A stretch of DNA of 42,510 nucleotides from Spirochaetes bacterium RBG_13_51_14 (GCA_001829455.1 MIBH01000014.1:631-43140); one strand, 5' to 3'; counted from the first letter of the stretch, positions 1 through 42,510 are shown. Numbers and translations are program-made. Notes: generated by a model from the letters alone, not told the origin.

Positions 1-98
1 AAAATAAAGTCAAAAATTATTTCTTTTTATTCGGGATGAAAATAAATTTTCCTTTACATAGTTGTTATTATCGGCTTATATATTTGAGATCTTCTTAT

Positions 99-138
99 GG
101 GCGCCTTTAAAAATTTTAATTTTCCTTAAAAAGCGCCC
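99..138. repeat. Imperfect hairpin upstream of the chemotaxis gene
   Basis: GGGCGC at 99-104 pairs with GCGCCC at 133-138, and the T/A-rich flanks partly extend the stem. No T-tract follows on either strand, so it is not a convincing terminator. The rest of the first 200 bases is AT-rich and holds no gene I can support. It may be the 3' end of an upstream transcript or part of the leader of the gene at 201. Confidence 0.35.
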
Positions 139-200
139 AAAAGGGAACATCTTAGCATGACATTTCAAGGATCCCTAATAATTACATTCTGAGGCTGAAT

Positions 201-1994
201 ATGGTTAATTCATCAGTAAAACAGGAATCTGGCTCGTATGTCGCACAATCACTCGATGCCGAAAGGGATGGTAAAAAAATCGATATTCCCGCTATAATCA
301 AATCCCTGAAGAACATGCTCGCCGTTAGGCTCCTCGTGGTGTTCTTCATAACAACTACTCTGGGAATGTTCACTTATTTCATAACTAACTATTTTATCGT
401 AAAAAATAATATTGAAAATATCGTAACCGACGACCTCAAGTCCACCGTCAGTGTCATTTATGACACCATCGACCTCCATTTCAGCGATGACAGCTATCGC
501 AAGGAGTTCAAGAAGAACCTGGAAACCGGCTCCGCCGAGGTCGATTTCGACTCGCGCTTTAACGAACTGAAATACCGCATCAGAAGAGTAAAATTCAGCA
601 AACACGGGTATGCATATATCATAAATTCCCAGGGCGATGTAATAATTCATCCGGAATTGGAAGGTGAAAATATACTCAAAGAACAGTTTATCAAGAATAT
701 AATCAAAAAGAAAAACGGCATCATTGAATACAACTGGAAGGGAGAAAAAAAGATTTCAGCATTTAAATATTATGAACCTTTTGGGTGGATAGTAATAGCA
801 GGAAGCTATTACGAAGATTTTCTGAGCGCACCCATGAGGCGGGTGTTCATCTGGTCTCTTTCCATAATCTGTGTGGTGATGTCAATCATGTTCGTTGTTT
901 TATTTCGTATTATCTCCGCAATTATCATTAAGCCGATAAACAACGCTAAAAACATAGCCAAAAGCATCCGCGACGGCGACCTTACCGTTACGCTTGGACA
1001 AATTGGGACCGATGAAATCGGATTCATGATGGCGGCCATGGCTGATATCATTGTCACCCAGCGGAATATCATCTCTGCAATGATCGGCCATATCAAGAAA
1101 CTCACAGCATCTTCGAATGAGATGGACGTCATCAGCAAAAAGATGTCGAAGATGTCCCAGGACCAGGCCGCAGCCATGGAGGAGGCATCGGCTGGCACCG
1201 AGGAAAACACGGCTTCCATGCATCAGATTGTCAACCGGTTTGAGATCCAATTCCAGAGCGTCGACCAGAACGCCGCCCGGATGATGAAAATGGCGTCCGA
1301 AGCCGACACCTCGTACAACGAAGCCATGCAGGTAAACAATTTGATGACCAGCACGGCTGAGAGCGCGCGGTTCGGCGAACAGGATCTCAACAGAATGGTT
1401 TCGGAGATACAGAACATCAAGGAAAGCACGGCGAAGATCGCGGAGATCATCAAAATTATATCCGATATCTCGGAGCAGGTGAACCTGCTGTCATTGAACG
1501 CGGCGATCGAAGCTGCCCGTGCCGGCGAGTATGGGCGGGGATTTGCAGTGGTCGCCGATGAAATATCCAAGCTTGCCGACCAAACAGCCCAGAGCGCGAA
1601 GAATATCACGCTACTGGTCAATGAAGGAAATGCTCAGGTAGATGCCGGAACTGAAATCGTCAACCGCACCGCCCAGGCCTTTCATAAGATAATTGAATCC
1701 ATCGAAACGGTGCGCGGAACAATAACAAAGTTCTCCGGGACACTGAAACTCCTGACAGACACCGCTTCAGAGGCCAGGAGTAGTACTGACGACATCAAAA
1801 AAATTTCAAACGAGATATACATGGCCACGAAGGAGCAGATGGCAACAAATAAAGAGATGGCAGTTACCATTGAAAATATTAATACCGATTCGCAGGAGCT
1901 TGTCAATTACGCTGCCACCATACTGAGCACATCCCAGGAGATAGCCGGGCTTTCTACCGAGATTAAGACAGAGCTTGATATATTCAAAATATAA
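201..1994 (+). CDS. Methyl-accepting chemotaxis protein with Cache sensor
   Basis: A transmembrane chemoreceptor that passes ligand signals to CheA/CheW. The 597-aa product has a ~40-residue cytoplasmic N-terminus, TM1 at about 43-65, and a periplasmic single-Cache-like domain at 66-210, whose [20 protein letters not shown] stretch is typical. TM2 is at 213-236, HAMP at 237-290, and a long coiled-coil signalling domain runs to the end. The conserved hairpin tip lies at about 422-458 ([19 protein letters not shown], then [11 protein letters not shown]). There is no C-terminal CheR-docking pentapeptide. The Shine-Dalgarno (GAGG 8 nt upstream) is weak. The gene stands alone and converges on dnaJ. 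The ligand is unknown. Confidence 0.95.
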
Positions 1995-2035
1995 TAAAAA
2001 AGCACGAAGCCGAATCCGCGCCTTTCCAGTCCATA

Positions 2036-3142
2036 TCAATAAAACTCCTTCCCGCCGGAGCCGACCTCCTCGCCGTCGAGGGTTGAGAATTCCTTTAAAA
2101 GCTCCTTCTGGCGGGGCGTGAGTTTTCTGGGCACCCTGATGTTGATTTTAACCAGCTGATCCCCTTTCCCGTAGGAACCCAGGTAGGGTATGCCATTCCC
2201 CTTCAGCCTGAAGACCTGGCCGTTCTCCGATCCGGGAGGGATCTTCATCTTGGCAACGCCGCCGCTGATCGTCGGCACCTCGATCTCTCCGCCCAAGCAC
2301 ACCATGGGGAAAGAAACGTCGATGATCGATATGATGTCGTTTCCGTGTCGCTCAAAAACCGAATGCTTTTTCACATGGATGGCCACATAGAGGTCTCCCC
2401 GGGAGCCTCCGTTCGGCCCCTGCTCGCCCTCCCCGGTAATTTTGAGCCGCGAGCCGGACTCGACCCCGGCCGGGATCTTCACCGTGATGGTCCGCTTGTG
2501 AAGCCTGAGGCCCGTGCCCTGGCACGATGCGCAGGGTGAAGAAATAATTTTCCCCTCGCCCTTGCATTTATAGCAGGTCTGGGTGATGGAAAAGAACCCC
2601 TGGGTCTGCCGAATCTGGCCCGTCCCGCTGCACACGGGACAGACCGCCGGCTTCGTTCCCGCCTTGGACCCGGTGCCGTTACAGGTCTCGCACATTTCGT
2701 TACGGGGAACCTTGATCTGCACTTCCTTACCGGACGCCGCCTCTTCGAGGTCAATGGAAAGGTCATACTGAATGTCGGAGCCGCGCCGGGCCCGTTTGGT
2801 CCTGGTTCTACCGCTGAATGCGGACCCGAAAAATCCCTCGAAAATATCGGCGAAATCAAAATCGCCGAATATGTCTGAAAAGTCTGAATAAGCCCCGCGG
2901 CCGAATCCTTCGAAACCGGAAACACCCTCATGGCCGAATTTATCATAGGCCGCGCGCTTTTTGGGGTCTCTTAAAATTTCGTATGCTTCAGTGGCTTCTT
3001 TAAACTTCTCTTCCGCACCTTTGTCGCCTTTGTTTCTGTCTGGATGATATTTGAGCGCCAACTTTCGATACGCTTGCTTTATCTCCTGTTCCGCGGCATT
3101 CTTTGAAACTCCGAGGACTTCATAATAATCTCTCTTGGCCAC
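2036..3142 (-). CDS. dnaJ: Chaperone protein DnaJ
   Basis: Co-chaperone that delivers unfolded clients to DnaK and stimulates its ATPase in the cytoplasm. The 368-aa product is a full-length type I DnaJ. It has a J domain with HPD at residues 33-35, a Gly/Phe-rich linker at about 70-115, and four CxxCxGxG zinc repeats with cysteines 151/154, 168/171, 190/193 and 204/207. The C-terminal substrate-binding domain follows. Translation starts at GTG (3140-3142), supported by AAGGA 8 nt upstream. It is the last gene of the hrcA-grpE-dnaK-dnaJ unit, 53 bp after dnaK, and should share its CIRCE/HrcA control. It ends 41 bp from the convergent chemoreceptor gene. I see no clear terminator in that gap. 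Confidence 0.98.
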
Positions 3143-3195
3143 TGGTTATTTCCTTGCTTACATTAAATTAAATATACACAGAACCGGTCATGTTG

Positions 3196-5148
3196 TCAAT
3201 GATCTCCTCCGCCCTGTTTTTTATCATCATCGACCACTTCGTAATCCGCGTCGTACACTTTTTCTCCTCCCTCGGTGTTGGCGCTTTTAGCGGTATCGCC
3301 TTCCTTGTCGGCACCCGGCTGCTGCTGCTGACCGGCGTACTGCTGGGCGTGTTGCTGGTACATCCGCTCGGCGAACTTGTGCGACGCCTGCTCGAGCCGT
3401 CCCTTTACCTCCTTGATCGTGCTCACGCTGTCGGATTCCATCGCCTTTTTAAGATTAGCGATTTCGGCCTCGATACTGTCTTTCTCGGAAGGTTCCACTT
3501 TATCGGCGTTCTCTTTGAGGAGCTTCTCCAACGAATAGATGAAGGAGTCGCCCTCGTTCCGAGCCTCGATAAGCTCACGGGCCCGTTTGTCCTCAGCTGA
3601 ATGCTCATCAGCATCCCTCACCATTTTCTTGATCTCGTCCTCGGAGAGGCCGCTGGATGATTCTATCCGTATCTTCTGCTCCTTGCCGGTGCCAAGGTCC
3701 TTGGCTGATACGTGCACAATGCCGTTGGCATCGATGTCGAACGTCACTTCGATCTGCGGAACGCCGCGCGGCGCGGGCGGTATGCCCACCAGGTCGAACC
3801 GGCCCAGCGTCCTGTTCTGAGCCGCCAGCTCCCGTTCGCCCTGAAGCACGTGTATTGAAACTGCCGGCTGGTTATCCGACGCCGTTGAAAAAATCTGGCT
3901 CTTCTTCGTGGGGATGGTGGTGTTCCGCTCGATGAGCTTGGTCATCACGCCTCCCAGGGTTTCAATGCCGAGCGAAAGAGGTGTGACATCGAGCAACAGC
4001 ACATCATGTACATCGCCGGCCAGAACGCCACCCTGGATGGCCGCGCCGACGGCGACGACCTCATCCGGGTTCACGCCCTTGTGGGGCTCTTTGGCGAAAA
4101 TGCGCTTCACCAGGTCCTGCACGGCCGGTATACGGGTGGAACCACCGACGAGAATCACTTCGTCGATATCGCCGGCGGTGAGTCCCGCGTCTTCAAGCGC
4201 GCTCATGCAGGGACCCTTGGTGGAGTTGATAAGGTCCTCGATGAGCTGTTCGAGTTTCGATCTCGTCAGGGTCATGACCAGGTGCTTCGCGCCGGACTGG
4301 TCGGCCGTCAGAAACGGAATGTTGATTTCCGTCTGAGATTTGCTCGACAGCTCTATCTTCGCCTTCTCCGCCCCTTCCTTCAGACGCTGGAGAGCCATCT
4401 TATCGCCGGCTACGTCGATGCCGGTCTGCTTCTTGAACTCCTGCATGAGCCAGTCCATAATTCGCTGGTCGAAATCATCGCCGCCCAGGTGCGTGTTCCC
4501 GTTGGTCGATTTTACTTCGAACACGCCATCGCCCAGTTCCAGGATGGAGATATCGAAGGTGCCGCCGCCCAGGTCGTATACCGCTATTTTCTCATTACGC
4601 TTTCCCTTGTCGAGGCCGTACGCCAGCGCGGCCGCGGTGGGCTCGTTGATAATGCGCTCCACTTCCAGTCCGGCTATCCGTCCCGCGTCCTTGGTCGCCT
4701 GCCGCTGGGCATCATTGAAGTACGCCGGTACTGTAATGACGGCCCGCGTAACTTTCTCTCCCAGATAGTCCTCGGCGGTCTGCTTCATTTTCTGCAGTAC
4801 CCGGGCGGATATTTCCTGTGGGGTGAATTCTCCCGCGATGGTTTTAACGCGGACGCCGTCCCGGCTGTCATCGATGACCTTGTAGGATACCATCCGTATC
4901 TCGTTGGCCACTTCATTGAACCGCCGCCCCATGAATCGTTTGATGGAACGGACGGTATTTTCAGGGTTGGTGATAATTTGGTTTTTCGCCACTTGGCCGA
5001 CCAGCCGCTCACCCTTGTCGGTAAAGGCCACGATTGACGGAGTGGTCCGCTGCCCCTCGGAATTCTGAATGACAACCGGTTCACCCCCAATCATAACCGC
5101 AACGCACGAGTTGGTCGTCCCAAGATCAATTCCTATTATTTTGCTCAT
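3196..5148 (-). CDS. dnaK: Molecular chaperone DnaK (Hsp70)
   Basis: ATP-dependent Hsp70 chaperone. The 650-aa product has the usual length. The N-terminal ATPase carries [12 protein letters not shown], the central phosphate motif [12 protein letters not shown] and the adenosine motif [13 protein letters not shown]. The substrate-binding domain contains the [17 protein letters not shown] signature. The C-terminal lid ends in a Gln/Gly-rich, acidic tail ([10 protein letters not shown]). The ATG is preceded by AGGAG at 7-nt spacing. It lies 76 bp after grpE and 53 bp before dnaJ on the same strand, as expected for an HrcA-regulated heat-shock operon. Confidence 0.99.
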
Positions 5149-5224
5149 TGTGATTCTCCTTCATCAAAAATTGTATATAATATCGTTCTGAAAATTCCCT
5201 TTAACAGAAACTCGCTTGATTCCC

Positions 5225-5983
5225 CTAATGAACCGAGCCACCCCCACCGGCATCTTCATCATCGCCGGTGGCGGATTCAGCGGAAGCCACCTCCCGCTTC
5301 GGTTTCGTAACTTTGACCTTTGCGCTCCGTACCACCAGATCTTCAATGCGAAATCCCTTCTGGTAAACCTTGGTGACCGTATCGTACTCAACCTCGTCGC
5401 TTATCTCGGTGTCCACCGCTTCATGAAAATTGGGATCGAACTCCTGATCAAGCGCGTCGATTTCAACGACGCCGTACTTCTTCATGGTCTCCTCGATCCG
5501 CTTCGAGATCATGGACACTCCCTCCACGAGGGACGTATGAGCATCGTCGATCGATCCGTTTTTCGGGATGGATTCCGACGCCTCAATGGCCCGATGCAGG
5601 TCATCATTGATCTGGATGATGTCATGGGCGAAGTCCCTGAAGGCCATCTTCCTGGTTTCAAACTGTTGCTTGACGATCCGTTTTTTGTAATTTTCGAAAT
5701 CCGCCTGCCGGCGCAGCATCGTGTCCTTGAGGGTTTCCATCTCCTCTTTAAGCTGCTGGTTTTCCTTGAGAACAGCGTTCTTCTTTTCATCACAAACACG
5801 ATCGGACTCACGACGGAAGGCTTTTCTCCGCTCCTCCCTTCTCCGCTCCTCCGATGCTTTCTCATTTTCTATTTTCTTTTCCAGATCCGCATCAGATAAA
5901 TCGAGATTCCGCTTTGACCCGGCATCCTTCCTTTCATGGGTATCCTTATCCTTCGCCTTGTTATGTTCCTTGTGCTTATCCAT
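5225..5983 (-). CDS. grpE: Nucleotide exchange factor GrpE
   Basis: Releases ADP from DnaK. A very charged, coiled-coil N-terminal half (many Lys/Glu/Arg) leads into the GrpE core: QADFENYKKRI, the four-helix region, and the beta domain ending near VYQKGFRIEDLVVRSAKVKV. I chose the second of two consecutive ATGs (5981-5983, 252 aa) because GGGG lies 6 nt upstream of it and only 3 nt from the first ATG (5986). The frame is open further upstream to 6025, but that stretch runs into the intercistronic hairpin and has no ribosome site. The C-terminus has an unusual extension rich in Asp/Gly (DDEDAGGGGSVH). Confidence 0.95.
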   Translation of the reverse strand: MDKHKEHNKAKDKDTHERKDAGSKRNLDLSDADLEKKIENEKASEERRREERRKAFRRESDRVCDEKKNAVLKENQQLKEEMETLKDTMLRRQADFENYKKRIVKQQFETRKMAFRDFAHDIIQINDDLHRAIEASESIPKNGSIDDAHTSLVEGVSMISKRIEETMKKYGVVEIDALDQEFDPNFHEAVDTEISDEVEYDTVTKVYQKGFRIEDLVVRSAKVKVTKPKREVASAESATGDDEDAGGGGSVH

Positions 5984-6029
5984 CATATACCCCTGTAAAT
6001 CCCGCGTATATATCATCGCGAGCATTGAT

Positions 6030-6073
6030 GCTCATATGAATGCGCAGTTGCGCAAACGCGCATTCATATGAGC
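6030..6073 (-). repeat. Perfect 16-bp inverted repeat between hrcA and grpE
   Basis: The arms 6030-6045 and 6058-6073 are perfectly complementary (GCTCATATGAATGCGC and its complement) with a 12-nt loop. On the transcribed strand the hairpin begins 2 nt after the hrcA stop codon. No T-tract follows, so it looks like an mRNA processing or stability hairpin rather than an intrinsic terminator. A small second palindrome (GAGCAT-TG-ATGCTC, 6020-6033) shares four bases with it, so the two cannot form fully at the same time. Confidence 0.75.
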
Positions 6074-6075
6074 GC

Positions 6076-7134
6076 CTACTTCGACATTTTAGTCAACAAT
6101 TCCGTAACAACCCTGCCGGTGTAATCGACCAGCGGCACCACCTTTTCGTAATCCATCCGGGTGGGACCTATGACGCCGATGGCCCCCACCAGCTTGTTTC
6201 CGATCTTATATGACGTGGAAACCATACTGCACCCCTTGACCTTTTCCTCTTCTATCTCCGCGCCGATCAGTGTTCTGATTCCATCGTTCTCCAGCGTTTT
6301 TTCAAGAATGCCTCGTAAGATATTGCGCTCCTCGATAATACTGAGGAGACTGTGCAGGCGATCCTCCTCCACCATCTCGGGGATCTTCAATAAGTTTTCA
6401 ATTCCGTCAATATGAAGTCTCGGCTCCTCGTAATCCGACACGGCAAGCTCGGCTATATCCAGCGCCATCTCCTTATTAATACCATCCTCCTTTTCGCTCC
6501 GCAGCCGGTCGAAAATTGTGCCCTTTATTTCATACACGGAGTAGCCGCAGAGCTCGCTGGTCAGATAATTGGAGAAGTTGTACAATTCATCCTGGGTCAC
6601 GTTGGAGGAAACCATCACCTTCTTGGTAAGCACTATGCCGGTCCTGGTAATGAGAATAAACAGGATTTCATTGTTATCCATGGGGGCCAGGACGACGCGC
6701 TTCACGACGGTGAAATCGAACCGGGGAGTGAGCATAACGGCCGCGTACCGGGACTCGGTGGAAAGCATTTTTGTTATGAGAGAAAAAATTCTGTCCAGCT
6801 GAACTTCCCTTTTGATCACATCTTCCTTTACAGAAATCTCTCGATCCTTTAACGAGAATTCGTACGAGTCGAGGAGAGAATTGACGTAAAACCGGTATCC
6901 TTTATCAGTGGGTATTCTTCCAGCCGAGGTGTGCGGCTGTTTCAGATATTCCATACTCTCAAGGTCAAACATTATATTTCTCATGGTAGCAGGAGAGATT
7001 GATAATGAATACTTCTGCACAAAAGAGCGGGAACCAACGGTCTTACCGGTAGTTATATATTCGTACACTATCGCCTGTAAAATAGACGATTCCCTTTCAT
7101 CGAGGGGTCTTTCTTGTGTAATATCCTTAGCCAT
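6076..7134 (-). CDS. hrcA: Heat-inducible transcription repressor HrcA
   Basis: Repressor of class I heat-shock genes. It binds CIRCE and depends on GroEL for activity in characterised bacteria. The 352-aa product has the family's usual length. It has an N-terminal winged helix (LDERESSILQAIVYEYITTG, then VGSRSFV and SPATMRNIMFDLE), the GAF-like middle domain, and the typical C-terminus containing GAIGVIGPTRMDY. It is the first gene of the heat-shock operon, and its ATG lies 13 nt downstream of a CIRCE element, so it is autoregulated. No Shine-Dalgarno precedes the ATG, because the leader is almost entirely CIRCE palindrome. Confidence 0.98.
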   Translation of the reverse strand: MAKDITQERPLDERESSILQAIVYEYITTGKTVGSRSFVQKYSLSISPATMRNIMFDLESMEYLKQPHTSAGRIPTDKGYRFYVNSLLDSYEFSLKDREISVKEDVIKREVQLDRIFSLITKMLSTESRYAAVMLTPRFDFTVVKRVVLAPMDNNEILFILITRTGIVLTKKVMVSSNVTQDELYNFSNYLTSELCGYSVYEIKGTIFDRLRSEKEDGINKEMALDIAELAVSDYEEPRLHIDGIENLLKIPEMVEEDRLHSLLSIIEERNILRGILEKTLENDGIRTLIGAEIEEEKVKGCSMVSTSYKIGNKLVGAIGVIGPTRMDYEKVVPLVDYTGRVVTELLTKMSK

Positions 7135-7147
7135 AACAAATATATTA

Positions 7148-7174
7148 TTAGCACTCGATATAATCGAGTGCTAA
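7148..7174 (-). promoter_or_regulatory. CIRCE operator (HrcA binding site)
   Basis: An exact match to the consensus TTAGCACTC-N9-GAGTGCTAA. The symmetry continues well beyond the consensus: positions 7139-7159 and 7163-7183 form perfect 21-bp arms around a 3-nt centre. It lies directly downstream of the -10 box of the hrcA promoter, so bound HrcA would cover the transcription start. Confidence 0.97.
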
Positions 7175-7178
7175 TAAT

Positions 7179-7207
7179 ATATTAATAATAAAAATAAAGA
7201 TAGTCAA
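7179..7207 (-). promoter_or_regulatory. Predicted sigma-70 promoter of the heat-shock operon
   Basis: Read on the minus strand, TTGACT (7202-7207) is separated by exactly 17 bp from TAATAT (7179-7184). The predicted start falls at about 7172, inside the CIRCE element, as expected for HrcA repression. The -35 box touches the inverted repeat that ends the upstream gene. Confidence 0.7.
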
Positions 7208-7238
7208 GTCTAAAAAATAAAAAATTATTTTTTAGACT
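7207..7238 (-). terminator. AT-rich inverted repeat overlapping a stop codon (possible terminator)
   Basis: The 14-bp arms 7207-7220 and 7225-7238 are perfectly complementary with a 4-base loop. The minus-strand RNA has U-rich runs within and next to the stem. It overlaps the stop codon (7225-7227) of the 278-aa gene and abuts the hrcA -35 box, so it could insulate the heat-shock operon. The stem is nearly all A-T, so its strength as a terminator is uncertain. Confidence 0.5.
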
Positions 7239-8061
7239 CTTTTTCTTTATCTTTATCCTTTTTATCCTTGTCCTTGGCTTTGTCGTCAGCTTCGAGGGCC
7301 ATCTTCGCGGCATCGATGATGTTCTTCAGTTTAGTCGCTTCAGTATCCTCTCCAAACAGTACATGAATCTTTCGAAGTGACGACAGATATTCGATGGATC
7401 GTTTCAAATCGTCCCGGGCCTTGCCGGCCATTTCATACTTGGTACGGAACTGGCGGGCAGCCTCGGTAAGGCTCTCCTTGCATAACTGCATGAGGTCGCG
7501 CCGTTCATAGAAAAAATCCGACCGCGGATCCCTGAGCTTTGCAACTTCGGAAAAGCTGGTGATATTCTTCGTGATGATGGCCACCCGGGCCTGCAGCTCC
7601 ACGAAGGACCATTTCCACTTGGAATCCTGGCCGAACTTATGCATTAGGTTGTCGAGTATACGATGCAAACGTTGGATGAAATTAAGGATCTGACCGGGAT
7701 TGAGCCTGTTAATGGCCGCCAGGTATTCGTCATTTTCCTTGAGAGTGCGGTCAACGTCGTTCCCCACCACTTCTTCCATATATTGCAGCACCTTGTAGAA
7801 TTCCTTCCGCGCATTCTCAAGAAAGTTGGTGTTCTTGATGCCCAGCATCTCAATTGAAAGGTCATTCATTTTCAGGAAATTATCAATAGCGTCCATTTCC
7901 CAGGATGCCTGCTCGATACTGTAATAACTTCGGATTGCGGGGTGCTTTTTCTTTTTTACGGCAGCTTCGCTGAGCGACCTCTTGATCTGCTCAACTTCAC
8001 GCTTTATGTCCTTGATCTCATCATTGTATGCCGCCTTCTCAGCTTTGCTTAATGCTGCCAT
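7225..8061 (-). CDS. Conserved-looking helical protein of unknown function
   Basis: I do not recognise the family. The 278-aa product has no signal peptide or membrane segment. It starts with a charged coiled coil (residues ~5-40), has a long, mostly helical middle (SYYSIEQASWEMDAIDNFLK and DSKWKWSFVELQARVAIITK are distinctive), and ends in a tail of about 25 residues that is almost only Lys, Asp and Glu. The ATG has a good ribosome site (AGGA, 7 nt). It lies 9 nt after the stop of the 53-aa gene and is surely co-transcribed with it. It precedes the heat-shock operon but is separated from it by an inverted repeat and the hrcA promoter. A cytoplasmic scaffold or binding protein is a guess. Confidence 0.85.
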   Translation of the reverse strand: MAALSKAEKAAYNDEIKDIKREVEQIKRSLSEAAVKKKKHPAIRSYYSIEQASWEMDAIDNFLKMNDLSIEMLGIKNTNFLENARKEFYKVLQYMEEVVGNDVDRTLKENDEYLAAINRLNPGQILNFIQRLHRILDNLMHKFGQDSKWKWSFVELQARVAIITKNITSFSEVAKLRDPRSDFFYERRDLMQLCKESLTEAARQFRTKYEMAGKARDDLKRSIEYLSSLRKIHVLFGEDTEATKLKNIIDAAKMALEADDKAKDKDKKDKDKEKESKK

Positions 8062-8070
8062 CTCACCATC

Positions 8071-8232
8071 CTATGCGTACGTGTCGATATAGGTTCCCCT
8101 ACTATTTTCGGACGATTCCGCATTTCTATTAACTGGTTGCGGCTCATTTCGTTGGGTTTCTTCCTGCCGCGGGACTTCAGTAGAAAAACCGCGTGGAACG
8201 GTATCGGGCCCACTGATATTGGTTATTTCCAT
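8071..8232 (-). CDS. Small 53-aa protein, unknown function
   Basis: A short open frame reads MEITNISGPDTVPRGF at its start and ends GTYIDTYA before TAG. It is preceded by a very strong Shine-Dalgarno (AAGGGAGGGG, 3-4 nt before ATG) and stops 9 nt before the start of the 278-aa gene, so the two look translationally coupled. The peptide is hydrophilic, rich in Glu/Asn/Pro/Arg, with no membrane segment or cysteine. It is probably disordered, with a short defined C-terminal motif. No family is recognised. Confidence 0.65.
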   Translation of the reverse strand: MEITNISGPDTVPRGFSTEVPRQEETQRNEPQPVNRNAESSENSRGTYIDTYA

Positions 8233-8268
8233 AATCCCCTCCCTTAAATTATGGATAAAATCTGAGAT

Positions 8269-8288
8269 CCAGCCATGCCTGCGGCTGG
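8269..8288 (-). repeat. Small hairpin in the leader of the 53-aa gene
   Basis: CCAGCC (8269-8274) pairs with GGCTGG (8283-8288) around an 8-nt loop, about 37 nt upstream of the 53-aa gene's ATG. Further upstream on the minus strand, TTGAAA followed 15 bp later by TATATT is a possible promoter. The remaining bases up to 8415 show no other feature. Confidence 0.4.
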
Positions 8289-8415
8289 AAACCTCCTCTT
8301 CTATATAAAATATAATTTTTGTTAAGAAATTTCAAGTAAAAATTATATTCACCCCTGCTCTTTCAGATACCTCCATCCCGATCATCCTTGTCAAAGGTGG
8401 ACAGGAGGACAGGTT

Positions 8416-10869
8416 TCAGATGATCAGAGTCAAACCGTCTTCATTAATACGGTACTGGGCCGTCTTAACAATTCTGATGCCTTGTATACGGCGGCCTTCA
8501 ATTCCGGCCAGCATAGCCACCGCATCGTCCGCCCGGACCGATTGCTCTGACCCCGCATAAAGACGAATGAGCAGTGAATTATCATCAATAATCCCGTATG
8601 AATATACAACCTGTTCAAATGGAATCATTCGCGCCGATTGTTTTGTCAGCTTTGTAAACCCAATCCCGGAGGCGAGGTTTTCGGTTATGGACCGATATAA
8701 TTCCCTGGACGACGCAACCACCCGGTATTCGATGACAGCGGTTATGGCCATGAGGGAAACCCGCTCTTCGATACGATAGATATCGGCGGCGATAATCCCC
8801 AACGGCAGGAAGGCATTGATACGATTCCCGCATCCGTCGTCTATTTCATCAAAAAGGTGGATGTCGAACAGCTCCGCCTCACTCTCGATTCCCAGGGGCA
8901 GGGGATAGCCGGCCGATATCCGCTCGCGCTTGTTGAATCCCTGCGACATAGACACCGGGATGTCTGCCATGCGGAGCGCCCGCTTCACGATCTCCATGAG
9001 GTCTATGTGGGGAATGAAACGCATCATCCCGATTTTTGCGAGTCGTATCCGGGCGCACCCCGTTACGGCAAAGCGTCTCTCGAACCGCTTCTTAGCCTCT
9101 TCGATGGGCGCGGCTGCGATTTCCCCGCGGGTCGTGGGCGTCCCCTGCCGCGGTTCGGCCGCGACGGTGTCCGCCTTCATCCGCTCTATCGTCAGGCGCT
9201 CAAAACCGGTGGCGACAAAATTCCAGGGAAACACGCTCTCGCTTCGCCGATCCAGGCACCGTTCCCACCCGGGGATCACCTCGTCAAGATTTTTCCGCCA
9301 TATGTCGAACCTGAAATGCTCCTCCCACGAATCGAAACGGCAGCCCTCGCGGTACGATCGGCATATCACCTCCCCCAGACGGGTGTCGCCCCGCGCGATC
9401 ACCCCTTCAAGGATAGACGCTTCCACATCATGATTTTTAATCTTGACGGATCGGGGCAGGCCCCGCTTGATCCGACGTATGGCGTTCTCGAAATAGTCCC
9501 GGCCCATCTGCCGCTCCCGCTGGAACGGCGTGTGCGGCTTCGGCACAAAGGGCGATACGGTGACATTGATTTCCATTCCCGCCCGGGCGACCCGGTGTAT
9601 CTCTTTCAGGAGGTTGATGATGTCGGCCGCCTCGTCATGCTCTTCGCAGCCGGGCAGGCCTATCATGAAATAGAGCTTGATCACCTTCCAACCGAGGTCG
9701 CGCACACGCCGCATGATATCAGTGAGATCACGGACGCGAATCCGCTTGTTCGCCAGCGCCCTGATCTCCTCCGAAGCCGACTCAACCGCGAAGGTGAGCG
9801 ATGCCCTCCGCACCTCCGATATCTGCTCGATCAGCGGCAGTGTCGCCGCGTCAACCCTGAGCGACGGGAAGGAGATCGATATCCCCCTCTCCGTAAGCCC
9901 GGGGAGCACGGCATTGATGAGGCTGACCAGGGAGGGGTAATCGCTGATCGAGAGTGAGGAGAGGGTCACCTCATTATACCCGGTGTTCCGCACCATGACC
10001 ATGATGCGCTGGGCTGCGGCGCTGTGGTCATAGCACCGGTAGGGAAGATCATAATACCCGGCGTGACAGAAGTTGCAAAAATTACCGCATCCCCTGGTGA
10101 CCTCGATCACGACCCGTTCCTGCGCGATCCGGATGTTGGGGACCAGCGGTTTCGCTGGGTCCGCAAGATCCCGCCCGCGGTACACCCGCTTCCGCACTGG
10201 AGCGCCGCTGCTTTCTGCAATTGCGCAGCCTTCATAGGTCATGGCGTACCGGGAAGGGAGGAGCACCCCATCGACTGCGCCGATGCGCTCGAGCGTTTCA
10301 CACCGTCCCAGACCCTTTTCTTTCGCGTCAAGCACGGCCTGAACGATCTCACGGATACCCTCCTCGCCGTCGCCGATGTAAAAGGCGTCGATGAAATCGC
10401 CGAGAGGGAACGGATTCGAAACCGCTTCGCCGCCGGCGATGACGATCGGCGCGCCTTCGCCCCGATCGCCGCGTCGCAGCGGGATACCGCCCAGATCGAG
10501 TATCTGTAGTATGTTCGTGCAGAGAAGCTCATGGGATACGTTAAAGCCGATCAGGTCGAGATCGGAGAGCGGCGTGTAGGTCTCCAGCGTGTACAGGGTA
10601 ACGCCGCTCTCGCGAAGTATTGCCTCCAAATCCGCTGCCGCGGCAAACACCCGCTCGCAGGCCACGCCGGGCATGGCATTGGCAATATCGTACAGGATGC
10701 GCAGGCCATTGTTCGACATACCCACATCGTACAGGTCCGGGTAGCACAGGGCCATTCGAAGGCGCGCTTCTTCCTTCACGATGACGTTCAGTTCGCGCCC
10801 CAGGTACCGCCCCGGCTTCTGAACGCGGGAAAGAATGCCTTCAACGACGGATGGATCAAGACGTGCCAT
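8416..10869 (-). CDS. Radical SAM protein with B12-binding-like and DUF2344 domains
   Basis: A fusion of the TIGR03960-type radical SAM protein with a C-terminal TIGR03936/DUF2344 domain, a layout common in bacteria but without a settled reaction. Numbered from the ATG at 10869 (817 aa), residues ~35-185 form a cobalamin-binding-like Rossmann domain. The radical SAM [4Fe-4S] motif CGNFCNFC has cysteines at 261, 265 and 268. The DUF2344 part begins near GCARIRLAKIGMMRFIPHID. Two starts are possible, GTG at 10881 and ATG at 10869. Neither has a clear ribosome site, and I prefer the ATG. The gene follows rsmA on the same strand after about 150 bp. RNA or tRNA modification is a plausible but unproven role. 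Confidence 0.92.
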   Translation of the reverse strand: MARLDPSVVEGILSRVQKPGRYLGRELNVIVKEEARLRMALCYPDLYDVGMSNNGLRILYDIANAMPGVACERVFAAAADLEAILRESGVTLYTLETYTPLSDLDLIGFNVSHELLCTNILQILDLGGIPLRRGDRGEGAPIVIAGGEAVSNPFPLGDFIDAFYIGDGEEGIREIVQAVLDAKEKGLGRCETLERIGAVDGVLLPSRYAMTYEGCAIAESSGAPVRKRVYRGRDLADPAKPLVPNIRIAQERVVIEVTRGCGNFCNFCHAGYYDLPYRCYDHSAAAQRIMVMVRNTGYNEVTLSSLSISDYPSLVSLINAVLPGLTERGISISFPSLRVDAATLPLIEQISEVRRASLTFAVESASEEIRALANKRIRVRDLTDIMRRVRDLGWKVIKLYFMIGLPGCEEHDEAADIINLLKEIHRVARAGMEINVTVSPFVPKPHTPFQRERQMGRDYFENAIRRIKRGLPRSVKIKNHDVEASILEGVIARGDTRLGEVICRSYREGCRFDSWEEHFRFDIWRKNLDEVIPGWERCLDRRSESVFPWNFVATGFERLTIERMKADTVAAEPRQGTPTTRGEIAAAPIEEAKKRFERRFAVTGCARIRLAKIGMMRFIPHIDLMEIVKRALRMADIPVSMSQGFNKRERISAGYPLPLGIESEAELFDIHLFDEIDDGCGNRINAFLPLGIIAADIYRIEERVSLMAITAVIEYRVVASSRELYRSITENLASGIGFTKLTKQSARMIPFEQVVYSYGIIDDNSLLIRLYAGSEQSVRADDAVAMLAGIEGRRIQGIRIVKTAQYRINEDGLTLII

Positions 10870-11001
10870 CAATTCAACCACTATGAAGTAAAATTATGTA
10901 GAACAAATTCTTTACAACTGCAGGGCATGCTACCTCCCACCGTCTCCGGGGGATGAGCGCGCATTATAAACATGAACGATTCCCCCGGCTGAGGAGCGCC
11001 C

Positions 11002-11021
11002 TGATGTCCGCACGGGCATCA
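11002..11021 (-). repeat. Hairpin at the rsmA stop codon
   Basis: TGATGTCCG (11002-11010) and GGGCATCA (11014-11021) form a short stem with a 3-nt loop and one G-T pair. The hairpin overlaps the rsmA stop (11019-11021). No T-run follows, so it is more likely a 3'-end stabilising hairpin than a terminator. A second inverted repeat, CCGGGGGA (10946-10953) with TCCCCCGG (10981-10988), lies further downstream in the same spacer. Confidence 0.4.
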
Positions 11022-11858
11022 TGTCAGCTGCTCACCGCGTAAATCTCTACAGGCCTCGGCCAGGGAGACGAACTCATCGAGCGTAAGATCCTCCCCGCGA
11101 CGACCGCCGTCAATACGTGCAGCAGCGAGAGAGCGCGCCGCCCCCTCTCTCCCTGCCTGCAGGTGCGGAGATTCCGACAGGGCCTTGAGTATCGTTTTTC
11201 TCCGTCCCCAGAAGGCTGATTTCACCACCATATGAAAAATATCGATGTCACCGCCGGACAGGGGAAGGCGTCTCCGCCGAACGAGCCTCACCAGGGAAGA
11301 GGCAACCTCGGGCCGGGGATAAAATGATTCCCGGGATACCCCGAAGAGGATCGTCGGCTGATAGTAGAACCCCAGGGTAACCGACAGGGCGCCGTAGGTT
11401 TTGTTCCCCGGTCCCGCGATGATCCGGTCAGCCATCTCCTTCTGAAGGGTCACATAAACATGCGGCGCTGAATAGCGGGTGATCCGGAAGAGTATTTCGG
11501 AAGAGCAGTAGTATGGAAGATTGGAGACGAATTTGGTAAAGGTATCAGCCAGATCCAGTTTCAGAAAATCCGCATGTATCAGCCTTATATTATTCTTCCC
11601 CCTGAAGCGCTCCGCGCAATAGCGGTACAGCCCCGAATCGATCTCAACCGCGGTCACCCCCTCGGCAACTTCAACCATTCGCCCGGTCAGCGCCCCCAGC
11701 CCGGGACCGATCTCAAGCACGCGGTCATCGGAGGATATTCCTATTATGTTTATTATTTTATCGAGCACCGCGTTGGACACGAGAAAATTCTGTCCCAGCT
11801 TTTTGTTTGGACGGAGGCCGTATTGTTCGATAATGCTCATCAATTCCGATTTATTCAC
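11019..11858 (-). CDS. rsmA: 16S rRNA (adenine1518-N6/adenine1519-N6)-dimethyltransferase
   Basis: KsgA family. It dimethylates two adjacent adenines in the 3' hairpin of 16S rRNA late in 30S assembly, using SAM. The sequence shows GLRPNKKLGQNFL at the N-terminus, SAM motif I (VLEIGPGLGALT), the acidic motif AVEID and the catalytic NLPY at 113-116 (SNLPYYCSSEIL). The C-terminal RNA-binding domain includes FYPRPEV. The frame is open to GTG 11879, but a strong ribosome site (AGGGAGGGG) lies inside that extension, 6 nt before GTG 11858, so I start there (279 aa). Divergent from the alpha-2-macroglobulin gene across a 600-bp intergenic region. Confidence 0.96.
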   Translation of the reverse strand: MNKSELMSIIEQYGLRPNKKLGQNFLVSNAVLDKIINIIGISSDDRVLEIGPGLGALTGRMVEVAEGVTAVEIDSGLYRYCAERFRGKNNIRLIHADFLKLDLADTFTKFVSNLPYYCSSEILFRITRYSAPHVYVTLQKEMADRIIAGPGNKTYGALSVTLGFYYQPTILFGVSRESFYPRPEVASSLVRLVRRRRLPLSGGDIDIFHMVVKSAFWGRRKTILKALSESPHLQAGREGAARSLAAARIDGGRRGEDLTLDEFVSLAEACRDLRGEQLT

Positions 11859-11990
11859 TGGCAACCCCTCCCTGAACACGGCCCTTTTTGGAAAAAATAA
11901 AGCAGGAAGAGGGTGTGTTCAGGCAATCACACCATTAACGGTATGTGATCGCTACATCTTTTTACACCATATATTATATTCAATTATAAT

Positions 11991-12074
11991 TTACTTAACT
12001 CAGGCGAAAATTGAAATATATTCTCCCTCCCCCTTGAGGGGGGAGGGAAATAATAATATCCTAAGTCGAATTAA
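11991..12074. mobile_element. Short degenerate copy of a palindromic MITE-like element
   Basis: It begins with TTACTTAACTCAGGCGAAAA, about two-thirds identical to the left end of the neighbouring element, and ends with a degenerate reverse complement of that end (CCTAAGTCGAATTAA). Its centre is a G/C-rich hairpin, CCCTCCCCC-TTGA-GGGGGGAGGG (12025-12047). It has no coding capacity. Confidence 0.6.
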
Positions 12075-12265
12075 TTACTCGAGTTAGGCGAATTTATATA
12101 ATTAATTCCCCCTCCCTTGATGGGAGGGGTTAGGGGAGGGTGAAATAGGTGATTTTGGCATACAAAAGTTATCCATTCGCCGTAAATTCATCACCCCCAC
12201 CCCAACCCTCCCCCCTCAAGGGGGAGGGAGCGGCCCACATAATTAAATTCGCCTAACTCGAGTAA
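12075..12265. mobile_element. MITE-like element with 22-bp perfect terminal inverted repeats
   Basis: Positions 12075-12096 and 12244-12265 are perfect 22-bp inverted repeats that begin TTACTCGAGTTAGG. Inside, two C/G-rich arms (about 12107-12144 and 12188-12230) are also mutually inverted, and each can fold on itself (for example CCCCTCCC-TTGAT-GGGAGGGG at 12109-12129). The element has no reading frame. It is probably a non-autonomous transposable or palindromic repeat present elsewhere in the genome. Confidence 0.7.
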
Positions 12266-12275
12266 CAATTTATAC

Positions 12276-12303
12276 TTGAATTTTAAAGAACACCCCATAT
12301 CAT
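12276..12303 (+). promoter_or_regulatory. Candidate sigma-70 promoter of the alpha-2-macroglobulin/pbpC unit
   Basis: TTGAAT (12276-12281), a 16-bp spacer and TATCAT (12298-12303) lie just 10 bp beyond the MITE-like element. This would give a leader of about 150 nt before the ATG at 12461. Confidence 0.45.
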
Positions 12304-12460
12304 ACATGCATCAACAATATATTCGAAGTCTTCAATGCAAAAACAGACAATCGAACCGCAGGGCCCAGAGTGATATACGCATGCTGCTCGATTTTCTGCA
12401 ACGATCTACAAAAAATGAAACAACATGACACGATAAAAATATGATTAAAGGAAAAAAAAT

Positions 12461-15400
12461 ATGAACCTAAAAAAAAATCTTCATGCAATCATGAAATATG
12501 CGGATTCCTTATTCCGCAAAACTCACACCACCGCGAATACAGTCATTAAGAAGTCAGTTTCCCTGGCGCGTTCTGTGGGAAAGCAGGCGCCCGTCATGAC
12601 CCGGCGCATCATCACCTGGGCGAAAAGCATCCGGCTCGATCGCACGACAATAACACGGCTAAAAATCTTTGTTGCCGGGGACCTCTGGCCCCGGCATCTC
12701 CAACCATTTCTATCGGTCTCAAGGAACCGGATCATGTTGTCGGGAGGCGCCGCCATCATTATTACCGCCGCGGCCCTGAGCGCCCTGAGCTCTGACAAGG
12801 TGGCAACAATCGAACCAAACCGCTATCGGGAGCCCGCTCCCGTCGATAACTCGATGCTCCGTATCGTACAGGCGGCGCCCACCGGAACCGTTACCGGCGA
12901 CGATAGACGGAAGGAGGTCACGGTGGTCTTCAACCATCCTCTGGTGCCTCTGTCGAAGCTGGAAGATACAACCGCCGGCGTCCTGGATATCGCACCGGCA
13001 ATCAGGGGAAATTTCCGCTGGTATGGGAGCCGCATTTGCGCTTTTATCCCTGAAACAGGATGGGAGTTCGGCCGAACCTATACCATTACCGTCCGCAAGG
13101 GAACCACCTCCCTGAACGGTAAAGCGCTTCCCGAAAATTACTCCTTTACCTTCACCTTCACGATACCGGAACTGAGCGTGTCAGCCCATCCGATACCCTA
13201 CCAGTCCGGCACCATCGACTACAACCAGTCCTTCTCAATTAATTTCAGCCACCCGGTTAATCTGGCGGATCTCAGCGGAAAGGTACGGCTCTTGTGCAAC
13301 AACCAGACAATCCCCTTCAAGACGACATACTGGGATCCCGCATCAGGCGGAGATGTCGAGACAGGAGAGGACGAGGGCTATGGCGGGCCGGGCAACGACG
13401 CCGGCGAACCGAACCGCAGAGCCGTCATCATCACCCCGACAGCGCCCTTCAAACGCGACGCAGCGGTGACCATTACCGTCGAGCCCGGTCTCCGTGCGGC
13501 CGACGGCGCAGCAGAGTTAAAAAATAAGAAATTATTCACCTACGCCACGCACGGCCCCCTCTCCGTGGCGTTCAAGCAGGAGGGCGTTGATTACTACCAG
13601 AATTTCTGGCAGGCCCAGTTCGAATTCAACAACGACGTCGATATCAGTGCGGCCAGGACCGCCATCAAGGTCACACCTTCCATCCCGTGGCGGGAATCCT
13701 CACGCGGCCGCACCAGGAGTATAGCCCTTACGTCATGGTCGGTAAAACCAGGCACCGCCTATAAATTCACCGTTGGCCCGATGACGGATATTCACGGAAA
13801 CGCCCTGGTATCGGGAGACCGGGAGATCGAGGTTACGGTCCCCGAATACCGCCCTGAATTTTCTCTCGAAGACGATAAAACCTTGCTTGAATCCACGATG
13901 AGCCAGAAGGTCCCGGTGGAAATGGCTAACATGCCGGAGATCGTCGTGGGTGTGGCACCCGTTACGCTGAAACATATACAGATGGGCCTGTCCGATTCCC
14001 GTTACAGCATACTGGATAATCTGAGCTACAACATGATCGAATGGAAAACGGGCGTGGGAAAGCACGTGTCCGGACGCACCGGCTACGACATCCGGAAGTA
14101 TCTCACATCCGCACATACGGGGTGGCTCGGCGTGACATTTACCGGCGATGTAATATCATATAACGGTAAAAGCGAGCGTCTCACCCGCGGCCAGATCATT
14201 CAGGCGACGGACCTGGGGATATCAGTCAAGGAGGCCTTTGACTCATCCTACGTATGGGTTCACTCCCTGCATCGGGGCGCACCGGTAAAGGGCGCTGCAG
14301 TGACCTTCTATGACATTGACAACAGGATCGGTTCCGGCATTACGAACGAAGAAGGCTATTGCCGTATCCCTAAAAATGAGTATGGCCTGCTTAAAAAATC
14401 ACTGTATGTGGTGAGCAGCGGAACAGGCGACCGCGCATTTATCACCTCGGCAAATTACGATCTCCCCATGTACTATGTCTGCAACCAGTTTGATCAAAAC
14501 GCCTGGGAGCGGTCGCTCGGCGGAGAGATCATCTTCGACCGGAAGCTCTATCGGCCCGGCGATACGGTCAGCCTCAAGGGTATCCTCGCGGTGCGGGAAA
14601 AGGGAAAACTGACGCCGCTCCGAAACGCCCCAATCAGCGTGACCATATCAAGCTCCAAAGGAGAGCAGCTGTTTTCCAAGGATATCAAAACATCCGCCCA
14701 GGGCGGACTCTGGACAACCTGCGAAATTCCCGCTGACGCGCCACTCGGACACTACCAGGTGCGTATGGCCCTGAATGACAGGTTATACGTCAATGACACC
14801 TTCCAGGTCGAGGAGTTCCGGCCCGTTTCATTCTCCGTGAGCGTGGCAGGTCTTCGCGACGCCAGCGTTGGCGAGAAAATACCGATAACTATCGAGGGCC
14901 GTTACCTGTTCGGTGCGCCCATGAAATCAGCCCCGGTCACCTACAACTGCATGCGGATGAAGCGGCGCATTTCCTTCCCGAATTATTCCGATTATACCTT
15001 TGGCGACGGACAGCTATGGGAAGAAACTGAGATCGACTGGTCCAACGCCGGGTATTACACCGGCGATTCCGGCAGGCTCGATTCGTCCGGGAAATACGTT
15101 TTTACTCTGACCCCCCGGCCGATGCTGAACCAGGAAAAGCTCCAGACGCCCGATCAGACCCTGCAGCTCTCTGACATCTATGATCTAAAGATAGAGGCGA
15201 AGGTCAAAGACGTGGACGATAAATCGGTTACAAAGACCGCTTACGCCACCGTGTATCCCGGATCGTTCCTGATCGGCATCCGATCGAAGAACCGCTATCA
15301 GCACTTCAGCAAGCAGTTCTCCTTCGACCTGGTGGCCCTGACCAACGACGGTCGTCACGTCGAAAGCCGTCCGGCCGTTATTACTGTTATTAGGTACAAC

Positions 15401-18400
15401 TACAAGAACATCATGTCCAAGGGACCGGGCGGGACCCTGCAGCCGCGTAACATGCTGGTAAAGGAACAGGTGCTCCGCCAGGAGATCACCCTGTCCGGCG
15501 CGCCCAGGACCTTCACCTTTCAGCCCGCGGATTCAGGCGGGTATTCGATTATCGTGCAGGAGCGGGGTGGCATGAGCTACTCCCGTGACAACTTCTACGC
15601 CTGGGGCGGTGAGATGGTATCCTGGTATCTGGATGACGACGACGCAATCACCCTGATGCCGGATAAAAAGGAATATCAGCCGGGTGAAACGGCACGGGTT
15701 CTCATCCAGTCTCCCTTCAGCCGCTGCAAGGCCATCATCACCCTTGAGCGCGAATCCGTGATATGGCAGAAGACCATGGACATCTCCGAAAACGGCACTC
15801 CAATTGAAATCCCCATGAAGGAAGAATATCTTCCCAACGTGTTCCTCTCGGTCATGCTCGTCCGCCCGCGGGTCAATCTGCCGGAAACCGTTGATCCGAA
15901 GACACGCGCGGAGTACATCGCCAATGACATGGGCATCCCAAAATTCAAGGCTGGTATCGTGAAGCTCTCGGTAAGCAACGCGTCGAAAAAGGCAAAACTC
16001 GATCTGGTCCCTAACAAAAGCGAGTACAGTCCCGGCGAACCAGTCACCGTGACCATCACCACTGAGCCGGGCGCGGAAGTGGCCCTTGCCGTGGCCGACC
16101 GGGCAGTGCTCGATCTCATCGATTATCAGTACGCGAATCCGGTGAATAAGCTCTACCAGAATTGGCCCCTGGGCGTACGGATCCTGGAAAACCGGCGCTT
16201 TATAATCAAGCAGTACCGCTACACCCAGAAGGGCGAGAGCCCCGGCGGACAGGGAAAAGGAGATGAGCTCGAGGGCCTGGGCGGCTTCGACAAGGACAGC
16301 GAAGACGGCTCTCGCAAAGATATCCGATACACCGCCTACTGGAACCCGTCAATCATCGCCGACACTGAAGGGAAAGCGACCGTAACATTTACACTGCCGC
16401 ACAACCTCACCACCTTCCGGATCATGGCCCTTGCGTCGATCAACGGCAAATATCGCAACGCGAATCATGAATTCAGGGTGCGGAAGGCGCTGGTGATCCA
16501 GAAAAATCTGCCCCGCTTCATCAGACCGGGCGATACCCTTTCTCTGGGAGCCGTGGTCATAAATCAGACTAACCGGGGGGGAGAATTCATCTTCTCGATA
16601 CAATCGGATCTCCTCCAGGGAAAAGAGACGACAACCACAGCAGCGATCGACGCTGGTGAGGCGAAGGAGATAACCTTCCCGGTGACGCTCAACCTGGAAC
16701 GGTACGCAGCCTTGAAAAAAATGACCGGGAACAGCAGCGATAACACTTCTCCATCGGGACAAATCTCGGTGAAGGGGTGGCTTTCAGTGAAGCCGGTCGA
16801 CATGGAGAAATACACCGGAGGCGGATTTAAAAAGAGCGATGTGATCGACCGTCTGGAATTCAATTTCCCGGTTCGAGAACAGCCTCCCGACGAGGCCTTC
16901 ACTGTAGCCGGATTCACGTCAACAGAAGAAAAGGAATTCATCCAGTTCCCGGCCCCGGGCAGTGTGATGCCGGAGATGGGGGGCCTGGAATTAGCCCTTG
17001 CACCGACGGCGCTGGTGGGACTTAACAGGGCGTTCGCCTTCTACAAGACCAATCCTTTCTTCTGCCTGGAACAGCGGGCCTCGGCCTTTCTCCTCGCCAT
17101 GTCCTCGGGCGAGCTTCTGAAGCAATTTTCCTTTAAGCCTCCGAGCGACAGGGATTTCGATTTCTCGCGCATCGAGGAGCTGTTCCTTGGGGAGATAGAC
17201 AGATTCCAGAACGCCGACGGCGGGTTCAAGTTTTGGAAGGACAGCACCGACGGGCGGAGCGATCCATATCTTACCGCTTATGTGGCCTTCATTCTCCAGG
17301 TAGCGAAACAGAGGGGATACCGGGTACAATCGTCAGTGGTAGATAAGGTCGCGGCTTTTCTGGAAAACTATGTCCGCGAACCCCGGGAGGACGGCTATAA
17401 GTATATCTTTGAGTCCTTCGCCCTTATCAACTATGTGCTCACGCTCAAGGGTGACCACAACGCGTCCCTCACCGATCTCCTGCTGGACAACGAGCAGAAG
17501 CTCTCGCTCCGGGCAAAGGCGTACCTCGCCATGGCCATCGGCCTCAAAAAGGGAATCAGCGACTACAAGGATGACAATCATGCAAAGCGTATCATGGAGG
17601 CGGTGAAGAACCGCATGGACATCACCACCCGCAAAGTCTCATTCAAGGAAGAGGGCACCGACAACTACAATCGGGCATTTAGTTCAAACGGATCCACCCT
17701 GGGAGTTATCCTCAGGATGATGATCATGCTTGACCGGACCAACCCGCTCATTCCCAACATGGTGCAGTTTATCATCGCGGACCAGGGCAGCTCGGTCTGG
17801 CACGACAGCCACAGCACCGGCCTCGCCGCTCTGGCTCTCCATGATTACTACCAGGCGTATGAGAAGGAAGGATCGATCATTCCCGCGTATACGGGAACGG
17901 TCTCAATCAACGGCAAAACGGCATTCGAGCCGACCCTGGACCGGCGGAAGCTCGAGGTGCGGTCAACGGCCATCCCGATGCGCAACCTCTACGCCTACGG
18001 CCCGGCCGGCGTGAATCACCCGATGGTTTTTTCCTCGTCGAAAAATAATCGTCTCTATTACACGGCGACCCTCGCCTACTTCCCGTTGCTTTCCACCGTG
18101 GCACCGCGCGATGAGGGAATGGAGATCCAGCGTGACATTATCGACCTCGGCAGGCCGTCGCGTCGCGACAGAGACGGGACCATTATACGCGACAATCTGA
18201 AGCGCGGCTCCATATACCTCGTTCGTATCCGCGTGGTGACGCCCAAGCCTGTCTTCAATGCCCTCGTTGTGGACCCGATTCCATCAAACGTAGAAATCGT
18301 AAACACGGCTTTAAAAACCGAAGAATCGTCCCTGGGAAAGCTTACTACCAAAGACAGGCCGGCATACGAGTACTGGTGGATGGATGCCCTCCCAACGATA

Positions 18401-18583
18401 GAGTACCGCGACGACCGGGTGGTCATTACCCAGGATTACCTCGCACCGGGCCTGCATGAGTTCACCTACCTGGTTCGGCCCCTGTTGAAGGGCAGGGCCC
18501 AGGCTCCGGCCGCCGTCTCGAAGCTCATGTATGAGCCGGAGACGTTCGGCCGTACGGGCACCGGTTTCCTCGTGGTGCAATGA
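12461..18583 (+). CDS. Bacterial alpha-2-macroglobulin family protein (YfhM type)
   Basis: A periplasmic protease trap that is thought to protect a damaged cell envelope and pairs with PBP1C. The 2040-aa product has macroglobulin-like beta domains through most of its length, and the reactive thioester motif CLEQ with Cys1535. The ensuing alpha-helical thioester domain (residues ~1500-1800) and the receptor-binding-like C-terminus complete the family layout. It lacks a lipobox. Instead, about 88 basic residues precede one hydrophobic segment at 91-110 (IMLSGGAAIIITAAALSALS), suggesting an inner-membrane signal anchor. AAAGGA lies 8 nt before the ATG. It is longer than E. coli YfhM (about 1650 aa). 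The TGA overlaps the pbpC ATG. Confidence 0.95.
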   Translation: MNLKKNLHAIMKYADSLFRKTHTTANTVIKKSVSLARSVGKQAPVMTRRIITWAKSIRLDRTTITRLKIFVAGDLWPRHLQPFLSVSRNRIMLSGGAAIIITAAALSALSSDKVATIEPNRYREPAPVDNSMLRIVQAAPTGTVTGDDRRKEVTVVFNHPLVPLSKLEDTTAGVLDIAPAIRGNFRWYGSRICAFIPETGWEFGRTYTITVRKGTTSLNGKALPENYSFTFTFTIPELSVSAHPIPYQSGTIDYNQSFSINFSHPVNLADLSGKVRLLCNNQTIPFKTTYWDPASGGDVETGEDEGYGGPGNDAGEPNRRAVIITPTAPFKRDAAVTITVEPGLRAADGAAELKNKKLFTYATHGPLSVAFKQEGVDYYQNFWQAQFEFNNDVDISAARTAIKVTPSIPWRESSRGRTRSIALTSWSVKPGTAYKFTVGPMTDIHGNALVSGDREIEVTVPEYRPEFSLEDDKTLLESTMSQKVPVEMANMPEIVVGVAPVTLKHIQMGLSDSRYSILDNLSYNMIEWKTGVGKHVSGRTGYDIRKYLTSAHTGWLGVTFTGDVISYNGKSERLTRGQIIQATDLGISVKEAFDSSYVWVHSLHRGAPVKGAAVTFYDIDNRIGSGITNEEGYCRIPKNEYGLLKKSLYVVSSGTGDRAFITSANYDLPMYYVCNQFDQNAWERSLGGEIIFDRKLYRPGDTVSLKGILAVREKGKLTPLRNAPISVTISSSKGEQLFSKDIKTSAQGGLWTTCEIPADAPLGHYQVRMALNDRLYVNDTFQVEEFRPVSFSVSVAGLRDASVGEKIPITIEGRYLFGAPMKSAPVTYNCMRMKRRISFPNYSDYTFGDGQLWEETEIDWSNAGYYTGDSGRLDSSGKYVFTLTPRPMLNQEKLQTPDQTLQLSDIYDLKIEAKVKDVDDKSVTKTAYATVYPGSFLIGIRSKNRYQHFSKQFSFDLVALTNDGRHVESRPAVITVIRYNYKNIMSKGPGGTLQPRNMLVKEQVLRQEITLSGAPRTFTFQPADSGGYSIIVQERGGMSYSRDNFYAWGGEMVSWYLDDDDAITLMPDKKEYQPGETARVLIQSPFSRCKAIITLERESVIWQKTMDISENGTPIEIPMKEEYLPNVFLSVMLVRPRVNLPETVDPKTRAEYIANDMGIPKFKAGIVKLSVSNASKKAKLDLVPNKSEYSPGEPVTVTITTEPGAEVALAVADRAVLDLIDYQYANPVNKLYQNWPLGVRILENRRFIIKQYRYTQKGESPGGQGKGDELEGLGGFDKDSEDGSRKDIRYTAYWNPSIIADTEGKATVTFTLPHNLTTFRIMALASINGKYRNANHEFRVRKALVIQKNLPRFIRPGDTLSLGAVVINQTNRGGEFIFSIQSDLLQGKETTTTAAIDAGEAKEITFPVTLNLERYAALKKMTGNSSDNTSPSGQISVKGWLSVKPVDMEKYTGGGFKKSDVIDRLEFNFPVREQPPDEAFTVAGFTSTEEKEFIQFPAPGSVMPEMGGLELALAPTALVGLNRAFAFYKTNPFFCLEQRASAFLLAMSSGELLKQFSFKPPSDRDFDFSRIEELFLGEIDRFQNADGGFKFWKDSTDGRSDPYLTAYVAFILQVAKQRGYRVQSSVVDKVAAFLENYVREPREDGYKYIFESFALINYVLTLKGDHNASLTDLLLDNEQKLSLRAKAYLAMAIGLKKGISDYKDDNHAKRIMEAVKNRMDITTRKVSFKEEGTDNYNRAFSSNGSTLGVILRMMIMLDRTNPLIPNMVQFIIADQGSSVWHDSHSTGLAALALHDYYQAYEKEGSIIPAYTGTVSINGKTAFEPTLDRRKLEVRSTAIPMRNLYAYGPAGVNHPMVFSSSKNNRLYYTATLAYFPLLSTVAPRDEGMEIQRDIIDLGRPSRRDRDGTIIRDNLKRGSIYLVRIRVVTPKPVFNALVVDPIPSNVEIVNTALKTEESSLGKLTTKDRPAYEYWWMDALPTIEYRDDRVVITQDYLAPGLHEFTYLVRPLLKGRAQAPAAVSKLMYEPETFGRTGTGFLVVQ

Positions 18584-20790
18584 TGACCGTACCGTTGAAA
18601 ATCCGCGCCATTGCGCCTCGGGCGGCAGCCCTGGCGGCTGCCGCCGTGATAATCATTTTCCTGGTCTGGCCCGTTTCTTCGGACCGCATCCAGGGCACTG
18701 TCTCGCTCAGGATTCTCTCGCGCGAGGGGACGGTGCTCCGCCAGTTCTGCACCCCCGGCGAAGGAGCCTATGCCCAGTGGGTTGACCTTAAGGAGTATCC
18801 GCCTTATCTGGTGCGGGCGGTTCTTGCGGCCGAAGATCGCCGCTTCTATTATCATCCCGGAATCGACCCCGTTGCCATCTGTCGCGCCACGCTTCAAAAC
18901 ATAAGGAGCCGACGCATCGTATCCGGAGGCTCCACCATCACCCAGCAGCTTGCGCGGATAGCCTGGCGCGACGCTCTTCCCGCGAATAAGTTCCTCCGGA
19001 AGATGTGCGAATTAGCTCTCGCCCTGAAGCTGGAGCTCTCGACTTCAAAGGACCGCATTCTCGAATACTATCTCAACCGCGTTTCCTTGAAGTACAATCA
19101 AGCAGGATTCCCCGCGGCAGCGAAGCGCATATTCAATCGTGACATACGATTCCTGACCCGCGAGGAACATACGGCGCTGGCAATCCTCATCCGGCAGAAT
19201 GCCGTGACTGAAGAAAAGTTCGACGCGCGTTTCCTCATGCTCTGGAAAAAGCTCACCGCCGGGACGCCCCGCGATCTCCCTTCTCTGCGGCAGGCTGTAT
19301 TCGCGCCGCCGCCATTCCGCGCCCAACGGGACGACTCAACCACGCTCCACTTCGAGTCATGGATCCGCGCGGCGAATCCCGGGCTTGACGGCGACGTGCG
19401 TACCTGCATTTATGAAAATTGCAACGAAAAAATCCACCGGATCGTCAACAGCGAGCTTCTCTTTCTCGAACGCTACGATGCGGAGAATGCCGCGGTGATC
19501 GTTCTCGACCTCTCAGGCAAAGAAAAACTGCCCTTAATCGCCATGGTGGGGTCCCGTAATTTCAACGGCTCCATTGACGGGCAGGTGAACGGATGCCTGG
19601 CGGTGCGCCAGGCGGGCAGCGCCCTGAAGCCCCTGCTCTACGCCCTCGCCATGGACGAGAAGGGGTACCTCCCCAACACCATTATCTATGACCGCGAGCT
19701 GGGTTACCCGGCCGATCAGGAAGAAACCTACCTCCCGAAAAATTACGACCTCTCGTACTGGGGACCCCTGACCATCCGCGAAGCCCTGGGAGCATCGAGG
19801 AACGTTCCAGCCGTGTCCATGATCAGGGCTGTGGGCGTGCCCGTTTTTTACAACCTCCTGGTGCGCGCCGGATTCGATCATATGACCTCTGGTCCGGATC
19901 ACTACGGCCACGGCCTGGCCCTCGGCACTGGCGGGGCGAGCCTCATGCAGATGGCCCGCGTCTACGCAGCAATCGCACAGGGTGGCATATTGAAGCCGGT
20001 CGTTGTGGGCAAGGACCGACGGGGGTGCCCCATCACCGTTGGGAGCAGCGGACGCCTCATGACTGAAAAAACGGCTCACTATATCACGAACATCCTGTCT
20101 GACCGTGAAATACGGCGTCGCTCATCGCCGGGGAGCAGGAGCTTTCTCGACTTTCCATTCGATGTGGCGGTGAAGACGGGGACATCCAAGGATTATCGCG
20201 ATGCATGGACGCTGGGTTTCACCACGCGCCATATCGTGGGCGTATGGGTCGGGAATTTCTCCGGCAGGCCCATGAAACGGATATCGGGCGCATGGGGATC
20301 GGGCCGGATATTTCATCAGGTGATGCGGCTTCTCACCGGGAAAGAACGTCCCCATTTCACAAAACCGGATGGCTATGTGGACATAAAGCTGTGCCGGATG
20401 AGCGGTCTGCGCGCTCGCACAGAATGCCCCTCCTACCGGGAAATCTTCGCCCCGGGTGATCTCCCTACGAGAAGTTGTCCTGTTAAGCACGGAACCTTCC
20501 ACACCTATAACCCTGACGATATCCCCACGGTGGTATCGCCGGCGCAGGGCGAAGCTTTCGTCATAGACCCGCTTATTTCCCGGGAGCGGCAGGCGGTGCC
20601 GCTGAAAATCTCCTACCGCGGCGATTATTCTCTGAAGGCGAAACGCTACTACTACAGAATTGACAATGGGACAAAAAAACAGGTGACGAGCGATCTCGAG
20701 GAGCCGGTATTGCTGCAACGGGGGCGGCATGAAATAGTACTCTATGAAGGATCAACGGCCATCGACACTGTCGTCTTTAGTGTGGAATAG
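18580..20790 (+). CDS. pbpC: Penicillin-binding protein 1C
   Basis: Bifunctional peptidoglycan enzyme of the inner membrane, facing the periplasm. The 736-aa product has an N-terminal TM at ~12-32. The GT51 glycosyltransferase domain carries EDRRFYYHPGID (Glu85) and GGSTITQQLAR. The transpeptidase domain has S347-ALK, SRN (406-408) and KTG (532-534). A C-terminal BiPBP_C domain (about 650-736) is typical of class C. The ATG overlaps the alpha-2-macroglobulin stop (ATGA). A second ATG immediately follows at 18583. The same gene pair occurs in E. coli as yfhM-pbpC. Confidence 0.97.
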   Translation: MMTVPLKIRAIAPRAAALAAAAVIIIFLVWPVSSDRIQGTVSLRILSREGTVLRQFCTPGEGAYAQWVDLKEYPPYLVRAVLAAEDRRFYYHPGIDPVAICRATLQNIRSRRIVSGGSTITQQLARIAWRDALPANKFLRKMCELALALKLELSTSKDRILEYYLNRVSLKYNQAGFPAAAKRIFNRDIRFLTREEHTALAILIRQNAVTEEKFDARFLMLWKKLTAGTPRDLPSLRQAVFAPPPFRAQRDDSTTLHFESWIRAANPGLDGDVRTCIYENCNEKIHRIVNSELLFLERYDAENAAVIVLDLSGKEKLPLIAMVGSRNFNGSIDGQVNGCLAVRQAGSALKPLLYALAMDEKGYLPNTIIYDRELGYPADQEETYLPKNYDLSYWGPLTIREALGASRNVPAVSMIRAVGVPVFYNLLVRAGFDHMTSGPDHYGHGLALGTGGASLMQMARVYAAIAQGGILKPVVVGKDRRGCPITVGSSGRLMTEKTAHYITNILSDREIRRRSSPGSRSFLDFPFDVAVKTGTSKDYRDAWTLGFTTRHIVGVWVGNFSGRPMKRISGAWGSGRIFHQVMRLLTGKERPHFTKPDGYVDIKLCRMSGLRARTECPSYREIFAPGDLPTRSCPVKHGTFHTYNPDDIPTVVSPAQGEAFVIDPLISRERQAVPLKISYRGDYSLKAKRYYYRIDNGTKKQVTSDLEEPVLLQRGRHEIVLYEGSTAIDTVVFSVE

Positions 20791-20812
20791 CTGCTTAGAG
20801 CAGATAACAATA

Positions 20813-21043
20813 ATGCATAGTTCATTCGGGAAAATACTTATTATTATCGGCATTATAATAATACTGGTGGGCATAATCATAGTCTTCAAGGATTCAATTC
20901 CATATCTGAAATATCTTGGCAGGCTCCCCGGAGACATCAATATCCAGCGGAAGAATTTCAGCTTCCACTTTCCCATCGTCACCAGCATTATTATCAGCAT
21001 TATTCTGAGCCTTGTGCTGTATATAATCAGTAAGTTCAGATGA
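20813..21043 (+). CDS. DUF2905 family small membrane protein
   Basis: A 76-aa protein with two hydrophobic helices (about 7-25 and 52-73) separated by the family motif GRLPGDINIQRKNFSFHFPI. The function is unknown. The frame is open upstream into the pbpC end (ATG 20744), but the ATG at 20813 gives the standard family start; its ribosome site is weak. It lies 22 bp after pbpC on the same strand, so it may be co-transcribed. It converges on glnA with a 22-bp gap. Confidence 0.85.
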   Translation: MHSSFGKILIIIGIIIILVGIIIVFKDSIPYLKYLGRLPGDINIQRKNFSFHFPIVTSIIISIILSLVLYIISKFR

Positions 21044-21065
21044 TAATACTGGCGAACCGCCTTCT

Positions 21066-22529
21066 TCATACCTCGAAGTAAAGCGCGTATTCCCAGGGAT
21101 GGGGCCTGAGCGCCACCTGATCGATCTCGCTCTTGCGCTTGTAGTCAACGTAGCTTTCGATCAGGTCACCGGTAAAAACGTTCCCCTTGACAAGAAACTC
21201 GCGATCTCTCTCGAGACCGTCCATGACTTCCTTAAGCGTCCCCGGAGTCGACCGTATGTGCTTCTTCTCCTCGTCGGAAAGCTCGTAAATGTCCTCGTCT
21301 ATCGGATCAGGCGGCTCGATCTTATTCTCAATGCCGTCTATACCCGCCATGAGCATCGCCGCAAAGGCAAGGTATGGATTGCACGACGGGTCGGGGCACC
21401 GGAACTCGATCCGTTTCGCCTTTTCGCTCTCGCTGTACATCGGTATCCGCACGGCGGCCGACCGGTTCCGCGCCGAGTACACGAGGTTGATCGGCGCCTC
21501 ATACCCCGGCACCAGCCTCCGGTACGAGTTGGTAAGCGGCGCGGCAAAAGCGAGAATCGCTTCTATATGCCTGAACAATCCGCCGATAAAATACCGGGCG
21601 CTGTCGCTCAGATCAGCGTATTTCCCCATCTCGTAAAATATGTTTTTCCCTTCCTTCCACAGGCTGATGTGGGTGTGCATCCCCGATCCGTTATCCATGA
21701 AAATCGGTTTCGGCATGAAGGTCACGGTTTTCCCGTACCGGTGCGCGACGTTCTTGATGATATACTTGTAGTGCACCAGCGTATCGGCCTGCTTGACGAG
21801 GTCGGCGACCTTGAGGCCGATCTCGGTCTGTCCGGCTGTCGCGACCTCGTGGTGATGAAGGTCGACCTGCACACCGCAGTTCCGGAGAATTTCGACCATC
21901 TTCGATCGCAGGTTGTGAAGCTGGTCGAACGGCGCCGCCGGATAATACCCCTGCTTGTATCCGATCTTGTACCCCAGGTTGGCGTCATCCTTGCCCGAGT
22001 TCCAGAACGCCTCGGATGAATCCACTTCATACATCGCCCGGTTGTACGTCTGCTCGTACCGCACCTTGTCGAAAATGAAAAACTCCGGCTCGGGACCGTA
22101 GTAGCCCGTGTCCGCAATGCCGGTGGTCTGCAGATATTCCACCGCCTTCTGGGCGATATAGCGCGGGTCCTTGGTATATCTCTTTCTTTTTACGGGGTCG
22201 ACTATATCGCACAGGCAGCTCAGCGTCCGGTTATCAAAAAACGGATCGATGAACGCAGTCGAGGGATCGGGCCGCATCAACATGTCGCTGTTGTGGATGT
22301 GCTGAAAACCCCTGATCGAAGACCCGTCAAACCCAGTACCCACGGAAAAGAGCTCCTCGTCTGCCCGGTCAGCCGTTATGGTATAATGCTGCAGTCGGCC
22401 GAAGGGATCCACGAACTTGAGATCGAGAAACTCGATCTTCCGATCCCTGATTATCTTCAAAATCTCGGATATCGACGTAAATTCCTTGTGGCCGTTTACC
22501 GCGTATATCTCTTCAAACACAGCTTCCAT
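21066..22529 (-). CDS. glnA: Glutamine synthetase, type I
   Basis: Makes glutamine from glutamate, ammonia and ATP in the cytoplasm. The 487-aa product has the type I landmarks FDGSSIRGF, GPEPEFFIFD, the ATP-site NGSGMHTHIS, NSYRRLVPGYEAP and RCPDPSCNPYLAF. Tyr415 in DEDIYELSDEE aligns with the adenylylated tyrosine (Tyr397) of the enterobacterial enzyme, so covalent control is possible, although the adenylyltransferase is not in this window. AGGAGG lies 6 nt before the ATG and overlaps the stop codon of the flotillin gene, so translation is coupled. It is the last gene of amtB-glnK-flotillin-glnA. Confidence 0.98.
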   Translation of the reverse strand: MEAVFEEIYAVNGHKEFTSISEILKIIRDRKIEFLDLKFVDPFGRLQHYTITADRADEELFSVGTGFDGSSIRGFQHIHNSDMLMRPDPSTAFIDPFFDNRTLSCLCDIVDPVKRKRYTKDPRYIAQKAVEYLQTTGIADTGYYGPEPEFFIFDKVRYEQTYNRAMYEVDSSEAFWNSGKDDANLGYKIGYKQGYYPAAPFDQLHNLRSKMVEILRNCGVQVDLHHHEVATAGQTEIGLKVADLVKQADTLVHYKYIIKNVAHRYGKTVTFMPKPIFMDNGSGMHTHISLWKEGKNIFYEMGKYADLSDSARYFIGGLFRHIEAILAFAAPLTNSYRRLVPGYEAPINLVYSARNRSAAVRIPMYSESEKAKRIEFRCPDPSCNPYLAFAAMLMAGIDGIENKIEPPDPIDEDIYELSDEEKKHIRSTPGTLKEVMDGLERDREFLVKGNVFTGDLIESYVDYKRKSEIDQVALRPHPWEYALYFEV

Positions 22530-22539
22530 GTGCTGCCTC

Positions 22540-23826
22540 CTAGTCTAATTCTTTCTTCATCGGCAAAGACTTCTTGTCTCCAACAATGTTCGTCAAATCA
22601 ATACCGGTGGCGCATTTAATCTGCTCAAGAAACGTGATGACACTCGACGTCACATCGCCGACATGGCTCGGAATTCCGCCGTTGCCCATGACCACCAGCT
22701 TGTCCACCTTCAGGTTGTCCCCGATGACCTTGGACACGCTCTCCACGATGTTCGGCAGTATATGGAGCATGAAGAGCTCCTTGCTTTCGCCGTTCTCCCA
22801 CTCGGCCCTCATTTTCTTCACCGCGTCCGCCATGGCAACTCCCTGTTCTTTAAGAAACGAAGCCTTTCCGATTGCCTTCATCTCGCTCGCCTTCTTTTCG
22901 GCCTCGGCCGGTATGACGATCTCCGCGTTAAATTTTTTCATGTTGACATTCATCTTGATTCCTTCAAGCGTATCCTGCTGCTTGAGCTCTTCAATCTTGC
23001 TCGCATACTCGGCCACCGCTTCAATCGTATGGGTCTTTTCCTTCAGCTGGGCCTTCCGGTTCCTGAACCCGGCTTCAAATTCCTCGATGGCGACCTGGGA
23101 CTGGAATTCCACATCAGCCGCCTTCTTCTTTGAAGTCGCCTCAACGATTTTCGCTTCCGCCTCGGATTCTGCCTCCTTGATCCGCGCATCTCTCTGAACC
23201 ATGGCGTTTCTCTGCCGTCCTACCGCCTCGAGGTATCCCTGCGTGTCGTTGAGCTCCTCAATTTTAACTGAATCCAGAGTGAATCCGAGATTCGCAAGCT
23301 CGCCTTTCGCTTTATCATACACATTTTTTTCAAAGTCGATCCGCCGGTAGTTCGCCTCCTCAGGCGTGAATGTCGCGAGCACGCCTCTCAGAATACCTTC
23401 AACGGTCGATCGCGCTATGGTCTCGATCTCAGTGGAAGATTTTCCCAGCAATCGCTCAACCGCGTTCTCGAGGCCGTTTCCCTCGCGCGACGCGATCTTC
23501 ACGTGCGCTATTGCGGCGAGATTTATCGGAATCATCCCGTTCGAGAGCGCGTCCTCGATTTTTATAGATAGCGGTATGCTCGAAAGGGACAGCCGCGATA
23601 CCTTTTCCAGGATCGGGGTCCTGAGTCCCATCCCGCCCCGGATTATCCGATAGCCGACCACTTCGCCGCTTTTCAGCTTCCGCTTCTTACCCGAAAAAAT
23701 CAATATCTCGTTCGGCTCGCAGATCTTCATGTTGATTTTGAGATAAAATAATATCACCCCCAGACCGATCAAGACCAGAGATATCAGCAGTGTCCAGTCA
23801 ATGTTATACATTACGACGTTGTTCAT
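22540..23826 (-). CDS. Flotillin-like SPFH domain protein
   Basis: A membrane-anchored scaffold of the SPFH/Band 7 superfamily. The 428-aa product has an N-terminal hydrophobic segment at about 10-30, then an SPFH domain (about 35-200). A long coiled-coil region follows with the Glu/Ala-rich repeats typical of flotillins (AESEAEAKIVEATSKKK), and then a more globular C-terminus. AGGAGG lies 5 nt before the ATG. It sits in a nitrogen operon, 114 bp after glnK and 10 bp before glnA, which is unusual for this family. A role in organising AmtB, GlnK or glutamine synthetase at the membrane is inferred only from the gene order. Confidence 0.92.
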   Translation of the reverse strand: MNNVVMYNIDWTLLISLVLIGLGVILFYLKINMKICEPNEILIFSGKKRKLKSGEVVGYRIIRGGMGLRTPILEKVSRLSLSSIPLSIKIEDALSNGMIPINLAAIAHVKIASREGNGLENAVERLLGKSSTEIETIARSTVEGILRGVLATFTPEEANYRRIDFEKNVYDKAKGELANLGFTLDSVKIEELNDTQGYLEAVGRQRNAMVQRDARIKEAESEAEAKIVEATSKKKAADVEFQSQVAIEEFEAGFRNRKAQLKEKTHTIEAVAEYASKIEELKQQDTLEGIKMNVNMKKFNAEIVIPAEAEKKASEMKAIGKASFLKEQGVAMADAVKKMRAEWENGESKELFMLHILPNIVESVSKVIGDNLKVDKLVVMGNGGIPSHVGDVTSSVITFLEQIKCATGIDLTNIVGDKKSLPMKKELD

Positions 23827-23877
23827 GTTTGCCTCCTGTTGTTATAATGTATTCATGCATTTAAGTTTCACTAAAGT

Positions 23878-23933
23878 CCCCCTCCGTGCTTCGGCCGTGA
23901 GCTCAGCCGAACGGGGATTGAGGGGCTAATCCC
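23878..23933 (-). repeat. Tandem hairpins between glnK and the flotillin gene
   Basis: TTCGGC (23890-23895) pairs with GCCGAA (23906-23911), extended outward by C-rich and G-rich flanks. Next to it, GGGATT (23914-23919) pairs with AATCCC (23928-23933). On the transcribed strand these lie directly after the glnK stop. There is no T-tract. They may partly uncouple amtB-glnK expression from flotillin-glnA, or may be a dispersed palindromic repeat. Confidence 0.5.
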
Positions 23934-23940
23934 AGATATA

Positions 23941-24282
23941 TTACCCGATCGCTTTGCCGCCCCGTTCGCCGGTTCGGATTCGTATGCAATCGTTCAGATC
24001 AAAGACAAAAATCTTGCCGTCGCCGATCTCTCCTTCCCGGGCGCCGCGTATAATGGCGCTGATTGTGCGCTCGAGAAATGCGTCGTTCACCGCAATCTCG
24101 ATCTTCACCTTATGGAGCAGGTTACCGACCTCCTTGACGCCCCGGTATACCTCGGTGACGCCCCTCTGCCTGCCGCACCCAAGCGCGTCGACCACGGTCA
24201 TGAGGGTCACCTCTTCCTTCTCAAGCTCGGCTTTCACCTGTTCCAGTTTGTGCGGCTTTATAATTGCTACCACGTATTTCAT
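23941..24282 (-). CDS. glnK: PII nitrogen regulatory protein (GlnK-like)
   Basis: Trimeric sensor of 2-oxoglutarate, ATP and ADP that blocks AmtB and adjusts nitrogen enzymes. The 113-aa product has the normal length, with [14 protein letters not shown] at the start, the nucleotide-site [10 protein letters not shown], and IRIRTGERG at the end. The T-loop reads [13 protein letters not shown]: Tyr46 is kept, but position 51, the uridylylated tyrosine of proteobacterial PII, is Glu. Control by GlnD uridylylation is therefore not expected. AGGAGG lies 7 nt before the ATG, and the gene starts 12 bp after amtB, which supports the GlnK assignment. Confidence 0.96.
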
Positions 24283-24294
24283 ATCTTATCCTCC

Positions 24295-25518
24295 TTATTC
24301 CATAAGCGTATAGCCGGCTTCGTGATGCTGCGTCAGATCGAGGCCGATATACTCGTCATCGTTGTCAACTCTGAGGCCGATGACAACATCGACGACCTTA
24401 AATATGATAAAAGTCCCGACAGCGGAGAATACAACCGCCACGGCGACCGCCAATCCCTGAATCAGGAACTGCTTCGGATTCCCGTAAAAAAGGCCGTTGG
24501 CGCCGCCGGGATTTATCTGCTTTGTCGCGAAAAGCCCGGTCGCAAGCGCCCCGACAATCCCCGCGATGCCGTGGACTCCGAACACGTCCAGGGAATCGTC
24601 ATACCCGAACTGCGCTTTTATCTTCGTGACGAAGATAAAGCCAAATATGCTGCCGCACGCGCCTATGACTATCGCGGCCATCGGTTTAACGTACCCGGCT
24701 GCAGGTGTAATGGCGACCAGCCCGGCCACGATGCCGGTTATGACTCCTAACACGGTTGGCACCTTGTTTTCGATCCAATCGAGGATCATCCAGGTTATGG
24801 CCGCGGCAGCTGCGGCGGTGTTGGTGTTAAGGAACGCCGAAACCGTTACCGGGCCGACCGAAAGCGCGCTTCCCGCGTTGAATCCGAACCAACCGAACCA
24901 GAGAAATCCCGCTCCCAGTACCGCCAATGGCAGATTGTGGGGAGCATGCCCGGTGGTCATTCCGGTCCTTTTGCCCAGGCATAGAGCCATAATAAGAGCC
25001 GATATTCCAGCCAGTATGTGTATGACGGTTCCACCGGCGAAGTCGAGCGCGCCGAGCTTCGCGAGCCACCCGTCGCTTGACCATACCCAGTGCGCCATCG
25101 GATCATAGATCAGCGTAGTCCAGAGCAGCGTAAACACCACAAAGCCGCTGAACTTGATCCGCTCGATGAACGCGCCTATGATAAGCGCCGGCGTGATGAC
25201 CGCGAACATCATCTGGAACAGCACGAAAACCTGCTGGGGAATCGTCTGTCCCTTGATCGGATCCATCCCAACGCCGGTTAACGCCGCATAGTTGAGATAC
25301 CCGATTACGCCTCCCAGGTCGGGCCCAAATGCCAGGCTGTACCCGATAAGAATCCACTGGATTGATACTACCGAGAGAATCACATACGTTTGCATCAATA
25401 CGGAGAGAACATTTTTCTTCCGTACCAGGCCGCCGTAAAAGAATGCCAGAGTCGGCGTCATGATCATCACAAGCGCTGTTGCGATCAGCATCCATACGGT
25501 ATCAACGTAATTTATCAT
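24295..25518 (-). CDS. amtB: Ammonium transporter AmtB
   Basis: Inner-membrane trimeric ammonium channel. The 407-aa product has about eleven hydrophobic segments. The signature DFAGGTVIHILAG contains the first pore histidine (His167), and DVFGVHGIAGIVGAL contains the second (His316). FFYGGLVRKKN near the N-terminus and the Phe gate region (FQMMFA) are also typical. It has no obvious cleaved signal peptide. It is the first gene of the amtB-glnK-flotillin-glnA operon. AGGAGG lies 6 nt before its ATG. The 776-bp region upstream is shared with the divergent type III glutamine synthetase gene. Confidence 0.97.
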   Translation of the reverse strand: MINYVDTVWMLIATALVMIMTPTLAFFYGGLVRKKNVLSVLMQTYVILSVVSIQWILIGYSLAFGPDLGGVIGYLNYAALTGVGMDPIKGQTIPQQVFVLFQMMFAVITPALIIGAFIERIKFSGFVVFTLLWTTLIYDPMAHWVWSSDGWLAKLGALDFAGGTVIHILAGISALIMALCLGKRTGMTTGHAPHNLPLAVLGAGFLWFGWFGFNAGSALSVGPVTVSAFLNTNTAAAAAAITWMILDWIENKVPTVLGVITGIVAGLVAITPAAGYVKPMAAIVIGACGSIFGFIFVTKIKAQFGYDDSLDVFGVHGIAGIVGALATGLFATKQINPGGANGLFYGNPKQFLIQGLAVAVAVVFSAVGTFIIFKVVDVVIGLRVDNDDEYIGLDLTQHHEAGYTLME

Positions 25519-26294
25519 GTCAATCCTCCTGCTTTAATTTTAATATTACATATTGTTTATATAACCATTCCGGAACGCCCTGTAAATAATCGCATTGAAA
25601 AATAACATCTGTTACATATATTAATTATCAGGATGCGGCGTTTATATATCCATAGATAATTATGGACTCGATTTGGGTCAATGTGATAATTTCAAAAACA
25701 GGCTGATTCAGAGAAATTTTACATTCGGTTAACGCGGTTGTAATATGGTTGTAACAATCGGAGCGCTGGGGGCATCACGAATAAATTTTAAAGAGCTCGA
25801 TCAACAATCATCGATGAGGATCATCAGTACATCAGAACATCCGTAATTTCAACACGGGCAACGGCCGTGAATACCAACATACTTTTAATTGAGAACTTGG
25901 ATGGATCGGTCCGGTGAGGCAGGTCTATGAAGATCCATCGTATGAACAACATGGATGTATCGCAATTTTTCAATGCAAAATGCCGGGAAAATGTAAGGTT
26001 TTGCGGTAAACACCCGTTAACAGCTTGTAAAAGCCGTTTATCAGCGTGCTTGTTTACCTACTATTCATTTCGCACAACCGCCCCTGAAAAACACCTCGGA
26101 TGGGGTTTTTCAGCAAACTCTTTAGAAATAATAAATAAATTTCTTGAAAAATCTTAGTATCATTAAATAGAATTATTACAGGGGTGTTAAATTTGCCCGA
26201 TTTAGCTCAAACGTTATACTGCAACTATTGACAAAAAAATATATCATTAGTAACGCTTACATTCGATATAATACATTATCCACTGGAGGCACCA
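25519..26294. other. 776-bp divergent regulatory region between amtB and glnN
   Basis: The region is unusually long for this compact segment and has no credible gene. It contains a direct repeat, GGTTGTAA at 25736-25743 and 25747-25754 (one helical turn apart), an 8-bp inverted repeat GGTAAACA/TGTTTACC (26005-26012 and 26051-26058), and the strong hairpin at 26084-26113. A TATAAT box at 26267-26272 and a TTGACA at 26228-26233 are not spaced as one promoter. I found no convincing sigma-54 site. Nitrogen-responsive control is plausible, but the regulator is not evident. Confidence 0.6.
26084..26113 (+). repeat. Hairpin upstream of the type III glutamine synthetase gene
   Basis: CTGAAAAACACC (26084-26095) and GGGGTTTTTCAG (26102-26113) match at 11 of 12 pairs around a 6-nt loop. 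It lies about 180 bp upstream of the glnN ATG. No T-tract follows. It could be part of a structured leader if transcription starts upstream, or an operator. Confidence 0.55.
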
Positions 26295-28466
26295 ATGAGA
26301 AAGATTACACCGACTATCGCAACCGAGAGAATCTATAAGGCTGAAAAAGAAAAAGACCTCCCCATATCCAGTTATTTCGGCGAGGAAACCTTCAGCCAGA
26401 AAGTAATGAAGGAAAAACTTCCCAAAAGCATTTATGAAAGGCTGATGGAAAATATAGATAAGGGAAAAAAACTGGATATTGAAACGGCAAACGCCGTGGC
26501 ACATGCCATGAAGGAATGGGCCCTTGAAAACGGCGCCACCCATTTTGCTCACTGGTTCCAGCCGATGACGGGTGCGACCGCGGAAAAGCACGACGCCTTC
26601 ATCGAAATTTCCGGCCCCGGCGAAGTGATGGAGCGGTTTACCGGAGAACAGCTCGTCCAGGGAGAGCCGGATGCGTCGAGCTTCCCCAGCGGAGGACTGC
26701 GCGCCACATTCGAGGCCCGCGGATATACCGCGTGGGACATGTCGAGCCCGGCCTTTCTCAGGAAAAACGGCATCGGCACCACCCTCTGCATCCCGTCGGT
26801 CTTTATATCCTACAACGGAGAGGCGCTGGACAAAAAGACTCCCCTCCTCCGCTCAATCCGCGCGGTAAACGACAGCGCGCTGCGGCTGCTCAAGCTCCTG
26901 AGCAATCGGAAGTCGAAAAAGGTTATTTCAAACGTCGGCCCGGAGCAGGAATACTTCTGCATAGATATGGATTACTTCTACAAGCGCCAGGACCTGGTGC
27001 TCACCGGCCGGACAATCCTGGGAGCGCCGCCGGCGAAGGGTCAGGAGCTGGAGGATCAGTACTTCGGCAGCATAAAGCAGCGCATGCAGTCCTTCATGCA
27101 TGATGTGGAGGAGGACCTGTATAAACTGGGTATCCCGGCCAAGACCAGGCATAACGAGGTGGCGCCGAGCCAGTTCGAGATCGCTCCCATTTTCGAAGAG
27201 GCCAACATCGGCGTGGATCACAATCTTCTCGTCATGGACAAGCTGCAGCAGGTCGCGCGGCAGCACAACCTGGCGGTCCTGCTCCACGAAAAGCCTTTCG
27301 CGGGCATCAATGGCTCGGGCAAGCACCTCAACTGGTCGCTGACCACGGACGATGGCATCAACCTGTTCAAGCCGGGGAAAACGCCTCACGACAATATTCA
27401 GTTCCTGGCGTTCCTCCTTGCCACCATGAAGGCGGTTCACCGGCACGCCGACCTTCTGCGGGCGTCGGTCGGATCGGCGGCTAACGACCACCGCCTGGGT
27501 GCCAACGAGGCGCCGCCGGCCATCATATCGATCTTTCTCGGTGATCAGCTCACCAAAATCCTTGAATGCATCGAAAAGGGAATCGCCAACGACGTTACTG
27601 ATAAAACAATTATCGATCTGGGCATATCCTCCCTTCCGGTGGTGAGCAGGGACAATTCCGACCGAAACCGCACTTCGCCCTTCGCCTTTACCGGCAACAA
27701 GTTTGAATTCAGGGCCGTCGGATCGTCGCAGAACATTTCCTTCCCCGCGACGGTGATCAATACCATCGTGGCGGAAAGTATCGATGAACTTGCCGATATG
27801 ATTGAAAAACGGGGAGCCGGCAATATCAAACAGACGGTCATCGATATCATAAAAGAGGAGCTTCCCAAGGTAAAATCGGTCCTCTTCATGGGTGATAACT
27901 ATGCCGAAGAATGGCACAAGGAAGCAAAACGCCGCGGCCTGCCCGACCTGAAGACCACGCCGGAAGCGCTCAGAGCCCTTGAGACCAAGAAGGCGCAGAC
28001 GCTCTTCGAGAAGTATAAGGTTCTTTCCCCGCTGGAGTTGAAATCGCGGCACACCATCTGGCTTGAAAAGTTCTGCAAGGACATAGAAATTGAAGCGAGG
28101 ACCATGTTCAGCATCATATCCAGCCAGGTGATACCGGCAGCGGTAAAATACCAGAAGGAGCTCGCCGAGTCAATTTCCGGCACTGAAAAAGTGCTCGGCA
28201 CCGCTGCGGACCTGTCAGCCCAAAAGAGCCTGTTGAAGCGGATTACAGAGCTGATAAACGGCGTTTCAACCGCCCTCGCAATGCTGAAATCAAAACTGGA
28301 AAAAAGAAACGGGATTGATGACCACCAGAAGCTGGCGGATTACTTCTCCAATGAAGTTAAAACAGCCATGGACGAGATCAGAAAACAGGTGGACGAACTG
28401 GAACTGCATATCGCCGATGATATGTGGCCCATGCCGAAATTCTGGGAAATGCTGTTCGTGAATTAG
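26295..28466 (+). CDS. glnN: Glutamine synthetase, type III
   Basis: A large dodecameric glutamine synthetase unrelated in architecture to the type I enzyme at 21066. The 723-aa product matches the family's usual length of about 730. Distinctive segments are WFQPMTGATAEKHDAFIE, GGLRATFEARGYTAWDMSSP, the catalytic-core GPEQEYFCID, GINGSGKHLNWSL and the ASVGSAANDHRLGANEAPPAI region. GGAGG lies 6 nt before the ATG. It is divergent from amtB. Type III enzymes are found in Bacteroidetes, cyanobacteria and spirochaetes and are often used under nitrogen limitation. It is probably co-regulated with amtB through the shared upstream region. Confidence 0.97.
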   Translation: MRKITPTIATERIYKAEKEKDLPISSYFGEETFSQKVMKEKLPKSIYERLMENIDKGKKLDIETANAVAHAMKEWALENGATHFAHWFQPMTGATAEKHDAFIEISGPGEVMERFTGEQLVQGEPDASSFPSGGLRATFEARGYTAWDMSSPAFLRKNGIGTTLCIPSVFISYNGEALDKKTPLLRSIRAVNDSALRLLKLLSNRKSKKVISNVGPEQEYFCIDMDYFYKRQDLVLTGRTILGAPPAKGQELEDQYFGSIKQRMQSFMHDVEEDLYKLGIPAKTRHNEVAPSQFEIAPIFEEANIGVDHNLLVMDKLQQVARQHNLAVLLHEKPFAGINGSGKHLNWSLTTDDGINLFKPGKTPHDNIQFLAFLLATMKAVHRHADLLRASVGSAANDHRLGANEAPPAIISIFLGDQLTKILECIEKGIANDVTDKTIIDLGISSLPVVSRDNSDRNRTSPFAFTGNKFEFRAVGSSQNISFPATVINTIVAESIDELADMIEKRGAGNIKQTVIDIIKEELPKVKSVLFMGDNYAEEWHKEAKRRGLPDLKTTPEALRALETKKAQTLFEKYKVLSPLELKSRHTIWLEKFCKDIEIEARTMFSIISSQVIPAAVKYQKELAESISGTEKVLGTAADLSAQKSLLKRITELINGVSTALAMLKSKLEKRNGIDDHQKLADYFSNEVKTAMDEIRKQVDELELHIADDMWPMPKFWEMLFVN

Positions 28467-28927
28467 AAAAGCCCCGTGCCGTACTGCGGGCGTTCATCTA
28501 TAGTGCGTCCCAACACATCAGTCGATATCTGACACAACCGTCTCAATCCGCTCCTCATCCGGTTTTATATTTCTTGCCGTATATACGCCCGCAAGAAACC
28601 GGAACCTCGATTAGCGCGGACACAATCCCGGAACCATCTCGCTGCTTGCGATACCATGAATCTCTCCATCAAAAGCACCGTAAACTTGACAGCGAAATCT
28701 CCGGGAGAACCATCAACGGGACAGAGAGACCCCATGTTCAATAAAACTCAAGGGGACACGCATACTGAAGAATAAATGAACAGTGCGTGTAACTTGAGAA
28801 TGGAAATTGTATCATATTCTATAATTTGTATATTTGCAGTCAAAAATGTATTGCGCTCTATGCACTGCAATTGTAGTGTGCCACGTATTTAGTCAGGCGG
28901 ACCATTTTAAGCCATGAGAGAGTACCT
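28467..28927. other. 461-bp intergenic region before exbB
   Basis: I find no gene in this stretch; short frames lack ribosome sites. An imperfect hairpin lies at about 28559-28602 (CCGGTTT with AAACCGG and flanks). A spaced inverted repeat, TTGCAGT (28834-28840) with ACTGCAA (28864-28870), lies in an AT-rich stretch about 60-90 bp upstream of exbB and could be an operator. No Fur-box-like palindrome was apparent by eye. Confidence 0.5.
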
Positions 28928-29569
28928 ATGTCAGATATTCTTTTTTTTGTCGGTCACGGTGAAACGTTAATATTCGTCATGCTAATCGTCGCGAGCATCC
29001 TCGCCCTTGCGGTTGGAATGGAAAGAACAATTGTCTTCAGAAAAAATTCCAGCAATAAGATCTCCCGCTTCGCCGAGCAATTAATCCAGCTGATGAGGAA
29101 GCGCGACATCAAGACCGCTGCGGATCTGGTAAATCAGTCCGGTGATAACGCGTATACCCGCTTCGCACGATTTTCCATTGATCATGTGAAGGAGGACACC
29201 CCGGGCCTTCCCGATCTGATGTCAGGGAAAATCATCGAGGAAAAAATCATCCTGGAAAAACGGCTCACCATTCTGAATACGCTGGGCAACAACGCACCCT
29301 TCATCGGCCTCCTCGGCACGGTTCTCGGCGTCATCAAGGCCTTCCACGGGCTGGGAACGCTCGGCAGCACGGGCGCCGAGGTCGTCATGCGCAGCATTTC
29401 GCGGGCGTTGTTGGCGACCGCCGCGGGCCTGTTTATCGCCATACCGGTTGTCATGGCGAACAACTACTTTTCAAAAAAAGTCAAAATCATCACGCAGCAG
29501 ATGGAAATACTGGCAAAAGAATTCAGCGCGAGCATACGGTTCACGAAACAAAACACTAAAAAGAGGTGA
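28928..29569 (+). CDS. exbB: ExbB/TolQ/MotA family proton-channel protein
   Basis: Pentameric inner-membrane part of the energy-transducing motor that uses proton flow to power TonB. The 213-aa product has three hydrophobic segments at roughly 13-33, 118-140 and 158-182. It carries the family signature [20 protein letters not shown] and the third-helix region [22 protein letters not shown]. Its stop codon region (AAGAGGTGAG) supplies the ribosome site of exbD 6 bp downstream. ExbB rather than TolQ is preferred because a TonB gene follows and no tolA, tolB or pal is present. Confidence 0.93.
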
Positions 29570-29575
29570 GTTCCC

Positions 29576-29977
29576 ATGGCTCTGCTTCCCGGCGACGACG
29601 ACAGTGAAATAGGATATATCAACATAACTCCGATGGTTGACGTGCTTCTCGTCCTTCTGGTCATATTCATGGTGACGGCCAACTTTTTGAAGATGGAATC
29701 CGTCAACATCAACCTGCCCAAGGTGAACGCCGCGGACCCGAATGTGGCCAAGTCCGTGCAGGTTGCGATCACCAAGGACGGCAGGCTGTTGATGGAAGGA
29801 GTAGACACCGATGAAGAAAAGATGGTCTCGTATTTATCCCGTGAATCAAAATACCGGCCGAACATGCGGGTAACGCTCTCCGCGGACGAGCGCCTGACCT
29901 ACGGGACCATAGCGCGCATAATGGGCATTATACGGCAATCGGGCGTCACGCGCATCGCGCTATCGGTAAAACAGTGA
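29576..29977 (+). CDS. exbD: ExbD/TolR family biopolymer transport protein
   Basis: Second motor component. The 133-aa product has a short cytoplasmic N-terminus and one membrane helix, ITPMVDVLLVLLVIFMV, holding the essential protonatable Asp22 (counterpart of ExbD Asp25). The periplasmic domain follows (VTLSADERLTYGTIARIMGIIR is typical). It is 6 bp downstream of exbB and 15 bp upstream of tonB, all one transcription unit. Confidence 0.94.
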   Translation: MALLPGDDDSEIGYINITPMVDVLLVLLVIFMVTANFLKMESVNINLPKVNAADPNVAKSVQVAITKDGRLLMEGVDTDEEKMVSYLSRESKYRPNMRVTLSADERLTYGTIARIMGIIRQSGVTRIALSVKQ

Positions 29978-29992
29978 AACGGCTCTCTGTAT

Positions 29993-30652
29993 ATGGCAGT
30001 GCGCGTTTATCACACCATCAAAAAAAAGATCCGGCGGATGGATCTCTTCACACTGTGCCTATCCCTGTCAGTCATACTCCACGGCATCGGATACGGTGCG
30101 TATTTTTTTTCCAGCATGCCGAAATACTCGGACAATGATGACATCTATGACGCAAAGAACCTGAATTTCAAAGACGTCGATATAGATTTTATCAATATCC
30201 CGCTTTCAGTGCCCATCGGCGGGGACTCAAACCCGGCGCCGGTGGCAAAGGAGCAATGGATCGAGGGAACCGGCAAGGACGCGCACGACGCCGAAAACAC
30301 CGACGTGAACATAAACAAGCTTTCCGGCAACGGTACGGATACTGACGGTTACATGTTTGCCGATTTAAGCGACCACCCACCGGTGCCGATTGTTGACTTT
30401 GACCTCAACAAATACTTTCCCCCGGCTGCAAGATCGGCCAACATCACCAGGAAAACGGTGCTCGTACAGATGCAGATCAATGAGGACGGATCGGTCAACA
30501 GCGCGAAGGTGATTTCACCGCCCGCCGGATATGGATTCGACGAGGCGGCGATGAAAGTGGTGGGGCGGATCCGTTTCAGGCCGGGGAAGATATCGGGCAG
30601 ACCCGTAAAAATGCTGCTCCAGCTCCCGATCACGTTTCTGCTCGAGGACTGA
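29993..30652 (+). CDS. tonB: TonB family energy-transducing protein
   Basis: Links the ExbB-ExbD motor to outer-membrane receptors. The 219-aa product has one membrane helix at about 17-39 (LFTLCLSLSVILHGIGYGAYFF), an acidic, Asn/Asp-rich linker, and a C-terminal TonB domain (VLVQMQINEDGSVNSAKVIS, then AAMKVVGRIRFRPG). The usual proline-rich EP/KP linker is missing. The ATG at 29993 has no clear ribosome site. An internal ATG at 30038 with GGCGG just upstream is an alternative that would leave only the membrane helix at the N-terminus. No TonB-dependent receptor is in the window. Confidence 0.88.
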   Translation: MAVRVYHTIKKKIRRMDLFTLCLSLSVILHGIGYGAYFFSSMPKYSDNDDIYDAKNLNFKDVDIDFINIPLSVPIGGDSNPAPVAKEQWIEGTGKDAHDAENTDVNINKLSGNGTDTDGYMFADLSDHPPVPIVDFDLNKYFPPAARSANITRKTVLVQMQINEDGSVNSAKVISPPAGYGFDEAAMKVVGRIRFRPGKISGRPVKMLLQLPITFLLED

Positions 30653-30754
30653 ATCGGCTTCTATATTTAAAAATTTTAATTTTTCAATCTCCCGTTCGTT
30701 TATCCAATGACAGGTTGCCGGCACATCAGCACGGTACCCGCTTGTACGGACGGT

Positions 30755-30811
30755 GTAATGAAAACGACTTGACATCTACGAGATTATTCATTACATTATA
30801 AGTAGGTAATG
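30755..30811 (+). promoter_or_regulatory. Promoter and candidate operator of the AbrB/PIN toxin-antitoxin pair
   Basis: TTGACA (30769-30774), 17 bp, then TACATT (30792-30797) forms the promoter. The six-base unit GTAATG occurs three times around it: forward at 30755-30760, inverted (CATTAC) at 30789-30794 and forward at 30806-30811. The last two form a palindrome over the -10 box, a typical place for toxin-antitoxin autorepression. Confidence 0.6.
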
Positions 30812-30837
30812 CAATATATAAAAGTAAGGAAATAATG

Positions 30838-31071
30838 ATGTCCGCTACGGGAAAAATAACCAGCAAGGGGCAGATAACAATTCCTCGTGAAATACGAAAA
30901 GTCCTCGGCTCAGACGTCATCGAGTTTGAAGTTTCCGGTGAAGTAGTACTGCTGAAGCCGGTCAAGAGCGTCGCCGGGAGCCTTCATGCCTACGCCCGGC
31001 GGCAGGCCCCATTCGCGGAGATTCGAGATGCGACGTGGGGATCGGTCGTTAAGGATAAGTACGCGAAATGA
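30838..31071 (+). CDS. AbrB/SpoVT-type antitoxin
   Basis: A 77-aa DNA-binding antitoxin that should neutralise the PIN toxin encoded next to it and repress the pair. The N-terminal swapped-hairpin fold is clear (TGKITSKGQITIPREIRKVLG), followed by a basic C-terminal tail (HAYARRQAPFAEIRDATWG) that would bind the toxin. Two ATGs occur in tandem; the second (30838) is 7 nt from AAGGA and is preferred to 30835. Its stop overlaps the toxin ATG (ATGA). Confidence 0.9.
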   Translation: MSATGKITSKGQITIPREIRKVLGSDVIEFEVSGEVVLLKPVKSVAGSLHAYARRQAPFAEIRDATWGSVVKDKYAK

Positions 31072-31448
31072 CCGCACTACCGGACACCAATGTCATTCTA
31101 CGGTATCTGCTCGGTGACAATCCGGCACAGTCTCCGGCAGCGGAAGAGCTTTTCGAGAAGGTACGGGCCGGGAGGGAGAAGGCCCTCATACTGGAAAGCG
31201 TTCTCGTGGAATGCGTCTACGTTCTCTGCAAATACTACCGGGTACCACGAGGGGAGGCTGCGGCGCGGCTGTCCGTCCTTCTGCATTACCGCGGCATCGT
31301 GAACACCGACACGAACGAACTAGTCCGCGCCCTCGCTCTATTTGAGAAGGGTAAGCTTGACATCGTCGACTGCATTCTCAGCAGTAAGTCCGATGCCGGT
31401 GGATACCGTCTCTTCAGCTTTGACGAGAATCTCAAGAAAATGAAATGA
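31068..31448 (+). CDS. PIN-domain toxin (VapC type)
   Basis: Probable Mg-dependent ribonuclease toxin of a type II toxin-antitoxin pair. The 126-aa product has the PIN acidic residues in order: Asp6 in PDTNVILRYLL, Glu48 in LVECVYVL, Asp98/Asp101 in KLDIVDCIL and Asp119 in FSFDENL. Translation is coupled to the antitoxin gene by a 4-bp overlap. It ends 13 bp from the convergent deacetylase gene. The RNA target is not predictable from sequence. Confidence 0.92.
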   Translation: MTALPDTNVILRYLLGDNPAQSPAAEELFEKVRAGREKALILESVLVECVYVLCKYYRVPRGEAAARLSVLLHYRGIVNTDTNELVRALALFEKGKLDIVDCILSSKSDAGGYRLFSFDENLKKMK

Positions 31449-31461
31449 CCGCGCGGACCCG

Positions 31462-32772
31462 TCACGTTCTGAAATACTCTTTCTTCACCCGGTTGATCAT
31501 CTGTATAGTGCTGTACTTACCGGATTTCTTCGCATCGTTCAGGAGCTTCATACCTTCCTTCTCGCAGTTCCCGCAGGCATGCAGTGGAATCTCGATCCCG
31601 AGCGAAAGGGGATACACCGAGGAATAGGTCTCAAGGCTGAACAGGCCGGCGCATTCCCCGCAACGCAGAATCGATTCGAGCTGCGTTTCCCTGATGCCGT
31701 CCGTGTCGTAAAAGATGTTCTTCTTGCGGGTCATGAACTCCCCGACAGGCGGCAGTCCCTGGTACGAAGGCGGGTTAAAATAGGATTCCAGCACCACGTC
31801 TTTCAGCTTCTTTATATAGCTGGTGATCCTGGCGTCCTGCCGCAGGGCATCCCTGTTGTAGTCGGGCTCGCGCACGTGGGAATAGTCGATACCGGCCATG
31901 GCCAGAATGATCCCCAGGTTCACATAGGGGAGCGCCCCCTGTATGGAATAGCCCCCTTCGAGCACAGCGATGTCGGGATTGAGCTTTTCGTTCAATATCG
32001 CGTACCCCTGGGCTGAGAAACTCATGTTGGTAATGGGGTCGGTGTAATGGTTGTCCTGGCCGGCGGAATTTACTATGAGCTCGGGCCCGAAGTCCGCCAG
32101 GATCGGGAGCACCATCTCGTCGATGGCGTAAAGGATTCCTTCGTCGCTGGTCTCCGGCGGCAGGGGAATATTGATGGTCTTCCCAATAGCGGCCGGACCG
32201 CCCAGCTCGTCCACGTGGCCCGATCCGGGGTAGAGGGTCCGTCCGTCCTGGTGGATTGAGATATAGAGAACGTCCGGGTCGTTCCAGTAGATATCCTGGG
32301 TTCCGTCGCCGTGGTGGCAATCCGTGTCAACCACCGCTATCTTTTTCAATCCGTAGGTGTCGCGGATATACTCTATCATGATCGCTTCATTATTAATATT
32401 GCAGAAGCCGCGGTTACCGTGAACCGACTTCATGGCATGGTGCCCGGGAGGCCGCACCAGGGCGAAGGCCTTGTCCGCCTGGCCGTCCATTACGATGCGG
32501 GCTGCCTTGATGGCGCCGCCGGCGGAAATCATGTGCGATTCCGTGGTCACGCCCGCCACGTCGGGAAAGCAGAAGTGGGTCCGCATAACGTCCTCTTCCG
32601 TGGCGATATCCGGCTTGAATTCCACAAGCCCCTCAATGTCAAATACGCCCTCCTCGCGGAGTTGGTCCTGCGTGTACAGGAGCCGTTCCTCCCGCTCGGG
32701 GTGCGTGGGAGATATGGCCCAGTCGAAAGCCGGGAAAAATATCAACCCCATCCGGTTTTTTGCTCTGATCAT
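31462..32772 (-). CDS. Histone deacetylase family protein with C-terminal Cys4 module
   Basis: A zinc-dependent deacetylase of the HDAC/AcuC/polyamine-deacetylase superfamily. The 436-aa product keeps the catalytic set: RPPGHHAM (His pair), DTDCHHGDGTQ (metal Asp and His), SAGQDNH (metal Asp) and LEGGYS (catalytic Tyr). After the normal domain it carries about 65 extra residues with C371-GE-C374 and C400-GN-C403, a probable zinc ribbon not usual in this family. The ATG at 32772 overlaps the TGA of the HyuA-like gene (ATGA); an upstream in-frame start (32808) would lie inside that gene. The substrate is unknown: protein lysine, acetylpolyamine or another acyl amide. Confidence 0.92.
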   Translation of the reverse strand: MIRAKNRMGLIFFPAFDWAISPTHPEREERLLYTQDQLREEGVFDIEGLVEFKPDIATEEDVMRTHFCFPDVAGVTTESHMISAGGAIKAARIVMDGQADKAFALVRPPGHHAMKSVHGNRGFCNINNEAIMIEYIRDTYGLKKIAVVDTDCHHGDGTQDIYWNDPDVLYISIHQDGRTLYPGSGHVDELGGPAAIGKTINIPLPPETSDEGILYAIDEMVLPILADFGPELIVNSAGQDNHYTDPITNMSFSAQGYAILNEKLNPDIAVLEGGYSIQGALPYVNLGIILAMAGIDYSHVREPDYNRDALRQDARITSYIKKLKDVVLESYFNPPSYQGLPPVGEFMTRKKNIFYDTDGIRETQLESILRCGECAGLFSLETYSSVYPLSLGIEIPLHACGNCEKEGMKLLNDAKKSGKYSTIQMINRVKKEYFRT

Positions 32773-34442
32773 GACAGCCTCTTGATCACGCCGGGTTTGA
32801 TCTGACACTTGACCCTGATATCCCTGCCCGAGCTGTAAAATCCTTCCACCATGTTGAACGACGACGATTCAATGATTTCAGTGTCCTGTTCGGTGACCGG
32901 CACGCCCAGGCTCTGTAGATGTTTCGCCAGGTGCGCGCGCACATCCCGTTCCGCATCCTTAACAGAATAGCCGGTGGAGACATTCTGCCGCACGCCGATG
33001 TTCGGGATGAGGAGCACGCCCCGGCCCGTATCGGCGAAGAGCTCGATATCGATGGTGGTTTTGGCCAGGGCGGCGCCGATGGCGTTGGCCACGTCATAGT
33101 TCTTTGGAATTACGACCGCCGCGCCGAATGCCTCGGCGAGCATATCTCGGAAGGCCTCGGCCGGACCGCCCATAACGTATACCGTATCGGGCGTTATCCT
33201 CTTCCCTTCCAGCATTTCATGAATTGTATAAACCGGCCGATTGTGGATATCATCCAGCATCCGGTACACCTCATCCTTAATCCGGGCCACGGCAAAATCA
33301 ATCGCCGCACCAGCAAGGTTTTCCGGGGTCATTCCATTGTTGGCGGCAAGCCCGGATATCCCCCGTTCTGACGCTCCAGCATCCATAAAGGTGATAATTT
33401 TCAGATAGTTAAAAGCGTCCACCAGCGCAGGCTCTTTCCCGCCTGCGGCCATGGCCGGGCCCTTCCGATCCGGTCCCACTGACACGTCCCTTCCGTTCAC
33501 GTGTATGACGGAGTCGCCGCCGACGCCGATCGAGCGGGTCTTGAGCGCCCGCACCAGAGTGGGGTTCGACTGGAGCGAAATGCCCTCCTTTTCTATGAGC
33601 GGAATGCCGTCGGCGAAAATGGCGATATCGGTGGTGGTGCCGCCGATATCCAGTATGATCGAATCGTGCGTGATGTCGCACAGGGCCGCGATGCCCATGA
33701 CGCTGGCTGCAGGACCCGAGAGGATCGATTCAACCGGCAGGTCGCGGGAAAGGCCGAGCGGCATGGTGCCTCCGTCCGCTTTGAGAACATTGAGTTCGGC
33801 CTCAATCCCCAGTTCCCGGAGTCCCGCGTCAATGGCGTCGGCGAAACCGTTGTACAGGCGCCAGACCGCCGAGTTGAAATATGCGGTGACAATGCGGCGG
33901 GGAAAATTCAATTGCCCCGAAAGCATGTGTCCTCGCGTAACGAAATCAGATGCGGTCATAACCGCTTCGGCGATTTCATTCTCATGATCGGGATTCCGCG
34001 TGGAAAACTTGGTTACCGCCGCAAAAACTCTGATCCCGCTTCCGGCCGCCTCTTCCGCGATCCGGGATATGCCGTTCCGGTCAAGCCCCTTGATCTCTGT
34101 TCCCCGGTGGTCGATGGAGCCGTCGACCACATAAAACTGACTGCCGATTGTAAAATTGCCCGGATCGATGCCGGGACCGGCCGATATGATGACGCATACG
34201 TTTTCGAGCTTGTTTTCAACGATAGCGTTGGTGGAAAGGGTGGTGCTGAGGTTGACGCGCTTTATGTTCTTTTTTTTCGCATCCCGGGTGATCTCCTCGA
34301 TTGCCGCGCGCACCGAGCGTAGCAGGTTGTCATGATCGGTTACGGCTTTGTAGTGGGCAACGATACCGTCGTCGTCGATAAGGACCGCGTCGGTGTGGGT
34401 GCCGCCGACATCAAGACCCAGGAACAGATCGAATTTAGCCAT
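32769..34442 (-). CDS. Hydantoinase/oxoprolinase family ATPase (HyuA-like)
   Basis: A stand-alone subunit of the HyuA/acetone carboxylase beta/oxoprolinase group, which activates an amide or carbonyl substrate with ATP. The 557-aa product has an ASKHA fold: phosphate loop 1 GLDVGGTHTDAVLIDDDG at about 9-26, TTLSTNAIVE, phosphate loop 2 ILDIGGTTTDIAIF, GVGGDS, and the adenosine motif YVMGGPAEAF. No HyuB partner is nearby. It is translationally coupled to the deacetylase gene downstream and lies 17 bp after the 61-aa gene. The ribosome site is weak (GGA). The substrate is unknown. Confidence 0.9.
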   Translation of the reverse strand: MAKFDLFLGLDVGGTHTDAVLIDDDGIVAHYKAVTDHDNLLRSVRAAIEEITRDAKKKNIKRVNLSTTLSTNAIVENKLENVCVIISAGPGIDPGNFTIGSQFYVVDGSIDHRGTEIKGLDRNGISRIAEEAAGSGIRVFAAVTKFSTRNPDHENEIAEAVMTASDFVTRGHMLSGQLNFPRRIVTAYFNSAVWRLYNGFADAIDAGLRELGIEAELNVLKADGGTMPLGLSRDLPVESILSGPAASVMGIAALCDITHDSIILDIGGTTTDIAIFADGIPLIEKEGISLQSNPTLVRALKTRSIGVGGDSVIHVNGRDVSVGPDRKGPAMAAGGKEPALVDAFNYLKIITFMDAGASERGISGLAANNGMTPENLAGAAIDFAVARIKDEVYRMLDDIHNRPVYTIHEMLEGKRITPDTVYVMGGPAEAFRDMLAEAFGAAVVIPKNYDVANAIGAALAKTTIDIELFADTGRGVLLIPNIGVRQNVSTGYSVKDAERDVRAHLAKHLQSLGVPVTEQDTEIIESSSFNMVEGFYSSGRDIRVKCQIKPGVIKRLS

Positions 34443-34459
34443 GATGCATCAATTCCCCG

Positions 34460-34645
34460 TCAGGCTTCATGAGCCTTTTTTCCGTAAACCCGTTCGTAGG
34501 CGGCGCAGTAGGGGCACAATCCATTCTCGATATACTTTACGAACCAATAGGCGAGGCCGCGCTGCTTTTTCCGCGCCCGTGAGCATACCGGGCACTCGAC
34601 GCACCGCTGAGACATTTTTCTGTCCCGCTCGGTAATGGTTTCCAT
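34460..34645 (-). CDS. 61-aa Cys-rich (probable zinc-binding) protein
   Basis: A small basic protein with five cysteines: C15-VE-C18-PV-C21 and C44-PY-C47, a likely one-zinc ribbon, joined by a conserved-looking helix (RKKQRGLAYWFVKYIENG). It ends AYERVYGKKAHEA. AGGAG lies 9 nt before the ATG at 34645; an internal ATG at 34615 lacks a site. It is first in a unit with the HyuA-like ATPase and the deacetylase. The family is not recognised. A zinc-bearing accessory subunit, as in acetone carboxylase gamma, is only an analogy. Confidence 0.8.
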   Translation of the reverse strand: METITERDRKMSQRCVECPVCSRARKKQRGLAYWFVKYIENGLCPYCAAYERVYGKKAHEA

Positions 34646-34806
34646 AGGTAATTGCTCCTGATATTAGATTCACGCAGGGCCTCACCGCGCATGTAGGGCG
34701 CCCCGGTATGCAATAATTCAACATGGCCAACTATCATCCAGATGTCAATAATTAATATGCCTGCCGGGCAGTCCGCGCAAGCGCCTCCACTGTCATATTT
34801 TATTCA

Positions 34807-34836
34807 TTGACAAAAGACAGCTCTTTACGGTAGCTT
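34807..34836 (+). promoter_or_regulatory. Candidate promoter of the parA-like gene
   Basis: TTGACA (34807-34812), an 18-bp spacer and TAGCTT (34831-34836) lie 16 bp before the ATG at 34852. The leader would be very short, with GAGGT 4 nt before the ATG. Confidence 0.45.
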
Positions 34837-34851
34837 AAATGCGAGGTACTC

Positions 34852-35595
34852 ATGAGAATTATTGCCGTTTCAAATAACAAGGGCGGCGTGGGCAAGACGA
34901 CCAGCACCGTTAACATAGCCGCCGCTCTTCAGATGAAGGGGAAAAGGGTCTGCGTTATCGACCTGGACCACCAGGCCCAGGCGACCTACCATCTGGGCTA
35001 CAACCCAAAGCAGATAAAAAAGTCGATATTCCACGTCCTTAAAGGAGAGCTCCCGTATGACGAAATACTCATCGAGCGGAACGAGCTCCATCTCCTGCCC
35101 GCGAACCAGGAACTGAAGGATATTGAATTCCTTCCAATCCCCGCAAAGGAATTTCTCCTCAGGGACGCCCTGGAAGAGGTCAACACATACGATTTTATTC
35201 TCATCGACTGCCCCCCGTCCCTGGGGGTCCTCACGCTCAATGCCCTGGCCTATTCCAAGGAGATCCTGGTGCCGCTCCAGGTGCAGTTCCTTCCCTTTCA
35301 CGGGATGTACAACCTGTTCGAGGCAGTGCAGATGGTGAAACGGCGGCTTAACAAGGGGATCGATATAACCGGCATTATCGGCACCATGTACAACGCCAAG
35401 CGGGCCATAAACCGGGAAGTCATCGAGGAGACCGAAAACCGGCTGCCGGGCAAGCTGTTTGACACTCTCATCCGCGAAAATGTCGCCCTCCAGGAAGCGC
35501 CCAGCTGGGGCAAAACCATCTTCGAGTATAAGCCGTCGAGCACCGGCGCGGAAGATTACATGAAGCTGACTGAAGAGATAATAGATCGGGATTGA
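34852..35595 (+). CDS. ParA/Soj family ATPase
   Basis: A deviant-Walker P-loop ATPase that positions DNA or protein cargo on the nucleoid or membrane. The 247-aa product starts with KGGVGKTTSTVNIAAAL (signature lysine present) and has Walker A' IDLDHQAQAT, Walker B ILIDCPPSLGVLTLNAL and the C-terminal Soj-like region. There is no N-terminal helix-turn-helix, so it is of the chromosomal type. No parB gene or parS-like palindrome is seen nearby, so it is an orphan here. The gene downstream (DUF559) converges with a 6-bp gap. Confidence 0.93.
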   Translation: MRIIAVSNNKGGVGKTTSTVNIAAALQMKGKRVCVIDLDHQAQATYHLGYNPKQIKKSIFHVLKGELPYDEILIERNELHLLPANQELKDIEFLPIPAKEFLLRDALEEVNTYDFILIDCPPSLGVLTLNALAYSKEILVPLQVQFLPFHGMYNLFEAVQMVKRRLNKGIDITGIIGTMYNAKRAINREVIEETENRLPGKLFDTLIRENVALQEAPSWGKTIFEYKPSSTGAEDYMKLTEEIIDRD

Positions 35596-35601
35596 TCAGT
35601 T

Positions 35602-35952
35602 CTATTCCAGAAGCGCCCTGATTGTATTTATCACCGAATCGATATTATTAATAACATCTCTATTCTTAAATCGTATTGTTTTAATTCCGATGGTTCGCAG
35701 CAGCTCATCCCGGTAAACATTATATTCCTTTCTGCCCTCATGTTCATCATCATCGATTTCAATGGCCAGAAAGCGTTCATGACAGAAAAAATCCAGAATA
35801 AATCCGCAGACGGGGTGCTGGTTCCTGAACAGATACCCTAATTTATTATCTCTCAGGCACGCCCATAACAGGGATTCAGCCTCGGTCATAGTATTCCTCA
35901 TGTCGTTTGCAAGCTGAGTTATATAATCAATCGAGTGTATTCCTTCATTCAT
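35602..35952 (-). CDS. DUF559 (Vsr-like endonuclease fold) protein
   Basis: A 116-aa single-domain protein of the DUF559 group, which shares the very-short-patch-repair endonuclease fold. Landmarks are MTEAESLLWACLRDNKLGYLFRNQHPV, FILDFFCHERFLAIEIDDDEH with the likely metal-binding acidic residues, and YRDELLRTIGIKTIRFKNRDV. The motif normally reads EIDGxxH; here Gly is replaced by Asp. No clear ribosome site precedes the first ATG (35952). An internal ATG at 35901 is close to where the conserved domain starts. The biological role of these genes is not known. Confidence 0.88.
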   Translation of the reverse strand: MNEGIHSIDYITQLANDMRNTMTEAESLLWACLRDNKLGYLFRNQHPVCGFILDFFCHERFLAIEIDDDEHEGRKEYNVYRDELLRTIGIKTIRFKNRDVINNIDSVINTIRALLE

Positions 35953-36197
35953 AATTGCATCAAACGCATATCCTATGAAATTTCCCCCTACACTCCCCGA
36001 TCGTGAACAGGATGATACCGCCCACAGGATTGAGTTGTTCCTTTTACTATATAGTGTCGTTTTTTTAAAAAAAATAACAAAAATTTTTTATGATTCCAGA
36101 ATTTAATACGGATCTGCCTGGCGGCGGGATGATAAAAGATATATTTCCGATGCCACGGAACCACTAATAGAGGCGGGAACTATCACGACAGTGCGCT

Positions 36198-37661
36198 TTA
36201 GAAATGATTCAATACATACCGCTTGATAGCATGCTTGATCCTTCCCACCTTATCCTTAACCATGCTCAAAAAAATGGAGTAGGTGTTGTATGATTGCCCG
36301 TTGACTTTTTGGTACTGGTTCTTTATTTTTAAATGATATCCGCTCACCGTATATGCAACTCTGCCTTCCAGAACCGGATTATTACCCGTTCCGTTCATGT
36401 TCTCTTCCTGGGGATGATAGACTCCTGTCGGCGCTGCTTCCAGTATGGCGAACGGCGATCGTTTATCCCGCTCTCGGGGCGCGGCGGATCGGTCGGGTTC
36501 GAAGACATCAGGCCGGTCGATACGGTGCTCCCTCCTGTCCGGAACGGACGGGATACTGATATCAACCGGACCGGATAGTATCAGCCCTTCTCTTTCATAT
36601 CGGCGCGAGTCGTTTGAGGCCGGACCCTTGTCCTGCTCCGCAGCTCGTGCCGGACCGAAGAGCATATCTGTCCGATTATCCTGTTTTTTTTTACGATTTT
36701 GATGTTCTGGCGGTTTTTTCTTCCAGTCGGTTTTGACGGCCCGTGCCGACTTTATGACGGCTTTATTCTCCAGCACCGTCTGAAGCTCGGCAACCGGATC
36801 GGGCCATCGCTCCCCGGCCCGGCTGTCGGTGATTATATCGGCCCTCTCCACTGGGGCCTTCAGCGCGGCGGCAACGCGGTGGGAACCCTTGGGCTGCGCG
36901 TTTTGCATCACCCGGCTGAAGCAGTAATTCCAGCTGGTCCGGGTCACCATGTAACGCGGAAGCTCGTACACCCCTTCGTTGAAACCGAACACCGGCATGT
37001 CGATTATACCGCCGTTGATGGTAAACGCGTACCGGTACCCGGCGTCCCTGAGCATCCTGATGGCCATATCTGACCGGAGTCCGAAGGGATACACAAATAC
37101 GCTTATGGTTCGGTTCAGCTTTTCTTCCAGCACCTTCTTGGACTCGTATATCTCCCTTTTAAAATAACGGGGATTGTTATCGTAGAGCTCCTGGTTCAGT
37201 TTGAGGTGGAAGTAGCCGTGGGCGGCTATGTCGCACCCGCTGTTCGCCAGCGCGTCAAGCTCTTCCCAGGTGAGGGCGTATTTCTTTTTGCCGATGATAT
37301 TGGGATATATTCCCAGGAGTGGCCTGATACCGTTCGGTCTGAACACCGTATTGTAGGCTTCAATCACACTCCTGTTACCGTCATCGACGGTGATGAGAAC
37401 GTTCCGGGAGCCCCTGATTCTGCGGTCCATAACGTCACTGATGGAGACGAACCTGAACCCTTCATTTTTCAGCTGCTCGACCTGGGAACTCAATTCGTCC
37501 AGGGTGAAGCTGAACGGATCCTTTTTTTTCTTATCCAGGAATGAATGGTAGCAGAGGACGCTCACCGATGAGCCGCCGTACGCCGGCGACGCTGTCACGA
37601 ACGAACCGCACATAACGGTGAACGCGACAGCAACCGCCGTTCCTTTATGAATTGTAATCAT
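36198..37661 (-). CDS. Polysaccharide deacetylase with long disordered tail
   Basis: A secreted carbohydrate esterase family 4 enzyme. The 487-aa product has a signal peptide (about 1-28, ending ASPAYG). The NodB-homology domain (about 32-245) carries the metal Asp pair TVDDG (93-94), H148-GYF-H152, and VYPFGLRSD. The last 240 residues are a charged, low-complexity region (KTDWKKKPPEHQNRKKKQ, many Asp/Arg/Pro) with a short folded-looking end. The ATG overlaps the last 17 bp of the upstream lipoprotein gene, so translation is coupled. The nearest GGAGG is only 1 nt away and AGGAG is 10 nt away. Substrate candidates are peptidoglycan or exopolysaccharide N-acetyl groups. Confidence 0.92.
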   Translation of the reverse strand: MITIHKGTAVAVAFTVMCGSFVTASPAYGGSSVSVLCYHSFLDKKKKDPFSFTLDELSSQVEQLKNEGFRFVSISDVMDRRIRGSRNVLITVDDGNRSVIEAYNTVFRPNGIRPLLGIYPNIIGKKKYALTWEELDALANSGCDIAAHGYFHLKLNQELYDNNPRYFKREIYESKKVLEEKLNRTISVFVYPFGLRSDMAIRMLRDAGYRYAFTINGGIIDMPVFGFNEGVYELPRYMVTRTSWNYCFSRVMQNAQPKGSHRVAAALKAPVERADIITDSRAGERWPDPVAELQTVLENKAVIKSARAVKTDWKKKPPEHQNRKKKQDNRTDMLFGPARAAEQDKGPASNDSRRYEREGLILSGPVDISIPSVPDRREHRIDRPDVFEPDRSAAPRERDKRSPFAILEAAPTGVYHPQEENMNGTGNNPVLEGRVAYTVSGYHLKIKNQYQKVNGQSYNTYSIFLSMVKDKVGRIKHAIKRYVLNHF

Positions 37662-38199
37662 ACCTCCACAGCTCCTCGAATTCTCTGCGCAGCATTTCTT
37701 TCCGTATTTTATTGTCTATGGATTTCTTTCTTTTTTCAATTTCATACTGGTAGTTATCTCTCCTGACTGCCTGCTTCTCCACCATGGCTGCGTAATGGTC
37801 GATAGACGGCAGCAGATATTTATTAATATATGTGTAGAATTTCCAGTTTCCGCTTTTTCCATATTCATCCATTTTTATGACGGTGAACTTCTTGAGCCAA
37901 TATATCTTCTCGCTGAATGCGATTAGCGTATTGTCGTCCACACCGTCGAGGGCTTGAGATAGATCCCTGTCGCCCGGTTTGAATTCAGTGTAGCCCTGCG
38001 TCAGGGGAAACACATAATCCAGATCCATATCCTGGTCATATCCATAGTCAAAATCGATCGACTTGGTTGTTTTCTCCAGCAATTGTTTTTCCTGTTCAGT
38101 ATAAAAAGTGCTCTGCGGGCCTTCAAATATATGATAGTACGTTGCACACTGCACCATGGACAGGCACAGGATCACAACAACCGCATTCCTGATCTTCAT
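37645..38199 (-). CDS. Putative small lipoprotein
   Basis: A 184-aa exported protein of no recognised family. The signal sequence MKIRNAVVVILCLSMVQC ends in a loose lipobox-like site at Cys18 (Gln at -1, Met at -3, tolerated only in relaxed spirochaetal-type lipoboxes). The rest is Tyr/Asp-rich and helical, ending in a Lys/Arg-rich coiled coil (RKKSIDNKIRKEMLRREFEE). It lies between the NeuB-like gene (16-bp gap) and the polysaccharide deacetylase gene (17-bp overlap), so a role in surface-glycan handling is inferred. Confidence 0.8.
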   Translation of the reverse strand: MKIRNAVVVILCLSMVQCATYYHIFEGPQSTFYTEQEKQLLEKTTKSIDFDYGYDQDMDLDYVFPLTQGYTEFKPGDRDLSQALDGVDDNTLIAFSEKIYWLKKFTVIKMDEYGKSGNWKFYTYINKYLLPSIDHYAAMVEKQAVRRDNYQYEIEKRKKSIDNKIRKEMLRREFEELWRYDYNS

Positions 38200-38215
38200 C
38201 GACGATACGCTCCCC

Positions 38216-39250
38216 TCAATAAATATACTCTTTTTTTATTAAAAAGTCAGCAGGAATATCAATCCTGCTCCGCTTTCCAATCACCTGCATCCGCTCATAC
38301 ACGGGAATTCCCACGCCCGGACGGAGTGCGGCCACATCGTCCTCATCGATCACCTTCCCGGTGGGGATATGCCGTCGTGCAAAAAGACTTCTACGGGAGG
38401 CCCGGGCCGTTGCCGCCTCGGCATTACCGGGAGACAGGGTCCCGGTTCCGAGCATCGTGACTGCCGTCTCCACCGCCTCTATCAGAGACGCGAATTCTTC
38501 CGGCGTGCACGATATAGCGTTATCCGGACCGTCGTGTAATCTGTCAATAGTAAAATGCTTTTCAAATATCCGCGCCCCCAGCGCCGCGGCCAGCGCCGGC
38601 GCCGCCGCTTCGCGGCTATGGTCCGAAAATCCCACCGGCAGATCGTACCGCTTCGAGAGCGCCGGAATTCTGGCCAGGTTCGCCTGTTCGGGCGGAGTCG
38701 GATAGAGTGAAACACAGTGCATCAACACCAGCTCGGCGCCGCTCCGCTTCTGATAGATATCCACGGCCATGCCGATTTCCTCTTCGGTGGACATGCCGGT
38801 TGAAATAATCGCCGGCTTTCCCGTTTCGGCAACCGCCTCTATGAGGGGGTGGTTGGTGACTTCTGAAGAGGCCAGCTTGTACAGGGGCGCTTCCAGCTCC
38901 TCCAACAGTTCCAGGGAATCAATATCAAACACGGATGAAAAAAAGAGGATTCCCCGCCCCACAGCCGCTGCTTTCAACTCCCGGTACTGGTCCCTGTCAA
39001 AGACAAACCTCCTGAAAAAATCCACCAGGCCCGTATCTCGCCGATGCTCCACACCGGTATCCAGCAGATCCCGCGTGTACACGGAACTCATCAGCTCCGG
39101 CACAAAGGTCTGGAACTTTACCGCGTCGGCTCCGGACCGCGCCGCAGCCGATATCATGGCGCGGGCGGTATCAATATCACCGTTATGGTTCAGTCCAATT
39201 TCGGCGATATAAAGCGCGTTTCGTTTGTTTAGTATGATAGAGTCAAGCAT
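38216..39250 (-). CDS. N-acetylneuraminate synthase family protein (NeuB/SpsE-like)
   Basis: Condenses phosphoenolpyruvate with an amino sugar to give a nonulosonic acid (sialic, legionaminic or pseudaminic type). The 344-aa product has the TIM-barrel landmarks YIAEIGLNHNGDIDTA, GADAVKFQTF, YKLASSEVTNHPLIEAVA, ISTGMSTEEEI, the MHCVSLYPTPPE segment, VGFSDHS and FEKHFTID. The C-terminal antifreeze-like SAF domain (about 285-344) begins near ARASRRSLFARRHIPTGKVI. No CMP-sugar synthetase or epimerase genes are adjacent, so the exact sugar cannot be assigned. It is first in the unit with the lipoprotein and deacetylase genes, and divergent from glpK. Confidence 0.93.
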   Translation of the reverse strand: MLDSIILNKRNALYIAEIGLNHNGDIDTARAMISAAARSGADAVKFQTFVPELMSSVYTRDLLDTGVEHRRDTGLVDFFRRFVFDRDQYRELKAAAVGRGILFFSSVFDIDSLELLEELEAPLYKLASSEVTNHPLIEAVAETGKPAIISTGMSTEEEIGMAVDIYQKRSGAELVLMHCVSLYPTPPEQANLARIPALSKRYDLPVGFSDHSREAAAPALAAALGARIFEKHFTIDRLHDGPDNAISCTPEEFASLIEAVETAVTMLGTGTLSPGNAEAATARASRRSLFARRHIPTGKVIDEDDVAALRPGVGIPVYERMQVIGKRSRIDIPADFLIKKEYIY

Positions 39251-39356
39251 TGAAAAGTTACCGGCATAAACCAGATATCTGATTTATTCATAATCCACAT
39301 CTACTATTATCGACGGAGACAAATCAATCGGCAAGTAAAAAGGGTTAAATTTTTAA

Positions 39357-39386
39357 TTGACATTGTTTTTCATAAGCTATTACTAT
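39357..39386 (+). promoter_or_regulatory. Candidate promoter of glpK
   Basis: TTGACA (39357-39362), an 18-bp spacer and TACTAT (39381-39386), placed 41 bp before the ATG at 39428. No clear operator is visible by eye. Confidence 0.55.
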
Positions 39387-39427
39387 CACGGTACGTCTTC
39401 ATAACCCCCCCAGCATGAGGAGCAGCG

Positions 39428-40915
39428 ATGGGAAAAAGGTACATTATCGCGTTAGACTTAGGAACCACCGGGAACAGGGTATACTGCTTCGATCAAAAGG
39501 GGGTGCCCCTATCCAGCGCCTATAAGGAGTTTACCCAGCATTTCCCCAAGTCGGGCTGGGTCGAGCATGACGCGGAAGAAATCTGGGAGTCCTTGGGCGC
39601 CCTCATACCTCGGGCGATCGCCGAGGGCGGCCTATCCCCGTCAGATGCCATCGCCATCGGCATTACCAACCAGCGGGAGACCTCTCTCCTGTGGAACCGG
39701 GATACCGGCAAGCCCATCCACCGCGCCATCGTATGGCAGTGCCGTCGTACCGCCGCCATCTGCAATGAGCTTAAAGAGGCCGGCCACGAGGAGATATTCC
39801 GGAAAACCACGGGTCTGGTGATCGACGCCTACTTTTCCGGCACCAAGGTGAAGTGGCTCCTCGACAACGTGCAGGGCGCCCGCGCCAGCGCGGAAAGCGG
39901 TAAACTCCTGTTCGGAACCATCGACACCTGGATATTGTGGAAACTGACCGGCGGCGCGTCCCACGCCACGGACTATACCAACGCCTCCCGCACCCTGATG
40001 TTCGACATCAAACAGAAGAAATGGTCCGAACAATTGCTGGAGATACTGTCCGTGCCAAAGAAGATCCTGCCTGAGGTCAGGCCATCGGCGTGCAAATTCG
40101 GATCGACGAAAAATGCGCCGGGACTCCCCGACGGCATCGTCATCGGGGGGATCGCCGGCGACCAGCAGGCCGCCCTGGTAGGGCAGAACTGCGTCACTGT
40201 TGGCAGTTCTAAGAACACCTACGGAACCGGCTGTTTCCTCCTCATGAACAACGGTGAGCATTTCATCATCTCCCGGAACGGGCTTCTCACCACTCTGGCG
40301 TGCGATAAACTCGGAAACCCGACATACGCCCTCGAGGGATCGGTATTCATCGCCGGCGCCGTTGTGCAGTGGCTGCGGGATTACCTGAAATTCTTCACCG
40401 AGAGCGCCCAATCGGAGGCAATGGCCGCATCGGTCGCCAAGGAAAGTCAGGTGGCGATGGTGCCGGCCTTTGTCGGCCTGGGTGCCCCCCACTGGAAAAT
40501 GGACGCCCGCGGCGCAATTTTTGGATTGACCAGAGACACAACACGGGAAGAAATAGTGATGGCGGCTCTGAAGTCCATCGCGTTTCAATCCAGGGACCTG
40601 GTTGAGGCGATGAAGGATGACACCGGCGCTGCCGTGACGGAGCTGCGTGTGGACGGGGGCGCTACTAAAAATGGCTTCCTCATGCAATTTCAGGCCGATA
40701 TCCTGAATATACCGGTGCTGCTGCCGGGTATGATCGAATCGACCGCCCTCGGGGCGGCCTATCTGGCTGGAATTACGGGCGGCGTATACGGCTCCATCGG
40801 CGAAATCGCCAAGAACAATACCATAGCATCAACATTTGTTCCGCGAATGAGCGAATCAGAGCGTGAGAACCAGATCAATATCTGGAAAGACGCGATCAGG
40901 AGACTGTTGGCATAA
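39428..40915 (+). CDS. glpK: Glycerol kinase
   Basis: Phosphorylates glycerol to sn-glycerol 3-phosphate with ATP. The 495-aa FGGY kinase aligns without gaps to the E. coli numbering: Asp10, the glycerol-binding R83/E84 (NQRET), Tyr135 (AYFSGT) and Asp245 (GIAGDQQ) are all present. Two differences stand out. The N-terminal loop reads DLGTTGNR rather than the usual DQGTTSSR. The region that binds fructose 1,6-bisphosphate in E. coli (around Arg236) is replaced by NAPGLPDGIV, so feedback by that sugar is unlikely. AGGAG lies 5 nt before the ATG. No glpF or glpD is nearby. Confidence 0.95.
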   Translation: MGKRYIIALDLGTTGNRVYCFDQKGVPLSSAYKEFTQHFPKSGWVEHDAEEIWESLGALIPRAIAEGGLSPSDAIAIGITNQRETSLLWNRDTGKPIHRAIVWQCRRTAAICNELKEAGHEEIFRKTTGLVIDAYFSGTKVKWLLDNVQGARASAESGKLLFGTIDTWILWKLTGGASHATDYTNASRTLMFDIKQKKWSEQLLEILSVPKKILPEVRPSACKFGSTKNAPGLPDGIVIGGIAGDQQAALVGQNCVTVGSSKNTYGTGCFLLMNNGEHFIISRNGLLTTLACDKLGNPTYALEGSVFIAGAVVQWLRDYLKFFTESAQSEAMAASVAKESQVAMVPAFVGLGAPHWKMDARGAIFGLTRDTTREEIVMAALKSIAFQSRDLVEAMKDDTGAAVTELRVDGGATKNGFLMQFQADILNIPVLLPGMIESTALGAAYLAGITGGVYGSIGEIAKNNTIASTFVPRMSESERENQINIWKDAIRRLLA

Positions 40916-41004
40916 TAAACAGGTGCGATACATTCAATAAAAATGTGGCCCCGGCGGCGGCAGGGCCATGTCCATTGCAGATATATTATTTTGGGAGGAA
41001 TGCC

Positions 41005-41199
41005 ATGTCACGACCGTTATTGGGCGAGATACTGCTTGAAAACAAGGAAATAACTCAGGAACAGCTGGACAAAGCCATAGAGATCCAGAAAAAAGAAGGA
41101 GGATTGATCGGGATAATCCTTGTCACCATGGGCGCCATAACCGAACAAACGCTGGTCAAGTATCTGGCAATTCAAGCGGAAAGAGTTACTTCTTCGTAA
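41005..41199 (+). CDS. Stand-alone MshEN / GspE N-terminal domain protein
   Basis: A 64-aa protein that consists of one type II secretion/pilus ATPase N-terminal domain (MshEN), a module that in other proteins can bind cyclic di-GMP. The segment LLGEILLENKEITQEQLDKA, then EGGLIGIILVTMGAITEQTL and KYLAIQAE, follows the family pattern. The frame is open from 40945, but the ATG at 41005 has a strong site (GGGAGG, 6 nt) and gives the natural start. No ATPase or secretion genes are nearby. It lies 89 bp after glpK and 20 bp before a lipoprotein gene. Confidence 0.82.
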   Translation: MSRPLLGEILLENKEITQEQLDKAIEIQKKEGGLIGIILVTMGAITEQTLVKYLAIQAERVTSS

Positions 41200-41219
41200 C
41201 CAGCCTAACGCACAGCACC

Positions 41220-41927
41220 ATGGTTTCACACGGGCTACTTCCCGGCAGATTGCGAATCGATATATTTTTTCCGATCAAAAAAACAGCAACCGTGCCGATC
41301 GTATTGTGCTTAATTATAGCCGCTGCTGCGTTCTCCGGCTGCGCACGCAAGCATGTTAGGGATATCAACAAGCTGGAACGCACCGTTGAAGCGATACGGA
41401 AAAACAACAGAAACGCCTGCACCCCGGGATGCATTGCCTTCGACGGCGACAGCAATATGGAGATAATCAACTTCCAAGAATACCTGACCGAGCCGGCATG
41501 CAACTACGCCCTCCGGGGAAGCACGACTGAAGAAGTGCTAAAGCGAAAAGAGATGTTGCATTCATTAAATCCGGACGCCATTATCGTGCTCGTGGGCGGT
41601 AATGATATCATCAAGGGGACCACCCCAGGGGATATCAGCCGTAATTACCTGATGCTGATTCGCTACTACCGGACATTCTGCAAAAAAGTTTACTTCATCA
41701 GTAATCTGCCCGTAGATCCGAATATATACATCAAGAATTCCGACATGATGCGGCTGAACGAACGCCTCCGGCAGATATGCAAAAATCTTGGCGCCACCTA
41801 CGTCAACGTCTATCCCCACCTCCTGAAAGATGGCGGACTCAACCCGGATTACGCAATCGATCCGGTCCATCTTAACAAGGCGGGACAGAATGTGCTCGTT
41901 GATATCCTTAAAAAATATTTACAGTGA
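41220..41927 (+). CDS. SGNH/GDSL-type hydrolase lipoprotein
   Basis: Probable envelope-anchored esterase or acylhydrolase. The 235-aa product has a hydrophobic signal (about 23-40) ending in the lipobox-like AFSGC with Cys41. The four SGNH blocks can be read: Ser78 in FDGDSNMEI, Gly100 in LRGST, Asn128 in VGGNDII, and Asp214/His217 in DPVHLN. No ribosome site precedes the ATG at 41220, and a TTG further in (41250) is an alternative start. It sits 20 bp after the MshEN gene and may be co-transcribed. The substrate is unknown; O-acyl groups on surface glycans are one possibility. Confidence 0.85.
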   Translation: MVSHGLLPGRLRIDIFFPIKKTATVPIVLCLIIAAAAFSGCARKHVRDINKLERTVEAIRKNNRNACTPGCIAFDGDSNMEIINFQEYLTEPACNYALRGSTTEEVLKRKEMLHSLNPDAIIVLVGGNDIIKGTTPGDISRNYLMLIRYYRTFCKKVYFISNLPVDPNIYIKNSDMMRLNERLRQICKNLGATYVNVYPHLLKDGGLNPDYAIDPVHLNKAGQNVLVDILKKYLQ

Positions 41928-41984
41928 CGAATTCTCGGCAATGAAGGATGCCTCCGGCCGCGGTCTTTGTGTGCGGTTCCCTCG

Positions 41985-42510
41985 CTATTTCACTTCGAAA
42001 AGCCAGCCGTACCGGTCCTCATAATCACCGGACTGGATCTTGGTGAGGCGCTCGTAAAGCCTGGTGATAACCGGTCCGGCATGCTCACCGTCGCCGAAGC
42101 TGTACTCGCGGTCCCGGTACCGGATCAGGTTCACCGGCGTTATGACCGCCGCGGTGCCGACCGCGCCAACCTCGTCAAAGGTTTCAAGCTCGCCCGCTTC
42201 CACTGGCCGCCGCTCGTAGATCATTCCCATTTCCTGGGCGATGACGGACAGGCTGTCGTTGGTGATGCTCGGCAGGATGCTGTTCGATTTCGGCGTGATG
42301 TAGGTATTGTCCCTGATTGCAATGAAATTCGACGTGCTGAACTCGTCGATATAGCGTTTCTCCCGGGAGTCCAGGTACAGGACCACCGGGTAGCCCCGGT
42401 CTTTCCCGAACTGGCCGCCGCCAAGACCGGCTGCATAGTTGCCGCCCACCTTGCAGTCGCCCACGCCCAGGGGCGCAGCGCGGTCATACTCCTCAACCAC
42501 GAGAGCCTTG
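41985..42510 (-). CDS. ilvE: Branched-chain amino acid aminotransferase (C-terminal part)
   Basis: PLP-dependent class IV aminotransferase that interconverts Leu, Ile and Val with their 2-oxo acids. Only the last 174 residues are in the window; the frame remains open to 42510, so the gene continues outside. The visible part includes APLGVGDCKVGGNYAAGL, EFSTSNFIAI (phosphate-binding region), PKSNSILPSITNDSL and the late motif EVGAVGTAAVITPV. The GTG at 42500 is an internal Val codon, not a start. It converges on the SGNH lipoprotein gene. Confidence 0.93.
   Translation of the reverse strand, partial: KALVVEEYDRAAPLGVGDCKVGGNYAAGLGGGQFGKDRGYPVVLYLDSREKRYIDEFSTSNFIAIRDNTYITPKSNSILPSITNDSLSVIAQEMGMIYERRPVEAGELETFDEVGAVGTAAVITPVNLIRYRDREYSFGDGEHAGPVITRLYERLTKIQSGDYEDRYGWLFEVK

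Follow-up and report, generated by a model that had tools for sequence, protein, structure and literature searches.

To our knowledge, ATPases of the HyuA family have been described as working together with HyuB, and bacterial enzymes resembling histone deacetylases (HDACs) as working alone. The hydrolysis of amides by HDAC-type enzymes does not need ATP. In CapAB, 5-oxoprolinase and N-methylhydantoinase (HyuA/HyuB), the ATP-using component is an ASKHA-type alpha subunit with the motifs PHOSPHATE 1 and PHOSPHATE 2, and for CapAB it was proposed that the lactam is activated by phosphorylation in CapA and then cleaved at the metal site of CapB (PMC8453981). The alpha module is also shared by Apc and Acx (PMC5214803), in which the gamma subunit carries a four-Cys zinc site. 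The gene pair described here resembles all of these systems in its alpha-type ATP-binding protein, but differs from them in that the partner of this protein is an enzyme with the HDAC fold.

The window analysed here is a stretch of 42,510 nucleotides from Spirochaetes bacterium RBG_13_51_14 (MIBH01000014.1:631-43140), whose genome (G000) is 90 percent complete and consists of 84 contigs with a total length of 3.56 Mb. The gene coordinates and Pfam matches agreed with the layout given in the initial annotation, where a gene for a cysteine-rich peptide is followed after a short gap by a gene for a HyuA-like ATPase, which overlaps by an ATGA with a gene for an HDAC-superfamily protein (Table 1). 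An alternative start of hdac, GTG at 32808, would lengthen the protein by 12 aa; ATG at 32772 was chosen because the starts of the homologues match it. All three are considered real genes, because they are conserved within the genus (80-85% identity for the peptide, 72-75% for HyuA and 82-87% for HDAC).

Table 1. Features of the three-gene locus (positions counted from the first nucleotide of the window)
Feature	Position	Strand	Basis or remark
Gene of 61-aa five-Cys peptide	34460-34645	minus	Cys at 15, 18, 21, 44, 47
Gap between peptide gene and hyuA, 17 bp	34443-34459	minus	
HyuA-like ATPase gene, first of core pair	32769-34442	minus	557 aa; Pfam and AlphaFold model
HyuA PHOSPHATE-1 motif DVGGTHTD, residues 11-18	34389-34412	minus	core invariant in alignments
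HyuA segment IDHRG, residues 110-114, replacing the HyuB-contact fingerprint R/KERiDsxG	34101-34115	minus	HyuA alignment
HyuA Lys145 (KF..R)	34008-34010	minus	161/161; unseen in other HyuA types compared
HyuA PHOSPHATE-2 motif DIGGT, residues 265-269	33636-33650	minus	D265, G267, G268, T269 in 161/161
4-bp overlap ATGA between the end of hyuA and the start of hdac (ATG 32772)	32769-32772	minus	
HDAC-superfamily zinc amidohydrolase gene, second of core pair	31462-32772	minus	436 aa; Pfam, model, catalytic residues
HDAC catalytic His111-His112	32437-32442	minus	161/161
HDAC zinc ligands Asp151 and His153	32314-32322	minus	161/161
HDAC zinc ligand Asp240	32053-32055	minus	161/161
HDAC catalytic Tyr275, EGGY motif	31948-31950	minus	161/161
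HDAC C-terminal extension CxxC-x25-CxxC (Cys371, 374, 400, 403)	31465-31764	minus	Cys in 161/161

On the downstream side, genes for a MazE/AbrB-like antitoxin and a PIN-domain toxin (30835-31448, plus strand) directly follow and converge with hdac, while on the other side a ParA-like ATPase gene (34852-35595, plus strand) diverges from the peptide gene and is followed by a DUF559 endonuclease-like gene (35602-35952, minus strand). More distant parts of the window contain a stretch (21066-28466) that encodes two glutamine synthetases, one of 487 aa and one of type III, as well as an AmtB-like ammonium transporter; in many relatives the type III gene converges with hdac. They also contain genes which, judged by translation only, encode an alpha-2-macroglobulin-like protein of 2040 aa and then a PBP1C-like penicillin-binding protein (12461-20790, plus strand).

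The HyuA-like protein matched the Pfam families Hydant_A_N (3e-31) and Hydantoinase_A (1e-41), and its AlphaFold model (pLDDT 90) aligned over 503-519 residues with the Apc alpha-type chain 5l9w_b (Z 29.2) and with CapA 6yra (Z 28.3; 519 residues). The segment at the position of the fingerprint for contacts with the beta subunit, which was defined in PMC5214803, was compared in an alignment with HyuB-type, DUF917-type and DUF1638-type HyuA proteins. The data showed that this fingerprint is replaced, that the adenosine motif GxxPGP (PMC8453981) is substituted by RxGPxMA, and that the protein ends ahead of the C-terminal barrel domain. Hence, as judged by comparison with CapAB and the HyuA/HyuB enzymes, the HyuA-like protein has lost features of HyuB-binding alpha subunits, and because GxxPGP is missing, its binding of ATP must differ in detail from that of CapA. 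It has conserved residues of its own, as Lys145 and Phe146 are found together in 161 of 161 sequences, Arg149 in 159 of 161, and Lys32 is invariant or nearly so. The initial annotation had described the ATPase as lacking HyuB, and this was borne out for the whole genome, because HyuB (PF02538) was absent both from it and from all pair-bearing genomes of Spirochaetota; the only three Spirochaetota genomes with PF02538 (G024, G048 and G057) are without the pair. A short HyuA with a non-HyuB partner is also encoded beside DUF917, of the S-methyl thiohydantoin desulfurase family (L049:6762-9472), but there the partner family is unrelated to HDAC and the HyuA belongs to a different subgroup. A fusion of DUF1638 to a HyuA-like ATPase was observed in G024 (L051:5841-8762).

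The second protein of the pair matched Hist_deacetyl in Pfam (6.5e-67), and in a fold search covering residues 5-336 of its model (pLDDT 89), residues 7-334 matched HdaH 1zz0 with a Z of 38.9 and an rmsd of 2.4. The best PDB matches, by which its place relative to cluster 1 of Graf et al. (2024) was assessed, were HDAC6, Kdac1 and HdaH. The protein has the arginase-deacetylase fold, the HH pair, the Asp-His-Asp ligands and the Tyr of the HDAC superfamily, and Asp149 is also invariant (161/161). By comparison, the active-site motifs are intact in both HyuA and HDAC. Both RPPGHH and EGGY, which are among the criteria for short-acyl enzymes (Graf et al. 2024; PMC11532494), are present, which suggests that the protein is a short-acyl enzyme. 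A further motif is mostly PIT, and in some family members its second residue is L and its third is A; ApaH has PIS. The likeness to HdaH and ApaH extends to RPPGHH, Asp-His-Asp, EGGY and the fold of the catalytic domain; the pair's HDAC differs in its additional 100-aa Cys4 domain at the C terminus and in its obligate HyuA-like partner. This extension is ordered in the model, lies outside the portion aligned to solved HDACs, and is predicted to form a zinc ribbon in an alpha/beta domain of about 100 aa. It gave only weak matches to zinc-ribbon families in Pfam, and none with an E below 0.08 in a profile search of the PDB. Although the gamma subunit of Apc and Acx also has four zinc-site cysteines, the Cys4 site of the pair belongs to HDAC and does not match the gamma family in sequence, and the pair has no beta subunit.

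The distribution of the two genes was compared in three bacterial phyla. Among 59 genomes of Spirochaetota, the same 36 carry both the HyuA and the HDAC subfamily, 23 carry neither, and none is discordant. The genes are adjacent in 35 of the 36; in the exception (G054, from another order) they are on different contigs. At the level of the order, they are adjacent on one strand in all 30 loci. Among 247 genomes of Desulfobacterota, HDAC was found in 64, HyuA in 65, both in 64 and neither in 182; the locus of the one extra HyuA (G545) runs off the end of its contig. Here the genes are adjacent in 57 of the 64 pair-bearing genomes and unlinked in seven. In the Bacillota-type phylum of the Tepidanaerobacteraceae MAG L139, HDAC is present in 155 of 398 genomes, and hyuA is directly upstream of hdac in all 70 Bacillota/clostridial-type genomes examined. 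Among 80 named loci the genes are adjacent in 73, with a median gap of 3 bp and with overlap in 32 of these 73, while in six of the seven non-adjacent loci HyuA is encoded elsewhere in the same genome (five Desulfovibrio-type genomes and the genome of L126), and the seventh is at a contig end. The Fisher P values for co-occurrence were 7e-17 and 5e-59, which overstate the independence of the genomes because these are related. The distance matrices of HyuA and HDAC were correlated with r = 0.85 to 0.87, with HDAC being the more conserved and more slowly evolving protein. No protein fusing HyuA and HDAC was found; the apparent fusions (long open reading frames in L104, L110, L132 and L196-L199) proved to be read-through, either out of frame or from upstream, in GC-rich DNA. 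Both genes are retained, though unlinked, in at least 13 genomes, including G054, which indicates that their co-translation is not essential. Synteny by itself can hardly account for the fact that several lineages keep both genes in an unlinked state. Hence, the strict co-occurrence, the adjacency and the often coupled translation of the genes across three phyla suggest that the HyuA-like ATPase and HDAC are almost certainly functional partners.

The inclusion of the peptide in this unit was not upheld. The peptide gene adjoins hyuA only in its own genus (G000-G005) and, at a distance of 170 bp, in G007 of a sister genus, while it is apart from hyuA in eight other genomes (including G010, G015, G020, G022, G023, G040 and G042) and is present in G028, which has no hyuA-hdac pair. 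Its neighbor in its own genus, and also in G015, where hyuA is not adjacent, is the gene of the ParA-like ATPase. A Pfam search with the peptide gave no match above cut-off, and neither Pfam nor NCBIfam related it to the gamma family of acetone carboxylase, to which it had initially been likened; this identity was rejected, as the genome also has no HyuB-type subunit. The 17-bp spacing and the fact that the peptide gene is next to hyuA in all six members of the genus (G000-G005) could be read as signs that all three proteins form one complex with a gamma-like peptide, as in acetone carboxylase. This is extremely improbable, and is largely refuted by the neighborhoods in which the peptide is non-adjacent, absent, without the pair or beside parA, as well as by the missing gamma-subunit match; unlike in Apc and Acx, the pair is not consistently accompanied by a separate Cys-rich peptide. 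The peptide is probably co-transcribed with the pair in this locus, outside the conserved unit, and since its adjacency is so confined, it is probably a local passenger. Thus, the proposal that tight coupling reflects one pathway held for the ATPase and the deacetylase, which recur together across three phyla with one contig-end exception, and failed for the peptide, because the trio does not recur.

Comparison of the neighborhoods revealed no third gene common to the lineages. Type III glutamine synthetase adjoins hdac in 17 Spirochaetota loci; it was rejected as a partner, because it is convergent and limited to this lineage. In 12 Desulfobacterales loci epmA is directly downstream of hdac. 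A general role in lysylation of EF-P by EpmA was dismissed, because the window genome has no real EpmA, its matches being frames of about 500 aa below the cut-off that correspond to lysyl-tRNA synthetase. Of the 60 clostridial-type loci sampled, 24 have the pair inside a mutS-mutL-miaA-hfq operon or a miaB-miaA remnant. The arrangement (miaB)-mutS-[hyuA-hdac]-mutL-miaA-hfq was seen in L247, L248, L251, L253, L256-L259, L261, L262, L284-L287 and others, and miaB-[hyuA-hdac]-miaA-hfq in L246; a gene of a PF04445 SAM-dependent methyltransferase is often present in the mutS-[hyuA-hdac]-mutL loci. Lineage-specific neighbors elsewhere include mnmA, trmL, rlmN, tgt and the gene of the CCA-adding enzyme. 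These genes, together with the clostridial-type loci, are the reason to consider that the substrate could be a modified tRNA base, such as the hydantoin ring of ct6A, a bold and unsupported extension that we regard as highly improbable. The variety of the neighborhoods suggests that the role of the pair is general and self-contained, and not part of one specialized pathway.

As the pair contains the same two ingredients as CapAB, an alpha-type user of ATP and a metal hydrolase, the latter being of another type, we infer a mechanism in which both proteins would act together in one ATP-dependent reaction. With the help of ATP, the HyuA-like subunit would activate the carbonyl of an amide, lactam, hydantoin-type or carbamoyl group, by phosphorylation or in another way. 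The HDAC-type subunit, in the place of HyuB, would then hydrolyze the C-N bond so activated by means of its zinc site, and the Cys4 domain could serve as a docking or substrate-recognition module. ATP-dependent activation followed by amide cleavage appears to be the most economical reading, and we prefer it tentatively, as an assignment that falls a little short of probable. Points against a joint reaction are that HDAC-type enzymes hydrolyze amides without ATP, that no fused protein was found, that the genes can be unlinked, that HDAC is the more conserved of the two proteins, and that HyuA has no GxxPGP. The genomic data would be explained almost as well by consecutive separate reactions or by deacylation of HyuA. 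The two proteins could be separate enzymes that act in succession on one compound and form no complex, with a HyuA-like kinase or other ATP-dependent enzyme preceding the deacetylase or following it. Co-occurrence fits such consecutive enzymes equally, as does the adjacency, and both genes are kept where they are unlinked; however, pathways of this kind usually have further enzymes, for which a third gene shared by the lineages would be expected, and this makes the explanation rather unlikely.

It is also conceivable that HDAC is a regulator which removes acyl groups from lysines of HyuA, as AcuC does on acetyl-CoA synthetase, while HyuA alone performs the metabolic work. The AcuC-AcsA precedent, the RPPGHH and EGGY motifs, which fit a short-chain lysine deacetylase, and the conservation of Lys145 and Lys32 are consistent with this role, but HyuA, the protein to be regulated, changes faster in evolution than HDAC, and HDAC was never found without HyuA. 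Moreover, a lone HyuA would then lack a known hydrolytic partner, so that we consider it improbable. A role as acetylpolyamine amidohydrolase, with the pair in polyamine metabolism, is suggested by the resemblance of PIT to the PIS of bacterial ApaH and by the genes of carboxynorspermidine synthase and decarboxylase downstream of hdac in a Desulfovibrio clade, and in L149 after epmA and speA. On the other hand, neither the window genome nor 42 of the 64 pair-bearing Desulfobacterota genomes have nspC, and the enrichment of this gene is weak (odds ratio 2.6, P 0.005, with kinship uncorrected). As the nspC profile does not track the pair, the polyamine pathway was rejected as a general role, and the identity of HDAC as an acetylpolyamine amidohydrolase is very doubtful.

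No report linking HyuA-type and HDAC genes was found in a search confined to the open-access literature, and an earlier mention elsewhere is possible. The occurrence of the pair across three bacterial phyla points to a so far undescribed two-part enzyme system. With hardly an exception, the two genes are kept together, and the pair is present in about 39 percent of the sampled genomes of one phylum, by the count of HDAC, and in a quarter of those of another. That no function has been described for it leaves a substantial gap, which is open to direct testing. If HDAC indeed replaces HyuB, the pair would link ATP-driven activation of a carbonyl to the HDAC fold. If it does not, a partner would still have been assigned to hundreds of proteins that are now labelled "histone deacetylase family" and "hydantoinase/oxoprolinase".
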